Of a DNA stretch of 64,000 nt, positions 1 to 64,000 are shown in pieces; within the stretch, counting starts at the first letter, position 1; each line of letters opens with the position of its first letter. A model generated the notes under the pieces. That model worked only from the letters and a program-made list of their open reading frames with translations, searched no databases and was not told the origin of the DNA. The stretch is from Rhizomicrobium sp. (GTDB taxonomy: Bacteria; Pseudomonadota; Alphaproteobacteria; Micropepsales; Micropepsaceae): contig JBBCGJ010000001.1 in the NCBI GenBank assembly GCA_037200985.1, forward strand, positions 1,588,756 through 1,652,755, read 5' to 3'. A program made the position numbers and the translations under genes.

Positions 1-1440
1 ATCCAGGACGGGCTGTCGGCCGGGCCGGACGAGATCGCCTGGGTGCAGACCGCCTATCTGATGGCGGAGATCATCATGATCCCGCTGGCCGCCTATCTCA
101 GCCAGGCCCTGTCGACGCGCTGGCTGTTCACCGCCTCGGCGGTGCTGTTCACGCTGGCGAGCCTGCTCTGCGGCATGGCGTGGAGCATCCAGTCGATGAC
201 GATCTTCCGCGCCCTGCAGGGCTTCGTCGGCGGCGCCATGGTGCCGACCGTGTTCGCCACCGGGTTCACGATGTTCACCGGCAAGGAGCGCGCGATGATC
301 CCGGCGATCCTGGGCGTGGTTTCGACGCTGGCGCCGACGCTGGGCCCGACGGTGGGCGGCTGGATCACCGATGTCGCGAGCTGGCATTGGCTGTTCTTCG
401 TCAATGTCGTTCCTGGCGCCTTCATCGCCATCGCGCTGCCGCTGCTCGGCAAGGTGGACGAGCCCAACCTCGCCATGCTCAAGCGGATCGACTGGCTGCA
501 TGTGATCTCGCTCGCGGTGTTCCTGGGCTGCCTGCAATATGTGCTGGAGGAAGGGCCGCGCCATCAGTGGCTCGAGGACCGGAACATCGTGACGGTAGCC
601 TGGATCTCCTTCGTCGGCGCGCTGGTGTTCTTCGAGCGCAGCTTCTATTCGGCGCTGCCGGTGTTGAAGCTGACGCCGTTCCGCCGGCCGACCTTCGCCA
701 TCGCCTGCGTGCTCAGCGTCATCATCGGCATGGGGCTCTACGGCGCGACCTATCTGACACCCATCTTCCTGGGGCGCGTGCGCGGCTTTTCGAGCCTGGA
801 GATCGGGACCACGGTGTTCATCACCGGCGTCTTCATGTCGTTCGGCGCGCCGCTGGCCGCACGGCTGACGACGGTGCTCGACCAGCGCATCGTCATCGCG
901 TTCGGATTCTCGCTGTTCGCGCTGGCATGCTGGCTGTTCTCCGGCATCACGCCGGTCTGGGGATTCTGGGAGATGTTCTGGCCGCAGGCGATCCGCGGCT
1001 TTGCGATCCTCCTGTGCATCGTGCCCTCGGTCGGCATGGCGCTGAACGGCGTGCCGCAGGAGGAGCTGCGCTATGCCTCCGGGCTGTTCAACCTGATGCG
1101 CAATCTGGGCGGCGCGATCGGCATCGCGATCGCGTCCACGCTGCTGCAGGACTATGGCCGCATCCATGGCGAGCGGCTGGGCGAGGCGATGAACCACGCC
1201 AATACCAGCATGCTCGCGCCGATGGTCGGGCGGCTGGCGGGCCGCGGCGCCGACGCGGCGCATGCCAAGCTCGTCCTCTCGGGCGAGATCACGCAATACG
1301 TCACGGGCCAGGCGCTGACCCAGGCGTTCCAGGACGTGTTCTATCTGCTGGCGGTGGCGTTCGTGCTGGGTCTGGCGATCGTGCCGTTCGCGAAAGTGCC
1401 GAAGCTGACCAACGACGCGCCGCCGGCGGAGGCGCATTAG
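1..1440 (+). CDS. MFS drug efflux permease, DHA2 (EmrB/QacA-like), 5' end missing
   Basis: Inner-membrane proton-driven multidrug exporter of the 14-helix DHA2 class. The reading frame is open back to base 1, so the N-terminus lies outside the window; 479 residues are visible. Many hydrophobic helices are evident, with the family's motif C-like segment 'LGPTVGGWITD' near residue 118 and 'RALQGFVGGAMVPT' just before it. The C-terminal soluble tail is short. In this family a HlyD/EmrA-type membrane-fusion gene or a MarR/TetR regulator often lies upstream; that region is not visible here. The substrate cannot be inferred. Confidence 0.9.
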   Translation: MQDGLSAGPDEIAWVQTAYLMAEIIMIPLAAYLSQALSTRWLFTASAVLFTLASLLCGMAWSIQSMTIFRALQGFVGGAMVPTVFATGFTMFTGKERAMIPAILGVVSTLAPTLGPTVGGWITDVASWHWLFFVNVVPGAFIAIALPLLGKVDEPNLAMLKRIDWLHVISLAVFLGCLQYVLEEGPRHQWLEDRNIVTVAWISFVGALVFFERSFYSALPVLKLTPFRRPTFAIACVLSVIIGMGLYGATYLTPIFLGRVRGFSSLEIGTTVFITGVFMSFGAPLAARLTTVLDQRIVIAFGFSLFALACWLFSGITPVWGFWEMFWPQAIRGFAILLCIVPSVGMALNGVPQEELRYASGLFNLMRNLGGAIGIAIASTLLQDYGRIHGERLGEAMNHANTSMLAPMVGRLAGRGADAAHAKLVLSGEITQYVTGQALTQAFQDVFYLLAVAFVLGLAIVPFAKVPKLTNDAPPAEAH

Positions 1441-1472
1441 AGAAGCGACCCTGCCTCAAGGGGAGGGTAAAT

Positions 1473-1938
1473 TCAGCGGACCGAAACGATGTCCAGTTCC
1501 AGCGGTGGCTTGCGGTTTGCGACTTCGACCGTCTCGCCGGCGCGGGCGCCCATCAGGGCCTGGGCAATCGGCGAGACATAGGAGATACGACCCTGGGCGG
1601 GATCGGCTTCGTCCTCGCCGACGATCTGGAACGTCTCCGGCGGGCCGCCATGACGGCGAAAGACGACCTCGGAGCCGAAGCCCACTTCGCTGTCATCCGC
1701 CTGGTGGTCGACAAGCTGGGCGCTGGCGCGGCGCGCCGTCCAGTAGCGCAGATCGCGCAGGATGCGCGCCTTGTCGTCGTCGGCCGGGCCGGCGCCGAGC
1801 TTCGTTGAGCTCGAACAGCTTCTGCTCCATCAGGCGCAGGCCGCGCGGCGTGACGAGATTGGCGCCGCTCCCGACACGAAGCTCGGGCGGAGCGTCAGGC
1901 GGGGCGTCGTCGCGTTCGCGGACAAAGGCGCGGCTCAT
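1473..1938 (-). pseudogene. GreA/GreB-family transcription elongation factor, apparent frameshift
   Basis: Gre factors bind the RNA polymerase secondary channel and stimulate transcript cleavage at paused complexes. The start at 1938 (MSRAFVRERDD) has a good AAGGAAAG ribosome site. The N-terminal coiled-coil region ('VTPRGLRLMEQKLFELNEA') is in one frame. The C-terminal FKBP-like domain ('RILRDLRYWTARRASAQ', then 'GEDEADPAQGRISYVSP') continues only in the next frame. The two frames meet near 1797-1803, where removing one base (or adding two) would restore a product of about 155 residues. Conservation on both sides points to a recent mutation or a sequencing or assembly indel rather than an old relic. 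Confidence 0.75.
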
Positions 1939-1993
1939 GGTGCTTTCCTTGGAATGGGAAAACAGGAAACCGGCGTCACGCGATATTGTTCCT

Positions 1994-2473
1994 CTATGCC
2001 AAGGCGTTAAGCAGAAGCTCCAGGGCCCGCCGGGAGAAGGCGCGCATGTTGGCGGCGCGGTCGCTGTCCCCTGTCTCGACAGTGATTGCCTGGGACAGGG
2101 GTCCGGCGAGCGCGATGCAACTGTGGCCGGCGGCATCGCCATAGGGATTGCCGGTCGGACCGGCGGCACCGGTCTCCGACAATCCCCAGCTTGCGTCGAA
2201 ACGCTCCCGGGCGGTGCGCGCCAGAAGCTGCGCATAGGACTCGCTCGCCGAGCGCATGCCGGCGACGGCCTCGCGCGGCAAGTCCATCAGCAGCACGCGG
2301 GCCTTGGCCGTGTAGACGACGGCGCCGCCGAGGAAATAGGCCGAAGCGCCGGGAACCGCGAGCAGCGCGGCGGAGATCAATCCGCCGGTCGAGGATTCGG
2401 CGACCGCGACCGTTTCCCGGCGCGCCTTGAGACGCTCGGCGATGCGGGCGGCAAGGGGCAGGAGTTCCTGCAT
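1994..2473 (-). CDS. pncC: CinA C-terminal-type nicotinamide-nucleotide amidohydrolase (PncC)
   Basis: A 159-residue stand-alone version of the CinA C-terminal domain, which deamidates nicotinamide mononucleotide to nicotinic acid mononucleotide in the pyridine nucleotide salvage cycle. Family motifs are present: 'VAVAESSTGGLISAALLAVPGAS' in the first half (catalytic Ser/Thr region), 'YFLGGAVVYTAKAR', and 'SETGAAGPTGNPYG' in the second half. It lies directly after the small membrane-protein gene with no gap, so the two are probably co-transcribed. Without the N-terminal COG1058 domain it should be a pure amidase. Confidence 0.88.
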   Translation of the reverse strand: MQELLPLAARIAERLKARRETVAVAESSTGGLISAALLAVPGASAYFLGGAVVYTAKARVLLMDLPREAVAGMRSASESYAQLLARTARERFDASWGLSETGAAGPTGNPYGDAAGHSCIALAGPLSQAITVETGDSDRAANMRAFSRRALELLLNALA

Positions 2474-2671
2474 CTAAGCCAAGACCACGCCGGCGAGCGC
2501 GGCGAGAAAAAGCGGCACGGCGAGCGCCAGGCCGATCTCGAAGACGACGCGGTCCGGACCGGCGTTCGCCCAGGCGCGCGGGCGGGCGCGAGGCGCGACG
2601 GCCTTGTCGCCGGCCGCGTACCATTCCCAGCGATCCGCATCCGCCAAAGACACACCGAGAAACTTTTCCAT
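2474..2671 (-). CDS. small single-pass membrane protein of unknown function
   Basis: 65 residues, starting at ATG 2671 after a GAGG-like ribosome site. The N-terminal half is polar and contains 'DADRWEWYAAGDKAV'. The C-terminal half forms one hydrophobic helix ('IGLALAVPLFLAALAGVVLA') that ends the protein. The stop codon abuts the pncC start, which argues for a real two-gene transcript. I do not recognise the family. The topology (short cytoplasmic N-terminus, C-terminal anchor) is inferred from hydrophobicity only. Confidence 0.6.
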   Translation of the reverse strand: MEKFLGVSLADADRWEWYAAGDKAVAPRARPRAWANAGPDRVVFEIGLALAVPLFLAALAGVVLA

Positions 2672-2853
2672 CGCCGCCGGACCTCGTCGTTAACGACGAA
2701 AATATAGGCCGGTGCGGCGTCCTGCTCCACCGGAATCGGGAACTGCGGCGATGTCGCAAGCGTTCGTTCCGTCTTGGCACAAAGCCACGATCCGGTCACG
2801 ATTGACCGCGATAGACCGCGCCTCTTCGAGAACCTGGTGGGAACGCTCCGCGC

Positions 2854-4164
2854 ATGAGTCGATATGACGGCAGCCGCGCGCCGCACAGGCGGCCCGTGCG
2901 CGCGGAGACCGTGGTCGTCCGCCGGCCGCCGCCGCTCATCCCGCATATCTCGCTCGAGGACACGCTGGCCGCGGTGGGCATCCGCCCCAACCGCGCCAGG
3001 GGCGCCACGCATTCGCACGGCCTGCTGTGGCGCTGGTTCGCATACGAGTCGTCGGCGCTGGCGATAGCAAACGCGGTCGCGAGCGCCCTGCTGCTGATCG
3101 TCGCGATGACGATGACGGCGCCGGGCATGCGCCTTGCGGTCGCGCTCGGCATCGGACCGCTGGTCTATGACGTGCTGAACGACGGCTTGCCCTATCTGGC
3201 GATCGGGTTGTTCGTCGCGGCGCTCTTGAAAGCGGCGCATGCCCGGCTCGACGTCCGGGCGCATGTCGCGACGCGGGTTCTCGGCTATGCGCTGGCGCTG
3301 CTGCTGGCGCTGGCCGCGCTGTGGATCGAGACCATGCTCGGCTATGCGAGCGTCGTGCCGTGGATGTTCAAGCCGGTGCTGGCGCTGGCCGGCGGCGAGG
3401 CCACGGCGCGGGTGGCGGCGGTCAACGCGGATCTCGTCTCCTATTTCGAGCCGGCGCTGATCGGCGGCGCGGGCCTTCTTCTGCTCGCCAAGCATTTCAA
3501 GAGCGGCGCGACGCGGCGCGCGCCGCTCTATCGCAAGCGCGTGGCGCTGGGCGGCATTGCGCTGGCCGGCGCGGTGATCGCCATTTCGGCGCATGCGGGA
3601 TGGCGGCACTATACCGGCGCCGACGCGCGCGACGGCTTCGGCTTCGCCATCGGCGGCGAGACGCTGTCGGGCGAGGACCGGATCTATGGCCCGCTGTTCG
3701 CGCCGGGCGTGGCCTGCCATGTGTCGAGCCTTTACGGCTGGCGCGACGATCCCCTGACGCCGGGGCGGAGCGAAAAGCACCAGGGCGTCGACGTCGCGGT
3801 CCGGGAGGGAACGGCGGTGCATGCCATGACCGACGGCCGCGTGATGTTCGCGGAGTTCGACGGCGGGCTCGGCAATTTTGTGGCGCTGAAGCCGGCGGGC
3901 AGCGGCGCGCCGACGGTGATCAACGGGCACATGTCGCGCCTGGCGGTGCGGGCGGGCGACGACGTGCATCGCGGCGACGTGATCGGCTATGCCGGCAGCA
4001 CGGGACGCTCGACCGGGCCGCATGTGCATGTGCAGATTTGCCCGAGCGGACATATGGTGCGCGGCGGCTTCGTCTGCGGCGGCGCGACGAACCCTTACGA
4101 GAACTGGCCGACGCTGGCGGCGCTGGCGCGGATGTCCTGCCGTGACGGGCCGGAAATCTACTGA
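2854..4164 (+). CDS. membrane-anchored M23 (LytM) peptidase domain protein
   Basis: 436 residues. A basic N-terminal tail is followed by several hydrophobic segments (about residues 65-200 and 230-250), then a LytM/M23 domain at about 300-410. The zinc-site motifs are intact: 'HQGVDVAV' (HxxxD) and 'STGPHVHVQ' (HxH), with 'GHMSRLAVRAGDDV' and 'GYAGSTGRSTG' between them. M23 enzymes cut peptidoglycan cross-links; the large multi-pass anchor is less usual and suggests a periplasmic catalytic domain tethered to the inner membrane. It ends convergently, overlapping the 3' end of the symporter gene by 7 bases. Confidence 0.85.
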   Translation: MSRYDGSRAPHRRPVRAETVVVRRPPPLIPHISLEDTLAAVGIRPNRARGATHSHGLLWRWFAYESSALAIANAVASALLLIVAMTMTAPGMRLAVALGIGPLVYDVLNDGLPYLAIGLFVAALLKAAHARLDVRAHVATRVLGYALALLLALAALWIETMLGYASVVPWMFKPVLALAGGEATARVAAVNADLVSYFEPALIGGAGLLLLAKHFKSGATRRAPLYRKRVALGGIALAGAVIAISAHAGWRHYTGADARDGFGFAIGGETLSGEDRIYGPLFAPGVACHVSSLYGWRDDPLTPGRSEKHQGVDVAVREGTAVHAMTDGRVMFAEFDGGLGNFVALKPAGSGAPTVINGHMSRLAVRAGDDVHRGDVIGYAGSTGRSTGPHVHVQICPSGHMVRGGFVCGGATNPYENWPTLAALARMSCRDGPEIY

Positions 4165-5381
4165 GCCGGTTTGGCGCGGCCTTCCCAGGCATCGACCACG
4201 ACGCAGGCGACCGCGTTGCCGACGATGTTGGTGCCGCTGCGGCCCATGTCGAGCAGGTGGTCGACCGCGAGCACGAGCAGAAGGCCGGCTTCCGGAATGT
4301 GGAAGTAAGGCAGCGCCGCCAGGATGACGACCAGGGAGGCGCGCGGCACGCCGGCCATGCCTTTCGAGGTCACCATCATGATCAGGAGCAGCGTCACCTG
4401 CTGGCCCAGCGTGAGGTCGATGCCATAGGCCTGGGCGATGAACAGCGTCGCGAAGGTGCAGTACATCGTCGAGCCGTCGAGGTTGAAGGAATAGCCGAGC
4501 GGCAGGACGAAGCTGACGATGCGGCGCGGCAGGCCGATCTCTTGAAGCTGCTCCAGGAGGCGCGGATAGGCGGCTTCCGAACTCGCGGTCGAGAAGGCGA
4601 GCAGTACCGGGTCGCGGACCGCGTGGAACAGGGCCGCGGTGCCGCCGCGGCGGATCGCGGCGGCGACGGCGAAGAGGAGTATCCAGAGCAGTAGCAGCGC
4701 GAGATAGAAGCTGCCGACGAAGCGCGCATAGGTGAGGAGCACGCCGGCGCCCTGGGTCGCCACCGTCGAGGCCAGCGCCGCGAACACGACGAACGGCGCC
4801 AATGTCATCACATAGGATGTGATCTTCAGCATCACGGCGGCGACCTGTTCGGCCAGGGCGAGGATCGCCGGCGCGCGATCCTGGCTCGCGGCCATCGCGG
4901 TGCCGAGGAAGCAGGCGAAGACGACGATCTGCAAAATCTCGTTGTTCGCCAGCGCCTCCACGATGGAGCGTGGAATCAGATGGGTGAGGAAATCGGTCAG
5001 CGACAGCGACGCGGCGCTGGCGGGCGCGCCGGCCGCGCCATGCGGCAACGACAACCCGATTCCGGGCTGGAACAGATGGACCATGATCAGGCCCAGGACG
5101 AGCGAAGCCAGCGAGGCCAGCATGAACCAGGCGATGGCGCGGGCGCCGACCCGGCTGATCGCGGCGGCGTCCTCCATATGCGCGATGCCGACGATGAGGG
5201 TGGAGAGTACCAGGGGCGCGATGATCATCCGGATCAGGCGCAGGAAGGCGAAGGTGACGAGGCCGAGGGCGTCGGTGAGCTGGGCGATCCGGCCGGCGTC
5301 GAGCCAGGCATGGCCGGCAATGCCGACCACGATGCCGAGCACCATGGCGATGAGAAGCAGAAGCGCAAACGTACGGCTCAA
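4158..5381 (-). CDS. dicarboxylate/amino acid:cation symporter (DAACS family)
   Basis: A sodium- or proton-coupled inner-membrane carrier for C4-dicarboxylates or acidic amino acids. About 407 residues with hydrophobic helices throughout. Family hallmarks are a serine-rich re-entrant loop 'LAFSTASSEAAYPRLLEQL', 'LPLGYSFNLDGSTMYCT' and 'MVTSKGMAGVPRASLVV'. No ATG lies near the start of homology. The TTG at 5381 follows GGGGA at suitable spacing and begins 'LSRTFALLLLIAMVLG', so I prefer it to the longer open frame. Transcribed convergently with the M23 gene. Confidence 0.88.
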   Translation of the reverse strand: MSRTFALLLLIAMVLGIVVGIAGHAWLDAGRIAQLTDALGLVTFAFLRLIRMIIAPLVLSTLIVGIAHMEDAAAISRVGARAIAWFMLASLASLVLGLIMVHLFQPGIGLSLPHGAAGAPASAASLSLTDFLTHLIPRSIVEALANNEILQIVVFACFLGTAMAASQDRAPAILALAEQVAAVMLKITSYVMTLAPFVVFAALASTVATQGAGVLLTYARFVGSFYLALLLLWILLFAVAAAIRRGGTAALFHAVRDPVLLAFSTASSEAAYPRLLEQLQEIGLPRRIVSFVLPLGYSFNLDGSTMYCTFATLFIAQAYGIDLTLGQQVTLLLIMMVTSKGMAGVPRASLVVILAALPYFHIPEAGLLLVLAVDHLLDMGRSGTNIVGNAVACVVVDAWEGRAKPAQ

Positions 5382-5499
5382 AGAAATCCCCTGCCCGCTG
5401 TGCGGCGGAGTGGACGGAATTCGGGTGGGGAGCGCAAGGGGGGGGTGAAATTTGCACAACGCGCTCCACAGGAGCGAGGTGCCAACTTCAAATATAGAT

Positions 5500-5592
5500 G
5501 TCATTCGCCGCGAATGCGGCGAACCCAGTTGACGCTTGCGACGAAGCCGCAGGGTTTCACCTGGGTCCGCCGCATTCGCGGCGGATGACAAT
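5500..5592. repeat. intergenic inverted repeat (REP-like unit)
   Basis: Two arms, CGCCGCGAATGCGGCGAACCCA near 5507 and its near-complement TGGGTCCGCCGCATTCGCGGCG near 5567, flank a spacer of about 40 bases. Each arm is itself a hairpin (CGCCGC..GCGGCG). It sits between the symporter and APH-kinase genes, which are both on the minus strand. It is probably a dispersed palindromic element rather than a classical terminator, since no T-run follows. Confidence 0.6.
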
Positions 5593-5606
5593 CCTTTTGG
5601 GATGAC

Positions 5607-6659
5607 TTAATCGTCGCGATGCAGCAGTTCGAGCGCCTGCTCCGCCAGGCGCGGGGTGCCGTTGATCGCGGGGCGGTCGGACGGCGCGACGCCGTTCAAG
5701 ACGCGGCGATAGACGCCCTGGCTGATCGAGGCTAGGCGGAAGACGCCGAACGCCAGGTAGAAATTCCAGTGCGGGATGGAGGCGCGGCCGGTACGGCGGC
5801 AATAGGCGTCGCGATATTCGGCTTCGGTCGGAATGCCGCTCGTGGCGAAATCGACGCCGATCAGCGTGCCCCAGCTTTCCGATTCCGAATGCCAGAGGAA
5901 ACAATTGTAGCCGATGTCGGCCAACGGATGGCCGATGGTGCAGAGCTCCCAATCGAGCACGGCGATCAGGCGCGGCTCGGTCGGATGGAACATGGTGTTC
6001 TCCAGCCGGTAGTCGCCATGGGCGATGGACACCGACCGGTCCGGCGGGATCAGGTTCGGCAGTTCCGCGATGAGCATTTCCATCGCGGGAATGGTTTCGG
6101 TCTCGGCGCCGCGATACTGCTTGATCCAGCGCGCCACCTGGCGCTCGAAATAGCCGCCGGGGCGGCCGAAATCGCCGAGGCCGACGGCCTGATAGTCGAC
6201 CTTATGCAGCTTGGCGAGGGTGGCGTTCAGCTCGTCATAGACCGCGGCGCGTTCGGCGCGTGCGAGGCCGGGCAGCTTGGCATCGCGGAAGACGCGGCCC
6301 TCGAGATAGTCCATCACATAGAAGCCGGTGCCGATCACGCTATCGTCCGTACACAGAAGACGCATGCGCGGGACGGGAACGCCGGTGCCGTCCAGCGCCT
6401 TCATCACGCGGTATTCGCGGTCGACCTGGTGCGCGCTGGCGAGGAGCTGGCCCGGCGGCTTCTTGCGGAGGACGTAGTGCAGCGGGCCGGCGGGGCCCTG
6501 CGTGGTCAGCTTGAAGGTCGGGTTGGAGGCGCCGCCCTTGATCTGCTGCACGGACATGCCCTGGCCGAAGCCTTCGACATGACGTTCGAGATGGGCTTTC
6601 AGCGCCGCCTCGTCGAAGCGCAACGCGGGCGCGACCGCGCCGAGAAGCGCGTCGCTCAT
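5607..6659 (-). CDS. APH-fold phosphotransferase (ACAD10/FadE36-like)
   Basis: 350 residues with an aminoglycoside-phosphotransferase/choline-kinase fold. It resembles the stand-alone kinases linked to acyl-CoA dehydrogenases in fatty-acid metabolism. Visible motifs are 'GGASNPTFKLTT' (nucleotide-binding loop), 'YVLRKKPPGQ' (ATP lysine), 'SIAHGDYRLENTMF' (catalytic loop, HGDxxxxN) and 'AVLDWELCTIGHPLADIGY' (metal-binding DxD-like segment). Its start overlaps the SDR stop by four bases, so the SDR gene and this gene form one operon. The natural substrate is unknown; antibiotic phosphorylation is unlikely given the relatives. Confidence 0.85.
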   Translation of the reverse strand: MSDALLGAVAPALRFDEAALKAHLERHVEGFGQGMSVQQIKGGASNPTFKLTTQGPAGPLHYVLRKKPPGQLLASAHQVDREYRVMKALDGTGVPVPRMRLLCTDDSVIGTGFYVMDYLEGRVFRDAKLPGLARAERAAVYDELNATLAKLHKVDYQAVGLGDFGRPGGYFERQVARWIKQYRGAETETIPAMEMLIAELPNLIPPDRSVSIAHGDYRLENTMFHPTEPRLIAVLDWELCTIGHPLADIGYNCFLWHSESESWGTLIGVDFATSGIPTEAEYRDAYCRRTGRASIPHWNFYLAFGVFRLASISQGVYRRVLNGVAPSDRPAINGTPRLAEQALELLHRDD

Positions 6660-7465
6660 GATTTGGAGAGCTTGTTCAGCGTCTCGAACAGCGTGCCCGC
6701 GGCCATGCCGTCGCGGGTGCCTTCGGGATCGAGAGTCGCCGCCTTGTCGAGCTCGAAAATCTCCGGCGGCACGTACCAGTGCAGCTTGTCGGAGTGGTAG
6801 GCCTCCCAGACGACCTTGGCGACTTCGATGGGCGAGATGGCGCGGAACATGCCTTCCTTCGGCGCGTTCGCCGCGACGCCGGGCGGCAGGATCGGCGTAT
6901 CGATCAGGCCGGGCAGCACGTCGGCGGCGCGCACGCCGAGCATCTTGAACTCGACGGCGAGCGCTTCGGTGAGGCCCTTCACGGCGTGCTTGGTGGCGGA
7001 GTAGACGGCGATGCCGGGTATGCCATAGGTCGCCGAGGACGAGGAGGTGGTAAAGCAGAGCGAGCCGGGCGTCGCCTTGAGATATTTGATGCCTTCATGG
7101 ATGCCGATGAGGACGGAGACGAAATTGACGTTCACCACCGCCATCACATCCTCGAAGGACTGGTCGGCGAAGAAGCCGCCGCGGCCGATGCCGGCATTGT
7201 TGTAGAGGATGTCGAGCTTTCCGTCCGTCTGCGCGGTGAAATCGGCGAGCGCCGCGGCGAATTTCTCGCGCTGGGTCACGTCGAGCAGACCGGTCTTGCC
7301 GTTGTCGAAGCCGATCTCCTGCTCCAGCGTCTTCAGGCCGTTTTCGTTGATGTCATAGCCGCCGACGTACCAGCCTTTCGCTGCGAACAGCTTGGCGGTC
7401 TCGCGCCCCATGCCGGAGGCGGCGCCGGTGATGAAGATCGATTTGCGGCCGTTCGCGTGCGACAT
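6656..7465 (-). CDS. short-chain dehydrogenase/reductase (SDR)
   Basis: 269 residues of classical SDR form: cofactor loop 'TGAASGMGRETAK', 'NNAGIGRGG', catalytic Ser in 'TTSSSSATYG' and the Tyr-x3-Lys pair in 'YSATKHAVKG'. An acidic residue after the second strand ('GGYDINENG') suggests NAD(H) rather than NADP(H). First gene of a two-gene operon with the APH-fold kinase (ATGA overlap). Substrate unknown; pairing with an ACAD10-like kinase suggests lipid or hydroxy-acyl metabolism. Confidence 0.87.
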   Translation of the reverse strand: MSHANGRKSIFITGAASGMGRETAKLFAAKGWYVGGYDINENGLKTLEQEIGFDNGKTGLLDVTQREKFAAALADFTAQTDGKLDILYNNAGIGRGGFFADQSFEDVMAVVNVNFVSVLIGIHEGIKYLKATPGSLCFTTSSSSATYGIPGIAVYSATKHAVKGLTEALAVEFKMLGVRAADVLPGLIDTPILPPGVAANAPKEGMFRAISPIEVAKVVWEAYHSDKLHWYVPPEIFELDKAATLDPEGTRDGMAAGTLFETLNKLSKS

Positions 7466-7533
7466 GGGAGGCCTCCGGGTTGCGGCGGCACGTTAGACGC
7501 GGACGGAGCGGCGTCAACGGTGACGCGAGGATA

Positions 7534-7671
7534 GCTTTCCTCCCCCGTGTTTACGGGGGAGGTGCCGAGCAAAGCGAGGCGGAGGGGGCCTGCGCGGAAA
7601 GATATCGCCCAGTCGGGCCCCCTCCACCGCTTCGCGGTCCCCCTCCCCCGCAACAGCGGGGGAGGAAAGTT
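7534..7671. repeat. palindromic intergenic repeat of about 140 bp
   Basis: The left arm CTTTCCTCCCCCGTG with a short hairpin (TCCCCCGTGTTTACGGGGGA) is mirrored by a right arm containing CCCCCGCAACAGCGGGGGAGG. Between them are GAGGCGGAGGGGGCC and GGGCCCCCTCC, also complementary. Nested palindromes of this kind occur as dispersed intergenic elements in alphaproteobacteria. The right edge touches the stop of the cystathionine lyase gene, so on the minus strand it may also act as its transcription stop. Confidence 0.7.
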
Positions 7672-8830
7672 ATTGCAGCGCTTGCGCGAGGTCGGCGATC
7701 AAATCGTCGGCGTCTTCGATGCCGACGGACAGGCGCACCAGTTCGTCGGAGATGCCGATGCGGGCGCGCTGTTCCGCCGGGATCGAGGCGTGGGTCATGA
7801 TCGCGGGATGCTCGATCAGGCTTTCGACGCCGCCGAGGCTTTCGGCCAGGGTGAAAAGCCGGGTGCGTTCGAGGACGCGCTTGGTCGCGGCGAGGCCGCC
7901 CTTGACGAAGAAGCTCACGATGCCGCCGAAGGCGCGCATCTGCGCTTTCGCGAGCGCGTGCTGCGGATGGGATTCCAGGCCGGGATAGATCACGCGCGAG
8001 ACCTTCGGGTGCGTCTCCAGCCAGGCGGCGATCTTCAGCGCATTGGCGCAGTGGCGCTCCATGCGCAAGGCGAGCGTCTTGAGACCGCGCAGCGCGAGGA
8101 AGCTGTCGAACGGGCCGGCGATGCTGCCGATGGCGTTGTGCAGGAAGCGCAGACGGGCGGTGAGGTCGGCGTCCCTGGTCACGACGCAGCCGCCGACGAT
8201 GTCGGAATGGCCGTTCAGATATTTGGTCGTGGAGTGCATCACGATGTCGAAGCCGTGCTCCAGCGGGCGCTGGACATAGGGGCTGGCAAAGGTGTTGTCG
8301 GCGGCGGCGAGCAGATAGCGCTTCTTCGCCAGCGCCGCGATGGCCGAGAGGTCGGCGAGGCGCAGCAGCGGATTGGTCGGGGTCTCGACCCAGATCATCC
8401 TTGTGTTGGGCTTGATCGCGGCCTCGATGGCGGCGAGATCGGAGAGATCGACGAAGCTGGCCTCCAGGCCGGCGGAGCGCTTGCGCACCCTGTCGAACAG
8501 CCGGAATGAGCCGCCATAGAGATCGTCGCTTGCGATGACATGGGCGCCGCTGTCGAGCAGTTCCAGCACCGTGGAGATCGCGGCCAAGCCGGAAGCGAAA
8601 GCGAAGCCGTCGGCGCCGCTTTCGAGGTCGGCGATGCAGCGCTCGAACGCCATGCGGGTGGGGTTCTGGCTGCGCGAATATTCGTAGCCCTTGTGGACGC
8701 CGGGACTTTCCTGCGCGTAGGTCGAGGTCGCGTAGATCGGCACCATCACCGCGCCGGTCGAGGGATCGTGATGCTGCCCCGCATGGATCGTCCGTGTCGA
8801 GAACGCCAGGCGGTTCTTCTGTTCGCTCAT
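7670..8830 (-). CDS. cystathionine gamma-lyase/beta-lyase-type PLP enzyme
   Basis: 386 residues of the Cys/Met metabolism PLP family (fold type I). Motifs are 'YEYSRSQNPTR' near residue 50, 'FASGLAAISTVLELLDSG', 'ETPTNPLL', 'ADNTFASP' and the PLP lysine in 'HSTTKYLNGHSD'. It lies 11 bases downstream of a cystathionine beta-synthase gene, so cystathionine gamma-lyase (cystathionine to cysteine, 2-oxobutyrate and ammonia) is the most likely role. Sequence alone does not separate gamma-lyase, beta-lyase and gamma-synthase here. Confidence 0.88.
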   Translation of the reverse strand: MSEQKNRLAFSTRTIHAGQHHDPSTGAVMVPIYATSTYAQESPGVHKGYEYSRSQNPTRMAFERCIADLESGADGFAFASGLAAISTVLELLDSGAHVIASDDLYGGSFRLFDRVRKRSAGLEASFVDLSDLAAIEAAIKPNTRMIWVETPTNPLLRLADLSAIAALAKKRYLLAAADNTFASPYVQRPLEHGFDIVMHSTTKYLNGHSDIVGGCVVTRDADLTARLRFLHNAIGSIAGPFDSFLALRGLKTLALRMERHCANALKIAAWLETHPKVSRVIYPGLESHPQHALAKAQMRAFGGIVSFFVKGGLAATKRVLERTRLFTLAESLGGVESLIEHPAIMTHASIPAEQRARIGISDELVRLSVGIEDADDLIADLAQALQ

Positions 8831-8841
8831 TTTGCCTTCAC

Positions 8842-10224
8842 TCAGGCGCGCAGCCGGATGTGGTTGATGAGGTCGATGCGGGTGATCAGGCCGACGAACT
8901 TACCACCGTCGCAGACCAGCGCCACCTCGTCATGGGCGAAGATCGGTTCCAGGGCCGAAAGGGGCGCATTCACCGGCAGCGTCTTCGGGGCGGAGGTCAT
9001 CGCATCCTTCACCGCGCCGGCAAAACGGGCCTTGCGCAGGTCCTCGGGCCCTTCGACCGCGGCCAGGATGTCGCTCTCGTCGACGATGCCGACAAGGCTG
9101 CCGTCGACCAGGACGGGGAGCTGCGAGACGTCGGCGGCGCGCATGCGGTTATAGGCGGTGAGCAGCGTGTCGTCCGGCCCGACGGTGACGGTGGCGCCGC
9201 TGTCGAAACGGCGCGAGATGAGGTCGGAGAGGTCGCCCTTGAGCGGCTTGGTCGAGAGCCCCTGCTCGATCACCCAATAATCGTTGTAGACCTTGGAGAG
9301 ATATTTGTTGCCGCTGTCGCAGACCAGCGTGACGACGCGCTTGGGCTCCGTCTGCTCGCGGCAATAGCGCAGCGCCGCGACCAGCAGCGTGCCGGAGGAC
9401 GAGCCGGCGAGGACACCTTCCTTTTCAAGAAGCGCGCGGGCGGCCTCGATGCTCTCCTTGTCGGGGATCGAATAGGCGGTCTTGACGAATTTCAGCTCGG
9501 CATTGGGCGGCACGAAATCCTCGCCGATGCCTTCGATGGTCCAGGAGCCGGCCTCGACCGTCTTTCCCGTCTTGATCAGCGGCGCGAGGATGGAGCCGAG
9601 CGGATCGGCCAGCACCATCCGCGTCTTCGGCGAGACCTTCGCGAAGAAGCGGCCAAGCCCCGTCAGCGTGCCGCCGGAGCCGACGCCGACGACGACGGCA
9701 TCGATGTCGCGGTCCATCTGCTCCCATATCTCCGGGCCGGTGGTCGTCTCGTGCGCGAGCGGGTTGGCGGGGTTGGCGAACTGGTTGATGAAATGGGCCT
9801 GGTGCTCGGCGGCGATGCGTTCGGCCATGTCCTGGTAGTATTCGGGGTGGCCCTTGCCGACGTCGGAGCGCGTCATGCGGACGTCGGCGCCCAGCGCGCG
9901 CAGGTGCAGGATTTTCTCGCGCGCCATCTTGTCGGGGACGACGAGGATGATCTTGTAGCCCTTGGCGGTGGCGACCTGGGCGAGGCCGAGGCCGGTGTTG
10001 CCGGCGGTGGCCTCGACGATGGTGCCGCCGGGTTTGAGCACGCCGCTCTTCTCCGCCGCTTCGATCATGGAAAGGCCGATCCGGTCCTTGATCGAGCCGC
10101 CGGGGTTCTGGCTTTCCAGCTTGGCGAAGAGGCGACAGGGGCCGGTGTCGAAATGCGTCAGCTCCAGCAGCGGCGTGTTGCCGATGAGGTCGAGGGCGGA
10201 ACGGACAGGTCGCGGTGCGGGCAT
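8842..10224 (-). CDS. cystathionine beta-synthase with C-terminal CBS domain pair
   Basis: 460 residues. The N-terminal fold-type II PLP domain (about 1-320) carries the PLP lysine in 'NPGGSIKDRIG', 'EATAGNTGLG' and the glycine-rich phosphate loop 'GVGSGGTLTG'. The C-terminal part (about 335-460) has two CBS motifs ('DTLLTAYNRMRAADVSQLPV', then 'HDEVALVCDGGKFVGLITR'). This architecture matches cystathionine beta-synthase (serine + homocysteine) more than plain cysteine synthase. With the downstream lyase it gives a reverse trans-sulfuration pathway from homocysteine to cysteine. Confidence 0.9.
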   Translation of the reverse strand: MPAPRPVRSALDLIGNTPLLELTHFDTGPCRLFAKLESQNPGGSIKDRIGLSMIEAAEKSGVLKPGGTIVEATAGNTGLGLAQVATAKGYKIILVVPDKMAREKILHLRALGADVRMTRSDVGKGHPEYYQDMAERIAAEHQAHFINQFANPANPLAHETTTGPEIWEQMDRDIDAVVVGVGSGGTLTGLGRFFAKVSPKTRMVLADPLGSILAPLIKTGKTVEAGSWTIEGIGEDFVPPNAELKFVKTAYSIPDKESIEAARALLEKEGVLAGSSSGTLLVAALRYCREQTEPKRVVTLVCDSGNKYLSKVYNDYWVIEQGLSTKPLKGDLSDLISRRFDSGATVTVGPDDTLLTAYNRMRAADVSQLPVLVDGSLVGIVDESDILAAVEGPEDLRKARFAGAVKDAMTSAPKTLPVNAPLSALEPIFAHDEVALVCDGGKFVGLITRIDLINHIRLRA

Positions 10225-10408
10225 GAATCGGGTGCCGGAGGGGATGCGTCGGGAGGATAACGCCGAATGGGTTCGAAAAGGGGCCGTTGTGCAAATGACA
10301 AGAAACGGGCGGCAAGCAGCAAAAGAGCGACTTTAGCTGTCGTATGCGGGGTGGGGCGCGCAGTTAAAACTCATCTGTCACCCGGGCCGAACGCGGCGAA
10401 GCGCTGCG

Positions 10409-10717
10409 TCACACGTATCGCGGAATCGGTCCGCGCTGCGGCGTGGCATTGTCGGAGAGGTCGAACATCACTTCGTCGACATAGCACCAGCCCCAGCGCT
10501 CGGGCGGGTCGTAGCCTTCGACGATCGGATGCTTGGTCCTGTGGAAATGCTTGGTCGCGTGGCGGTTGGGCGAGGAATCGCAGCAGCCGACATGGCCGCA
10601 GGTGCGGCAGAGCCGCAGATGCACCCAGGGCGAGCCGGATTTGAGGCATTCCTCGCAGCCGTGCGCGCTGGGCGTGACCTTGCGGATCGTGCCGAGATGC
10701 GTGCAGCCGTCGTCCAT
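10409..10717 (-). CDS. UBP-type zinc-finger protein
   Basis: 102 residues consisting almost wholly of a UBP-type zinc finger: 'CTHL' near the N-terminus, 'GCEECLKSG' with 'WVHLRLCRTCGHVGCCDSSPNRHATKHF', and 'HPIVEG'. In eukaryotes this finger binds the ubiquitin C-terminus; bacteria lack ubiquitin, so the partner is unknown. Its ATG overlaps the stop of the upstream flavoprotein gene (TGATG), implying translational coupling and a shared function. A tail of about 30 residues ('DEVMFDLSDNATPQRGP') follows the finger. Confidence 0.85.
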   Translation of the reverse strand: MDDGCTHLGTIRKVTPSAHGCEECLKSGSPWVHLRLCRTCGHVGCCDSSPNRHATKHFHRTKHPIVEGYDPPERWGWCYVDEVMFDLSDNATPQRGPIPRYV

Positions 10718-12366
10718 CAGACCTTTTCCGTCGCGACCGCATCGGCGAGATGGGCATGGATGGCGGAGACCACCTGGGCGCCCTCGCCCACCGCGGCGGC
10801 GACGCGCTTGATCGAGCCGGCCCGCACATCGCCGATGGCGAAGATGCCGGGATTGGTCGTTTCGAACGGCCGGTCGGCGCGGGTGTGCACGAAGCCCTTG
10901 GCGTCGAGATCGACGCCGCAGCCGTCCAGCCAGTCGGTGTTCGGATTGGCGCCGATGAAGAGGAAGACATGGCCGATCGGCTTGTCGGTGACCGCGCCGG
11001 TCAGCCGGTTCGTCCATTCGACGCCTTGCAGGATGCCCTTGTCGCCCTTGAGCGCCGTGACCTCGGTCTTGGTCAGGATCTCGATATTGGGCTGCGCGGC
11101 GATGCGGTCGATCAGATAGCGCGACATGGTGGCTTCCAGGCTCGGCCCGCGTATCAGCATATGAACCTTCTTCACGCGGCTCGCGAGATAGACCGCGCCC
11201 TGCCCGGCCGAATTGCCGCCGCCGACCAGCACGACCTCCTGGCCGCTGCACAGCCGCGCTTCCAGCGGCGAGGCCCAGTAGTGAACGTGGCTGCCTTCGT
11301 AGTCCGAAAGATTGGAGACGGCGAGGCGCTTGTAGCGCGCGCCGCTCGCGATGATGATCGTGCGGGCGCGCACCTGCTCCTTGTTCGCCAGTTCCAGATG
11401 GAAGACGCCGCCCTGCCGGCTGAGGTTGGCGACCTCGTCGGGGATCGCCATCTCGGCACCGAATTTCTGCGCCTGGTTGAAGGCGCGCGCCATCAGCGCC
11501 AGTCCGCTGATGCCGGTGGGAAAGCCCAGATAGTTCTCGATCCGCGCCGAGGCGCCGGCCTGGCCGCCGAAGGCGCGGCAATCGAGCAGGATGACGCAGA
11601 GCCCTTCGGACGCCGCATAGACCGCAGCGCTGAGACCGGCGGGGCCGGAGCCGACGATGGCCACGTCGTAGAGCCGCGTCGGATCGAGCGTGCCGATCAT
11701 GCCGAGGCAGCGGGCGATCTCGTCCTCGCTCGGGTTGCGCAGCATCTGGCCGTTCGGGCACAGCACGATCGGCAATTCGCTCGCGTCCACCTGGAAGCGG
11801 TCGAGCATGGCCTGCGCCTCGTTGTCGGCGCCGGGACAGAGGATGGTGTAGGGATGGCCGTTGCGGCCGAGGAACGCGGCCAGGCGCATCACGTCGACAT
11901 TGCCTTCGCGGCCCACGATTATCGGTCCGCCGGCGCCGGTCTCCAGGAGCCCGACGCGCCGCAGGATGAGCGCGCGCATGATGCGCTCGCCCAGTTCCGC
12001 CTCCTCCACCAGAAGATCGCGCAGGCGCTGCGGGCGGATGACGATCGCATCCACCGGCGTGAGCGCAGTGGCGTCGACCAGCGACGGCTTGGAGGAGAGC
12101 TGCGCCAGCTCGCCCATGAAGCTGCCGGGGCCGTGGGTGACGATGAGCTGCTCGCGGTCCAGCGCGTCGCGCTGCTTGACCGCGACCTCGCCGGCGAGAA
12201 CGAGGAAGAATCCCGGCGAGACCTCGCCGGTGCGGGCCATGGCCTCGCCCGCGGCAAAGCTGCGTTCCTCGCCGAAGCGGCGCAAGCGCGTCAGCTCCTG
12301 ATGCGTCAGATGCGGGAACATCTGGTCGGAGCGTGTGGCGATCACGGATTGAGTAGGTGCGGACAT
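10717..12366 (-). CDS. cyclic-nucleotide-binding domain fused to thioredoxin reductase-like flavoprotein
   Basis: 549 residues from the ATG at 12366. The N-terminal domain (about 1-125) is a cNMP-binding beta-roll ('GPGSFMGELAQLSSKPSLVD' is the phosphate-binding cassette region). A short thioredoxin-like linker follows, then a two-domain FAD/NADPH reductase ('VAIVGSGPAGLSAAVYAASEG', 'GGQAGASARIENYLGFP', 'VVLVGGGNSAGQGAVYLA', 'GIFAIGDVRAGS'). The disulfide that defines thioredoxin reductase is absent: the expected CxxC segment reads 'YWASPLEARLCSG'. So it is a TrxR-like oxidoreductase with an unknown acceptor. Translationally coupled to the UBP zinc finger. Confidence 0.88.
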   Translation of the reverse strand: MSAPTQSVIATRSDQMFPHLTHQELTRLRRFGEERSFAAGEAMARTGEVSPGFFLVLAGEVAVKQRDALDREQLIVTHGPGSFMGELAQLSSKPSLVDATALTPVDAIVIRPQRLRDLLVEEAELGERIMRALILRRVGLLETGAGGPIIVGREGNVDVMRLAAFLGRNGHPYTILCPGADNEAQAMLDRFQVDASELPIVLCPNGQMLRNPSEDEIARCLGMIGTLDPTRLYDVAIVGSGPAGLSAAVYAASEGLCVILLDCRAFGGQAGASARIENYLGFPTGISGLALMARAFNQAQKFGAEMAIPDEVANLSRQGGVFHLELANKEQVRARTIIIASGARYKRLAVSNLSDYEGSHVHYWASPLEARLCSGQEVVLVGGGNSAGQGAVYLASRVKKVHMLIRGPSLEATMSRYLIDRIAAQPNIEILTKTEVTALKGDKGILQGVEWTNRLTGAVTDKPIGHVFLFIGANPNTDWLDGCGVDLDAKGFVHTRADRPFETTNPGIFAIGDVRAGSIKRVAAAVGEGAQVVSAIHAHLADAVATEKV

Positions 12367-12510
12367 GGCGCCATCTGACGCGACATGGCGGCTTGTCGCA
12401 AGCGTGCCGTGAACGCCAATGCCGGAACGCCGCAATTTTCGACAAAGGTCCGCGTTCATGAGCCTGTCATGCGGAACCGGCAGGCGCGGAGAGCCAAGAA
12501 AAAGTCGCCT

Positions 12511-13398
12511 CTAGCCGCCGCGGAGCATCTTGATGATGCCGGAGAAATCGACGCCGGCATGGCCCTGTGCCGCGAACAGCGCATAGAGCTGGGCGGCTTC
12601 CGCGCCGAGCGGTGTGGCGGCGCCGGCGCCGGACGCGGCGGCCTGGGCGAGCTTCAGGTCCTTCAGCATCAGCGCGGTGGCGAAACCGCCGGTGTAGTCG
12701 CGATTGGACGGCGCGGTGGGCACCGGGCCGGGCACCGGGCAATAGGTCGTCAGCGACCAGGACTGGCCGGACGCCGCCGACATGATGTCGTAGAGCTTCT
12801 GGTGATCGAGGCCGAGCTTCTCGCCCAGCGCGAAGGCTTCGCAAGTGCCGATCATCGTGATCGCGAGCAGCATGTTGTTGCAGATCTTGGCCGCCTGCCC
12901 CGCGCCCGCGCCGCCGGCATGGACGATGCGCTTGCCCATCTTCTCGAGGACCGGCCGGGCGCGATCGAACGCCGCGTCGGAGCCGCCGCACATGAAGGCG
13001 AGGGTGCCGGCCTCGGCGCCGGAGACGCCGCCCGAGACCGGCGCGTCGAGGAAGTCGAAGCCGGCGGCCGAAGCGGCCGCGTGGACCGCACGGGCGGAAT
13101 CGATGTCGATGGTCGAGCAGTCGATCAGCAACGCGCCCCTGGGCGCGGCGGTCAGAATGCTTTCCGCTTCGAGATAGACCGAACGGACATGCTGGCCGGC
13201 CGGCAGCATGGTGATGACGATGTCGGCGTCCTTCACCGCGTCGAGCGCGGTCGGCGCGGCGGCGGCGCCCGCGTCGGTGACGGGCTTGAGCGCGGCGGGA
13301 CTGAGGTCGAAGGCGCGGACCTTGTCCTGCGCCTTCAGCAGATTGCGCGCCATCGGCCCGCCCATATTGCCGACGCCGATGAATGCGATGGTGGTCAT
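12511..13398 (-). CDS. mmsB: 3-hydroxyisobutyrate dehydrogenase
   Basis: Oxidises 3-hydroxyisobutyrate to methylmalonate semialdehyde in valine degradation, using NAD+. 295 residues: N-terminal Rossmann motif 'IAFIGVGNMGGPMARNL', the family's substrate-site segment 'DAPVSGGVSGAEAGTLAFM', 'GAGAGQAAKICNNMLLA' with the catalytic lysine, and a C-terminal helical domain. The start overlaps the stop of the preceding hydrolase gene by four bases. Order in the operon (transcribed leftward): mmsA, DUF2971, HIBCH, mmsB. Confidence 0.92.
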   Translation of the reverse strand: MTTIAFIGVGNMGGPMARNLLKAQDKVRAFDLSPAALKPVTDAGAAAAPTALDAVKDADIVITMLPAGQHVRSVYLEAESILTAAPRGALLIDCSTIDIDSARAVHAAASAAGFDFLDAPVSGGVSGAEAGTLAFMCGGSDAAFDRARPVLEKMGKRIVHAGGAGAGQAAKICNNMLLAITMIGTCEAFALGEKLGLDHQKLYDIMSAASGQSWSLTTYCPVPGPVPTAPSNRDYTGGFATALMLKDLKLAQAAASGAGAATPLGAEAAQLYALFAAQGHAGVDFSGIIKMLRGG

Positions 13399-14435
13399 AG
13401 GGGCAGTTCCTTTTCTCCCAGCGGCGCGAAATAGGCGTCGATATCGGCGTCGCTCACTTCGGCGAGCGTCGCCGGCCGCCAGTTCGGGGCGCCGTCCTTG
13501 TCGATGATCGTGGCGCGGACGCCCTCGTAGAAGTCGCGGCCGGCGATGACGCGGTTCACCATGCGGAATTCCATCCGCATGCCGTCGTCGAAGGACGACA
13601 GGTCCCGGCCCTTCCGGATCTGGCGGAAGGCGAGCTTGGTCGCGGTCGGCGATTTGGCGCGGATGGTCTTCGCCGTGTCGTCCGCCCAGTCGGTGTGGTC
13701 GGCATCGAGCGCGGCCAGGATATCCTCGACGGAGGCGGCGCCGAACATCGCATCGATCTTGGCGCGATGAGCGGTCAGATAGGCGTCGGGTACGCCGTCG
13801 GTCGCGTCGCGCAGCGCGATGTCGATCTCGCGGCCTTCGGCGAGGCTCACGAGCAGCGCGTCGCGGCGGGCGGCGGGCACGAAATGCGTCGCGACGCCGG
13901 CATAGAGCGCATCCGCCGTCTTCAGCCGCGCGCCGGTCAGTCCCAGATACATCCCGATCTCGCCCGGCAGGCGCGGCAGGAACCAGCTCCCGCCGACATC
14001 GGGGAAGAGGCCGATGCCGGTCTCCGGCATGGCGAATTGCATCGTCTCGTCGGCGACGCGGTGGCTGCCATGTACGGAAATGCCGACGCCGCCGCCCATC
14101 ACAAAGCCGCGCAGCAGGGCGACATAGGGCTTGGGGAAGTGCTTGATGAAGGCGTTGAGCAGGTATTCGTCGCGATAGAATTCCAGCGCATAGGGCGTGC
14201 CGGCCTTGCCGCTGTCGTAGAGCGAGCGGATGTCCCCGCCGGCGCAGAAGGCGCGCTCGCCGGCGCCCTGGATGACGACGGTCTTCACCGCGTCGTCGGC
14301 CGCCCAGTTCCTCAGCTGCGCCAGCATCGCGACCGCCATGCCGTGGGTCAGCGCGTTCAGCGCCTTGGGCCGGTTGAGCGTGATCAACCCGACCGCGCCG
14401 CGGGTTTCGAAGAGGATTTCCGGTTCGTCGGTCAT
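13395..14435 (-). CDS. 3-hydroxyisobutyryl-CoA hydrolase (crotonase fold)
   Basis: 346 residues of the enoyl-CoA hydratase/isomerase superfamily, longer than a plain hydratase. HIBCH features are visible: 'AFCAGGDIRSLYD' (oxyanion hole and CoA site), 'GFVMGGGVGISVHGSHRV', 'FAMPETGIGLFPDVGGSWFLPRL' (catalytic Glu/Asp) and the C-terminal 'RATIIDKDGAPNWRPATL'. It releases 3-hydroxyisobutyrate from its CoA ester, the step before mmsB, and the two genes overlap. One base separates it from the DUF2971 stop upstream. Confidence 0.92.
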   Translation of the reverse strand: MTDEPEILFETRGAVGLITLNRPKALNALTHGMAVAMLAQLRNWAADDAVKTVVIQGAGERAFCAGGDIRSLYDSGKAGTPYALEFYRDEYLLNAFIKHFPKPYVALLRGFVMGGGVGISVHGSHRVADETMQFAMPETGIGLFPDVGGSWFLPRLPGEIGMYLGLTGARLKTADALYAGVATHFVPAARRDALLVSLAEGREIDIALRDATDGVPDAYLTAHRAKIDAMFGAASVEDILAALDADHTDWADDTAKTIRAKSPTATKLAFRQIRKGRDLSSFDDGMRMEFRMVNRVIAGRDFYEGVRATIIDKDGAPNWRPATLAEVSDADIDAYFAPLGEKELPL

Positions 14436-14436
14436 A

Positions 14437-15276
14437 TCAAGGCCTCAGAGGAACTTCAGATCGGCGGACCGCGACGTGTTCAAATCCGCTCCGACCAAGA
14501 AACTCTTCCAACCCTAAGATGGCTTCGGGAGTTGCATATGGATCAGTTACTAACTCGACGATCATTTCTGGAGTAAACGCAAAATCTAGGTGCGGAACGA
14601 TACCACGCGAAGAAACAGAGAACTTTACCGTTTCGCCCTGATCGATAGTGTTCCCGAATACGAAGAGTCGCCATTCGTTTTCCGATAAAAAGTGCTCACT
14701 TTTTTGTCGCGGAATTTCAAGCAGCAAATCTCCGCACACAGCATCAGAGAACTGCTCAACGTCACCCTCCCATGGCCGCCAGTAATTATGGGTGAAGTAG
14801 TCCACGATCTCGAAAATTCTCTCGGATCGAATCGATCGTTGGTACAAGCACGGGAGCAACCAGAGCGCCCTTTCGTCCGCTGACTTCCTAAGATGCTTGC
14901 TTGAGAAGCCTATCGCTGCCCCGCCGTCCTTCACATACGCACGCCAGAGATCGAGAGTGTCACCCTTTTCGCAGAACGACGCGAGAAATACATTTGTATC
15001 AGAAAAATCTTTTAGCCAGTCCTCTCGAACTCTCGCCCAGTGCGGCCCCCATTTCTCATTTCCACTCGCAGCGGTCGTTTCTAGCACATGCTGAATCAGC
15101 GATATTCCCTCTAACATTTCATGCTTGTCGTTAAGGTAGCCGGAGTGACGCATACGGAGTGTTTTATTACTAAGAATTGAAAATACCCCCGGCCAACTTG
15201 AGTAGTGATAGAGAACTTCAGGCGACGGTACTGTCGCTTCCTCCTCCGTGAGATAGTCGATGGGATAGTTCGGCAT
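14437..15276 (-). CDS. DUF2971 family protein inserted in valine operon
   Basis: 279 residues. It matches DUF2971: 'LYHYSSWPGVFSILSNKTLR', 'SGYLNDKHEMLEG', 'NVFLASFCEKGDTLDLWRAY' and 'GAAIGFSSKHLR'. Molecular function is unknown; members are frequent in accessory and defence-associated loci, which is family knowledge rather than something seen here. Base composition is visibly AT-richer than in mmsA and HIBCH on either side, and codon use differs. It fits precisely between them (3 bases after mmsA, 1 base before HIBCH), so it is transcribed as part of the operon. Likely horizontally acquired. Confidence 0.8.
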   Translation of the reverse strand: MPNYPIDYLTEEEATVPSPEVLYHYSSWPGVFSILSNKTLRMRHSGYLNDKHEMLEGISLIQHVLETTAASGNEKWGPHWARVREDWLKDFSDTNVFLASFCEKGDTLDLWRAYVKDGGAAIGFSSKHLRKSADERALWLLPCLYQRSIRSERIFEIVDYFTHNYWRPWEGDVEQFSDAVCGDLLLEIPRQKSEHFLSENEWRLFVFGNTIDQGETVKFSVSSRGIVPHLDFAFTPEMIVELVTDPYATPEAILGLEEFLGRSGFEHVAVRRSEVPLRP

Positions 15277-15279
15277 TGC

Positions 15280-16779
15280 TCATTTCATTGTCGGGATGAC
15301 GAAGCTGGCATTCTCGCGCACGCCGCCTTTGGGCCAGCGCGCCGTCACCGTCTTCACGCGCGTATAGAACCGCACGCCTTCCGGGCCGTGCTGGTTGACG
15401 TCGCCGAAGGCCGAGCGCTTCCAGCCGCCGAAGGTGTGGTAGGCGAGCGGCACCGGGATCGGCACGTTGATGCCGACCATGCCCACCTTCACCTTGCTGG
15501 CGAATTCGCGCGCGGCGTCGCCGTCGCGGGTGAAGATCGCGACGCCGTTGCCATATTGGTGGTTCGAGGGCAGCGACAGCGCCTCGTCGAAATCCTTGGC
15601 GCGGGCGATCTGGAGCACGGGGCCGAAGATCTCGTCCTGATAGGTCTTCATTTCGGGCGTCACATGATCGAACAGCGAGCCGCCGAGATAATAGCCGTTC
15701 TCATAGCCCTGGAGCTTGAAGTCGCGGCCGTCGACCAGGAGCTCGGCGCCTTCTTTGACACCCATGTCGATATAGGCCTTCACCTTCTCTCTGTGGGCTG
15801 CGGTCACAAGGGGGCCGTAGTCGGCGTCGGGATCGGTCGGGATGCCGACGCGCAGGCTTTCGACCCGCGGCTTCAGCTTGGCGATCAGCGCATCGGCCGT
15901 CTTCTCGCCGACGGGCACCGCCACCGAGATCGCCATGCAGCGCTCGCCGGCCGAGCCGTAGCCCGCGCCGATCAGCTCGTTGGTCACCTGGTCGAGATCG
16001 GCGTCGGGCATGATGATGGCGTGGTTCTTGGCGCCGCCCATCGCCTGGACGCGCTTTCCGTGCGCCGTGCCGTGGCTGTAGACGTAATGCGCGATGGCCG
16101 AGGAGCCGACGAAGCTCACCGCCTGGATGTCCGGGTCTTCGAGGATCGCGTCGACCGCCTCCTTGTCGCCGTTGACGACCTGGAGCACGCCGGAAGGCGC
16201 GCCCGCCTCCATCATCAGCTCGGCGAGGCGCAGCGGCACGCCGGGGTCCTTCTCGGAGGGCTTGAGGATGAAGGTGTTGCCGCAGGCGATGGCGACGCCG
16301 AACATCCACATCGGGATCATCGCGGGGAAGTTGAACGGCGTGATGCCGGCGACCACGCCGAGCGGCTGGCGCATGGAATAGATGTCGATGGAGGGTCCGG
16401 CGCCTTCGGTGTATTCGCCCTTCGTCAGATGCGGGATGCCGCAGGCGAATTCGATGACTTCGAGACCGCGCTGGATGTCGCCCTTGGAATCGGCAACCAC
16501 CTTGCCGTGCTCGGACGACAGCAGGCGCGCCAGCTCGTCCATGTTCTTCTCGACCAGCGCCTTGAAATTGAACATGACGCGGGCGCGGCGTTGCGGGTTC
16601 ACGGCGGACCATTCGCGGAACGCCTTGGAGGCGATTTCGACGGCGTGGCGCATTTCGCCGCGCGACGCGAGGGAGACTTTCGCCTGCACCTCGCCGGTCG
16701 AGGGATCGTAGATGTCGCCGAAGCGGCCCGAAGCGCCCGCGACATGTCCGCCGGCGATGAAATGTCCGTACTGTTTCAT
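15280..16779 (-). CDS. mmsA: methylmalonate-semialdehyde dehydrogenase (acylating)
   Basis: 499 residues of the aldehyde dehydrogenase superfamily. It converts methylmalonate semialdehyde plus CoA to propionyl-CoA, with NAD+ reduction and CO2 loss, the last step of the valine branch. Typical segments are 'GVVAGITPFNFPAMIPMWMF', 'LKPSEKDPG', 'VSFVGSSAIAHYVY', 'GAKNHAIIMPDADLD', catalytic Cys in 'GSAGERCMAIS' and 'EIFGPVLQIARA'. First gene of the leftward valine operon; the region on its 5' side leads to the trpG junction. Confidence 0.94.
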   Translation of the reverse strand: MKQYGHFIAGGHVAGASGRFGDIYDPSTGEVQAKVSLASRGEMRHAVEIASKAFREWSAVNPQRRARVMFNFKALVEKNMDELARLLSSEHGKVVADSKGDIQRGLEVIEFACGIPHLTKGEYTEGAGPSIDIYSMRQPLGVVAGITPFNFPAMIPMWMFGVAIACGNTFILKPSEKDPGVPLRLAELMMEAGAPSGVLQVVNGDKEAVDAILEDPDIQAVSFVGSSAIAHYVYSHGTAHGKRVQAMGGAKNHAIIMPDADLDQVTNELIGAGYGSAGERCMAISVAVPVGEKTADALIAKLKPRVESLRVGIPTDPDADYGPLVTAAHREKVKAYIDMGVKEGAELLVDGRDFKLQGYENGYYLGGSLFDHVTPEMKTYQDEIFGPVLQIARAKDFDEALSLPSNHQYGNGVAIFTRDGDAAREFASKVKVGMVGINVPIPVPLAYHTFGGWKRSAFGDVNQHGPEGVRFYTRVKTVTARWPKGGVRENASFVIPTMK

Positions 16780-16998
16780 GGCGTCAAACTCCCGTTCGGC
16801 GGTGCTCTACCATGGCATTTTGCAAACCGCACGCACCGGTCCGGGCGCGCGGCATGAATTCAATTCGGATGCGGAAGGCGGGAAAATCAGATAGGTGTTC
16901 CGGAGCCGTGAAGCCACCGGTTGAAAAGGTGAGAACGGTAAAGTGTTTCCGCCGGAAACCGAAAGAATGGTCCAGCAATTTCAACCGGATAGATGCGA
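16780..16998. promoter_or_regulatory. divergent upstream region of mmsA and ancestral trpG
   Basis: 219 bases between the mmsA start and the original trpG start codon. No convincing gene is present. It must contain the leftward mmsA promoter and, before the island arrived, probably the rightward promoter of trpGDC-moaC-moeA. A TTGAAA hexamer near 16921 is a weak -35 candidate but I found no well-spaced -10. Transcription leaving this region to the right now enters the island and the integrase gene. Confidence 0.45.
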
Positions 16999-17058
16999 AT
17001 GCTTCTCCTGATCGATAATTATGAACAGCGTTCGCGGTCATTCGCCGCAATTCGCTAA
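16999..17058 (+). pseudogene. trpG 5' remnant left at the island junction
   Basis: ATG at 16999 opens a 19-codon frame whose first eight residues, MLLLIDNY, equal those of trpG at 54,251. After the shared bases it diverges into element sequence (EQRSRSFAAIR) and stops. It is what remains of the native start of trpG after integration, so ribosomes initiating here now make only a 19-residue peptide upstream of the integrase. Confidence 0.85.
17000..17024 (+). repeat. attL: 25-bp direct repeat, left junction
   Basis: Begins TGCTTCTCCTGATCGATAAT and ends TATGA; identical to 54252-54276. Imperfect similarity extends about 10 bases to the left of both copies (GATAGATGCGAA versus GATAGGTGCGACG). 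This is the crossover target within trpG. Confidence 0.9.
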
Positions 17059-17139
17059 CGTCCGAAAAACTCAATAAAACCAGGCATTTCTTCAATCCGA
17101 TTGGTCGTCTCTGGTCGTCGAAATTCGTTGGCATCGGCA

Positions 17140-17173
17140 GAAAAACCGGGTATCGAACCGGGTATCGATACCC
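17140..17173 (+). repeat. left-end paired motif, candidate integrase arm sites
   Basis: GAAAAACCGGGTATC, then GAACCGGGTATC. The second copy forms a perfect 14-base palindrome, GGGTATCGATACCC (17160-17173). Nearly the same double motif appears at 54172-54200 inside the right end in the same orientation. Position just before the integrase start suggests a role in recombination, in autoregulation of int, or both. Confidence 0.65.
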
Positions 17174-17190
17174 CGTTTGTTCTGACGCCA

Positions 17191-18453
17191 ATGCTACTTA
17201 CAAACGCTAAAGTGCATAACGCAAAACCGGGTAGCAGCCCGGTGAAACTGCGCGACTCTAACGGCCTCTTTCTGGAGGTCCGCCCGTCCGGCGCGAAGCT
17301 CTGGCGTTATCGGTACGAGATCGGCGGCAAGGAGAATGTCTTTGCCATCGGCGAATTCTTTTCCGACAGCAAAAGACCCGGTCACGTTTCGCTCGAAGCT
17401 GCCCGGAAAGCTCGGGATGAAGCACGGGAGCTTGTCCGGAAGGGAATGCATCCTGCCCATTCCCGGCAGACCCGGCTTCGGGATCAGATTGACCAGAACA
17501 AAAATACCTTCAAAGTCGTGGCCATCGAATGGATGGACCGAAAGTCGTCGAGCTGGAGCGAAGGGTACGCCAAACAGATTCGTCATGTTTTTGACACCGA
17601 CGTGTTTCCTTACATCGGCGCTCTCCCCGTCTCGGGCATCAGCGCCGCTCAGATCCTGGAAGTTATGCAGCGCGTTGAAGCAAGAGGCGCCAATACCTTT
17701 GCCCACCTCATCCGCCAGTGGTGTTCAGCTGTCTTTCGGTACGCCGTTGCGACGCTAAGGGCAGAGCACGACCCTGCATCGCCGCTGCGCGGCGCGATCG
17801 TTCGTAAGAGGCCGAAACACAGTCGAGCGCTATCGAAGCAAGAATTGCTAGCGCTCTTCACTCGACTCCACAGCTATCGTGGCGATCCTGGGACCAAGTT
17901 CGGGATGCGTCTCATGTTGCTGACGTTCGTGCGGACCATAGAATTGCGCGCCGCCAAATGGGTGGAGTTCGACTTCGAGGCGGCAGAGTGGCGAATACCG
18001 GCCATCCGAATGAAGATGAAGGAAGAGCATATCGTGCCGCTTTCTCGCCAGGCCTTGAGCTTGCTCCGAGAATTGAAGCTTCAGACCGGATCAAACCAAT
18101 ATCTTTTTCCGAACCGCAGACGATCGAATGCCTACATCACGGCAACCACCATTAATCGGGCGCTTGAGCGGATGGGATTTCTTGGGGAAGGCACAATTGG
18201 CTTTTCCGGGCACGGCTTCCGTTCCACGGCTTCAACGATGCTAAACGAAGCCGGTCTTCGCCCGGACATCATCGAACGCCAGATGGATCATCAGGAGCGT
18301 AATCAAGTGCGTGCGAGCTACAATCATGCGAGCTACCTCAGGGAGCGCCGGTCGATGATGCAAGCTTGGGCCGACATGATCGACGACATGCTGGCTCCCA
18401 GACACGTCGTGGGCGTGATCTCGCAAAGAAGAATCCAGCAAACCTCGCCTTGA
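17191..18453 (+). CDS. int: P4-type tyrosine recombinase (integrase)
   Basis: Catalyses site-specific integration and excision of the island. 420 residues from ATG 17191. The DUF4102 arm-binding domain comes first ('LTNAKVHNAKPGSSPVKLRD', 'GLFLEVRPSGAKLWRYRYEI'), then a core-binding SAM-like domain (about 100-190), then the catalytic domain. Active-site residues are recognisable: R in 'LTFVRTIELRAAKW', HxxR in 'FSGHGFRSTASTML', and a late H with the Tyr nucleophile in 'MDHQERNQVRASYNHASYL'. There is no clear ribosome site at 17191; a TTG at 17101 is in frame but would place the arm motifs inside the gene. It points away from attL, so the host trpG promoter may read into it. Confidence 0.92.
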   Translation: MLLTNAKVHNAKPGSSPVKLRDSNGLFLEVRPSGAKLWRYRYEIGGKENVFAIGEFFSDSKRPGHVSLEAARKARDEARELVRKGMHPAHSRQTRLRDQIDQNKNTFKVVAIEWMDRKSSSWSEGYAKQIRHVFDTDVFPYIGALPVSGISAAQILEVMQRVEARGANTFAHLIRQWCSAVFRYAVATLRAEHDPASPLRGAIVRKRPKHSRALSKQELLALFTRLHSYRGDPGTKFGMRLMLLTFVRTIELRAAKWVEFDFEAAEWRIPAIRMKMKEEHIVPLSRQALSLLRELKLQTGSNQYLFPNRRRSNAYITATTINRALERMGFLGEGTIGFSGHGFRSTASTMLNEAGLRPDIIERQMDHQERNQVRASYNHASYLRERRSMMQAWADMIDDMLAPRHVVGVISQRRIQQTSP

Positions 18454-19009
18454 ATCAGTCTCAGAACATCCTGCTTCCAGTCTCCCAGGAACAGAGTGTT
18501 CGCCATGATTTTATTAGCGGGAACCGATCGCAACGCAATTTCGGCTGAACTGCGATTCGAGGCCGCCTCGCTGTTCCTCAAGAATGTGCCCGAAATAAAG
18601 TAGACACAGCGGAAATCAGCAGTAGCCGGCGATAATTTGGACCACTCTCAGTGTCACGACATGATGACTCCCGGCGCATTGACGCCAGCATATGCGGCCG
18701 CTGGCGACACCCTTGCAATATCTTGTTCCCGACTCTCGCTCGACCAAGCCGATGGGAGCATCGGCCCGCTAGACCATGAGGAGACGAAGCTTAATTGGCG
18801 CGCGGATGGCCGGCTGGCGTTCTCGCAGGTCTCGGAGCTGGCATGCGGGGCCACCTGTCAACCAAATTAATAGTCCGGTCAATGCAATCAGCGATGTCAA
18901 CCGGCTTCGCGAACCCATGACTCTCTCGAGTAGAGCGATTGAGAACAACTGACGTGGGCACTTGCACCTAGCAGATCGCAGACATCCAGCTTAGAAGCCG
19001 ACATCGACC
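18454..19009. other. gene-free stretch after the integrase
   Basis: About 556 bases without a convincing coding frame, promoter or repeat. Short open frames here have no ribosome site and no recognisable content. It separates the rightward integrase from the 3' end of the leftward TonB-receptor operon. Confidence 0.5.
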
Positions 19010-21592
19010 TCACCATCTCTTGGTTATTGATATGCTGAACGTCCGCCCCAGTGGGTTTGCGTTAACCGGATCATAATTTATGCCGGCCGCGTTGAAGACG
19101 TAGGGCGGCGCACTATCAAAAACATTTGCAACGCTGATGTTGAGGCGCGTTCCATCGAGGAACGCCGCCTTAGGAATATCCTGGAATGCATACGAGGCAC
19201 TAAGGTCAATTGTGGTCCATGATCCGACGGGACAGCTATTTTGGCAGCTCGGATCGGTCGGATTTCGTTCTGAGCCCGTATAGTTCAAACGAGCATTCGC
19301 CGACCACGAGTCCTTGAACCATCCCACGTTGATCTTTCCCCGCAACCGAGGCGGGGAATAAACGATACCGGCGCCAGGAGCCGCAGTCGCGCTTGGTGTG
19401 ATCATTTCTTGATACGCAAGGAAGTACGTCGCATCTCCGGCAATTCTGAATTGGCCGATGGTTGAATCGATTTGGTAATGGGTATCGAGGTTCAAACCAC
19501 TAAGTTGAACGACAGCCGCGTTCACGAACCCGAGGTTTGCGATCGCTTTAATTGTCGATGGCGCGCAGGACGACGCATAGCAAGAGTTTCCGCCGCTGGC
19601 TGCATCAACCGCCAATTGGGAATTGATTTGGGCCGCGGTCGGATTGGTGTTCACAAAATTCCCCAATTGCCCGTCAAGCACATCGGAAAATGCGAAATCG
19701 CTTTCCAGAAACTTTACGACATTCCGGTAATCGATATTGAAGTACGATGCGTCAAACGCAAAACCCGGAACCTTACTCGGAGTAATGGTGGCGCCAGCCG
19801 CAAATGTCGTAGCGGTCTCGGGACGCAAATTGGGGTTTGCCTGGCTGTAATATTCAAGCGCGTTTCCCAAACCAGGATCGGCCGGATTGGCCGGCGCAAC
19901 AAATCCGTAAACTGCAGGGAAGCCGTCGAGCTGGAATAGCGTCGGAGCCTTGAATGACGTCGAATAGCTGCCGTGAAAAGAAACTTCGGCGACAGGCGTC
20001 CATTTTACCGTCACTTTCGGATCGGTTGTGGAGCCGAAATCAGAATAATGATCATAGCGAAGCGCTGCATCTATACTGAGCTGCTGGACCAATGGTATTG
20101 CATTGTTCTCGCCGACCAGTGGGATGAATAACTCCCCGTAGGCAGAATATATCTGACGGCTGACATTCGAATGATCGCTCAAGTTATCGTTCAGCGAAAA
20201 TGACTCGGACCGCTCACTCGCTCCTACGGCGAGCTTCACGTCTCCGCCTGGTAGCGAAATGACGGTGCCGTCCGCGTCCAGTTCGAACGAGTTTTCGGCG
20301 TAATGGTACTTGATATCTACAACCAAAGAGAACGATGGGATGGAGTCTGCGTAAGAATCCTGTTCTGTTCCAAATTCGCCGAACAGTGAAAGCTTCCAAT
20401 CGGAAATTGGAGTATAGTCGAGTTCAGCGCTACCCGCGTATTGGGTATTGCGCCCAGATACTGTTTGAACAAAACCGAGATTGTTGCTCGCCGAATAAGG
20501 CCGATCAGAAAATATTCCAGAGGCGGAAAATTGCAGTTGGTCGGCCAGCTCTTGATTTACCGCAGCGTAAACGCTCGATGTCTGCTGTCGAGGGAGCAGA
20601 TAGTTTGGCGAAAGGGAGCCGCTGGTAAACGGCCGAGCCGATGCGAGAAGAGGCTTTTGATCCTCAAAATCATAGTTGGCAACGATATTGCCCGTGCCCC
20701 AATCGAAACCTCCCAGAGCATACCCGCCCAGGTCTGGCTGCTTGCCATCGGCAATGTTGTAGATATGCGCCCCAGTTTCAATTCCATCAAAGTCCTTCTT
20801 TGTAATGATGTTCACTACACCTGCCACGGCGTCGGAGCCGTAAACGGCCGACGCCCCGTCTTCAAGAATTTCGACGTGATCAATAGCGCTAACGGGTATG
20901 CCCGAGATGTCGGTAGAAGACCCTTCCGCAGTCGACGGTAAGCGACGACCATTCAGCAGAACAAGCGTGTCGTCCGAGCCCAAGCTCAGCAGATTTACAC
21001 CTGAAGCATATCCGTAGTTGTTGAGCGCTCCGTTTCCAAATCCGAAGACGCTATTCGACTCCGTAGAAGCACCAGCCTTTGAATTCGATGGAAGTTGCTC
21101 CAAGACCTCCGAGAGAGTCGTGTAGCCCTGATCGATCATGTCATTTGATGTGATGGTGGTGGTGGGGGTTAACGTCTCCACGTTGTGGATGTGGCTTCCC
21201 GTCACTGTCACTGTTTCTACAGCGGCATTGGGATTACCCGCCCCTTCATTTGAGGCGGCTCCGACTTTTTTTGAGCGGACCATCATTACGCCGGCCGAAT
21301 TTGTCTCGACTTGCAGATCGGTTCCAGCGAGCAAGACTGTGAGGGCCCGCGCTGCTGTATAACGGCCATGTAGACCTTTCGTCGCCCGGCCGTTGGTTGC
21401 ATCCTCCGAGAAAACGATTTGCTGGGAGGAGGCCCTGGAGAAGTCCGTCAGCGCCTGGCCCAACGACTCGGCGGGAATATCGAACTGGTATGTCTGATCG
21501 GCAGCTTGTGCAGCGCCGCCCAATCCCAGCATGGCCAATCCCACCAGCGCGGACGAAAGCAACAACGCGCTACGGCGCGAACCAATCAACAT
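19010..21592 (-). CDS. TonB-dependent receptor with STN signalling domain (copy 1)
   Basis: 860 residues from ATG 21592, which follows a strong GGGGG ribosome site; a longer frame upstream lacks one. Signal peptide 'LLLSSALVGLAMLGLGGAAQA', STN domain (about 35-105, 'FDIPAESLGQALTDFSRASS') that talks to FecR, plug ('TDISGIPVSAIDHVEILEDG', 'SDAVAGVVNIIT'), then a 22-strand barrel ending in aromatic 'TKRW'. Outer-membrane importer of an unknown ligand. The first 170 or so residues are nearly identical to receptor copy 2, while the barrels differ, which implies different ligands but shared signalling. Confidence 0.92.
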   Translation of the reverse strand: MLIGSRRSALLLSSALVGLAMLGLGGAAQAADQTYQFDIPAESLGQALTDFSRASSQQIVFSEDATNGRATKGLHGRYTAARALTVLLAGTDLQVETNSAGVMMVRSKKVGAASNEGAGNPNAAVETVTVTGSHIHNVETLTPTTTITSNDMIDQGYTTLSEVLEQLPSNSKAGASTESNSVFGFGNGALNNYGYASGVNLLSLGSDDTLVLLNGRRLPSTAEGSSTDISGIPVSAIDHVEILEDGASAVYGSDAVAGVVNIITKKDFDGIETGAHIYNIADGKQPDLGGYALGGFDWGTGNIVANYDFEDQKPLLASARPFTSGSLSPNYLLPRQQTSSVYAAVNQELADQLQFSASGIFSDRPYSASNNLGFVQTVSGRNTQYAGSAELDYTPISDWKLSLFGEFGTEQDSYADSIPSFSLVVDIKYHYAENSFELDADGTVISLPGGDVKLAVGASERSESFSLNDNLSDHSNVSRQIYSAYGELFIPLVGENNAIPLVQQLSIDAALRYDHYSDFGSTTDPKVTVKWTPVAEVSFHGSYSTSFKAPTLFQLDGFPAVYGFVAPANPADPGLGNALEYYSQANPNLRPETATTFAAGATITPSKVPGFAFDASYFNIDYRNVVKFLESDFAFSDVLDGQLGNFVNTNPTAAQINSQLAVDAASGGNSCYASSCAPSTIKAIANLGFVNAAVVQLSGLNLDTHYQIDSTIGQFRIAGDATYFLAYQEMITPSATAAPGAGIVYSPPRLRGKINVGWFKDSWSANARLNYTGSERNPTDPSCQNSCPVGSWTTIDLSASYAFQDIPKAAFLDGTRLNISVANVFDSAPPYVFNAAGINYDPVNANPLGRTFSISITKRW

Positions 21593-21717
21593 GCGAGCCC
21601 CCTCAGCATGGGAGCCTTTCCGGAATGGAATAGCTGCTCCCGAGAGGATAAACGCAACGCCGAAACATTTCCGCAGCGAATGAGTCAAAAAAATGTAAAA
21701 GAAGCCAGTACTGTTGA
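21198..21717 (-). repeat. direct repeat copy A (5' part of receptor gene)
   Basis: About 520 bases nearly identical to 26432-26936. Covers the signal peptide, STN domain and the untranslated leader. Homology continues into the fecR-derived fragment at 21719-21812, so the duplicated unit ran from the fecR 3' end into the receptor. Confidence 0.85.
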
Positions 21718-21718
21718 C

Positions 21719-21812
21719 CTAAGAGCGCTTCTGCAAGGTGATGGTATCGTCGCTATCGGTCGTCGCTTGAACCGGAAAATAGCCCGTAATCGCGCTGACA
21801 AACGATCCAGCA
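21719..21812 (-). pseudogene. fecR 3'-end remnant
   Basis: Read on the minus strand this gives 'GSFVSAITGYFPVQATTDSD' and then DTITLQKRS with a stop at 21719-21721. That is almost exactly the last 30 residues of the intact FecR encoded at 26953-27966. The rest of the gene is absent. It marks the left boundary of a duplication that copied the fecR end plus the start of the receptor gene to a second place downstream in the operon. Confidence 0.85.
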
Positions 21813-21960
21813 TCGGCACAATGCGTCGCCATCCTTGGCGTTCCGACGCGTTAAGGGTCACATTCACACTTCGGTTACGGCACTTACCACGTTCGACGTA
21901 TGAGGATGATCAGCTCCGCCCGTGAATATACAGTGCGCCTCCTCTTATCGAAGAGCTCAT

Positions 21961-24144
21961 TCAATGAATTGGATTAGACTTGTTCGCGTTAGGCGCGGCC
22001 ATCCACCTATCAATCCAACTGATCGTCCTGACAATACTGTCCACGATGTTCGCCGGCTTCGCGAACCAATGCCCTTCATCGTAAACGACTAGCTGAGAGG
22101 GTACTCTGAAGTGCTCATATTGCGCATACAACTGTTCCCCAACGGTGGCCGCCAAACTTTGCGCGCCAAATAGCAGAAGCGTCGGAGTGCGAACGTTTTG
22201 AGGATGAAACCCGGGGGACTCATCGATCAAGCGCTTGAACTCGGCCGCCGAGGCTGGATCCTCAAAGCCATAAAGATCCCTGGAGAGAATCTGCCCAACG
22301 CTACCCGATGGATAGTAAGGAGCGTAAAGATAGTTCGATAGGTCTGCCAAATGCCCCTCGTGAACGATCGCCGCCTTGAACATCGTTGATTGTGTAAGTG
22401 CGTACTCTGTTAGATAACCGCCATACGAGGTACCAGCTACAGCAAGCCGGTTTGGATCGGCAATTCCCTTACGAACAATCATATTGATGCCGTCAAGGGC
22501 GTCATTTAGCGGGAGTCGCGCATAGCTATGGTCGGCACGGATACCCGCCTCCAATCGATCACCATAACCGTCTCGTCCCCGAGTGTTAGGAATGAGAACG
22601 GCATACCCCGCAGCGGCCATTGCAAGTGTCATGGTCGAGCCCTCAAATCTCATAAAGCCCCGCTCTACCATACTTGGACCACCCTCGAGCCAAAGCACTG
22701 TGGCCAGATTAGCATTTGACGGCGCATTCACGGGCTCGACCAACAGCCCGTGAATTACAAACTCACCATCACGGCTCTTCCAGCTGATCTCTTGGCTGCG
22801 AACCTTCGCCGCAAGGTCCGTCAAATCTCGTCCAACAAACGTAAGCCGTCGAGCTATTCCCTGTGGGACGCTGTCGTGATCCAAATCCGTGACATACACA
22901 TCGGACGGCTGCGCAAAGTAACTGCGCGCGAAGGCCATGACGCGACCGTTTGAACTAAATGACCTTGTCAAGTCGTCTGAAAGAGGACCGCTTTCATCAA
23001 TCGGCGAAGGCAATACCACTGTCGACTTTGAGAAAACGTCAATTCGAGACAACCGAGTCGTCATATCACTTCTACTTGACCAAATGATCGATCGGGAATC
23101 GGCGGACCAGCGGACAGCGCTACCGCGCGGCGCGTCGTGCAGATAGAAGACTGTCTGCTTGCGCACGTCGTAGATCGCTGGCCGTTTCTCAATGAACCAA
23201 TCGGGCTTCCCCTCTTCGGAGGAGAAGGCAATCATACTCCCGTCGGGCGACCAAATCGGTTCGCTATTGATTCCCGCTAGCTCAGCAAATGGCTTTAATG
23301 TTTTGCTGCGAGTGTCCAGAATCGCAAGCGAGACACTATCACCCTGGCGCCTTGGATCGCGGTTTAGACACACGACCAGACTACGGCTGTCGGGTGACCA
23401 ATCCATGCCAGCCGTGACATCATTTAGATAGGGCGCAACTGGTTGGGGACCAGTCTTTTCTGCTGGCAACAGATGAGTGATGGCGTTCGTACGGACATCG
23501 TAAATTTCGAGCGTGTACCGGTCAGCCCTCCGGAGATCCCACTCTTCCCCTGTCAATCCTCCACTCCAGCTGGATTGGTCAACGTTGTTTCTTGTGATGA
23601 ACGCTATTCGACGCGAGTCTGGCGACCATTTGAATGTAAACGGCTGCCGCGCCGTTGAGTTTTCAAGTTTGCCCGTAATCGTACGCCGTCTAAACTCGAT
23701 CAGCTTTCCGTTTGAGAAACGAAATAGAACTAAATTCGAACCTAGTTGCGCTGCCAGCAGCGCGCCGTCGGGACTCCAACGAGGCTGAGCAATACCATTG
23801 GGCAAGGACACCGCCTCTGAGCCGCCACGAACACTCTTAAGAAAAAGTGCCGTTCGAATATCATTCTTGGAGAGGTCAGGCTCCTGCACACTGTAGATCA
23901 CCCATTGCCCATTAGGAGACAGTTGAACCTCGCCAACCCCGCCATTCAAGTAGCCTGAGCCGGCGATCCGCGTGCCGGCAATCAAGCGTGCAATATTTGC
24001 AATTTCGTCGGTACGAGAAGGCGAGGCCATTGAACAATGGGAAACCAGCACGAAACAGAGAGCTAGACCTGTTGCGCCAAAGCGTCGAACCGCGCTGAAA
24101 AGTACTTTCGCACACTCGGGCTTGCACAGAAGTGGAATACGCAT
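21961..24144 (-). CDS. S9-family (prolyl-oligopeptidase-like) peptidase, secreted; candidate lasso-peptide isopeptidase
   Basis: 727 residues from ATG 24144, after GGGGAGG. N-terminal signal peptide ending near 'SHCSMAS', a beta-propeller of TolB/WD40-like repeats ('LSPNGQWVIYSV', 'WSPDSRRIAFIT', 'IWSPDGSMIAFSS'), then an alpha/beta-hydrolase domain. The nucleophile is Ser573 in 'AGTSYGGYLT' and the base His692 in 'DEGHWF'. The usual acid position in 'TLLLFGAQSLAAT' is Ser663 instead of Asp. It lies between two TonB receptors in a FecI/FecR operon, as lasso-peptide isopeptidases do. It probably cleaves an imported peptide in the periplasm. Confidence 0.85.
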   Translation of the reverse strand: MRIPLLCKPECAKVLFSAVRRFGATGLALCFVLVSHCSMASPSRTDEIANIARLIAGTRIAGSGYLNGGVGEVQLSPNGQWVIYSVQEPDLSKNDIRTALFLKSVRGGSEAVSLPNGIAQPRWSPDGALLAAQLGSNLVLFRFSNGKLIEFRRRTITGKLENSTARQPFTFKWSPDSRRIAFITRNNVDQSSWSGGLTGEEWDLRRADRYTLEIYDVRTNAITHLLPAEKTGPQPVAPYLNDVTAGMDWSPDSRSLVVCLNRDPRRQGDSVSLAILDTRSKTLKPFAELAGINSEPIWSPDGSMIAFSSEEGKPDWFIEKRPAIYDVRKQTVFYLHDAPRGSAVRWSADSRSIIWSSRSDMTTRLSRIDVFSKSTVVLPSPIDESGPLSDDLTRSFSSNGRVMAFARSYFAQPSDVYVTDLDHDSVPQGIARRLTFVGRDLTDLAAKVRSQEISWKSRDGEFVIHGLLVEPVNAPSNANLATVLWLEGGPSMVERGFMRFEGSTMTLAMAAAGYAVLIPNTRGRDGYGDRLEAGIRADHSYARLPLNDALDGINMIVRKGIADPNRLAVAGTSYGGYLTEYALTQSTMFKAAIVHEGHLADLSNYLYAPYYPSGSVGQILSRDLYGFEDPASAAEFKRLIDESPGFHPQNVRTPTLLLFGAQSLAATVGEQLYAQYEHFRVPSQLVVYDEGHWFAKPANIVDSIVRTISWIDRWMAAPNANKSNPIH

Positions 24145-24237
24145 GGCACGCCTCCCCAACAATCACGGCAGTTACGATTTACCGATGCCTCGGCACGCGA
24201 AATCAGACTGCCGCTGGCCGGCAGTCTGATCCAATCC

Positions 24238-26826
24238 TCAGAATTTTTTCGACAACGTGAACGAAAATGCTCGGCCTAACGGATCAGCATTGATCGGATC
24301 GAAGTTCTGTCCAGTGCCGTTGCCATAGACATACGGAGGGCTCTCATTGAATAAATTGATGACATCAAGACTAAGTCTCACTCCAGAGGACAGCGAGTGC
24401 GCATCGTCCGCCGCGAGATTGTAGGAAATGCCAGCATCGAAGGTTACGTACTCGGATACCGCGCATCCTTGGATGCCCGCGCAGCTAGTGTCAGATGGAT
24501 TATGATAACCCCCCACATAATTTATCCTTCCATGGGCGGCCCATTCGTCTAGATCCCATCCAAAGTCCATCTTTGCCCTTAGGCGAACGGGACGATATGG
24601 CGTATCCAAACTCGTATATGGCGTGGCCTGCGGCGTAATTCGGGTTTCATAACTGAGGAAATATGAAATCGCACCACTAGCGTAGAAATGACCGGTGTCG
24701 ACATTTAGATCATACCTCACCGCAGCATCGAGGCCTTTTGGGTGGGACGTTGCAGCGTTTTGAAAACCCAGCTGCGCAATCGCGGTCAGTTCAGATGGGG
24801 TCCATGGGCCGGTTGTGTAGTTATAGACTTGGCGTCCAGGAGCATTAAGCGCCGCATTAATTTGCGCTTGCGTGGGATGAAGATTCACCAGAGGCCCCAG
24901 TTGGGCCGCATCCTCAATCACATTGTATAAGAAACCCTCTTGGTCAATCAGTACAATCTTGTCCTTATATGAAATGTCGAAATACGACAGATCGAGCTTA
25001 AGCCCCGGCACGTCCTCTGGCTTGTAAGTCGTACCGAATTCAAATGAATTGGCCCGCTCGGGACGAAGGTAAGGGCCCGCGGTATCGAGGCCAAGCGTTA
25101 AGCTCTCACCAGTCGGCGAATTCGGATTTGGGGTTGGTAGAATGTAGGCATAGTTACGTGCGTTGGGATTCAACAAGTAAAGCGGAGGCGCACGAAAGGA
25201 CGATCCATAACTTCCATGGAGCGATAAACCGTCATTGACCTCGAGGACCGCAGAGTATTTGGGATTGAACGTTCCGCCAAAATCGCTGTAGTGGTCGTAC
25301 CTTCCTGCAACGTCGATGTTGAAAGACTTTAGGCCGAGAATAGTCGATCCGTTTCCGAGTATGGGGAGAAACAGCTCGCCGTAAGCAGACTGTGTCTCGC
25401 GCGCATAACTTGTTATGACACTAAGAGCCGCGAGATTGCTTGCCCCGGTTAGAACACCGCCGACAGCTAGCTTGACGTCACCACTCGCAAGCGCAAACAG
25501 GTCTCCATCAGCGCGGAATTCACCGGACCATTGCTCGTTCCTAAAGACGTCATGATAAAGGATACCTCCGAATAAATCCGAATCGTTATCTCGTCCGCGC
25601 GCGAACTGCCCCGAAAGAGAGATATGCCAGTCGGCCGGCAGAGCGTAGTCGAGTGATGCGTCCGCCACGAGGTTCGATCCGCTGTCGCCGTACCGGTAGC
25701 TGTAGGCCGCGTAGGCCTGGTTCGTGAATATGTGTTTGTCCGAGAAGACCACATCTGCTGAAAGAGTCAGATCCGAGGTTATTGATTGTCGAACCGCGCC
25801 GAAGATTGACGATGAATCGCTACTTGGAAGCAGGTTTTCTGGAGCCACCGCGGTCGCCGTAAAGGATCGGCTGGTCGCGTATAGAGGATTGTCCTTCTCG
25901 TGATCGTAGTTGAGAACTAAGTCGCCGCTACCCCAATCATATCCACCGAGCAGATAGCCGCCAAAATTCGGAGCCTTCCCATCGGCAACAGACGTTATCC
26001 TCGCTCCGGCTTCAAAACCGTCGTAGTCTGTGCGCGTGATTATATTGACGACACCCGCGACGGCGTCGGCGCCATAGGTGGCGGACGCCCCATCAGGAAG
26101 GATTTCCGCGCGGTCGATGGCACTTACAGGGATGCCGGAAATATCGGTCGTGAATCCGTACGATGAACCAGGCAAAGGATGGCCGTTCAGAAGGACCAGT
26201 GTCGCGCCCTGGCCTAGGCCCCGAAGATTGACGCCCGACGCAAATCCGGCGTTATAGGATGCACCCTCCCCAAAGCCTGATGTGGGATTCGAAGCGGGCG
26301 TGACGCCAATTTTTGACGCCATCGGCAGTGCATTTAGCGCGTCGTCCAGGCGCGTGTATCCCTGTGTCTGCAGGTCCTGGTTTGTAAGCGTGATAAGCGG
26401 GCTAAGCGGCTCGACGTTACGAAGATGCGTTCCCGTCACTGTCACTGTTTCTACAGCGGTATTGGGATTACCCGCCCCTTCATTTGAGGCGGCTCCGGAG
26501 TTTTTTGAGCGGACCATCATTACGCCGGCCGAATTTGTCTCGACTTGCAGATCGGTTCCAGCGAGCAAGACTGCGAGGGCCTGCGCTGCTGTGTAACGGC
26601 CATGTAGACCTTTCGTCGCCCGGCCGTTGGTCGCGTCCTCCGAGAAAACGATCTGCTGCGAAGAGGCTCGTGAGAAATCGGTGAGTGCCTGGCCCAACGA
26701 CTCGGCGGGAATATCGAACTGGTATGTCTGATCGGCAGCTTGTGCAGAGCCGCCCAATCCCAGCATAGCCAATCCCACCAGCGCGGACGAAAGCAACAAC
26801 GCGCTACGGCGCGAGCCAATCAACAT
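24238..26826 (-). CDS. TonB-dependent receptor with STN signalling domain (copy 2)
   Basis: 862 residues from ATG 26826, same leader and ribosome site as copy 1. Signal peptide and STN domain match copy 1 closely; plug ('TDISGIPVSAIDRAEILPDG', 'ADAVAGVVNIITR') and barrel diverge. Ends in 'FTLSKKF', a typical outer-membrane C-terminal aromatic. Directly downstream of fecR, so this is probably the original receptor of the operon and copy 1 the derived one. A cysteine pair near 'SDTSCAGIQGCAVSE' lies in a barrel loop and has a counterpart in copy 1. Confidence 0.92.
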   Translation of the reverse strand: MLIGSRRSALLLSSALVGLAMLGLGGSAQAADQTYQFDIPAESLGQALTDFSRASSQQIVFSEDATNGRATKGLHGRYTAAQALAVLLAGTDLQVETNSAGVMMVRSKNSGAASNEGAGNPNTAVETVTVTGTHLRNVEPLSPLITLTNQDLQTQGYTRLDDALNALPMASKIGVTPASNPTSGFGEGASYNAGFASGVNLRGLGQGATLVLLNGHPLPGSSYGFTTDISGIPVSAIDRAEILPDGASATYGADAVAGVVNIITRTDYDGFEAGARITSVADGKAPNFGGYLLGGYDWGSGDLVLNYDHEKDNPLYATSRSFTATAVAPENLLPSSDSSSIFGAVRQSITSDLTLSADVVFSDKHIFTNQAYAAYSYRYGDSGSNLVADASLDYALPADWHISLSGQFARGRDNDSDLFGGILYHDVFRNEQWSGEFRADGDLFALASGDVKLAVGGVLTGASNLAALSVITSYARETQSAYGELFLPILGNGSTILGLKSFNIDVAGRYDHYSDFGGTFNPKYSAVLEVNDGLSLHGSYGSSFRAPPLYLLNPNARNYAYILPTPNPNSPTGESLTLGLDTAGPYLRPERANSFEFGTTYKPEDVPGLKLDLSYFDISYKDKIVLIDQEGFLYNVIEDAAQLGPLVNLHPTQAQINAALNAPGRQVYNYTTGPWTPSELTAIAQLGFQNAATSHPKGLDAAVRYDLNVDTGHFYASGAISYFLSYETRITPQATPYTSLDTPYRPVRLRAKMDFGWDLDEWAAHGRINYVGGYHNPSDTSCAGIQGCAVSEYVTFDAGISYNLAADDAHSLSSGVRLSLDVINLFNESPPYVYGNGTGQNFDPINADPLGRAFSFTLSKKF

Positions 26827-26936
26827 GCGAGCCCCCTCAGCATGGGAGCCCATCCGGAATGGCGTGGCTGCTCCCGCCAAGATAAACGCAACGCCGAAAC
26901 ACTTCCGCAGCGAACGAGTCAAAAAAATGTAAAACT
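26432..26936 (-). repeat. direct repeat copy B (5' part of receptor gene)
   Basis: Counterpart of 21198-21717, same orientation, about 5.2 kb apart. The two copies could recombine and delete the peptidase and one receptor, or exchange sequence by gene conversion. Confidence 0.85.
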
Positions 26937-26952
26937 GTTCGTCCGCCGCCTC

Positions 26953-27966
26953 TCACGATCGCTTCTGCAACGTGATGGTGTCGTTTGCGTCGGTTGTCGC
27001 CTGGACAGGAAAATAACCCGTAATCGCGCTGACAAACGATCCGACATCGCCGGCATTGAAAACACCACTGATCCGGATCGACGCTGCCGCAGGATCAACA
27101 GCGATGGGATGATCTGTGTATCGGTTCACCCGCTCCACCGCCTCCCCTAGCGTCTCGCCACGAAATACCAGGTGCCCGGCTTCCCACGCTGTCGCGTCGG
27201 TCAAGTCCGCGGTTGACACCGCCGGTTTGATATCCGGTGCGGCGACGAGTTGCTGACCGGCAACAAGTGATACCGTTCGAACCGGGACCGGCGGCGCGGC
27301 GAGCGCCGGCGCCGCCGTATCCTTTATAAGCACGTGACCCTGAATGAGCGTCACGAGCACGGTCGATCCCAAGCGCTCGACATTGAACGACGTTCCCACC
27401 GCCACAACCGTCTTCGTCCCCGCCGTAACAGTGAAGGGACGCGTTACGTCGTGCGCAACGTCGAAGCGCGCCCTGCCCTTGTTCAGGACGATTGTTCGCG
27501 CCGCTTTGGAGTATCGGACATCAACCTCGCTGTCGGAATCGAGGGAGATGCGCGAGCCATCGGGCAGTGCCACCAAACGGCGTTCGCCAATCTCTGTCGC
27601 ATAGGAGTCCGGCTGCTGGCTGTAAACGTATAAGGCGCCGCCGCCCAACAGTGCGATCACCATCAGCGCGGCAGCAACACGCGTGACAGCGCGTGCAGTC
27701 AGCCAGCGTTTGAATCCCGCATTGCGCAAATGCGTAAGCGCGGAACGGCGCATGTCCAGAATGTTCGGCGTGGCGCCGAAGTCGTCGAGTGCCGTCATCG
27801 TACTTTCGACCGCCTTGAAAGCCCGGCAGTTTGTCGGATCGGCGACCCATTCCAGAAACTCCGCCGATATCTCGACCGCCGGATCCTCCTGAAGCCGCTT
27901 CCACCAAGCGGCTGCTATCTCCAGCCTCTCCTGGTCCTGCGAAGGCAAATTTCCGAAGATGCTCAT
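26953..27966 (-). CDS. fecR: FecR-family anti-sigma/signal transducer
   Basis: 337 residues. N-terminal cytoplasmic anti-sigma part (DUF4880-like, 'AAAWWKRLQEDPAVEISAEF' and 'EFLEWVADPTNCRAF'), one membrane helix near residue 100 ('VAAALMVIALLGGGALYVY'), and a periplasmic FecR domain ('GERRLVALPDGSRISLDSDS', 'GTSFNVERLGSTVLVTLIQG'). The C-terminal region 'GVFNAGDVGSFVSAITGYFP' should contact the receptor STN domain. It overlaps fecI by four bases and precedes the receptors, so it relays the receptor state to FecI. An additional copy of its 3' end lies at 21719-21812. Confidence 0.9.
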   Translation of the reverse strand: MSIFGNLPSQDQERLEIAAAWWKRLQEDPAVEISAEFLEWVADPTNCRAFKAVESTMTALDDFGATPNILDMRRSALTHLRNAGFKRWLTARAVTRVAAALMVIALLGGGALYVYSQQPDSYATEIGERRLVALPDGSRISLDSDSEVDVRYSKAARTIVLNKGRARFDVAHDVTRPFTVTAGTKTVVAVGTSFNVERLGSTVLVTLIQGHVLIKDTAAPALAAPPVPVRTVSLVAGQQLVAAPDIKPAVSTADLTDATAWEAGHLVFRGETLGEAVERVNRYTDHPIAVDPAAASIRISGVFNAGDVGSFVSAITGYFPVQATTDANDTITLQKRS

Positions 27967-28514
27967 GATCGGAATGCCCGAGCGGACAGATGTGCCACCG
28001 CGCGCAGCACGTGTTTTTCGACGGCGCTGATGGAAATGCCATGCAGATTGGCGATATCGCGATGATGGACATTCTCCATGCGCGACAGCAAGAAGATTTC
28101 GCGGGTGCGTTCGCTCAGCTCTGCCAACGCGTCCTCGATATCCCTAAGCGCTTCCTTGCCCGCTAAAACGCGCTCTGGCGTGCGATCCTCAACAAGAATT
28201 GTGGGCGTCGCGACACTATCTGACTGATCTGATAGCGTGCGATGCGCGTTCATGTGCCGCGAGGTCCGGTGGCGATGCCAATCGTTCAGCGCACTTGCCG
28301 CGATCTTGAAGACGTAGGCTTCGATGGTCTCGCCGCCGTTCTGGTCGGGACGGCGCGTGAGGCGGACGAAGACTTCCTGCGTCAGATCCTCGGCATCGCC
28401 CCTGTCGCGAACTCGCCGCAGAAAATATGCCGTTAGGGGCGCACGAAAGCGCCGATCAAGCCCCGGCCAAGCCTGATCCTTCTGCTTGTCGCTGTCGTGT
28501 TGTCGATCCGACAT
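27963..28514 (-). CDS. fecI: FecI-family ECF sigma factor
   Basis: 183 residues. Sigma-2 region ('FLRRVRDRGDAEDLTQEVFVRL') and sigma-4 region ('LSERTREIFLLSRMENVHHR' followed by 'DIANLHGISISAVEKHVLRA') are both complete. It should direct RNA polymerase to the receptor operon when FecR is triggered by ligand-loaded receptor. First gene of fecI-fecR-TBDR2-S9-TBDR1. An IS630 element lies immediately upstream (right end of its promoter region), which may have changed or removed its native regulation. Confidence 0.92.
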   Translation of the reverse strand: MSDRQHDSDKQKDQAWPGLDRRFRAPLTAYFLRRVRDRGDAEDLTQEVFVRLTRRPDQNGGETIEAYVFKIAASALNDWHRHRTSRHMNAHRTLSDQSDSVATPTILVEDRTPERVLAGKEALRDIEDALAELSERTREIFLLSRMENVHHRDIANLHGISISAVEKHVLRAVAHLSARAFRS

Positions 28515-28538
28515 GGTGGCGAATATCCCTGTCTAATA

Positions 28539-29700
28539 CCAACGGCCTTAGTTTCTGACTCGTGAGGATTCAACGCGGCCGCTGTCTGTGATTCGCTTTG
28601 CGAGGTGATTCGCGAAGGGGATCGGCGATGGCGATCAAGATTTTGCGTTCGGAACACAGTGCTTCGGATTTGCGGCGGGAGGCGGCCAAGACGCGGCACG
28701 CCGATCAGGCTCGCCGGTTGCTGGCGCTGGCACTGGTGCTGGAAGGCACGTCTCGCACGGACGCGGCAACGGCGTGCGGCATGGATCGCCAGACGCTGCG
28801 CGACTGGGTGCATCGCTATAATGCGTCAGGCATCGATGGTCTTGTCGACCGCAAGGCTCCAGGCCCAACGCCCCGGCTGACGGAGCAGCAGGAGGCTGAA
28901 CTTGTCCAGATTGTGGAGCAAGGTCCCGATCTTGCGAACGACGGTATGGTGCGCTGGCGCCGCGTCGATCTTCGCGACGTGATCGCCGCGCGCTTTGGCG
29001 TTGCGCTTCACGAGCGCACCGTGGGCAAGGTGCTGGATCGTCTCAACTTCAGCCATATGTCGGTTCGCCCGCGCCATCCCAAAGCAGACGCCGATGCCCA
29101 AGAGGCGTTCAAAAAAACTTCGCGCAGCTTGTCGATCGCGCCTTGCCGGATGCCGCCAAAACCAAGCCGGTCGAGATCTGGTTCCAGGATGAAGCCCGGA
29201 TCGGCCAGAAGGGAAGCTTGACCAGAATGTGGGCGCGGCGCGGGACACGCCCCACCGCGCCGCGCGATCAGCGCTACAAGTGGGCCTACCTCTTCGGCGC
29301 GGTCTGTCCCGAGCGCGCCTGTGCCGCCGGTCTGGTTCTTCCTTGCGCCAATACCAGGGCGATGACGGCGCACCTCAAGGAGATCAGCCGGGCCGTCAGG
29401 CCAGGCGCCCATGCTGTCCTGGTCATGGACGGCGCTGGCTATCACGAGAAAGCCATCACCCACCTGCCGTCCAACATCTCGCTGCTGACGTTGCCGGCAT
29501 ACGCCCCCGAACTCAACCCGGTCGAGAATGTCTGGCAGTTCCTGCGCCAGAACCATCTCGCAAACCGCGTCTTCAAAGACTACGACGCCATCCTCGATGC
29601 TTGTTGCGACGCTTGGCGAAGCTTCCTCAGAAACCCAGACAATATCGCCTCGATAACCCAAAGATCATGGGCCAAATGTGTCAACCACTGAGGCCGTTGG
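28539..29700 (+). mobile_element. IS630-family insertion sequence
   Basis: Ends CCAACGGCCTTAG and, inverted, CTGAGGCCGTTGG, each flanked by TA as expected for IS630/Tc1-type insertion with TA duplication. It contains a single transposase gene in two frames. It sits only 24 bases upstream of the fecI start codon. Confidence 0.85.
28628..29691 (+). CDS. IS630 transposase, two frames joined by a -1 shift at an A7 run
   Basis: N-terminal helix-turn-helix region ('RTDAATACGMDRQTLRDWVH' then 'RYNASGIDGLVDRKAPG') in one frame; DDE catalytic domain in the next, with Asp in 'IWFQDEARIGQKG', Asp in 'VLVMDGAGYHEKA' and Glu in 'APELNPVENVWQFLRQ'. The frames meet at TTCAAAAAAACTTC near 29108-29120. A -1 slip there gives EAFKKNFAQLVDRALPDAAK, which restores a continuous 354-residue transposase. 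Recoding on A-runs is known in several IS families. A sequencing indel or a real inactivating mutation cannot be excluded. Confidence 0.85.
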
Positions 29701-29797
29701 TATAATCATAGACAAAGGTCCACCGACACTGAAACAAACATTTCAAGTGAGGATTGCTGCGCGCATTGCGTTTATATCCGGTGTGGGGCTGTTTGAC

Positions 29798-30124
29798 CTA
29801 TCGAGTATCGTCCCGCCGCCGGCTCCAGACGAGCCGCGCCTCCCTGCCCTCGTCCGCGGCAAATAGGGCTGCTGTGATGGCCTCTGGCCAGGAGGGATCG
29901 TCCAATCGGACGCTGAGATAGTCCTTGGGATTATCACCCCCGGACCGTCGTTGCCAGGCCGCACCAATCTCTGACTTCCCGGCAAACACACGAAATGCCG
30001 GCGCCTGCTCATTCTCCCGGTTGTCATTGGGGACCAGGCGAACCTTGGTCTCGATGGTGAGCGTATGAATCGTCCCGCTCCAGCCGCCATCCTTGCTGGG
30101 TGTGAACGTGCCGATCTGTGCCAT
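29798..30124 (-). CDS. DUF736 family protein
   Basis: 108 residues, DUF736: 'MAQIGTFTPSKDGGWSGTIH', 'PAFRVFAGKSEIGAAWQR' and 'GGDNPKDYLSVRLDDPSWP'. Small proteins of this family are common cargo of conjugative plasmids and ICEs of alphaproteobacteria; their function is not established. Eleven bases separate it from the DUF2274 gene upstream, in the same direction. Part of a degraded conjugative segment. Confidence 0.85.
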   Translation of the reverse strand: MAQIGTFTPSKDGGWSGTIHTLTIETKVRLVPNDNRENEQAPAFRVFAGKSEIGAAWQRRSGGDNPKDYLSVRLDDPSWPEAITAALFAADEGREARLVWSRRRDDTR

Positions 30125-30135
30125 GCCGGCTCCTT

Positions 30136-30414
30136 TCAGGTTTTCGAGGTCTCATCGCCGCTGTTGCGGCGTGCTGATCGTGATGGCGGTGAGGCACCGT
30201 CCTCCTTCATCGCCTTGGAAAAGTTTCGGTCGCTTTCGAGGAAGCCCTGCAACATGTAGGGGATGAGTTCAGCGATGGTCTCGTCCTCGCCATAGCTCTC
30301 GCGATAGAGATCCGCATAGGCGCGCAGCGCGTTGTTTAGCGCCGGCTGCACCGTGATGGTGATCTTCACCGGATTGCGATCGGGTAGTCTTTGCAGCTTA
30401 AGTTCGGCAGCCAT
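30136..30414 (-). CDS. DUF2274 family protein
   Basis: 92 residues: 'LKLQRLPDRNPVKITITVQP' followed by 'ALNNALRAYADLYRESYGEDE' and 'LIPYMLQGFLESDRNFSKAM'. In Trb-type conjugative elements this gene normally follows trbI, as it does here (five bases after the trbI remnant). The protein looks intact although its operon is broken. Role unknown, presumed to accompany the mating-pair formation apparatus. Confidence 0.85.
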   Translation of the reverse strand: MAAELKLQRLPDRNPVKITITVQPALNNALRAYADLYRESYGEDETIAELIPYMLQGFLESDRNFSKAMKEDGASPPSRSARRNSGDETSKT

Positions 30415-30419
30415 GGTCT

Positions 30420-30845
30420 TTATCCCGCGTAGGGCCGTGGAAACACTATATCTTTCGTGACGATGACCCGGAGCGGCCAGCCCGGCCGCACGGTGATCGT
30501 CGGCTGGATGTTCAAGTTCTTCTCGGTGAGCTGCTGTCCGGCCTGGTTGACGCTATCCTGTGTCGATTGCCGGATCGCCGTAACAAGATCGCTCTGACCG
30601 CTCAAGGTGAGTTGCGTGCTGACACCCAAGAGTGTCGAGAGCGCCACGCCCTTGAGCAACGCCCAAGTATGATAATCTACATCGTCTTCCAGGCCCGCGT
30701 AGCCGGAGGTGTCGCTGGCGGGCACGTTGTCGATCTGCACCGACGAGCCGTCGGGCATGATGATGCGCTGCCAGACGACCAGCGCACGGCGCTGCCCGAA
30801 TGCGACCACGGAATCGTAGGAGCCGACCAGGCGCGCACCTTGCGG
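30420..30845 (-). pseudogene. trbI 3' fragment (conjugal transfer protein)
   Basis: Encodes the C-terminal half of TrbI/VirB10, the envelope-spanning scaffold of the conjugation secretion channel: 'PQGARLVGSYDSVVAFGQRR', 'QIDNVPASDTSGYAGLEDDV', 'LLGVSTQLTLSG' and the C-terminal 'RPGWPLRVIVTKDIVF'. The first half, including the membrane anchor and proline-rich region, is missing. Immediately upstream the sequence turns into the 5' part of ardC in another frame, so a deletion joined the two. No functional TrbI can be made. Confidence 0.88.
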
Positions 30846-31045
30846 ACGGAATAGAACTTGCGGGTTGCGGCGCTGCGCGGCAGGCCAAGCGCGACATTGG
30901 AAGATTGCCAAGGCCGCACCCAAGGCACACAACCCTGTTCCAGTTCGCGGACGATGCGGTCGGTGACTTCTTCATAGAGGGAAGTCTTAGCGCCAGCGTC
31001 AGGACGGCTCGCGCCGCTGGCTGGCTGCTGGTGGGTCTGGCTCAT
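30846..31045 (-). pseudogene. ardC 5' fragment (antirestriction protein)
   Basis: The start at 31045 follows a perfect AGGAGG. The product begins 'MSQTHQQPASGASRPDAG' and continues 'YEEVTDRIVRELEQGCVPWV' with 'GLPRSAATRKFYS', the N-terminal (DUF1738/ssDNA-binding) part of ArdC-like antirestriction proteins. It breaks off near 30850, where trbI sequence follows out of frame. ArdC normally protects incoming conjugative DNA from host restriction; the metallopeptidase half is gone here. Confidence 0.85.
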
Positions 31046-31176
31046 AAGGTGCCTCCTGCTCGGACCTCGCGCCCGCAATTCCCCGGAAGCGGGGTGGGCG
31101 GCGTCTTCGACCGGAGAGGCCCGCCGTCAGAGGGGTGGCGCATCCGAAGGAGCGGAGCGCATGTGTGGACGGCCCC

Positions 31177-31425
31177 GGTTTGGCAAGGAGATTTTGGGCT
31201 GTGACGGGAGCGGTGGATGCGGTCATGTGTACGGCCTTTTGGTGCGGTACGCGGACCGCTGGCCCTGATGAAATCCGCGGACGCGCCATTCCATCAGCGA
31301 AGCGGGCTCGAAGGCTCCTTGCGCTTTGCGAATTGAGCGGTCCCCGGCTCGACCGGTTCGTCGTCATGGCTCAAGCATTTCCCTGCCTTCCCGGAGCGGT
31401 TTGCGCCCCGGGAATTGCGTGTGCC
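31177..31425 (-). ncRNA. candidate IS1111 guide (bridge/seek) RNA region
   Basis: 249-base noncoding segment between the transposase stop and the inner edge of the inverted repeat. IS110-family elements encode a structured RNA that pairs with target and donor DNA; in the IS1111 subgroup it lies downstream of the transposase. Its size and position fit. I cannot assign the loops by eye, so the boundaries are those of the gap, not of a transcript. Confidence 0.5.
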
Positions 31426-32445
31426 CTATGCGGTGAGGGGCCTGCGGTAGGTTCCGCCTTTGACCAGGATCGCCCAGACGATACGGGCCATTTTGTTGGC
31501 GAGGGCGACGGCGGCGACGAGTGCCGGCCTGCGGCCGAGCAGCGAGAGCAGCCAGGGCGAGGCCTTTTCGGGATCGGTCCGTGCGCGCCGGATCATGGCA
31601 AAGGCACCCATCACGAAGAGGGTCCTCAAGGTCCGGTCGCCGGCCTTGGTGATGCGGCCGAGCCTGGTCTTTCCGCCGGAGGAGTCCTGTTTGGGCGTCA
31701 ACCCGACCCAGGCGGCGAAATCGCGGCCCGAGGCGAAGCGCGAGACATCGCCTGCCAACGCCGTGACCGTGCTGGCGGTGATCGGTCCGACGCCCGGGAT
31801 CGTGCGCAAGCGTTTGCAGGCTTCGTTCGTCTCGGTGTCGGCGGCGATCTTGCGGTCGAGGCCGACGAGGCGCGCCTCGACGGCTCGGATGGCAGCGGCC
31901 ATCATGGCGTAGACATCGCGCGCAAGCTCCGGAATGCGGGCGTCGCCGGCCTGGGCGATCTTGAGGATCTCGTTGGCGCCGCGTTGCCCTTGCGCGGACA
32001 CGATGCCGAACTCGGCCAGACCGGCTCGAAGGGCATTGAGCATGGCGGTACGCTGGCCCACCAGCTGGGTGCGGACCCGATGGACCAATGCCAAAGCCTG
32101 GGCCTGCGGCGTCTTGATCGGCACGAACCGCATGGTCGGCCGCGTCACCGCCTCGCAGATCGCCTCGGCATCGGCGGCGTCGTTCTTCTGCCGCTTCACA
32201 TAAGGCTTCACATAGTGCGCCGGCATCAGCCGCACCTCGTGGCCCAGCGCCGTGAGCTGCCGTGCCCAATGGTGGGCCGTGCCGCACGCTTCGATCCCTA
32301 TCAGGCAGGGCGGGAGCCGCTCGAAGAACGCGAGAACCCGGCTGCGCGCCAGGCGCTGACGAACGACCACGGCGCCGGCGCCATCAACGCCGTGTACCTG
32401 AAACACCGACTTCGCAATATCCAATCCGATCGTGCTAACTTGCAT
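31426..32445 (-). CDS. IS110-family transposase (DEDD recombinase)
   Basis: 339 residues from ATG 32445 after AAGGAG. N-terminal RuvC-like DEDD domain: 'TIGLDIAKSVFQVHGVDGAG' (first Asp), 'CLIGIEACGTAHHWAR' (Glu), 'VKRQKNDAADAEAICEAVTR' (Asp pair). C-terminal transposase_20 domain: 'LRTIPGVGPITASTVTALAG', 'FAAWVGLTPKQDSSGGKTRL' and a serine-containing tail. Frame intact, so the IS may be active. Confidence 0.92.
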   Translation of the reverse strand: MQVSTIGLDIAKSVFQVHGVDGAGAVVVRQRLARSRVLAFFERLPPCLIGIEACGTAHHWARQLTALGHEVRLMPAHYVKPYVKRQKNDAADAEAICEAVTRPTMRFVPIKTPQAQALALVHRVRTQLVGQRTAMLNALRAGLAEFGIVSAQGQRGANEILKIAQAGDARIPELARDVYAMMAAAIRAVEARLVGLDRKIAADTETNEACKRLRTIPGVGPITASTVTALAGDVSRFASGRDFAAWVGLTPKQDSSGGKTRLGRITKAGDRTLRTLFVMGAFAMIRRARTDPEKASPWLLSLLGRRPALVAAVALANKMARIVWAILVKGGTYRRPLTA

Positions 32446-32520
32446 GGGGCGGCTCCTTCCCGTGTGGGTCCTGAAACGGCCACACCTTGGCACATCGATG
32501 TCGTAAGGAGGGGCCGTCCA

Positions 32521-32921
32521 CCCCATCAGCGGAGCACCCGTAGCGCAGCGCAGGGTTGCGCCACCCCGCGGTGGGCCTAGCAGGGAGCGCCGCCCGCCCC
32601 GCGGAGGGGAATTGCACTTGAACAAAGCCGGCGCGCGGCAGCGCGGCGTCCGTAGCAATTGCGCCAGGGGGCGACGCGCGAAGCGCCGAGACGGCGACTT
32701 TGCCGGCTCGGTTCACGAGCACCCGGCCGCGCGGCGTTAGCCGCGCGGGGCGTCCGAATCCCGCTTGGCCATCACGGGCACCTACACATGGCTGGAACGC
32801 AGAGTACGTCAGGCACCCAGCCGGGCGGATGTAACACCCCGGCACTTTCGGCTCCTATAGTCTGAGGGCCGCGTGCCTTCGTCCGACGCCAATAGCGGTG
32901 TCACAAACCTTGGAGACGAAA
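32521..32921. other. gene-free GC-rich region with hairpins
   Basis: About 400 bases with no supported gene. It contains a perfect 9-bp hairpin with a four-base loop, CCGCGCGGC-GTTA-GCCGCGCGG, near 32733-32754, and several smaller GC palindromes. It lies between the IS110 element and a GHKL ATPase gene; the latter's promoter is presumably in the last 100 bases, with GGAGACGAAA as ribosome site just before 32922. Confidence 0.5.
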
Positions 32922-34799
32922 ATGGAAGCCAACGACAGCGAAAATCTGAATGTAAACGACGCGACCGACGGTCCCGATGATGTCGGAGAAAAATTCAGCC
33001 CCAATTGGGCTGGTGATGCTCCGCGCGGGGGCCGTGCGGTTCTGACGCGCATCTTGAAGGAGTCGGCCACCGTCCCTCTCTTCTTCGCGCAAACCCTCGT
33101 CCAATCCCTGCGCGATGTTGGCTACAACACGACGACTTCGGCGTTGTGCGAACACGTCGACAACGCAATCGAAGCCGGCGCGACCGAGATTCGCATCTTT
33201 TTCCGGCAGTTCGGCCGCAAGGGCGCCTACGAGACCGACACCCTCGTCTATGACAACGGCAAAGGCATGCCGGCGAATGTGCTGAAGGTTGCGACGTCCT
33301 TTGGCGGTTCAATGAGTTACGGCAACCGCAAGGGCATTGGCCGGTTTGGCATGGGCATGAAAACCGCGGCCCTCAGCATGAGTCCCGTGATCGAACTCTA
33401 CTCGTGGCAGGAGCTGCGAGCGTTTTACAACATGACGCTCGATACGAACGAGATCGGCCGGGACAAGAGCAATCTCGTCAGTTTGCCGGAACCAACCTTC
33501 AACTCCGCCCTTCCAGCACCGGTAGCCGAGATGTTCTCGCGCGCAATGGGTTTTCCGAAGGATGCTTCGGAGCAACATTTGGTCGCGCCCGCCGAGACCG
33601 ACGTCTATGAGCGGTTGGGACCCCATGGCACGATCGTTTTCATGCCCGATTGCGACCGTCTCACCTACGCGACCGATCGCAAGCTGGTAGAAGACTGCGT
33701 GAAGGAAATGGCGCGCGTCTATCGCCGGCAGATTTCCAAGGGCCTGCGCCTCTACATCAATAACCGCCTTACGCAAGCGGTTGATCCCACATATTCCATG
33801 CCGTCCGCGCGCCATACCGCAGTGGAAGGCCTCGGTGCCAAGACAAGCCGGTTGATTGTGGCGCGCACGGTGCAAATCCCACTGAGCGACACCACCACAG
33901 AGACGGCGCCGATACACGTCAAGCTATACGCGCTGCCGATCGAGGATTGGTCGAAACTGTCCAGAAAGGTGCAAAGCAGCGCCCTTCATCTGTTCGATGG
34001 TCAGGTCGTGTCAATCCTGCGCAACGATCGCGAGGTTCACGCCGGTTATCTACAGGGCGTGGTGGCCAAACACGGCGAAACACACTGGCTGCGCATCGAG
34101 ATCGACTTTTCAGGAGAACTGGATGAAGCCTTTGGTGTGGCCTCCAACAAACAGGGCGTCCGCCTCAAATCCTACGTTGCCGACCTGATCGCCGCCGCCA
34201 TTGACGGCGATATCAAGACAGTCCGCCAGGAGATCAGGCGCGTGCAGGCGAAGAATGCAACGGAAAAGGCCGGCGCAAAGCAGAGCACAAGTGAGGCCCG
34301 CGCAACCGAGGCCGATGCCTTTCAGCCACAACGGTTTGACACGCCGCTGACGCCGGAAGAACAGCAACAGATGGAGGCCAACTTGCGCGGCTTGGCCGTC
34401 GGGCTCAAGCGCGACGGCGAGACCGATGAGGAAGCCTATCAGCGCGTGGTCTCATCGCGGTATCTCATCACCTTCCGCGATGATCCGTACTGGCCGTTCT
34501 ATCATGTCGAACACAAGTTCGGTCGCGTGATCCTCACGATCAATACGGCGCATGCGTTCTTCACGCATCTCTACAAGCCGTTGATCGATCTGGAGATCAA
34601 GGAGGCCGTTGAAGGCGAGGCCCCGACGGATCAATCGGTTCCCCCAAGCAAAGGACCGATTTTGGCGCTGGAATTGCTGCTGCTCTCCATGGCGCGGGCA
34701 CAGAGTATGATGTCACTCGACAATGCGGAGGTCGCGAACACCTTTGAGACGTTCCGGCGCAGCTGGTCGGACACCTACCGCATCCAGTTGACGGCCTAG
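32922..34799 (+). CDS. GHKL-type ATPase (MORC/Hsp90-like), function unknown
   Basis: 625 residues from ATG 32922 (ribosome site GGAGACG). A GHKL ATP-binding domain fills about residues 50-200: N-box 'SALCEHVDNAIEAGATEIRI', G1 'VYDNGKGMP', G2 'RKGIGRFGMGMKTAALSMS'. A transducer-like region follows, then a C-terminal part containing 'QEIRRVQAKNATEKAGAK'. Such ATPases act as ATP-driven clamps on DNA or in defence. Its neighbours are remnants of a conjugative element, where stand-alone GHKL proteins of this sort are often carried. No partner nuclease is adjacent. Substrate unknown. Confidence 0.8.
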   Translation: MEANDSENLNVNDATDGPDDVGEKFSPNWAGDAPRGGRAVLTRILKESATVPLFFAQTLVQSLRDVGYNTTTSALCEHVDNAIEAGATEIRIFFRQFGRKGAYETDTLVYDNGKGMPANVLKVATSFGGSMSYGNRKGIGRFGMGMKTAALSMSPVIELYSWQELRAFYNMTLDTNEIGRDKSNLVSLPEPTFNSALPAPVAEMFSRAMGFPKDASEQHLVAPAETDVYERLGPHGTIVFMPDCDRLTYATDRKLVEDCVKEMARVYRRQISKGLRLYINNRLTQAVDPTYSMPSARHTAVEGLGAKTSRLIVARTVQIPLSDTTTETAPIHVKLYALPIEDWSKLSRKVQSSALHLFDGQVVSILRNDREVHAGYLQGVVAKHGETHWLRIEIDFSGELDEAFGVASNKQGVRLKSYVADLIAAAIDGDIKTVRQEIRRVQAKNATEKAGAKQSTSEARATEADAFQPQRFDTPLTPEEQQQMEANLRGLAVGLKRDGETDEEAYQRVVSSRYLITFRDDPYWPFYHVEHKFGRVILTINTAHAFFTHLYKPLIDLEIKEAVEGEAPTDQSVPPSKGPILALELLLLSMARAQSMMSLDNAEVANTFETFRRSWSDTYRIQLTA

Positions 34800-34808
34800 T
34801 TCGTTCGG

Positions 34809-34840
34809 TGTGGCGGCGCTCCCAGACGCGCCGCCACACC
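34809..34840 (+). terminator. hairpin after the GHKL ATPase gene
   Basis: Perfect 11-bp stem GTGTGGCGGCG / CGCCGCCACAC with a 10-base loop, starting 10 bases after the stop codon. No T-run follows, so it may act as a Rho-aided stop or a 3' end stabiliser. Confidence 0.5.
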
Positions 34841-35067
34841 TGTAGCGGTTCCGGCCTGTCCGCTCCTTAACAATGAGGGGCACCCCTCTGGCGCGACTGT
34901 TGTGGCTGCGCTATCTTACAACCGTTGCGTGGCAGACCCACCCAGGGTCCGGAACGCTTCATCTGACCAAAGCGCGTCTGATGAAGAACCCGGAACACCG
35001 AAGTGATGGCCCTCCATGCGGCGATCCCCAGACAACAGAGTCTGGATAAACCCTGGAGACACGAAAA

Positions 35068-35520
35068 ATGACGGATTCCGTCTATCCCTGGCCTTATTAT
35101 GCCGACCTGCAGCAGCGCAGCAGGAAGCTCTCCCGCATAAGCGATTATTGGTGGGGGATGGAAAGCGCCCTTGCCTATCTCCTCGCCGCCATCGCGGCCG
35201 GCACCGTGCCGGCGAATCCCGAAGATCTTGTCGTGACGCTGAACCGCACGATCGCGTCGGGGGCTCGCCTGCATCGCAGTCGCGCCGCCGCGTTGGCCGA
35301 GCTTGCCCCGTTGGCAGAGCCGGCGCCGTCTGGCGATGGAGCCGCCGAAGCAAGAGTCGAACTCGCGAGGATCGTGCGCCTGGTCAGTTCGCGGGATGAA
35401 CAGCTCCTCGTCGACGTCGGTCTCGGCCATACGGACCGCGAGATTGCCGACCGTCGCGGTTCGACGTCCGGTGCGGTTCGCGTTCGCCTGTCGCGCTTGC
35501 GCCTCAGACTGGCTGCCTAG
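35068..35520 (+). CDS. sigma-70 region 4-like HTH protein
   Basis: 150 residues. The C-terminal third looks like a sigma region 4/LuxR-type helix-turn-helix: 'SRDEQLLVDVGLGHTDREIA' then 'DRRGSTSGAVRVRLSRLRLR'. The N-terminus ('VYPWPYYADLQQRSRKLSRI', 'YWWGMESALAYLLAAIAAG') has no sigma-2 signature. Probably a small transcription regulator belonging to the decayed conjugative element. The ribosome site GGAGACACGAAAA precedes the ATG, similar to the leader of the GHKL gene upstream. Confidence 0.65.
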   Translation: MTDSVYPWPYYADLQQRSRKLSRISDYWWGMESALAYLLAAIAAGTVPANPEDLVVTLNRTIASGARLHRSRAAALAELAPLAEPAPSGDGAAEARVELARIVRLVSSRDEQLLVDVGLGHTDREIADRRGSTSGAVRVRLSRLRLRLAA

Positions 35521-35756
35521 GCCTGCGGAGAGGACCGCGCCATCCTCCGGCTGTCGCCACCGGCGTCGCCCCCACGAGCCGACAGCGAGAAAATGGGGCA
35601 TTGCTGGTTCCGTGAACCCGCCAAAGACTCGCAAGGCTGTCGAATTTTGAGCGGCTGCTGTGAGGATTTATCCGCGGGAAGCGTTTTGGTGGCATGGGTC
35701 GGCGGCTCCAAGCTGGTGTCCCTGTTCCGGTTCGCACAGCTGGAACCCCCTAACTT

Positions 35757-35796
35757 ATCGCCGCCGCCAGTCTCCGTGCCGGCGGCGGCGATTTTC
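35757..35796 (+). terminator. intrinsic-type terminator
   Basis: ATCGCCGCCGCC pairs with GGCGGCGGCGAT across a 12-base loop and is followed directly by TTTT. It lies after the sigma-like gene and just before the Lrp-type gene, so it would separate the two transcripts. The stretch between 35521 and 35757 shows no gene. Confidence 0.5.
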
Positions 35797-35834
35797 GTGC
35801 GGCGGCCTGAAGGCGCCGCGAACGGCAAAACCCG

Positions 35835-36428
35835 ATGGCTCGACACCGGTCCGGATCAGAACAGGCCAAGGCCGCACGCCGGTCTGCGATCATGCGCACG
35901 CATGTGCTCGACAGTGTCGATTTGCGGATCCTGAGTGCGCTCCAGATCAAGGGCCGGGCGACCAATGTCGAGATTGCCGAGTACGCCGCCATCACGGCAC
36001 CGCCGGCACTCCGGCGGACCAGGACGCTGGAAGAGCAACGTGTCATACACGGCTATTACGCGGTACTCGACGCCAAGAAACTAGGCTATGACACATGCGC
36101 CTTCATTCAGGTCCGGCTGGAATCCCAGGCCGCACCGCTCGTTCGCGAATTCGAAGCGCTGATGCGCGATGTGCCCAATGTGCGCGAGTGCCACGCGCTG
36201 TCGGGGCAGCGGGACTTCCTGCTCAAATGCGTGTTCCGCAACCTCGCCGATGCTCAGCATTTCGTCACGGAGACCTTGCTGAAAACCGGCAACGTCGCGT
36301 CGGTCGTCACCTCCTTCTGCATCCATGTGACCAAGAATGAGCCCGATGTGCCGCTGGCGCTGGTCGAGGCGCCGCCGCCGCCAAGCGCGGCACGCAAGCT
36401 CAAACTGCTGCCCCTGCCGCGCACCTGA
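35835..36428 (+). CDS. Lrp/AsnC-family transcription regulator
   Basis: 197 residues from ATG 35835; a second possible start is ATG 35892 (MRTHVLDS), which would give the usual family length of about 178. N-terminal winged HTH ('DSVDLRILSALQIKGRATNV') and C-terminal RAM/effector domain ('VIHGYYAVLDAKKLGYDTCA', 'ECHALSGQRDFLLKCVF'). Usually senses an amino acid or related ligand. It is convergent with the DUF2285 pseudogene 15 bases away. Target unknown. Confidence 0.85.
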   Translation: MARHRSGSEQAKAARRSAIMRTHVLDSVDLRILSALQIKGRATNVEIAEYAAITAPPALRRTRTLEEQRVIHGYYAVLDAKKLGYDTCAFIQVRLESQAAPLVREFEALMRDVPNVRECHALSGQRDFLLKCVFRNLADAQHFVTETLLKTGNVASVVTSFCIHVTKNEPDVPLALVEAPPPPSAARKLKLLPLPRT

Positions 36429-36443
36429 CGTCGGGCAAGCGCC

Positions 36444-37209
36444 CTAGGACAACAGCGTGCGATAGCCGCCAGCCACGAGCCAGTCGCCGCGCACGACCGC
36501 GCGGTGCATCTGGGCGCGCATGGCGCGGCGATTCTCTTTCCACTGATCGCGCATGCGGGTTTCGCCAAACAGGACGAGCGCCGTGTCCCGCAGCGGCACC
36601 CGGCTTTGCGCACCGTCCCGCGCCAGCAGGATGAACAGCAGGCGATGCGCACCGGCTTCGGGCCGGTGCATCCGCCGCGGCAACCGGCCGTGGGCAACCA
36701 GGTGGTCGAGCGCCAGCACGAGTTCGGCGCGACGCGTGACGCCGGCGCCGGCGGGTGCCGCCAGGGGACTGAGGCAGACACGATCTTCCAGCGACGCGCC
36801 GCTCAGGCTGATCTGAAGACGCCGGCCGCTGTCCAGAAAGAGCACATCCTGATGTGCCCCACCTGCGGGCACGACGTGCATGGCGCAGTGCAGGTCGTGG
36901 CGATCGAACGCTTTGGCATGGCCAGCAGGCCACGGCGGGGTGCCCGCCACGGCGATTGCAAACCGGGATACCCGAGGATTCCAAAGGACGGGAGCGATGT
37001 CAGCAGACAGCGAGGGATCGACGAAAAGAGCACAAGTCCCAAGCGCCCGCCGATGCGCCGGGCGCAGGATGGTTGCAGGTGGACCGATAGGCCATGTTGC
37101 GCCGTAGGAATTCCCATGCCCAGCCGTCGCGCGCGACCTGCGCGAGGAAGTGATAGGCCGACGGCGCGCGCGCCAGAAGCGCAGCGAAGGCACTGTGATA
37201 GGACGGCAT
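36444..37209 (-). pseudogene. DUF6499/DUF2285 protein, frameshifted
   Basis: The start at 37209 has AAAGGAGT upstream. The first frame encodes a DUF6499-like N-terminus ('ARDGWAWEFLRRNMAYRSTC'). Near 37045 the homologous sequence moves to the next frame ('ALFVDPSLSADIAPVLWNPR'), which then continues to the DUF2285 C-terminal domain ('RRMHRPEAGAHRLLFILLAR', 'RAMRAQMHRAVVRGDWLVAG' and then GYRTLL). One extra T in GACTTGTGCTC explains the break. Proteins of this pair are common in alphaproteobacterial ICEs; function unknown. Either inactive or a sequence error. Confidence 0.75.
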
Positions 37210-37443
37210 ACGGTAACTCCTTTTGACAAAGCGTCAGCACGCAGCACGCATGTCGGCGCGACATCGCTGGGATGCGCCGCTTCCAGTGAGGGGTTTCGCC
37301 AAAAGTGTTGGCGAAAATTCGACGACTTAAACGTAACCCATGCGTGCATCCTCATCCTCCAACGCGCATGGCTGGAAGAAAGAATTTGCACGCCCCATGG
37401 ACGCCGCCATGCGCTAGTGCATGCAGCAACGACGAGACCGACG

Positions 37444-37974
37444 ATGGCCAAGATCTGGGTGATCAGCGACACGCATTTCGGACACGCGAACGTGGTGCAC
37501 AAATTCAAGCGTGCCGACGGCACGCCGCTGCGCGACTTCAAGAACGTGCACGAGCACGACGAAACGATGATCCGCAAATGGAACGAATGCGTGCGGCCGG
37601 AGGACCATGTCTACCACCTGGGCGATTTCGCGATGGCGCGCGTGCACCTCGCGACCGCGCACAGGTTGAACGGTCACAAGCGGCTGGTGCGCGGCAACCA
37701 CGACATCTTCAAGACGCGCGACTACCTGGACGCGGGCTTCGAGGAAATCTATGGCGTGCGCGTATTCCGCCCACAAGACCAGCAAGGCAAGAGCGGCTTC
37801 ATTCTCAGCCATGTCCCCCTGCATCCGGGCTCGGTGCAGCGCTGGGCGCGCAACGTCCACGGCCACACCCATGCCAATGTCGTGCTCGACGAGCATGGCC
37901 ACCCCGACCCGCGCTATGTCTGCGTGAGCGTCGAGCACACCGGCTATGCACCCGTTCTTCTGAACACGCTCTGA
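37444..37974 (+). CDS. calcineurin-like metallophosphoesterase
   Basis: 176 residues with all metal-ligand motifs: 'WVISDTHFGHANVVHKF' (DxH), 'VYHLGDFAM' (GD), 'RLVRGNHDIF' (GNHD), 'GFILSHVPLHP' (H) and 'NVHGHTHAN' (GHxH). It resembles the small phage- and plasmid-borne phosphoesterases. Start chosen at ATG 37444; a longer frame upstream has no support. Its substrate (nucleotide, RNA end or phosphoprotein) cannot be told. It precedes a hipA-like gene by 101 bases. Confidence 0.85.
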   Translation: MAKIWVISDTHFGHANVVHKFKRADGTPLRDFKNVHEHDETMIRKWNECVRPEDHVYHLGDFAMARVHLATAHRLNGHKRLVRGNHDIFKTRDYLDAGFEEIYGVRVFRPQDQQGKSGFILSHVPLHPGSVQRWARNVHGHTHANVVLDEHGHPDPRYVCVSVEHTGYAPVLLNTL

Positions 37975-38075
37975 CGCGGTGGCGCTGCGATGCACGCCCG
38001 CGGGACATGGCTGGCGTTGCGCACTCAAGGCGTACGGACGTTGCTGGTTGAGCGGCCGACCACGCGAGCGCATCC

Positions 38076-39326
38076 ATGAAGACCTCGCTGTCGGTTTGTT
38101 GGGGCGGCCGTGTCGCCGGCCGCCTCAGGCTCAGCGATCACGGCGACATGGCGTTTGCCTACGAGGCCAATTGGCTTGCGGATCCGCACGCAGGTCCGAT
38201 CTCGCGCTCGCTGCCAAAACGCGACACGCCGTTTGGGCGCCGTGAAGCGCGGCCGTTTTTCGCCGGCCTGTTGCCGGAAGACCCTGCGCGCGACGCAATC
38301 GCGCGGGTGCTCGGGCTTTCGCCCGGCAACGACGTTGCTTTGTTGAATGCACTGGGTGGCGATGTCGCGGGCGCTTTGACGTTCTGGCCCGAGGGCGAAA
38401 TCCCGCCGCCCTGCGATGGCGGGCCCGCCAACGAACCATTGAGCGATGATGCGCTCGTCGCGCTTCTCGACACCCTGCCGACTCATCCCTTTCTGGCAGG
38501 CTGCGGATTGCGCCTGGCGCTCGCCGGTGCACAGACAAAATTGCCGGTCGTTCTGGTGGGCGACCGGATCGCCCTCCCCCGGCCAAGCCAGCCGACCACG
38601 CACATCCTCAAGGCGCCGATCGACCGCTTTCCCGCAACCACCGAGAATGAAGCGTTCGTCATGCGCTTGGCGGCGGCCTGTGGTCTCGATGTGGCCGAAG
38701 CCCAGCCATGGAAGGTCAAGGGCCGTCCCTTTCTTCTTGTCACACGCTACGACCGCGGATGGCAGGAGCGTGGCGGCGTGGCCCGCCTGCACCAGGAAGA
38801 TTTCTGCCAGGCACTTGGCATTCCACCGGAGCGCAAATACGCCGCCGACGGCGGACCGACCTTCAAGACCGGCTTCGCGCTGCTGCGCGACGCGGCGGAC
38901 GACCCGACAAAAGAGACGCGAAAGCTTCTCGATGCGGCTGTGTTCAATCTGATTGTCGGCAACGCCGACGCGCATGGCAAGAATTTCGCCCTGCTCCCTG
39001 CATCCGGCGCCACGCGCCTCGCACCGCTGTACGACCTGTTATGCACGATCGCCTATCCGCAGCTGTCGGCAAAGCCCGCGATGAAGATGGCGGGTGCCGG
39101 CGCGCCCCAGGATTTCAACCCACAGACCTGGGAGAAGTTCGCACGCGACAGTGAAATGGACCCGTCGTTCCTGCGTCAACGGGTCCGCGAGCTTACCGAC
39201 TTGGTGCGGCAGCACGCCTCCGAGACGGCCGACAGAATTGCCAGCGAGAATTTCGAGAGGGAGGCACTGGCCAACTTTGCGGGCGTCGTCACCGCGCGCG
39301 CCAAAAGCGTCGCGGCCTCAGCCTGA
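38076..39326 (+). CDS. HipA-family serine/threonine kinase toxin (without adjacent hipB)
   Basis: 416 residues. N-terminal HipA_N ('FFAGLLPEDPARDAIARVLG'), glycine loop with 'LALAGAQTKLPVVLVGDRIA', ATP-lysine region 'THILKAPIDRFPATTENEAF', catalytic 'NLIVGNADAHGKNFALL' and metal site 'LAPLYDLLCT'. HipA kinases typically phosphorylate aminoacyl-tRNA synthetases and stop growth. No HTH antitoxin gene is found immediately upstream, unlike the second hipA-like gene at 41414, whose HipB might serve both. All catalytic residues seem present. Confidence 0.88.
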   Translation: MKTSLSVCWGGRVAGRLRLSDHGDMAFAYEANWLADPHAGPISRSLPKRDTPFGRREARPFFAGLLPEDPARDAIARVLGLSPGNDVALLNALGGDVAGALTFWPEGEIPPPCDGGPANEPLSDDALVALLDTLPTHPFLAGCGLRLALAGAQTKLPVVLVGDRIALPRPSQPTTHILKAPIDRFPATTENEAFVMRLAAACGLDVAEAQPWKVKGRPFLLVTRYDRGWQERGGVARLHQEDFCQALGIPPERKYAADGGPTFKTGFALLRDAADDPTKETRKLLDAAVFNLIVGNADAHGKNFALLPASGATRLAPLYDLLCTIAYPQLSAKPAMKMAGAGAPQDFNPQTWEKFARDSEMDPSFLRQRVRELTDLVRQHASETADRIASENFEREALANFAGVVTARAKSVAASA

Positions 39327-39426
39327 CGCCGCTTCACGTCCTGATCTGTCCCTCGGCGTTCGCCGGAACGTGACGGATACTACAGACAGACGTGTCTGCG
39401 CCGATTTCACAGGCTGGCCCTCGGCA

Positions 39427-40689
39427 TCAATATTCTTCTTCGGGCGGCGGATCGCCCAAGGGATCGTGGAGCTCATCGATATGGGGGAACAGCGCCTCGA
39501 CGTGGAGATCCTGATCGATCCCATCCGCCTCGGCCGCAGCCTCAAGCTGCGACAGGCGTGCTCTGGCCCAATCGATCATCCGGGCTAAATCGTCGTATTT
39601 GCCGATGTCGGGGCGGCCGATGTCGACGAGCCAGGCGCGAAGACGGTTGGTCTCGCCATGCAGGTCCAGGAGTTCGCGCAGATAGTCGATGCGACGCCCT
39701 TCCCGCTCCTCGCGCTCTTCTGCCATCGCACGGCGGCGGTCCAGTTCGCGTTGCTGGCGCCGCCATTCCTCGCGCTCTTCGCGTTTCGCCTTGCGCGCCG
39801 CGAGCAGGGTGTCGATCCCCACGGCGATGTTCTCCAACAGGGATTCGACCGTCTGGGTCCGTCCGTCGCCCCACGACCGCCGGATGCCGTCGCTGTAGCC
39901 TTCGACCTGGAGGACGAACCCACCGGTGTAGATCCAGTCGAACTCCGGATAGCTCGGCCGATAGAGTTCGTCCCATGACGTGGAAGGCTGCCACGGTTGC
40001 TGAAGCTTGCGTTGTCGCTTTTTTTCCGCTGCCTCTTCGGCAGGCGTCGGAATGTGCTTTTCCCGCCGGGTCCGCTCCTTCAGCGTGAACACGGCGGAAT
40101 CTTCGCCTCTCTCGACCTTCATGGCCTGCCCTGTCGGCTGTAGCGGCAGGTTCCTGCCGTCCAGCCGTCGCGCCAAGCCGTCGAGAAACGCCACCGCGCG
40201 CTCGACCTGGGCCGCGGCGATATCGACACCGCACAATCCTTCTCCGAATGCCGTGGCCACCTCGCCCGCATTGCCGGACGATTTCCGCAGCTTCTGTGCC
40301 GTGCGCGCGATCGCCGGGTGCACGTCGGCGACCGGTTCAACCGGCGGCCGGACGGCGGGCAGCCGCGGTCGGCGACCTTTCTTCCTGTGCTCGGCGCGCG
40401 CCTCTTCGATCACGAGCTTTGCCGCTTCCGGCAGCTGGGACAGCGCGCCCCGGATCACGATCCGGTTGAGTTGCGCGTTGTCGATGTCGACGAAGATCGC
40501 GCGCTTGGCCTTCTTGCCGGCGGCCAACTTCGCCCAGTAGCCGCGCACGGGTCTGGGTACGCGGTGACGTTCGCAGACCTTGGCCAGCCCTACGTCGGAA
40601 ATGCCAAAGTCGGCCGCGACGTCCCGCATCGGCTTCGACCAGACGAGATCGTAGAGTTCACGGCGCGAGAGCAGCACCGGCTCCGGCAT
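39427..40689 (-). CDS. hypothetical coiled-coil-rich protein with N-terminal HTH
   Basis: 420 residues from ATG 40689; a TTG at 40710 is the alternative. The N-terminal segment 'LSRRELYDLVWSKPMRDVAA' followed by 'DFGISDVGLAKVCERHRVPR' and PVRGYWAKL reads like a DNA-binding helix-turn-helix. The centre is basic; residues 300-400 are highly charged and probably coiled-coil ('REEREEWRRQQRELDRRRAM'). The C-terminus is acidic ('DPLGDPPPEEEY'). I do not recognise a characterised family. It is convergent with hipA and shares an upstream region with hipB. Confidence 0.7.
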   Translation of the reverse strand: MPEPVLLSRRELYDLVWSKPMRDVAADFGISDVGLAKVCERHRVPRPVRGYWAKLAAGKKAKRAIFVDIDNAQLNRIVIRGALSQLPEAAKLVIEEARAEHRKKGRRPRLPAVRPPVEPVADVHPAIARTAQKLRKSSGNAGEVATAFGEGLCGVDIAAAQVERAVAFLDGLARRLDGRNLPLQPTGQAMKVERGEDSAVFTLKERTRREKHIPTPAEEAAEKKRQRKLQQPWQPSTSWDELYRPSYPEFDWIYTGGFVLQVEGYSDGIRRSWGDGRTQTVESLLENIAVGIDTLLAARKAKREEREEWRRQQRELDRRRAMAEEREEREGRRIDYLRELLDLHGETNRLRAWLVDIGRPDIGKYDDLARMIDWARARLSQLEAAAEADGIDQDLHVEALFPHIDELHDPLGDPPPEEEY

Positions 40690-41067
40690 CGCCAAATTCC
40701 CCGTAGACAACCGCGTTGGACCTGCGGCGGCGATGGTGGCGGATCAAGGCGGTTTTCCGCGCTGGCGTGGATTCGTGACCTTCGCCGGCCGCTCGAAGAC
40801 CGGCTGCTCATGACGCGTCGCAGGCCGCGTTTCCATGATCGATAGGCTAAATTCTATCGATCACCGGATCGCGCGGTCCTGCGTTTGGCATGGGTTGCCG
40901 TCGCAAAGGGCTGGCAATGCAGGGTTTCGGCCACTACGGGGCCGTTTGGAGTATTTATGTCGCCCGTGATCCACACAAATGCCATTTATGATGTCTGCAA
41001 GCAACATTATTGACAAGTGGCCAAAGTGGCGCTACGGTGTCTATAGTCAACATAATGGCGCTTAAAG
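40690..41067. promoter_or_regulatory. divergent upstream region with palindrome and hipBA promoter
   Basis: 378 bases between two divergent genes. GATCGATAG (40837-40845) and CTATCGATC (40854-40862) form a perfect inverted repeat with an 8-base spacer, a likely operator. Nearer hipB, TTGACA near 41011 is a good -35 with TACGGT 17 bases on as a weak -10. TTATTGAC and GTCAACATAA flank this core as imperfect inverted half-sites that could be HipB operators. Confidence 0.5.
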
Positions 41068-41424
41068 ATGGCTATAACCACCCGTAAATCGAAGAGCACC
41101 CTGCTCTCTTCGCTCCCGCATGCCGTGGAAACCACGCTGAAGAAATTGGGCCTCAATCTTAAAACCGCCCGGCTGCGGCGCAATCTGACGATCGAAGACG
41201 TCGCCGAGAAGATTGGGGCGAGCCGCTACGTCGTTGCCGACGCCGAGCGGGGCAACCCGCCGACGGGCGTCGCCGTCTATGCCGCGCTGCTTTGGACCTA
41301 CGGCCTTCTCGACCAGCTAAGCGCGGTGGCCGAGCCAAGCCGCGACGACGAAGGTACGGCACTCTCCCTGAATCATGAACGGGCACGGGCCCGCCGGCCG
41401 CGAAAGCTCGACAATGACTTCTAA
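41068..41424 (+). CDS. hipB: HipB-like Xre-family antitoxin/regulator
   Basis: 118 residues. Xre-type helix-turn-helix at about 28-85 ('LKTARLRRNLTIEDVAEKIG', 'ASRYVVADAERGNPPTGVAV'). The C-terminal tail is charged and unstructured ('NHERARARRPRKLDNDF'), as in HipB, whose tail is a protease target. It overlaps the downstream hipA by 11 bases, the standard antitoxin-first toxin operon. Should repress its own promoter together with HipA. Confidence 0.87.
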   Translation: MAITTRKSKSTLLSSLPHAVETTLKKLGLNLKTARLRRNLTIEDVAEKIGASRYVVADAERGNPPTGVAVYAALLWTYGLLDQLSAVAEPSRDDEGTALSLNHERARARRPRKLDNDF

Positions 41425-42691
41425 AATTCCGCCAACAGAATGTTACGTCTACATCACGCTTCCGGAAACGACCGAAGCGGTGACCGCGGGGCGCTTCGAG
41501 CTGGCGACGGGGCGCAACGGCGATCCGCTCGGCCGCTTCGTCTACGCCAAGTCCTATCTTGAACGGCAGGACGCCGTGCCGATCGATCCCGTCGAACTGA
41601 AGCTCGCGCCGCGCGTGTATGAGACCGTTGCGATGAAAGGCGTCTTTGGGGCGTTGCGCGACGCCGGTCCCGACTGGTGGGGGCGGCGCGTCATCGAGCG
41701 TCATGCCGGGAAGGTCCAGCTCGGCGAATTGGACTACCTTCTCTATTCTCCCGACGACCGCGCCGGCGCCTTGGGCTTCGGGCTCGGCGTCAAACCGCCC
41801 GCTCCCAAGCGCGATTTCAACCACCGCATCGATCTCGCCAAGCTGCAGGCGATCGCCGATGCCATCGTCCAGGACGAAGAGCTGCCGGCAGATGTCGCAA
41901 AAGCGCAGGTCGAGGAGCTGCTGCTCGCCGGCACGTCGATGGGCGGCGCCCGCCCCAAAGTTGTCGTCGAAGACGACGGCGCGCTGTGGATCGCAAAATT
42001 CAACCGCCCCGATGACAAGTGGAATAACGCCCGTGTCGAACACGCGATGCTGGTGCTTGCACAGGCCTGCGGCCTGAACGTCGCAGAGAGCAAAATCGTG
42101 ACCGTTGGTAACCGCGACGTTCTTCTCGTCAAGCGGTTCGACCGGGAAAAGGCAAAAACAGGATATAGGCGGGCGCGTATGGTGAGCGGGCTCACGCTTC
42201 TGCGCACCGAGGACTCGCACCAATCCCGCGACAGGTGGTCCTATATTTTGCTCGCAGAAGAACTGCGCCGGGTCAGCGCCGAAGCCAAGCGTGACGCAAA
42301 CGAACTGTTTCGCCGCATGTGCTTCAATGCCCTGATCTCGAACACGGACGACCATCCGCGAAACCACGCCGTGATCGCAAAGGGCCGCGACTGGCGGCTG
42401 TCGCCGGCATACGACCTGACGCCGACGCCGCTCGTGAGCCTCGAACAGCGCGATCTTGCACTTATCTGCGGCGACCAGGGCCGTGTGGCACGCGTCGGCA
42501 ATCTGCTGTCGCAGGCGGCCCGATTTCTGCTGGCCGACGAGGACGCAACCGAGATCCTGTCGAAAATGCGCCACATCGTTGAAACAACTTGGTATGACAC
42601 GGCCCGGCGCGCTGGCGTATCCGAGGCGGATTGCGAACGAATTTCTGGAGCCTTCGCCTATCCCGGCCTGGATATTGATCTCAATCGATAA
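41414..42691 (+). CDS. hipA: HipA-family kinase toxin
   Basis: 425 residues from ATG 41414, overlapping hipB. Motifs are 'LGELDYLLYSPDDRAGALGF', 'LLAGTSMGGARPKVVVED' (activation loop/Gly-rich), 'ALWIAKFNRPDD' (ATP Lys), 'RRMCFNALISNTDDHPRNHA' (catalytic Asp and Asn) and 'LSPAYDLTPTP' (metal Asp). A complete, probably active kinase toxin of a type II toxin-antitoxin pair. It belongs to a different HipA subgroup from the orphan at 38076; the two share only motifs. Confidence 0.9.
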   Translation: MTSKIPPTECYVYITLPETTEAVTAGRFELATGRNGDPLGRFVYAKSYLERQDAVPIDPVELKLAPRVYETVAMKGVFGALRDAGPDWWGRRVIERHAGKVQLGELDYLLYSPDDRAGALGFGLGVKPPAPKRDFNHRIDLAKLQAIADAIVQDEELPADVAKAQVEELLLAGTSMGGARPKVVVEDDGALWIAKFNRPDDKWNNARVEHAMLVLAQACGLNVAESKIVTVGNRDVLLVKRFDREKAKTGYRRARMVSGLTLLRTEDSHQSRDRWSYILLAEELRRVSAEAKRDANELFRRMCFNALISNTDDHPRNHAVIAKGRDWRLSPAYDLTPTPLVSLEQRDLALICGDQGRVARVGNLLSQAARFLLADEDATEILSKMRHIVETTWYDTARRAGVSEADCERISGAFAYPGLDIDLNR

Positions 42692-42827
42692 AGAGAGTTT
42701 CCGGCGATGCCTTTCTGCCCTCTCGTATTCGCCGCGGCTTACCTCGGCCACGAAAGGATATTGACGGCCAGCCACAACCGCCGAATCGTTTGAGCGTCCA
42801 AAGAATGCTCACGCGCGGTGGTGAACA

Positions 42828-43058
42828 ATGGCGACAGAACGAATCCCCTTTTTGCAGCGTTTAACTTGCACAATACCTGAGGCCTGCGAGGTCAGCGGAT
42901 TGGGCCGAACGAAGTTGTACGAGCTGATCGGGAATGGCCGCCTCGACACTCGGACCATTGGTCGGCGGCGGCTGGTCGTCGTGCGCTCGCTAACCGGTCT
43001 GCTCGAAGCAATCCCTCGGACTAGTAGCGATGCTGAGGAGCGCGACACAACGCGATGA
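42828..43058 (+). CDS. AlpA/excisionase-like HTH protein
   Basis: 76 residues with a MerR-like helix-turn-helix of the HTH_17 type: 'TIPEACEVSGLGRTKLYELI', then 'NGRLDTRTIGRRRLVVVRSL'. Such proteins regulate integrases or act as recombination directionality factors. Here it could be the excision factor for the trpG-specific integrase although it lies 25 kb from it. Ribosome site GGTGGTG is close to the ATG. Confidence 0.75.
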   Translation: MATERIPFLQRLTCTIPEACEVSGLGRTKLYELIGNGRLDTRTIGRRRLVVVRSLTGLLEAIPRTSSDAEERDTTR

Positions 43059-43422
43059 CCAGGACGCTTTCTCAAATCTTGTTGGCCTTTTGCCTGACCG
43101 CTCCGCTCAGAGGATTAATGCCAGGCTCTAGACTGTTTTGCGATTGGTTCAAACGTCGAACCTGATCCTGTCAAATGAGGGCTGCAAAAGTTGCGACGCC
43201 GAAAGTGATACGTCGCGCCTTCGGAGTTGGTTCGGTTCAGAATAGTGCGGCACTGAAACATCGCGTAACAATCGATGGGCATACTCGAATCGAGACGACC
43301 GCAACTCATGCTGATGCGATTGGGAAAAAAAGAGCGCGCGCTCACCGTGCGTTCGTGGCGATCGCTTGAACTATGATTGACAGAGGCATCGTTTATCAAT
43401 CAAAACCTAGCGTGGGCTGGGA
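43059..43422. other. gene-free stretch
   Basis: 364 bases between the HTH gene and the 3' end of the HNH gene. No coding frame with a ribosome site, no terminator and no repeat that I can support. Confidence 0.45.
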
Positions 43423-44385
43423 CTACCGCCATAGAGCGGGATCACATTTTATGCGCTGCCAGTGTTGAGCGATTGCCGATCCTGCTGGCACTATGCTGCT
43501 CAATTTAATTTTCTGTCCGTGCCCTCCTGCCAATAGAACGCTCAAATTGGACGAGCTATTTCGCACGTCTGGCTTTACCAACACCCGAAAATCGTTATCA
43601 AGGGTGAATATTCCAACTTCAAAAGCTTTGTCATGCATTAGACACAAACATAAGCCATTGCCGAGTTCGCCACGGATCATTTTGTTGTCTGTCCATCGTG
43701 CGATATGCGATGCGACAAGAAAACGGCCATCCGTGATCTGGCAGGATGGAAAGCAGCACGCATTTCCATAGAGCTCACGAACTTCCTTCGAAAAGGCGGC
43801 TTGACCCAAGCGCCGATGCACCAGAGCAAGCTGCTGCCCTGTCTTGACGGAGACAACGGGCAAAGCCGAATTGCTTGGCGAAGGAGCAAAATCAAACAGC
43901 GCCGAAAATAGCTCTTCATCAATTTCCGAGAGATATGCACCGTTCAAACACTGGAGTTGGCCACTTTGTCGCACGAAGAAAATATTGCGTCGTTTTGTTT
44001 TCTGCTTGTTTCCGTCGAAATAGGCATCCAGCGCAGCGCGCCGGCCGGCAAACACCTCGGTAAGCAAAATCGGGCGGTCGAATGGACTAAAGTCCGTCAC
44101 GTCCGCGCGATAGAAACGCTTTGAGAAATCCCATTGGCCCGGCTGCGGAGGACGCGAAGCGGTTTCATATCCATCTTCAGCCGTGATCGAATAGCCTTCG
44201 AACGCCGCTTGCTTTCCAACACCGCGCAGATGGACGACGGTATCGCCTGTTCTTAGGTCGAGAATCTTTGACCAAAATGGCCACTTACCGCCGGTAGCCT
44301 TTTCGACCGGCGCCCAGACGCAAGTCCGGTATCCCCAGCCCTCGTCGCCGTGGACTTCGTCGCGTGACATTTCGAGGTAGATCAT
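43423..44385 (-). CDS. HNH endonuclease with N-terminal PUA-like (EVE-type?) domain
   Basis: 320 residues. C-terminal HNH_2 nuclease domain: 'RELYGNACCFPSCQITDGRF' then 'LVASHIARWTDNKMIRGELG' and 'NGLCLCLMHDKAFEVGIFTL', with the Cys/His and HNH residues in place. The N-terminal region of about 110 residues ('FWSKILDLRTGDTVVHLRGV', 'AAFEGYSITAEDGYE') has the look of a PUA-superfamily reader of modified bases. This combination suggests a modification-dependent (type IV-like) restriction enzyme. The nuclease call is firm; the reader domain is inference. Confidence 0.75.
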   Translation of the reverse strand: MIYLEMSRDEVHGDEGWGYRTCVWAPVEKATGGKWPFWSKILDLRTGDTVVHLRGVGKQAAFEGYSITAEDGYETASRPPQPGQWDFSKRFYRADVTDFSPFDRPILLTEVFAGRRAALDAYFDGNKQKTKRRNIFFVRQSGQLQCLNGAYLSEIDEELFSALFDFAPSPSNSALPVVSVKTGQQLALVHRRLGQAAFSKEVRELYGNACCFPSCQITDGRFLVASHIARWTDNKMIRGELGNGLCLCLMHDKAFEVGIFTLDNDFRVLVKPDVRNSSSNLSVLLAGGHGQKIKLSSIVPAGSAIAQHWQRIKCDPALWR

Positions 44386-44621
44386 ATCAATCGACTATGT
44401 AAGGCGGCCTCAATTTATCACGTCCGCGCGGTCCACCGTTGCAACGCTAGCAAACTTATCCCAACCGGAACATATTGTGAACACCCGCATGCACGCTATA
44501 ATCTGGATTGTTGAATCAGGTGAGTCGATTTCTGATTCCACGACCGTGCAGGGAAATTTTTTGAAACCACCACCTTCTTAGTCCTTGTTGGTGTTACGAG
44601 CCGGGGCCGCCGTGTGACGGA

Positions 44622-45962
44622 ATGCCGATTTTTTCCAATCGACAACTTCAAACTATGCTGGACCAGCTCGACCCGTGGCTCTCGAGTTCAAAGGCAAAAG
44701 ATCTGCTACGCCGGCTCAGAAGCGAGAATCCCGATCAGAGCATACCAAGCGAATACGAGCTCGCCTTGACATGGGGCGTCTCAAGAGTCGCCGCGCTTGA
44801 AATCGAAAAGCCTGCTGGTGCCAAATTTCCTGACCTGTTTTCTGCCGATCTTTTCGGCAGCGGGCCCACCTTCGTCGAAGTAACTGCTCTTTCCGACGCG
44901 CCTCTTTCAGACGAAGTGGCGATGAAACGTGCTGCCAACATCATATCGAACTATTGCAATTCGATTCGCGGAGGATCCGGCCGGCATTTGGTCTTTCAGT
45001 TTCTAGAAAAGAGTGGCAACGAGACTGTCATACGGAAGGGTCGATCTTACTCGACCTTCGTCCGCCGGCGTCTCATCACCCGCAGTTTTGATCTCGATGA
45101 TACGTTGCGCGAGCTGCTACGTCGTTGGCTTACCCAATCCGCGACACTGCCCGCGCTCACTCTCCGCAGCAAACATATCGGCGTTGTGATCACCTGGCAG
45201 GATCGGCCGCATGAACGTGTGAGGGCATTCTCGTTAATGCCTAGCGAAGCATACGATCTCCGCGACAATCCTCTTTATCGCGCGCTGAAGGACAAGGAGA
45301 GGTCGCAACTACGGAATGTGCCGCCCGGCGTGAGGCGAGGTATCTTCTTGGGAGACGCTGGATGTGCCCTGCTGCGCAACCTCAGACCAGGACGCAGCTG
45401 GTATGCGGTGCGCGGTGAGGACATCATTCGAACTTTTATGGCCGAGTCAGCTATCGACGTGGTCTGTGTGTTTTCACCAAAACGCCTAAACGAGAATTCA
45501 CTGGACGCGCTTTCTGATCCACGCGTTTGGCACCTGCATGTCTTTGATCGTCGGTCCGCCGTCCCCTCTGGCGAGTACGATCGTGTTCTCAAACTTCAGG
45601 AGCAGCTGCCGCCACCTCGATTGCATGGCTATCAAGCCCGCTCTTGGGTGCAAAATCGTCTATTCGATAGCGCCTACCTTCCAACAAATCTTACTTCCAA
45701 CCACAAGGGGTTAACTGTGAGAATATCAGCTAGAGGATTGCGGGATTTGCTTGCAGGTCACATTACGCATGACAAAATCATCGAGCGCCTCGTCGGAAAC
45801 GGAGAGTTCTTCAACGAGGCCGTTCGGTCTAGAGAGGTCATCTCGGACGTTCGTCTTGAACGCGGTGCGGACGGTTCCGACGACGACTACATTGTCATCC
45901 AATTTTCTCCCGACGTGAGTGTTGGCGGCTTGCGAATGCCTGCAAAGACAACGCCACGCTAG
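44622..45962 (+). CDS. hypothetical protein, possible nuclease-like N-terminus
   Basis: 446 residues, family not recognised. The N-terminal 120 residues contain 'PSEYELALTWGVSRVAALEI', 'FPDLFSADLFGSG' and 'PTFVEVTALSDAP', an E...D...ExT spacing that loosely recalls PD-(D/E)xK nucleases but lacks the lysine. The middle contains 'GVRRGIFLGDAGCALLRNLR'. No signal peptide or membrane segment. It stands between the HNH gene (divergent) and the RES gene (convergent), inside a defence-like region. The start codon has only a weak ribosome site. Confidence 0.7.
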   Translation: MPIFSNRQLQTMLDQLDPWLSSSKAKDLLRRLRSENPDQSIPSEYELALTWGVSRVAALEIEKPAGAKFPDLFSADLFGSGPTFVEVTALSDAPLSDEVAMKRAANIISNYCNSIRGGSGRHLVFQFLEKSGNETVIRKGRSYSTFVRRRLITRSFDLDDTLRELLRRWLTQSATLPALTLRSKHIGVVITWQDRPHERVRAFSLMPSEAYDLRDNPLYRALKDKERSQLRNVPPGVRRGIFLGDAGCALLRNLRPGRSWYAVRGEDIIRTFMAESAIDVVCVFSPKRLNENSLDALSDPRVWHLHVFDRRSAVPSGEYDRVLKLQEQLPPPRLHGYQARSWVQNRLFDSAYLPTNLTSNHKGLTVRISARGLRDLLAGHITHDKIIERLVGNGEFFNEAVRSREVISDVRLERGADGSDDDYIVIQFSPDVSVGGLRMPAKTTPR

Positions 45963-46071
45963 TGGCGATGTTCGCCATGGTGGTGCGGTACATGGCTAGC
46001 CAAAAAGAAAGCGCCAACTTGAGCAGACCGGCCGTCCAGGCCATTTTTGGCAGGGCTCAAGCGCTGACACG

Positions 46072-46878
46072 CTACTTCGTAGATGCGAACCAGTCATTTC
46101 CGGATTGCTCAAATTCGACGGACAACTTGTTGATCGTGTAGGGCGCACAGCTACATATCTCGGCGTCGTGGACGTCGAATAGCACGATATTGTAGCCGGG
46201 ATCTCCAAAGCTGCTCCGATAGACAATGCCTTCATAGCCCGTCTCTCGAAAGGCCTCAGCTAGAATTTGTGTCGGAACATAGTCATAGGTCTCTTCCGAC
46301 CGAGATACAGGGCGCGAGAACGCGCTGTCGATGTCGGTCCACACTGCCCGCCGTTTGGTGTCGCGATCCACGGACGCCTCGCCCATGAGTTGCTCCATCG
46401 TAAGCAGCCCAAAGCCAAATTGCTCGTGCCCTTTGGTGAGGTCCAACGCTCTAACGTCTCGTCTCACTTCGAATTGCGCTACAGAAACGCCAGCTCCCAG
46501 CCACGGTCGCACTTCCGAGACAGCGGTTAACTTCTGTGACGCCAGATAAAGATAGGCGATCCCACTTGGATTCGCCCTGCCCGCTTGAACTTTCTCACTG
46601 TTGGGCATCATCCGGTCGAGGGCATGTCCAACAATCTCGATACGCTCAGCGCCGTCGTCATCCTGAAATACGCGCTCTTCGACGTCCAGTTGTGCCCGAT
46701 AGAGAATCAAACCCTTGTTAATGGTGAGGTCGCGGACGGGCGCGGTCGCCAACACCGTCTGAATAAACGCCCTCGATGCCGGGTCGGTGGCGTAACGACG
46801 CTCCCGGCGCACGCGCCGCGCAAATTCCTGGTAGCTCTTCCAGGACGCAAATTCCGGCGTAGCGGGTTCATCCATCAT
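46072..46878 (-). CDS. RES-domain protein (predicted NAD+ phosphorylase toxin)
   Basis: 268 residues. RES-domain core: Arg in 'NKGLILYRAQLD', 'GRANPSGIAYLYLASQKLTA' (Tyr) and 'AVSEVRPWLGAGVSVAQFEV' (Glu). The fold resembles ADP-ribosyltransferases, and characterised members destroy NAD+. An N-terminal extension of about 60 residues precedes the domain. The usual Xre-DUF2384 antitoxin is not adjacent, so it may be an unpaired effector of the neighbouring locus or regulated in trans. Ribosome site AAGGAGG lies 8 bases before the ATG. Divergent from the GHKL-kinase gene. Confidence 0.82.
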   Translation of the reverse strand: MMDEPATPEFASWKSYQEFARRVRRERRYATDPASRAFIQTVLATAPVRDLTINKGLILYRAQLDVEERVFQDDDGAERIEIVGHALDRMMPNSEKVQAGRANPSGIAYLYLASQKLTAVSEVRPWLGAGVSVAQFEVRRDVRALDLTKGHEQFGFGLLTMEQLMGEASVDRDTKRRAVWTDIDSAFSRPVSRSEETYDYVPTQILAEAFRETGYEGIVYRSSFGDPGYNIVLFDVHDAEICSCAPYTINKLSVEFEQSGNDWFASTK

Positions 46879-47086
46879 GGTTCACATCCTCCTTGGTCGG
46901 GCCTGACGGCCAGATAACGGCAGGGCTGTGGCCACAGCAACCCAAGACCGGGCGCCCCGACTGCCCTCTTGGGAGCGGCCTTGGCAGGGAGGCGTTTCGC
47001 GACCGGTTCCGTGTATTATCCCCGGCAAATCAGTGGACCCTCCCAGGCCTAGCGATGGCCGAACACGAGCAAACGGATTTCTGGCA

Positions 47087-49654
47087 GTGACCACAGGCGA
47101 ACAACATCTGCGAGTCGGCGCCCACGTGCTCGTGCAGCTCGGCAGCGAACTGGTGACCGATGCCGAGCAGGCAATTCTGGAGTGTGTTAAGAACTCATAT
47201 GATGCCGACGCGCCGTGGTGTCGGATCGAGATTGATACCAGGGAATGCGGAAAAACCACCGAGACTGGGCCCGCCAGCCTACGTCAGTTCGCAGCGCCGT
47301 TTGAGACCGTAACAGTCGAATTCGTGAACGGCACGCCAGAGAGCACCGCCGGCGGCAAGACGGATGCGCAGGCTGTGACACGCCAGCTACACTATAAAGG
47401 GCGCGTTACCATCGAAGACAGCGGAGACGGATTGTCCGTCGACAGTATTCGCAACTCGTGGCTCGTCATCAGCCATTCAGACAAGCGCGCCGGCCGTGAT
47501 GCACGAAAGCAGAAGACGAAACTCGGTCGCACACCTCTTGGTGATAAGGGCTTGGGTCGACTCGGCTCGATGAAACTGGGCGACATACTGCGGATTGAAA
47601 CCAGCACCGGAGAAGACCAGCCCCTGGCGATCGCGCAGTTCAGATGGACCGACTGCGAGTCAGCGTCCATTGTCGAAGACATCCCTGTGTATACCGAAGT
47701 CCGCGAGAACACAGACAGATTCAAGGGTACGCGCGTTTCCGTTCTTGGCTTACGCGATCTGGACGACTGGCGCCGAAAGGATCGCATTCACGAAGTTACG
47801 CGAAGTTTGGCACGACTGATTTCGCCGTTCGAGGTGACATCGACGTTTCCCGTCGGCATTTCTCTGGACGGGGTCGACTATTCGCTTGTTACGATCACGG
47901 AGGAACTCCTCAACCGTGCGATGGCCGAATTTACGTTTGCTTGGACGCGCGATGCCACGTCCGGAGAGCCCCTGTTGGTCGCAGAGGCACGCATTCAGAA
48001 ACAATTGCTTATGTCGCGACGCTCAAAGAATTTGAAGGCACGCACGGAAATCGTCTTCGACGTCGACGGCGGAGCCGGCTTCGCCGAATACCTTCCGACC
48101 TACAATCGCCTCAAGCCGTTCCAAATGGATCCCATTAGCCTTGAAGGCCGCTGGTTCGCCACGCTTAAGCGGACGTACCGCCTGTCGGAGATCACATCGG
48201 GACAGGGAGCGGCAATACAGGATCCTGGTCCGTTCTCCGGAGCCTTTTATTTCTTTCACCTCGATGCGTCGGATGAACCCGACGAGGGAGCGCCCGCGGG
48301 GATCCCCATCGACAAGACTCTAATAAAGAGTATGTCTGGCATCTCGATACTGCGAGATGGCTTTCGCGTTCGATCCCATGGCGACTGGCTCGAACTCTCT
48401 TCAGGCATGACGTCCGGTAGTACCTACAGCATGCGTCCAGAGAATACGGTTGGATATTTCGCGCTCACGGGCGAAAACAATTATCTTCTGACCGAAAAAT
48501 CCGACCGCGAAGGCTTCGTGGAAGACGCGGCCTATCGCGGGTTCTATGTAGTGGCCACGACGTGTCGAGACTTCGCAAATGATGCGCTGGAGCAAGTGCG
48601 CCGTGCTCTCGATGACTACGCTCGGGCGAAAGTGGTGCCGAAGGGTGCGCCTATGGCAGCTACGCCCGAGGCGTCGTTTCAGGTGGTAGAGGAAAACCTT
48701 CGGTCAGCGCGCGAGGCTCGGACAGAAGCTGACGCCGTCGCTGCAACACTTCAGACAGAAATCGAGAAACTTGAGAAAGATGCTACGACGGATCGTTCCG
48801 GGGCCACGGCACGAGCGCTGAAGATGGCATCAAACGCCGCTCGCGCAATCGAAGTTGTGCGAACCAAGCTCACATCCGGGTCACTACCGCCCTACGACCT
48901 CTTGCGTTTGAAGCAGGAATTCGACATCCGAAGTGAACAAACACTTTCCCTGCTCGAGAGCGCAGCTGTGGGGCTTAGCGCGCGAGGACTCTCGCACGAA
49001 CTTCGGACCCATTTGACCGAAATTCGGCAAAGCGTCTCGTCCATCGAGAAGACTGCAAAGAAGGGCAGCGCGCCCGCCAACGCAATCCTGCCATACCTGC
49101 GATCGATCCGCGCGTCTTGCGGCGCCATTTCAAACGCAGCCGCGCTCATCGACCCCATGCTACCGCGGACAAGGACGGCAAAGCAGATCATCGAACTCAA
49201 GCCGTTGGTCGAAGAGTATATAAAGACCCGAATTGGCACGCTGGATGGCGCCGGAATTAGGACCGTCATTGCCGGCGCGGGAAGAACCGTGCGCGCGAAC
49301 CGCTCGCGCCTCATCCAGGTCATCGACAACCTCGTTCGTAACAGTGTCTATTGGCTTCGTCGCGCGGACGCCGCGGGCGAGCAGAGCCGGCCAAAGATCA
49401 TCGGTTTCGATCTCACACGTGTCGGGTTCACGATCTGGGATAGTGGGCCCGGTGTGGACCCGCGGTACGAAGACTCGCTCTTCGAGATGTTTGTAACGGC
49501 GAAGCCGAAGCAAGATGGCCAGGGACTGGGTCTCTTCATCATTCGGCAGCTCCTCGTGAACGACGGTTGTGATGTCGTCTTGGCGAAGGATCGCAATGCT
49601 GACGGGCGCCGCTACAAATTCGCGGTGAACCTGTCACCTTACCTAAAAGAGTAG
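47087..49654 (+). CDS. MORC-type GHKL ATPase fused to histidine kinase
   Basis: 855 residues from GTG 47087; in-frame starts further up exist but add unconserved sequence. N-terminal GHKL ATPase of MORC/Hsp90 type: N-box 'AILECVKNSYDADA' (Asn36), G1 'VTIEDSGDGLSVD', G2 'LGDKGLGRLGSMKLGD'. A middle transducer region leads to a coiled-coil ('EENLRSAREARTEADAVAAT'), then a kinase half: H-box 'ARGLSHELRTHLTEIRQS' with His637, N-box 'VIDNLVRNSVYWLRRA', G1 'WDSGPGVDP', F-box 'FEMFVTAKP', G2 'QDGQGLGLFIIRQLL'. Two ATPase modules in one chain. It should phosphorylate the receiver protein encoded six bases downstream. Confidence 0.85.
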   Translation: MTTGEQHLRVGAHVLVQLGSELVTDAEQAILECVKNSYDADAPWCRIEIDTRECGKTTETGPASLRQFAAPFETVTVEFVNGTPESTAGGKTDAQAVTRQLHYKGRVTIEDSGDGLSVDSIRNSWLVISHSDKRAGRDARKQKTKLGRTPLGDKGLGRLGSMKLGDILRIETSTGEDQPLAIAQFRWTDCESASIVEDIPVYTEVRENTDRFKGTRVSVLGLRDLDDWRRKDRIHEVTRSLARLISPFEVTSTFPVGISLDGVDYSLVTITEELLNRAMAEFTFAWTRDATSGEPLLVAEARIQKQLLMSRRSKNLKARTEIVFDVDGGAGFAEYLPTYNRLKPFQMDPISLEGRWFATLKRTYRLSEITSGQGAAIQDPGPFSGAFYFFHLDASDEPDEGAPAGIPIDKTLIKSMSGISILRDGFRVRSHGDWLELSSGMTSGSTYSMRPENTVGYFALTGENNYLLTEKSDREGFVEDAAYRGFYVVATTCRDFANDALEQVRRALDDYARAKVVPKGAPMAATPEASFQVVEENLRSAREARTEADAVAATLQTEIEKLEKDATTDRSGATARALKMASNAARAIEVVRTKLTSGSLPPYDLLRLKQEFDIRSEQTLSLLESAAVGLSARGLSHELRTHLTEIRQSVSSIEKTAKKGSAPANAILPYLRSIRASCGAISNAAALIDPMLPRTRTAKQIIELKPLVEEYIKTRIGTLDGAGIRTVIAGAGRTVRANRSRLIQVIDNLVRNSVYWLRRADAAGEQSRPKIIGFDLTRVGFTIWDSGPGVDPRYEDSLFEMFVTAKPKQDGQGLGLFIIRQLLVNDGCDVVLAKDRNADGRRYKFAVNLSPYLKE

Positions 49655-49660
49655 CGTGCC

Positions 49661-51499
49661 ATGGATGTTGGCGATGCGCTCAAGATCCTTGGCTCCAAGA
49701 CTGTCGTCTGGATCGACGACAAGTTCAACGACACATCCGACCAACTCGCAGGCTTGCTATTGCGCAATCGCGAGATTGCGTCCGGATTGGGCTTCCAAGA
49801 ACTCGCGGAGACCTTCGCCCTGGCGCAGGTCGATGAGGATCGCGCCAATATTCAGATGGCCGATATCTTAGGAAGTCTCGATCTGGCGCGCCTAAAGGCG
49901 ATTCGCAAGGCGTTCTTCGAGCAGGAAAACATCGCGGAGCAGTTTCCTACAAATGAACTCTCCGACGAGGCCGTAAGCCAGGTCTGTAAGGTTCTTCAGG
50001 TCCCGCCGGAAAATCGGTGGACATTTGACCGCGCCGCCGAAGAAATCCAGAAAGTGCAGGACGGTGACGACGACGGTACGACGTATATTGTCGATCTGAA
50101 CGAAGCGGGCGGCTCCAGCACGCGTGGCTTGGAGATTCTTCAGCAGCTATGGACCCGAAAATCAAAGGGCAATCCCTTTATCCTGACCCATGAGGCCACG
50201 GTCGCTACAGAAGGACAACGAGAGGCTGAGCTCAGAGCAACATTAGCGCGAGATGGGGGTGATGCACTCGGACTCCCAATATGCGTGATCGCTAAGGAGC
50301 GGCTTTTCGATTTCGAGAATGCAGAGGCGCTCAACACGGCGCTCGTCACTGCGATCAAGCGCGCGGGCCTTCGCCGCTCGCTTTTCGAAGTCATCGACCG
50401 CGCACGCGGCAAGATTGATCAGTCGTTCCGTGACGCCGCTGACAAGTTGTTGAGCGTACCGCCGGAGCAACTGGAAGCATTCGTCTTCGAGCGCGGCTAC
50501 AAGGAAGGTGTTTCAGAACTGCACGTCGTCGAGCGGATCATCACCGCGCAACTTGGCCAAGACATGCGGATGTTCTTCGGAACAGATGAAGCGGCTCTTC
50601 GAAGCGTCTATCGCCTACGTGACCTGCGCGAGATCCCTCTGCCCATAGAGAACGTCGTCCCGGATGAAAATCTAGCGCGATTTCGAAAGGCGGAGATCTG
50701 GGAAGACGAGGAGTTGATAAACCGCAGCTACTCACCTATTGCATGCGGGGATGTCTTTGAATATGACCGCGGAGAAAAGGAGACTGCGGCCAATCCACGG
50801 CGCTTCGTGGTCCTTGCTCAGCCTTGCGATATCGCGCTGAGGCCCAATGGGAAGAGGGCCCACGATTTAGCGTTCCTCGCGCAATTGAAGAAAGGTGACG
50901 CCGCACAAGCGACAGGGAAAGTGTATCCGCTCCCGTTCAAATTGGACGGCGAGCAATGGCTCTGCAGCTTTCATGATGTCACGGTCGTGAGACTATCTGT
51001 CCTCGACCTCGCGTCATTTCGCCATGACGGAAGAGTCCGCGTCGATGATGGTCACGGCGCGCCGCATGGTCTCCTCGCATCCCAACACAAGATCTATGGT
51101 CGCCGCACTGCACCAGCGACAAAAGTCCTTGCGGCCGCGACAGCAGTAAAGGGCGGTGGATTGCTTACCGATGGCCTCCAGCTATGCGTCTCCCAAGACA
51201 GTCCTTTCAAAAAGGTCTTCTGTCCGACATTCGAGCCCGTTCGCGATCCCAAGCCCGAGGACGATCCGTCGGACAATCTGAAACGCGTGACGTGGCGCCT
51301 GCGTCGCCGTGGCCGAATCCGTCACCCCTATGTCGCTGCGTTGCTGGATCAGTACTTAGAAGTCATTGGCCGGCATGCCTTTGATCTCGACTTCATGGAT
51401 GTCGACATCGTTAATCCTGCAGAAAGCGAAGCGTCGGCAGTGGTTGAATCCTCGGCTGCGCCGATCGCCGCAGTGTCAGGCGGCGACCAAGCCCAATAG
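49661..51499 (+). CDS. atypical response-regulator protein with large C-terminal region
   Basis: 612 residues. The N-terminal 230 residues read as an enlarged receiver domain: acidic pair Asp19-Asp20 in 'KTVVWIDDKFND', phospho-acceptor Asp145 in 'TYIVDLNEAGG', Thr176 in 'PFILTHEAT' and Lys212 in 'ICVIAKERL'. About 90 extra residues lie between the first and third strands. The C-terminal 380 residues show no HTH or known enzyme; they contain 'RRFVVLAQPCDIALRPNGKR' and 'CSFHDVTVVRLSVLDLASFR'. Six bases after the GHKL-kinase stop, so co-translated. Probable output protein of that kinase. Confidence 0.8.
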   Translation: MDVGDALKILGSKTVVWIDDKFNDTSDQLAGLLLRNREIASGLGFQELAETFALAQVDEDRANIQMADILGSLDLARLKAIRKAFFEQENIAEQFPTNELSDEAVSQVCKVLQVPPENRWTFDRAAEEIQKVQDGDDDGTTYIVDLNEAGGSSTRGLEILQQLWTRKSKGNPFILTHEATVATEGQREAELRATLARDGGDALGLPICVIAKERLFDFENAEALNTALVTAIKRAGLRRSLFEVIDRARGKIDQSFRDAADKLLSVPPEQLEAFVFERGYKEGVSELHVVERIITAQLGQDMRMFFGTDEAALRSVYRLRDLREIPLPIENVVPDENLARFRKAEIWEDEELINRSYSPIACGDVFEYDRGEKETAANPRRFVVLAQPCDIALRPNGKRAHDLAFLAQLKKGDAAQATGKVYPLPFKLDGEQWLCSFHDVTVVRLSVLDLASFRHDGRVRVDDGHGAPHGLLASQHKIYGRRTAPATKVLAAATAVKGGGLLTDGLQLCVSQDSPFKKVFCPTFEPVRDPKPEDDPSDNLKRVTWRLRRRGRIRHPYVAALLDQYLEVIGRHAFDLDFMDVDIVNPAESEASAVVESSAAPIAAVSGGDQAQ

Positions 51500-51535
51500 C
51501 GCCAGCCCAATACAACACGGCCAACGCCAGTCGAC

Positions 51536-52270
51536 TCAGTGCTCCCGTTTTCGGAAACGCTGTTGTGATCTCGCGGACATTCTCGTCAGCGATGGGCCGA
51601 TGGTGGAATCGCGAGCGGGATTCTGAGGGAAGTCTTCGAAGATCGTAACCAATTTCATGTCGTTGACGGCCAGCGTCTTCATCGCCGGGATCGGACCGCG
51701 GTTGTCCAGCTTCAAGTCGAATATCAGCCCGCAGACGATGAACCGCCAAAAGCGCAGTCGCTCTTCACGATAAGCAAAAGGCAGCGTCCCCATGTTGAGA
51801 AGAGCCCCGCTGCGATCCTGATACCCATGCCGTGAGATGAGCAACAAGGGGTCAAAGGCGCCACCTCGAAACAGCATCTCCTCCAATTTGGCGGCGTAAG
51901 GCCCAAGCAATTTGCCTGGATTACCTTGCGTACGGGACGCCGCAAAACGCCATACACAGGCGCTCGCAAACCCGACCAGTCGTTCCGGCTGGGGATTTTC
52001 GATCACCGCCCGAACTTTCCCCGCGCGCAGTTGGGTGAGAAACGCTTTGCAAAATACTGCGCCATATTCGTCATAGATCCCGAAGTCGGCCTCGTGCTCC
52101 GCGCACAATATTGACTTGTCCCAATGTCCCGACTGGAGGATTTGGTAACCGATGCCTGACGGCGCGTTGGCGATGATCGGCTTGTTGGGTCGCTTAGCAG
52201 CGTGGAAAAGACTGCGCGGAATGATGTGAGATTTTACGGTATTGCTGGCGCCGCAAATAACACAAATCAT
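51536..52270 (-). CDS. HNH-like zinc-binding endonuclease domain protein
   Basis: 244 residues from ATG 52270 (a GTG at 52318 is the alternative and would overlap the methyltransferase). Treble-clef HNH-like N-terminus: 'CVICGASNTVKSHIIPRSLF' and 'SILCAEHEADFGIYDEYG', giving CxxC...H...CxxH. The rest contains 'EEMLFRGGAFDPLLLISRHG' and no recognised domain. Last gene of the leftward RHH-methyltransferase-HNH operon, 16 bases after the methyltransferase. Plausibly the restriction partner of that enzyme. Its end is only 37 bases from the end of the receiver gene. Confidence 0.72.
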   Translation of the reverse strand: MICVICGASNTVKSHIIPRSLFHAAKRPNKPIIANAPSGIGYQILQSGHWDKSILCAEHEADFGIYDEYGAVFCKAFLTQLRAGKVRAVIENPQPERLVGFASACVWRFAASRTQGNPGKLLGPYAAKLEEMLFRGGAFDPLLLISRHGYQDRSGALLNMGTLPFAYREERLRFWRFIVCGLIFDLKLDNRGPIPAMKTLAVNDMKLVTIFEDFPQNPARDSTIGPSLTRMSARSQQRFRKREH

Positions 52271-52286
52271 TGGGATTGACGGCTGC

Positions 52287-53570
52287 TCAATTGGCCCTTT
52301 GCTCAACAAGCGGTTCACTCTGTTGCATGCGGTCGTAAGTCATCGGACGTGCTTGTCCCTGCCGCCGCCTGTGGAACAGCACAACTTCTTGAGAGCCTGG
52401 CGTTACACCACGCTGGTCGCTGTACCACCGGCGACCAGGTACTTGACGCCAAAGCCGGCCATCATCACAACACGACAAGCTCTTCAAGAAGACCTCGGTT
52501 AACCCAGCTTCTTCCATTGTGGCGAGATAGCGATCCAACTGCCACTCCGGCTGAGAAAATGCCAACATCTGAACGATGACGGTATCCTCACCTGCCAACG
52601 CGGCGGTCGATGCAAATGTGGATCGCACGTTGTCAAAGTACGTCTTGAGTTCAGGATATTTTCGATCGCCCATTGTATAGAAACTGCTGCCGGCGCCATC
52701 CAGCTTGTTTGCGATCATGAAGGGCAGCGGTGCTTCTTTGCGTCCATCAACCTGCCAGCGATGGTACAGGACATGGACCCCCGGGTAGGGGGGCGAGGTC
52801 AGCACGAGTTTTGGCTGCGACCAGCCTTTCAGCCGATCATCATCTTCCATCCCAGCCGCCGACCGGTTGAGGACAGTTATCTTTGGCTGAGCCACGCCAG
52901 ACACTGTCACCGCGACGATCAGAGCCTCGGCGCCGATGATCATCTCTGTCGCAGTCGCGGAGAGTACCGTCCGAAACTCCTCGATGGTGGGCAAGTGTTT
53001 CCGTCCATCCAACGCCCATTGCGCTGTCCGAAGGACAGCGCAGCGCGCGAAGGCAACGAGTGAGGCGGCACTCAGGCGATCTGCGCTGGCCAACGCTTGG
53101 TCGATCGCCTTGCTCAGCCGCCATCGGCTCGGGTGATCGAGATGCTTATAATACCCGAGCTCTTCGTAGGCGGCAGAGCGCGAGGACGATTTCCTGATAT
53201 CGACCGCCGCTTTGACACGCGCGGTCCAAGCTTTCAGCCTCAAGATTTCAAGCGGACTGAACACCGTCGTCTTAGTGCTCGTGACAAACTCCGCAAGCGT
53301 GCTGATATCCACGCCAATTGCATTTCGGCCCAGCGCGAGCGCTTCGACGAGCGTCGTGCCACCGCCGACATGGGGATCGAGGCAAACATCTCCAACGTCC
53401 GTGAAGGCCTCGATCGCAGCCCGCACGAATTCGGGGCTGAACCGCGCGGGATATTTGTAGTAGCCATGCGTGAGGCCTTTGACGGGTGCCGCCGATCGCG
53501 CACCGGAGATAAGTGCGATTTCGGCATCGACCGACAAGTCGAGGTACATCCGCTTCGGTAGCCGCTTCAT
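52287..53570 (-). CDS. DNA (cytosine-N4/adenine-N6) methyltransferase
   Basis: 427 residues. 'KGLTHGYYKYPARFSPEFVR' and motif I-like 'VCLDPHVGGGTTLVEALALG' followed by 'NAIGVDIS' give the AdoMet site; the catalytic motif IV is 'LVLTSPPYPGVHVLYHRWQ' (SPPY, typical of N4-cytosine and beta-class enzymes). The order, AdoMet site first and catalytic motif later, can be read directly; recognition sequence unknown. Start has GGGGAAA upstream. Flanked by an RHH gene and an HNH gene in one operon. Confidence 0.85.
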   Translation of the reverse strand: MKRLPKRMYLDLSVDAEIALISGARSAAPVKGLTHGYYKYPARFSPEFVRAAIEAFTDVGDVCLDPHVGGGTTLVEALALGRNAIGVDISTLAEFVTSTKTTVFSPLEILRLKAWTARVKAAVDIRKSSSRSAAYEELGYYKHLDHPSRWRLSKAIDQALASADRLSAASLVAFARCAVLRTAQWALDGRKHLPTIEEFRTVLSATATEMIIGAEALIVAVTVSGVAQPKITVLNRSAAGMEDDDRLKGWSQPKLVLTSPPYPGVHVLYHRWQVDGRKEAPLPFMIANKLDGAGSSFYTMGDRKYPELKTYFDNVRSTFASTAALAGEDTVIVQMLAFSQPEWQLDRYLATMEEAGLTEVFLKSLSCCDDGRLWRQVPGRRWYSDQRGVTPGSQEVVLFHRRRQGQARPMTYDRMQQSEPLVEQRAN

Positions 53571-53625
53571 GCTTTTCCCCTGTCGTGAAGGCTAGCACAC
53601 AAGACCTGTCGACCGGTTACCGCCA

Positions 53626-53823
53626 TCACTTCGCCCTCCTCTGGCGGTTTCGCCCATTCAGGTAGTCGCGTACAGCCTGTTCGGTGATCAGATACGCAGG
53701 CCGCTCCTCATCCAAAGCCGCGATCTTCAGTCTTCGAATGACGTCTTGTGGCAGATAAACCAGAAACGACTTGCGCCCATCCGGTCGCGACCGCGTCACA
53801 GCATGGGCGGAGGCTTTCGTCAT
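53626..53823 (-). CDS. ribbon-helix-helix protein (CopG/Arc-like)
   Basis: 65 residues: 'GRKSFLVYLPQDVIRRLKIA' and then 'ALDEERPAYLITEQAVRDYL', an RHH fold with the strand 'SFLVYLP' and two helices, followed by a basic tail. Likely autoregulator of the operon it heads (RHH, methyltransferase, HNH). An 11-bp inverted repeat lies right upstream at the expected operator position. Confidence 0.78.
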   Translation of the reverse strand: MTKASAHAVTRSRPDGRKSFLVYLPQDVIRRLKIAALDEERPAYLITEQAVRDYLNGRNRQRRAK

Positions 53824-53832
53824 ATCCCTATT

Positions 53833-53866
53833 TAGCTATCTAGCCTTCTAAGTGTCTAGATAGCTA
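53833..53866. promoter_or_regulatory. palindromic operator of the RHH-methyltransferase operon
   Basis: Perfect inverted repeat TAGCTATCTAG (53833-53843) and CTAGATAGCTA (53856-53866) with a 12-base spacer, and further TCTAGA-like half-sites next to it. A TTGACA (-35 type, minus strand) lies at 53879-53874. The repeat is 10 to 43 bases from the RHH start codon, so a bound RHH protein would block transcription or translation. Confidence 0.7.
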
Positions 53867-53879
53867 GATGTCTTGTCAA

Positions 53880-54250
53880 TCGCCGCTTCTAGACTGCGGT
53901 TGGCCAATAGGGATCTGTCCGCGATTGCCGGCTGCGGTTGACGTGGCCGCGCTAGCAAAGGGCGTGGACGGCGCTAGGCAGCATTGCCCGATGGGATGGT
54001 TGACCATTCTGGGTCCGGTGGAGAAAGAGGCTTCGCAAGCTGTCGCTTTCGGCAGGCACGCCGCCGCGGCCTTTCCTTCCGACGCGCATTTCGCGAAAAT
54101 GCCTACGTTCCCGCCGTTGCGATTTGGCACCTGCGATGTAGTACGCCCGGTCGTGGGCATAGGTACCAGACGAAAAACCGGGTATCTGACCGGGTATCAG
54201 ACGAAGAGGTCGGAAACTTATTGTAGTAATATCAATGAGATAGGTGCGAC
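53880..54250. other. right-end noncoding region of the island and trpG leader
   Basis: About 370 bases with no supported gene. It holds the double ACCGGGTATC motif and, next to trpG, the leader AGATAGGTGCGAC that supplies the ribosome site for the GTG start. Transcription of trpGDC-moaC-moeA must now begin in this region or further inside the island; no strong consensus promoter was recognised. Confidence 0.5.
54172..54200 (+). repeat. right-end paired motif, candidate integrase arm sites
   Basis: GAAAAACCGGGTATC then TGACCGGGTATCAG; matches 17140-17168 with few differences and in the same orientation. Lies about 50 bases inside the right end, versus about 115 inside the left end. Confidence 0.65.
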
Positions 54251-54835
54251 GTGCTTCTCCTGATCGATAATTATGACAGCTTCACCTACAACCTGTTCCA
54301 CTATTTGGGGCAGCTGGGGGCGGAGGTCGTCGTCAAGCGGAACGACGAACTCACGGCGGCGCAGGCGCTGGCGCTGAAGCCGGAAGCCATCGTGCTGTCG
54401 CCGGGGCCGTGCACGCCGAACGAGGCGGGCATCTGTCTCGATCTCATCAAGCTTGCCAATGGGCGGTATCCGATCCTCGGCGTGTGCCTCGGCCACCAGG
54501 CGATCGGGCAGGTCTATGGCGGCACCATCGTGCGCGCGCCCGAGCCGATGCACGGCAAGCTGTCGACCATCCATCACACCGGCAAGAGCGTCTTCCGCGG
54601 CCTCAACAACGACTTCCAGGCGACGCGCTATCACTCGCTGACCATCGCGCCCGAAAGCATGCCCGCGAGCCTCGAGATCACCGCGACCAGCGAGGACGGC
54701 GTGATCCAGGGCGTGATGCACAAGACCCATCCGGTGCATGGGGTGCAGTTCCATCCCGAGAGCATCGCCTCCGAGAACGGCCACGCGCTGCTGAACAATT
54801 TCCTCAAATTGGCGAAAGAGACCGTGCCGGCATGA
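54251..54835 (+). CDS. trpG: anthranilate synthase component II (glutamine amidotransferase), split from its native 5' end
   Basis: 194 residues. It hydrolyses glutamine and passes ammonia to TrpE in tryptophan synthesis. Class I amidotransferase triad: Cys in '[13 protein letters not shown]', His and Glu in '[11 protein letters not shown]'. The start is GTG 54251, whose first base comes from the island; the same codons follow ATG at 16999 on the left side. The protein is therefore intact but its promoter, leader and start codon were replaced by integration. It overlaps trpD by four bases. No trpE is seen in the window. Confidence 0.93.
54252..54276 (+). repeat. attR: 25-bp direct repeat, right junction
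   Basis: Second copy of the trpG-derived repeat; begins at the second base of the trpG start codon and covers codons 1-9. Identical to 17000-17024. Confidence 0.9.
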
Positions 54836-55842
54836 GCGGGTTCCTCACCCTGCTCAAATACGTGGCCGCCGGCGGAACGCTCACTGCCGACGAGGCCGCG
54901 CTCGCGTTCGGCGCCATCATGGCCGGCGAGGTCAGCGAGACGCGGATCGCGGCGCTGGCGACGGCGCTGGCGGTGCGCCGGCCGACCGTCGACGAGATCG
55001 TGGGCGCGGTGCGCGCGATGCGGGCCAAGATGACGTCGATCGAGGCCAATCCCTACGCCATCGATCTGTGCGGCACGGGCGGCGACGGGATCGGAACGCT
55101 CAACATCTCCACGGCCTGCGCTTTCGTGGTCGCGGCATGCGGCGTGCCGGTCGCCAAGCACGGCAATCGCAGCATGTCGTCAAAGAGCGGCACGGCGGAC
55201 TGCCTGGAGGCGCTGGGCGTGAATATCGCGCTGTCGCCGGCCGCCGCGTCGCGCTGCCTGCGCGAGGCGGGGCTCTGCTTCCTGTTCGCGCAGGCCTATC
55301 ACCCGGCGATGAAATACGCCGCGCCGGTGCGCAAGGAACTGGGCTTCCGCACCATCTTCAATCTCATCGGGCCGCTGTCCAATCCGGCGCGGGTGCGGCG
55401 GCAATTGGTCGGCGTCTACGACAAGGAATGGTGCGTGCCGCTCGCCGAAGTGCTGGGCAAGCTCGGCGCCGAGCGTGCCTGGGTGGTCAATGGCGACGGG
55501 CTGGACGAGCTGGCGATCTCGGGGCCGAGCCATGTCGCGATCCTGGAAGACGGCAAGGTGACGACGCGCGAGATCGGACCGGAGGACGCGGGGCTGTCCT
55601 GGGCGCCGCTCAAGGCCATCGCGGGCGGGACCGCCGCCGAGAACGCGGCGGCGCTCCGGCGGCTGTTCGACGGCGAGCCGAGCGCCTATCGCGACATCGT
55701 GCTGATCAACGCGGCGGCGGCGCTGATCGTGGCGGACAAGGCGAAGGATCTGCGGGAAGGCGCGAAGCTCGCCGCCCGGGCGCTCGACAGCGGCGCGGCG
55801 AAGGCCAAGCTCGAACAGCTCATCGCGGTATCGGCCGCATGA
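54832..55842 (+). CDS. trpD: anthranilate phosphoribosyltransferase
   Basis: 336 residues. Transfers a phosphoribosyl group from PRPP to anthranilate. Motifs are '[20 protein letters not shown]' (PRPP loop), '[20 protein letters not shown]', '[13 protein letters not shown]', '[16 protein letters not shown]' and '[16 protein letters not shown]'. Start at ATG 54832 overlaps the trpG stop (ATGA), and its own stop overlaps the trpC start in the same way. Confidence 0.95.
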
Positions 55843-56639
55843 CCATCCTGGACGACATCGCCGTCTATAAGCGCGAGGAGGTCGCGGCCGCGAAGGCGCG
55901 TGTATCGACCGCGGAGATCGAGACGGCGGCGCGCGCGGCGCCGCCGGTGCGCGGCTTCCGCGCGGCGCTCGAGCGAGCGCGAGCGGACGGACGTTATGGG
56001 CTGATCGCCGAGATCAAGAAGGCGAGCCCGTCGAAGGGGCTCATCCGCGCCGATTTCGATCCCCCTGCCCTGGCGCGGGCCTATGAACGCGGCGGCGCGG
56101 CGTGCCTGTCGGTCCTGACCGACAGGCCGTCTTTCCAGGGCGCGCCGGAATTCCTGATGCAGGCGCGGGCGGCGACGCACCTGCCGGTGCTGCGCAAGGA
56201 TTTCATGCTCGATTCCTACCAGGTGGCGGAGGCGCGGGCCTGGGGCGCGGACTGCATCCTCGTCATCATGGCGATGGTGAACGACCTCACGGCGAAGACG
56301 CTGCTGATGGACGCGGTGCATTGGGGCATGGACGCGCTGGTCGAGGTGCATGACGAGGCGGAACTCGCCCGCGCCCTGGCGCTTGGCGCCAACCTCATCG
56401 GCATCAACAACCGCGACCTGCGCAGCTTCGTCACCGATCTCGGCGTGACGCTGCGGCTCCTGCCGCGCATCGCGAAGGACCGGCTGGTCGTCGCGGAAAG
56501 CGGACTGGGCACGCCGGACGACCTCAAGCGGCTTTCGGAGGCCGGGGTCACGACCTATCTGGTCGGCGAGAGCCTGATGCGGCAGAGCGACGTCGCGGCG
56601 GCGACAGCAAGACTGATCGGCGCTAAGCTGACGGCATGA
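55839..56639 (+). CDS. trpC: indole-3-glycerol phosphate synthase
   Basis: 266 residues, TIM barrel. Converts 1-(o-carboxyphenylamino)-deoxyribulose phosphate to indole-3-glycerol phosphate. '[20 protein letters not shown]' (catalytic Glu and Lys), '[20 protein letters not shown]', '[12 protein letters not shown]', '[16 protein letters not shown]'. Not fused to TrpF. ATGA overlaps with trpD and moaC mark one operon. Confidence 0.95.
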
Positions 56640-57424
56640 ACAAGCTTACCCATCTGGACGAGACCGGCGCGGCACGGATGGTCGACGTCTCGGCCAAGGA
56701 CGCGACGGTGCGCGAGGCGACCGCCGAGGCGACGATCGTGCTGTCGGCGGAGGCCTTCGAGGCCGTGGTGAACGGCACCGCGAAGAAGGGCGATGTGCTG
56801 GCGACGGCGCGGATCGCCGGCATCATGGCGGCCAAGAAGACCAGCGAGCTGATCCCGCTCTGCCATCCCATCGCGCTGGCCAAGGCGAGCGTGGATTTCG
56901 AGCCGGACGCGGCGCGCCATGCGATCCGCATCCGGGCGAGCGCCAAGACGACCGGGCCGACCGGGGTCGAGATGGAGGCGCTGACGGCGGCCAGCATCGC
57001 GGCGCTCACGATCTACGACATGGTCAAGGCGGTGGACAAAGGCGCCGTCATCGAGGGCGTGAAGCTGCTCGCCAAGTCGGGCGGCAAGAGCGGCGATTTC
57101 GTCGCCGAGGCGCCGAGGCCGGCGAAACCGGCCTACCGCTCGGCAGGGATGATCGGGCGGGCGAAGCCCTCGGCCATCATGGGCGAAGTGGCGGCGCCCA
57201 GGCCCAACGCCGATAAGCAGCGCGAGACCGGTCAGCAGCGGGAGTCGTTCCGTGCCTTCATGACCTCCAATCGCCTGCGCGCGACGCAATGGGCGAAGGA
57301 CGCGGATGTGCCGGTGTCGGAGATCTATGCCTTTCTGACGGGCAAGACGCGGGCGATGCCGAAGGACGTGGCCGAGAAGCTGGCGCGGGCCGCGCGGACG
57401 CGCACGGAAGACATGTTCCGATGA
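56636..57424 (+). CDS. moaC: cyclic pyranopterin monophosphate synthase with C-terminal HTH extension
   Basis: 262 residues; MoaC proper is about 160. It completes pyranopterin formation in molybdenum-cofactor synthesis with MoaA. Core: '[20 protein letters not shown]', '[20 protein letters not shown]', '[20 protein letters not shown]', '[20 protein letters not shown]'. After a linker (about 165-200), residues 205-262 look like an extra helical HTH domain ('[20 protein letters not shown]', '[20 protein letters not shown]'). The extension is in frame and GC-matched, so it is native. It might bind DNA; that is inference. Confidence 0.92.
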
Positions 57425-58611
57425 TTTCGGTCGAGGACGCGGTCCAGCGGATCGTCGCGGCGTTCGCGCCGGTGGAGGCGGAAACGGTCGGCATCGACGC
57501 GGCGGCGGGACGTGTCCTGGCCGAGGACGCTATCGCGCGGATGAACCAGCCGCCCGATCCGGTGTCGTCGATGGACGGCTACGCGGTGCGCAGCGCGGAC
57601 GCGACGGCGGCGGGCGTGATGCTGCGCGTGGTGGGCAGCGCGCCGGCGGGTCATCCTTTCGGCGGGACGCTGCGCGCCGGCGAGGCCGTCCGCATCTTCA
57701 CCGGCGGCGTCGTGCCGGACGGCGCCGACAGCATCGTCATCCAGGAAGACGCGCAAGCAGACGACGGACGCGTGACGCTGGGCGTTCCCGCTATCCCGAT
57801 GCGGCACATCCGCGTCGCGGGATTGGACTTCAAGACGGGAGACCCCATCGTCGAGGCGGGACGGCGGCTGACGGCGCGCGACGTCTCGCTGATCGCGGCA
57901 GGCGACATTCCGACGGTGCGGGTGCGCCGGCGCCCGCGCGTGGCGCTCGCGGCGACCGGCGACGAGCTTTCGCTGCCGGGCGCGCCGAAGAAGCCGGGCG
58001 GCATCGTCGCCTCGTCCGGCTATGCGCTGTCCGCGCTGATCGCGCGCTGGGGCGGCGAGACCATCGACCTGGGCATCATCCCCGACAAGGCGGAGGCGGT
58101 CGCGGCCATCGCCGACCGCGCGGCGGGCGCCGACCTGATCGTCACGCTGGGCGGCGCCTCGGTCGGCGACCACGACCTGGTGCAGAAGGCGCTGGGACCG
58201 CGCGGCTTCGAACTCGATTTCTGGAAGATCGCGATGCGGCCGGGAAAGCCGCTGATCTTTGGCCGGCTCGGCGGGACGCCGCTGCTGGGATTGCCGGGCA
58301 ATCCGGTGTCGACGCTGGTCTGCGCGACGCTGTTCCTGAAACCCGCTATCGCCGCGATGCTGGGAGATGCCGCGAAGGCGGAAGCGCCGACGGCGCGGCT
58401 GGCGAGCGACATGAAGGCGAATGACGTGCGCCAGGACTATGTGCGGGCGCGGCTGGAAACGCGCGACGGCGAGCGCTTCGTCGCGCCGTTCGGCCTCCAG
58501 GATTCGTCAATGCTAAGCGTTTTGGCGCGGGCCGATGCCCTGATCGTGCGGCCGCCCCGCGCGCCGGCCGGCAAGGCCGGCGACATCGTGCCGATCGTGA
58601 TGCTGGAATGA
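57421..58611 (+). CDS. moeA: molybdopterin molybdenumtransferase
   Basis: 396 residues. Inserts molybdate into adenylylated molybdopterin. '[20 protein letters not shown]' (MoeA N-terminal signature), '[18 protein letters not shown]', '[16 protein letters not shown]', '[18 protein letters not shown]', '[20 protein letters not shown]'. ATG 57421 overlaps the moaC stop. Last gene of the rightward trp-moa-moe operon; a hairpin terminator follows immediately. Confidence 0.95.
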
Positions 58612-58612
58612 G

Positions 58613-58643
58613 AAAAGAGCGGGCACGAGGCCCGCTCTTCGCA
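58613..58643 (-). terminator. terminator 1 (AAGAGCGGGC hairpin)
   Basis: AAGAGCGGGC / GCCCGCTCTT stem with T-run on the minus strand (GCTCTTTTCTC). Serves the 109-aa gene; may also stop moeA transcription from the other side. Confidence 0.8.
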
Positions 58644-58647
58644 TCTG

Positions 58648-58977
58648 TCAGTGGTGGTGGCCGCCGCCATGGCCGCCACCGCCGTGTCCGCCGCCATGGC
58701 CGCCACCACCGTGGCCTCTGCCACCATGTCCGCCGCGATGACCGCCGCCATGACCGCCGCCGCCCCAATGACCGCCGCCATGCCTGTGGCCGCCGCCGCC
58801 GAAACCAAAGCCGAACGCTATGCCCGGCCCATAATAATGATGCCGATGGACGTGCCAGCAGTGATACCTGTTGCACACGACCCGCGCGCCGGCCGGGGCG
58901 GCGGTCGCCGCGAGCACCGCGCCGGCGACGCTGGCCGCGAGCGCGGCACGCACGACGATATTGCGAAAATTGGACAT
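58648..58977 (-). CDS. secreted Gly/His-rich small protein (paralogue 1)
   Basis: 109 residues. Signal peptide ('AALAASVAGAVLAATAAPAG', cut near AGA-RV), then 'RVVCNRYHCWHVHRHHYYGP' and a long low-complexity tail of GGGH/GGHGG repeats ending HHH. The Cys pair and more than 20 histidines could bind metal. Not assigned to a known function; periplasmic by the signal peptide. The same 'VCNRYHCWHVH' motif is in the next gene and a variant in the third, so the three are paralogues. Repeats in the DNA here are coding. Confidence 0.75.
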   Translation of the reverse strand: MSNFRNIVVRAALAASVAGAVLAATAAPAGARVVCNRYHCWHVHRHHYYGPGIAFGFGFGGGGHRHGGGHWGGGGHGGGHRGGHGGRGHGGGGHGGGHGGGGHGGGHHH

Positions 58978-59032
58978 TGCGAACTCCTTGGTGCAGGCCC
59001 CCTGGTGGGAACTCCCGCGCACGCAATGTGTT

Positions 59033-59070
59033 GCGCAAAAAAGAGCGGGCCCGAGGCCCGCTCTTCCGTT
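59033..59070 (-). terminator. terminator 2 (AAGAGCGGGCC hairpin)
   Basis: AAGAGCGGGCC-CGA-GGCCCGCTCTT, with TTTTTT on the minus strand. Located just downstream of the 100-aa gene. Almost identical to terminators 1 and 3. Confidence 0.85.
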
Positions 59071-59072
59071 TG

Positions 59073-59375
59073 TCAGTGGTGATGTCCGCCGCCGTGGAAG
59101 CCGCCGCCATGGAAGCCGCCGCCATGGAAGCCACCGCCGTGGCCGCCATGATAGTGACCGCCGCCGAAATTGAACCCGAAGGTCACGCCGGGGCCGTAGT
59201 AGCTGGGATAGTAGTATGGGTCGTAGTACGGATCGTAGTAGCCGTGCACATGCCAGCAGTGGTAGCGGTTGCACACGACACGCGCCGACGCCGGTGTCGC
59301 CGTGAGCGCCGCCGTACCGCCGAGTATCGCCGCGGCCAATGCCGTCCGTGTGAGGACCTGTCCGAGTTTCGTCAT
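59073..59375 (-). CDS. secreted Gly/His/Tyr-rich small protein (paralogue 2)
   Basis: 100 residues from ATG 59375 after a perfect AAGGAGG. Signal peptide ('AALAAAILGGTAALTATPAS', then ARV), then 'RVVCNRYHCWHVHGYYDPYY', a Tyr/Pro stretch, and GGGFHGGGFHGGG repeats ending HHH. Same plan as paralogue 1. Function unknown; a cell-envelope or metal-handling role is possible from composition only. Confidence 0.75.
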   Translation of the reverse strand: MTKLGQVLTRTALAAAILGGTAALTATPASARVVCNRYHCWHVHGYYDPYYDPYYYPSYYGPGVTFGFNFGGGHYHGGHGGGFHGGGFHGGGFHGGGHHH

Positions 59376-59452
59376 CGCAGCCTCCTTGGCTTTGCTCCTC
59401 CTGCCGACAAAACGTGCGGCGAAACCCGGCGTTCCGGTCATGACAAAATGCG

Positions 59453-59490
59453 ACAAAAAAAGAGAGCGGGCCTTGCGGCCCGCTCTCTCC
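59453..59490 (-). terminator. terminator 3 (AGAGAGCGGGCC hairpin)
   Basis: AGAGAGCGGGCC-TTGC-GGCCCGCTCTCT with TTTTTTT on the minus strand, downstream of the 90-aa gene. Confidence 0.85.
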
Positions 59491-59508
59491 AGAAGCCGGT
59501 CAGAGCTT

Positions 59509-59781
59509 TCAGAACGTCACCCAGAGGCCGTTGCGCCAATAGCCGCGGCCTTCGTGATAGCCGCGCCAGCGATAACCGTGGCGATGGCGCAAGCGCCAAT
59601 TGTCGCCGTAGAAGCGGACGCCGAGCGTCGCGGGATAGTTGTAGCGGTCCCTCACCTGCCAGCAATCGCCGAAGCGGTTGCAGGCGGTGCGCGCCTCGGC
59701 CGTCGTGGCGGTCGCGGCAAGCGCGCCGACGCCGAGCACTGCGGCCACGGCGCCTGTGGTCATGAGTTTGCGGATGGTCAT
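59509..59781 (-). CDS. secreted small basic protein (paralogue 3)
   Basis: 90 residues from ATG 59781; an upstream ATG at 59796 would add five residues. Signal peptide ('TTGAVAAVLGVGALAATATT'), then 'RTACNRFGDCWQVRDRYNYP', a diverged form of the CNRYHCWHV motif of its two neighbours, and a short Arg/Tyr/Trp-rich tail instead of Gly/His repeats. Divergent from lexA across a region holding the LexA box. Function unknown. Confidence 0.75.
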   Translation of the reverse strand: MTIRKLMTTGAVAAVLGVGALAATATTAEARTACNRFGDCWQVRDRYNYPATLGVRFYGDNWRLRHRHGYRWRGYHEGRGYWRNGLWVTF

Positions 59782-59894
59782 GGGGTTCTGCTCCATGGTG
59801 GATGCGCCCTCTCCGGTCTTTTGAACGGGTCGGCCGGAGTCCCGTTCCGGGAACCGCTGGAGTTTCATAGATGTTGTACGTTGACGCTTGGAAA

Positions 59895-59909
59895 GAACTA
59901 AAGTAGAAC
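59895..59909. promoter_or_regulatory. LexA (SOS) box, alphaproteobacterial type
   Basis: GAACTAAAGTAGAAC, an exact GAAC-N7-GAAC (equally GTTC-N7-GTTC on the other strand). It lies 68 bases upstream of the lexA start and implies autoregulation. The leftward 90-aa gene starts about 114 bases away, so it may also be affected. Confidence 0.85.
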
Positions 59910-59976
59910 GATTCTCCATGTTTCGGCTTTGTTCGCCCCTGCTTCGGGCGGCACCACACAAAGGGACGTGGAACCC

Positions 59977-60717
59977 ATGCTTACCCGCAAGCAGTACGAA
60001 CTCCTGATGTTCATCCATGAACGCATCCGGGAGTCCGGCGTGCCGCCGTCCTTCGACGAGATGAAGGATGCGCTCGACCTGAAGTCCAAATCGGGCATCC
60101 ACCGGCTGATCACCGCCCTGGAAGAGCGCGGGTTCTTACGGCGCATGGAAAAGCGGGCGCGCGCGCTCGAGATCATGAAGCTGCCGGAAAACGTGTCGGA
60201 TACGCTCCGGCCCGCGACGACGCGCAGCCAGTCGATGCGCGCGGCCAGCCCACGCCACGGCCGCAGCGAAAACCGGATATCGAACGATGCCCGCATGGCG
60301 GGCGGACCGCGCCGGTCGGTGGGCGACGGCGAGGCCGCCGTCAACGTGCCGCTGGTCGGGCGCATCGCGGCCGGCACGCCGATCGAGGCGCTGCAGAACA
60401 AGGTCGGCGACGTGCCGGTGCCGGGCGGCATGATCGGACGCGGCGACCACTACGCGCTCGAAGTGACGGGCGATTCGATGATCAATGCCGGCATCCTCGA
60501 CGGCGATACGGTGATCATCCAGGAAGCCGACGCGGCGAACACCGGCGAGATCGTGGTGGCGCTGGTCGACAACCAGGAAGCCACGCTGAAGCGGCTGCGC
60601 CGGCGCGGCGATTCGATCGCGCTGGAGGCGGCGAACCCGGCCTATGAGACGCGGCTCTACGGCGCCGACCGGGTGCGGATTCAGGGCAAGCTGGTGGGCC
60701 TGATCCGGCGGTATTGA
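59977..60717 (+). CDS. lexA: LexA repressor/protease of the SOS response
   Basis: 246 residues from ATG 59977. N-terminal winged HTH ('[20 protein letters not shown]', '[20 protein letters not shown]'), a linker about 40 residues longer than in E. coli, and the S24 peptidase domain: cleavage site Ala-Gly in '[13 protein letters not shown]', catalytic Ser in '[16 protein letters not shown]', Lys in '[11 protein letters not shown]'. Represses DNA-damage genes until RecA-stimulated self-cleavage. An SOS box is present upstream. Overlaps the convergent comEC gene by 37 bases. Confidence 0.95.
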
Positions 60718-62885
60718 GGGCGGGGCTGGGCGCTCCAGGGGCGCACGCCCCTGTCCTGCTCCACGGTTTCCACGCGCAGCGGCGGACCGAGCCACACCGC
60801 ATAGCCGTTGTTGCGTGCGATATCGAAGCGGTCGATCACGAGTTTGGGGCCGGTGCATCTGCGTCGCGTCGGCACGGCGCTGACGACGATGGCGGCCACG
60901 GCGCAATCCTCCGCCAGGGCATCGATGCGCGAGACGTCGGCGATCAAAAGACCGCTCGCGGTCCGCGCGATGCAGCCCAGCGCGTCGCAATGCACGCCGT
61001 CCGCGGGCGTGGCGATCGCGTCGCCGCTGTCGCGCTCGTCGCCGTCGCGCTTGAGCCATTCGGCGGCGGAGTAATTGTCCTTGGCCTTGCGGAAGAGCTT
61101 CAATGCTCCGTCGGGGCCGCGGACCGCGACGGTCAGGCCGTCGCGCGCGACCAGCAGGTCGGGCGGCGTCGCCGCATAGGCGAGACCGATGCCGAGGAGC
61201 AGCGGCGCGAAGCCGAACCAGCGCCACGATGTGCGCCATAGCCCGAGCCACAGGCCGCCCAGCGAAACGAGGACCAGCGCGCTCACCGGCCAGGCCGGCA
61301 TGACCGAGACGGCGCCCGGCAGGCCAGAGACCCAGCGGCCCATCGCCAGCATGATCTCGATCCCGAAGCCGAGCACGCGCAGCGGCCAGGCATCGAGGCC
61401 GAGCGGCATCAAGAACACCGACAGCGCGGCCGCCGGCATGGCGATGAAGCCCATGATCGGCATGGCCAGGAGATTGCCCAGCACGGCGTAATGCGTGGCG
61501 CGGTCGAAATGATAGATGGCGTAAGGCACGGTCGCGATGCTGCCGACCAGGCTGGTCGTCGCGATGCCGCGCATGTAGCGGCGCACCGCCTTGAAACGCT
61601 TCGGCCCGAAGCTTTCGCTGCGCCGCCGCGCCTGCTCCCACTCCGCCACCGCGATGAGCCCCACGACGGCGGCGAAGGACATCTGGAAGCCCGGCTCGAT
61701 CAGGCTTTCGGGACCGAGCCAGAGGATGATCGCGGCGGCGAGCGCCAGCGTGCGCATCGAGAGCGCGGGGCGGTCGACGAGGACGGCCGTCAGCATGCTC
61801 GCCAGCATGACGAAGGCGCGGGTCGAGGCCGAAGAGGCGCCGGAGATCATAAGATAGAACGTCGCCGCTCCGAGCGCCGCGACCGCGGCCCATTTCTTGA
61901 TCGGATAGCGCAAGGCTATCGGGGGAAACGCCGCGAGCAGCGCGCGCAGGACCCAGAACAATCCGCCGCCGACCAGCGCCATGTGCAGGCCGGCGATGGC
62001 GAGGACATGGGCGAGGCCCGCATCGCGCAGGGCCTGCTCGTCGGCGTCGGAGATCGCGGCGCGGTCGCCGGTGATCAGCGCCGAGGCGATGCCGCCGGTG
62101 CTGCCGGGCAGTATCTCGTGGATGCGGGCCGTCATCCGTGTACGGAGCGTCTCGACGAAGAGATGCCAGCGGTCGCTCGAGGAAGGCTCGCCCAAGGGCG
62201 CGATGGGCTTGGGCCTGCCATAGGCATAGCCGACGCCGCCGAGCCGCAGGTAATAGGCGGCACGGCCGAAATCATAGGCGCCGGGCGCGGCCGGCGCCGG
62301 GGGCGGCATCAGAACGGCGGTGACATGCACCCAGGAGCCGGGCGGCGGCAGCGGCGTGTCGGCGCGCACCGATATCCGCACGCGGGCGGGCGTGCTGCCG
62401 GGCGCAAAGCGCTTGCCGCGGATGTCGCCGAGGACGAAGCGGATGCCCTTGCCGTGCAGCTCGGCGGACTCGACGCGGCCGTCCAAGCCCAGGGGACCGA
62501 CCCGCTGCGCGAGAACCGGCGCGGCGACCATCTCGGTACGCAGCTTGGCCAACGCGAAACCGAAGGCGATCGCGGCCAGCGCGGCGAGGAGGACGCGTAG
62601 TGCAACGTTCTGCGTGCCCGATGCGCCGAAGATCGCCGCAACCGTGGCGAGCGCGGCGAGGCCGGCCCAGGCCAGGGACGGTTCGAACGGCAGCGCGAAA
62701 TAGACGCCGATGCCGGTACCGAGACCGGCGGGCAGCCAGAGCGGCCAGCGGTCCCGCTCGGCCAGCGCCGCGCGGCCGAGCGCGGCCAAGGCGAGGCCCG
62801 GAAGCGCGGTCCAGCGCACCGGCGCGGGCCAGGCGCCGGAGGGCACGAAGCGGCGGAACGGGAGGAACCGACCTGCTGTTCCCAC
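60681..62885 (-). CDS. comEC: ComEC/Rec2 DNA-uptake channel protein
   Basis: 734 residues; the GTG start at 62885 is uncertain. Several N-terminal helices, a DUF4131-like region (about 90-215), the Competence domain with many helices ('[20 protein letters not shown]', '[20 protein letters not shown]', '[20 protein letters not shown]', '[17 protein letters not shown]'), and a short C-terminal tail instead of a complete metallo-beta-lactamase domain. Carries one DNA strand across the inner membrane in natural transformation. Divergent from gltX. Confidence 0.9.
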
Positions 62886-62946
62886 AAAGGGTACCGTTTG
62901 CTAGAAGCTCGCCGCAAACGCCGGCCACACCTCCAAGCGAAGCATA

Positions 62947-64000
62947 ATGACCGAGAACAAGAAACCCGTCCTGCGCTTCGCGCCCTCGCCCACCGGCTAC
63001 CTGCATATCGGCGGGGCCCGGACGGCGCTGTTCAACTGGCTCTATGCCAAGCACACCGGCGGGACCTTCGCGTTGCGCATCGAGGATACCGACCGCGAGC
63101 GCTCCACGCCGCAGGCGGTGGACGCGATCCTGAAGGGCATGGCGTGGCTGGGGCTCGATTGGGACGGCCAGACCGTCTACCAGTTCGCGCGCGCCGACCG
63201 GCACCGCGCTGTGGCCGAGCAATTGCTGGCCGAGGGCAAGGCCTATCGCTGTTTCGCGACGGCCGACGAGCTGACGGAGATGCGCGAGGCGCAAAAAGCG
63301 GCTGGCAAGCCGATGCGCTATGACGGGCGCTGGCGCGATCGCGACCCGGCCGAGGGCGGCGGCAAGCCGTTCGTGATCCGGCTGAAGGCACGGCAGACCG
63401 GCGAGACCGTGGTGCACGACAAGGTGCTGGGCGACGTCACCTTCCAGAACGACCAGCTAGACGACATGGTGCTGCTGCGCAGCGACGGCACGCCGACCTA
63501 TATGCTGGCGGTGGTGGTCGACGACCGCGACATGGGCGTGACGCATGTGATCCGCGGCGCCGATCATCTGAACAACGCGGCGCGGCAGCTCCAGATCATC
63601 GAGCAAATGGGCTGGCCGGTGCCGGTCTATGCTCATGTGCCGCTGATCCACGGGCCGGACGGCGCCAAGCTGTCGAAGCGCCACGGCGCGCTGGCGGTCG
63701 ATGCCTATCGCGACATGGGCTATCTGCCCGAGACGATGCGCAACTACCTGCTGCGGCTGGGCTGGAGCCATGGCGACGACGAGACGATCTCGACCGAGCA
63801 GGCGATCGAGTGGTTCAACCTGGAGAGCATCGGCAAGAGCCCGGCGCGGATGGACTTCAAGAAGCTCGACAATCTCAACGGCCATTACATCCGCCAGTCG
63901 AGCGACGCGGCGCTGACGGCGGAGGTCGTGGCGCTCCTGGACAACAAGGTGCCGCCGCAGCCGCTCAGCATGGAGGCCCGCGCGCGGCTGACCAAAGCGA
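62947..64000 (+). CDS. gltX: glutamyl-tRNA synthetase, 3' end missing
   Basis: 351 residues visible; the gene runs off the window. Class I synthetase: HIGH motif in '[20 protein letters not shown]', '[20 protein letters not shown]', '[20 protein letters not shown]', KMSKS equivalent '[11 protein letters not shown]'. Attaches glutamate to tRNA-Glu and, in many alphaproteobacteria, also to tRNA-Gln for later amidation. Start ATG 62947; the 61-base gap to the comEC start must hold both promoters. Confidence 0.95.

Follow-up and report, generated by a model that had tools for sequence, protein, structure and literature searches.

Why should a receptor that apparently lacks a FecR of its own carry a front that nearly matches that of its neighbor? 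This question is raised by two TonB-dependent receptor genes in a 64,000-nt stretch of Rhizomicrobium sp. DNA (the window), a locus that is a direct test case for whether one FecR can serve two receptors. All of its parts are encoded on the minus strand. A FecI-like ECF sigma factor (27963..28514; Pfam Sigma70_r4_2 5.7e-14, r2 4.3e-9) adjoins a FecR regulator (26953..27966; Pfam FecR 1.1e-20), and both the sigma regions and FecR scored over the Pfam cut-offs, as in a FecIRA system. This FecR was the sole match in its own genome at E ≤ 1e-40. Next comes receptor copy 2, with a signal peptide, STN domain, linker and TonB-box-like region (26428..26826; Pfam STN 1.2e-8) and a plug and barrel (24238..26427; Pfam Plug 1e-16, barrel 4.3e-27), followed by an S9 (prolyl-oligopeptidase family) peptidase (21961..24144; Pfam Peptidase_S9 2.1e-21) whose ATG start was picked by eye. 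Receptor copy 1 lies beyond the peptidase; its front (21194..21592) has the same parts and is near-identical to that of copy 2 except for one patch, and its plug and barrel (19010..21193) are open throughout. STN, plug and barrel exceeded the Pfam cut-offs in both receptors, as for FecIRA receptors. The FecI-FecR-FecA and PupA/PupB systems likewise pair an ECF sigma factor and FecR with a TonB-dependent receptor that carries a signaling domain at its N terminus.

The first-pass annotation had described a duplicated front followed by strongly differing plugs and barrels and had proposed a pairwise alignment to locate the breakpoint. This description held: signal peptide plus STN domain (133 codons from the ATG) are 95% identical in protein sequence between the copies and plug plus barrel 44% over 718 codons. 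Where both copies encode the same residue, the codon differed in 14 of 122 pairs ahead of the break (11%) and in 209 of 309 beyond it (68%). The maximum chi-square statistic was 110.5, whereas 1000 shuffles gave at most 15.4, and it placed the breakpoint after codon 132 (interval 130–158), at the joint between the STN domain and the plug. The break at this joint is sharp and beyond chance.

These codons were counted from ATGs at 21592 (copy 1) and 26826 (copy 2), which are probably the true starts, because the upstream TTG in REEB230 lies in another reading frame than the STN domain, whose own frame has an ATG at the matching site (ORFs 7994-8437 and 8091-). With the starts so placed, a spacer of roughly 126 nt separates fecR from the receptor; it probably does not code for protein and belongs to the shared block. 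Within this spacer, a promoter-like element precedes each receptor (26880..26933 for copy 2, 21646..21699 for copy 1), and 44 of its 54 columns are invariant across four sequences; the element also stands before the receptors of G046 and G048. Allowing up to three mismatches, the pattern occurred twice in its own genome, once ahead of each copy, with one further three-mismatch match in G048; it was not detected in four of the seven genomes searched (G016, G019, G028 and G038), although these carry relatives of the module. The conserved element is a putative sigma-dependent promoter.

Near-identity had been claimed for some 520 bases. This does not hold evenly along the block: the front is a patchwork of differing silent divergence and not a single copied piece. 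Nucleotide identity between the copies is 78/96 in the fecR tail, 100/126 in the spacer, 87/90 in the signal peptide, 99/111 in the first part of the STN domain and 188/195 in its second part plus linker. Along the signal peptide and STN domain, different codons for the same residue were found at 2 of 43 positions, then at 10 of 18 in a patch of copy 1 (21401..21454) with unchanged residues and old silent divergence, and then at 2 of 61. Silent-type differences thus amount to 3–5% over the near-identical front, whereas the 18-codon patch reaches 56% and the fecR tail 36% (10/28); both the patch and the tail differ from the homogenized part (Fisher 2.4e-7 and 2.4e-5). The tail and the patch are short, at 96 and 54 nt. 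Clustering over all sites of the 618-site block was matched by none of 5000 shuffles, and a longest-run test on third positions was non-significant (P 0.25). Near-identical tracts bounded by old silent divergence, as found here, are the pattern looked for in gene conversion, which we infer as the likely process behind the patchwork; the donor allele itself was not encountered.

The fecR 3' remnant that had been reported ahead of copy 1, with open frame and stop, is real: it spans 96 nt (21814-21719) and comprises the last 31 codons plus the stop, and FecR residues 304-337 match 21823-21722 on the minus strand with 82% identity. It had been read as a copy of the tail of the resident fecR, and this reading fared poorly. 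The REEB230 tail is as near to the resident tail (81%) as is that of copy 1 (78/96). A three-sequence comparison put 13 of 18 differences on the branch of copy 1, two on that of copy 2 and left three unassigned, with REEB230 an insecure outgroup here, copy 2 being equally close to it (81%) and to copy 1. The two tails differ at 16 of 93 nt, but just three of their 31 residues are changed (P 0.00035 in a simulation of 13 random changes), and because the changes are mostly silent, the tail of copy 1 appears to have evolved within a working fecR. We take it more readily for the 3' end of another fecR that once stood here. The tail is less diverged than the barrels (10/28 against 209/309; Fisher P 0.0014), so tail and barrel give no single age, and the tail of copy 1 may itself be partly converted. 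In a FecR tree of 26 rows the distant rows had long branches, and the pairing of the window with REEB230 was weak (95/40).

In a plug-barrel tree of 20 sequences, the barrels of copies 1 and 2 were sisters with support of 100/100. The 20 were hand-picked from 30; L040, L066, L068 and L073-L079 were left out, their barrels being unrelated, incomplete or partly matching, and two of these, L075 (171 bits) and L073 (84 bits), match copy 1 in part. One included sequence, x_L099, formed a long branch. The two barrels are also mutual best matches (44%, 579 bits; the next at 35%, 360 bits). An origin of the barrel of copy 1 from a third receptor, for which the first-pass annotation had suggested comparing barrel phylogenies, found no support within this sample on these two results. 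The plug-barrel of copy 1 had a match at E ≤ 1e-85 in 5 of 96 genomes of the order, its own included, and at 1e-98 in 2 of 385 genomes of a class sample, one again its own; of the first-look candidates a part was scored in these searches, up to 11 and up to 2 per genome, and up to 5 in another genome search. Against plasmids it matched 28 records at 1e-40, the best 12 of which were at most 31.8% identical and the other 16 below 60%. Among the matches listed from the order genomes, the class sample and the plasmids, none was a donor above 44%. The plugs and barrels of the two receptors are sister paralogues of old date that presumably bind different ligands.

Given the observed gene order, relics, breakpoint, patchwork and barrel sisterhood, we consider it probable that a tandem operon collapsed and its front was homogenized, leaving one FecR for two receptors. 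A second relic lies beyond copy 1: the 3' end of another S9 peptidase gene (18818..18964) is found by tblastn at 43% over 49 aa (E 5e-5 within the window), with 75% nucleotide identity over 69 nt. The first-pass annotation had overlooked it. We favor a collapse because the relics of fecR and of the peptidase gene stand on either side of copy 1 as they would in a full operon and because G028 shows uncollapsed tandem operons in the genus, with four ECF-FecR-receptor-S9 units within 49 kb. Each of these has its own FecR, and their STN domains are only 48–70% identical. The starting state would have been two tandem operons, each encoding a sigma factor, FecR, receptor and S9 peptidase; against the earlier presence of a full second operon counts that no strain with such an operon was found. 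From the second operon, the sigma gene and nearly the whole peptidase would have disappeared, as would fecR apart from its last ~31 codons; the surviving receptor would have kept a promoter-like element of its own together with its signal peptide and STN domain. Recombination would later have equalized the signal-peptide and STN segments, by gene conversion within the cell or with the allele of a close relative. Among the sequences compared, none is closer to the front of copy 1 than copy 2, so that conversion within the genome and import from a relative are indistinguishable.

With its front homogenized, copy 1 would still be capable of signaling via the one FecR that remains, and sharing of this FecR by both receptors is plausible. 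Either ligand, once bound or imported, would cause the matching STN domain to act on the single FecR, the ECF sigma factor would then activate the promoters of both receptors, and the peptidase they share would cleave the imported peptide.

An alternative is import, in which a related allele comprising the fecR tail, promoter, STN domain and barrel 1 arrived on a mobile element of the same family and recombined beside the resident operon, so that the patchwork formed between cells. The 3' portion of trbI lies at 30857-29804 together with two small genes that we take to be DUF2274 and DUF736, in the same order as beside the REEB230 module, and an integrase gene (Pfam) is located at 17101-18453; with trb-type genes and an integrase nearby, the module may be mobile. 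Ser-Asp in the tail of copy 1 also recurs in G046, whereas the residues at this site are Ala-Asn in copy 2 and REEB230. However, of 20 sources searched for trb genes the window alone matched, so a mobile setting is not general, and stretches of 96–97% identity between copies in one genome would most simply reflect exchange inside it. Sister barrels would require shared ancestry under import as well, and we regard this history as unlikely. A search for plasmid relatives of FecR returned 979 records, every one below 60% identity.

A recent chimera, in which the fecR tail and receptor front were copied before another plug-barrel so that copy 1 received the barrel of a third receptor, would explain the sharp break at the STN/plug joint, and such joins occur in the genus: in two close relatives (L040, L066) the same module is joined to unrelated plugs or barrels at the same joint. 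The sister barrels, the lack of a better donor among the matches listed, a tail that was not simply copied from the resident gene and the peptidase relic beyond copy 1 all speak against this history, which we judge improbable. Of the duplication with ligand-domain replacement that had been proposed, the unequal divergence and the breakpoint at the joint stand, and the copying of the tail and, within the sample, the third-receptor barrel lack support. A plain duplication after which selection on the barrel relaxed is scarcely credible even though the gene order resembles a tandem duplication, because the jump in silent-type differences at the break reflects divergence times that differ along the gene and not constraint alone, and barrels as old as the N-terminal region, the outcome named beforehand as fatal to domain replacement, are not what the copies have.

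Operon collapse may also fit a broader picture, which we put forward tentatively and hold at slightly under even chances: a two-input circuit produced by the collapse, within a genus-wide habit of splicing a portable ECF-FecR-STN adaptor, close to the TonB box, again and again onto receptors that are unrelated. A single FecR and a single sigma factor would hear two ancient, differently tuned receptors, with gene conversion keeping their STN domains alike. At the junctions in G016 and G029, it looks as if the signal peptide of the captured receptor is still present. Recombination in pyoverdine receptor genes has been published before; in the titles and abstract beginnings covered by our literature search, we found no description of natural STN exchange between receptors. 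In Pseudomonas, the N-terminal piece of an engineered PupBA chimera is enough to re-route induction (Koster et al., 1994, described in PMC9249621). In contrast to the PupA/PupB chimeras, the present case is natural, and a single signaling front is attached to two barrels that diverged long ago, next to one FecR. A signaling domain that is swappable in the laboratory would thus have a natural counterpart readable from sequence, joint included.

In its kinds of regulator, receptor and S9 peptidase, the locus matches isopeptidase-type lasso peptide clusters (astexin, benenodin, sphingopyxin), which carry sigma/anti-sigma factors, a TonB receptor and an isopeptidase (PMC9266682), and sigma factor, FecR and TonB-dependent receptor adjoin the peptidase here as well. 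Unlike in those clusters, tblastn with two B and two C proteins (E ≤ 1e-4) found no lasso B/C genes near the operon in the 64-kb window, and the peptidase scored 97.1 bits for the isopeptidase family NF033523 (cut-off 400), for which two plasmid AtxE relatives scored 703 and 730 bits. Membership with AtxE2 was rejected on that score. The Dpp5 model gave 132.4 of 900 bits, below its cut-off. The triad Ser and His are present and the acid is not evident at the aligned place; other S9 peptidases are its best relatives of solved structure (1.2e-23), and AtxE2 matches at 1e-5 only. The imported ligands would be peptides. Elsewhere in the genome, a Transglut_core3 gene (G000:C1:1955144-1955824) matches lasso_biosyn_B2 with 84 bits against a cut-off of 33; a cyclase-like gene close to it stays below its own cut-off (273 of 525 bits). 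The top three plasmid relatives of barrel 1, inspected out of the 28 records, all adjoin lasso biosynthesis genes.

The locus lies on the minus strand of a genome assembled as a single contig of 4.64 Mb. An ECF sigma gene (28514-27963) and the resident fecR (27966-26953) are followed by receptor copy 2 (ATG at 26826, to 24238), an S9 peptidase gene (24144-21961), a fecR relic (21814-21719), receptor copy 1 (ATG at 21592, to 19010) and the relic of a second peptidase's 3' end (18964-18818). An integrase gene lies beyond this relic on the plus strand (17101-18453).

As the first-pass annotation had noticed, the two TonB-dependent receptors diverge strongly beyond a near-identical front: they share 95% of residues over the signal peptide and STN signalling domain and 44% over plug and barrel. 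The break was mapped to codon 132, counting from the ATG (interval 130-158), directly after VETVTVTG, which we take to be the TonB box. The maximum chi-square there was 110.5, whereas 1000 shuffles never exceeded 15.4. Same-residue codon pairs used different codons in 14 of 122 cases before the break and 209 of 309 after it. Divergence time, not constraint alone, changes at this point, which excludes the case that the annotation had set against its own proposal, namely simple duplication with relaxed selection and one divergence time throughout.

The front itself is a patchwork. Same-residue codons seldom differed in codons 1-46 (2/43) and 65-133 (2/61), but often did in codons 47-64 (10/18, with zero residue changes; Fisher 2.4e-7 against the rest of the front) and in the fecR tail (10/28; 2.4e-5). 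For scale, the resident fecR and that of the related genome REEB230 differ at 150/256 such codons over the whole gene and 15/28 in the tail. None of 5000 shuffles equalled the observed clustering of differences, whether over all sites or over third positions; a longest-run test gave P 0.012 and 0.25, respectively. Divergence is lower in the tail than in the barrels (P 0.0014), which indicates more than one layer of age.

Nor was the relic simply copied from the resident fecR, as had been proposed. The two agree at 78/96 positions, no more than the resident and REEB230 tails (81%). Adding REEB230 to the comparison placed 13 of the 18 differences on copy 1's branch and two on copy 2's and left three unplaced, although REEB230 is not a secure outgroup because the tail identities are equal, and copy 1's tail could lie outside a pairing of the two others. 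Nucleotide differences number 16/93 but residue differences 3/31. In simulations, 13 random changes altered 8.7 residues on average (P 0.00035 for three or fewer without a stop), and 10 random changes gave P 0.006. Copy 1's tail therefore changed while the fecR it belonged to still worked; had it been copied recently and decayed neutrally, 36% silent change in the tail beside 3-5% in STN would not have arisen.

These observations are probably best fitted by a collapsed tandem operon whose signalling front was re-matched by recombination. In a tree of 20 plug-barrel sequences the two copies were sisters at 100/100, their terminal branches measuring 0.72 and 0.88 changes per column. Copy 1's best match among 96 genomes of the order was copy 2 (44%, 579 bits; next 35%, 360 bits), and no nearer relative of barrel 1 was found in a class sample of 385 or among the plasmid matches listed. 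Elsewhere in the genus, G028:C1:645000-694000 (L069-L071) carries four sigma-FecR-receptor-S9 peptidase operons in tandem within 49 kb, all four with a FecR of their own. Import from a related mobile element is unlikely. Trb-type genes adjoining the REEB230 module recur in the window and in 0/19 other sources. In the window, the 3' portion of trbI and a pair of small genes (29804-30857, minus strand) adjoin sigma-fecR in the REEB230 order; the conjugation operon is longer in REEB230. Transposase genes were located at 29143-29691 and 31426-32658. The chimera first proposed, a copied fecR tail and receptor front joined perhaps to a third receptor's barrel, is quite improbable, a third-receptor origin of barrel 1 being unsupported among the sampled receptors.

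The signalling module is portable within the genus. FecR matched at E<=1e-40 in 16/69 genus genomes, our own included, and at 1e-75 in our own alone among a class sample of 385. The FecR proteins of the window, REEB230, G046 and G016 formed one set at 99/99. REEB230 and G046 share 78% and 70% of FecR and 77% and 72% of copy 2's STN with the window. Over plug and barrel, their receptors had no genuine match to copy 2 (18 and 23 bits, versus 520-543 between copies 1 and 2), the REEB230 comparison covering the plug start only since its contig stops 64 residues into the plug. Signalling-domain modularity is known from engineered PupA/PupB chimeras, as PMC9249621 describes; a literature search found no natural counterpart, which is weak evidence as subscription papers were mostly beyond its reach. 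By eye, genomes G016 (L073:8763-11987) and G029 (L079:6743-9583, minus strand) have a second signal-peptide-like stretch, in frame, in the STN-plug interval, as if the module had been spliced before a complete, captured receptor gene. The long G016 frame has only GTG/TTG and no in-frame ATG before STN, and its translation as a single protein is putative.

Before the receptors of copy 1, copy 2, REEB230 and G046 lies an element with 44/54 invariant columns, compared with 22/54 in the next 54, 58/96 in the fecR tail and 230/408 in SP+STN. A 22-base pattern (three or fewer mismatches) was scanned in seven genomes. Our own genome had two matches, one ahead of each receptor, G046 had one and REEB230 two (the second with three mismatches); the pattern was absent from G016, G019, G028 and G038, and a reversed control gave 0 in 7/7 genomes. 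The element is a putative target promoter for the ECF sigma factor.

Among 28 plasmid records matching barrel 1, the top three all had sigma-FecR-receptor-isopeptidase genes adjoining lasso C/B genes; the pCHQ1 isopeptidase and the Sphingomonas panacis plasmid lasso B gene, missing from the tables, were located by tblastn. This architecture is known for isopeptidase clusters, according to PMC9266682. The same gene kinds occur at two further loci of our genome (L116 and L117). The window's peptidase scored 97 of the 400 bits required by the isopeptidase model NF033523 and is not a member of the AtxE2 family, so the evidence reaches only to a system that imports and cuts a peptide; that the ligand is specifically a lasso peptide is a tentative idea, somewhat short of even. 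In the enzyme the catalytic Ser (GTSYGG) and His are retained, with no acid seen at the aligned triad place (GAQSLA); its relative at L121 looks similar there. A lasso B2-type gene (L115:7145-7825, minus strand; G000:C1:1955144-1955824) lies near an asparagine-synthetase-like gene elsewhere in our genome, and the bacterium might make a ligand of its own from there. In G046, where the module is joined to another receptor, a lasso-cyclase-like gene (L066:16649-18565; 344 bits, cut-off 525) lies beside it.
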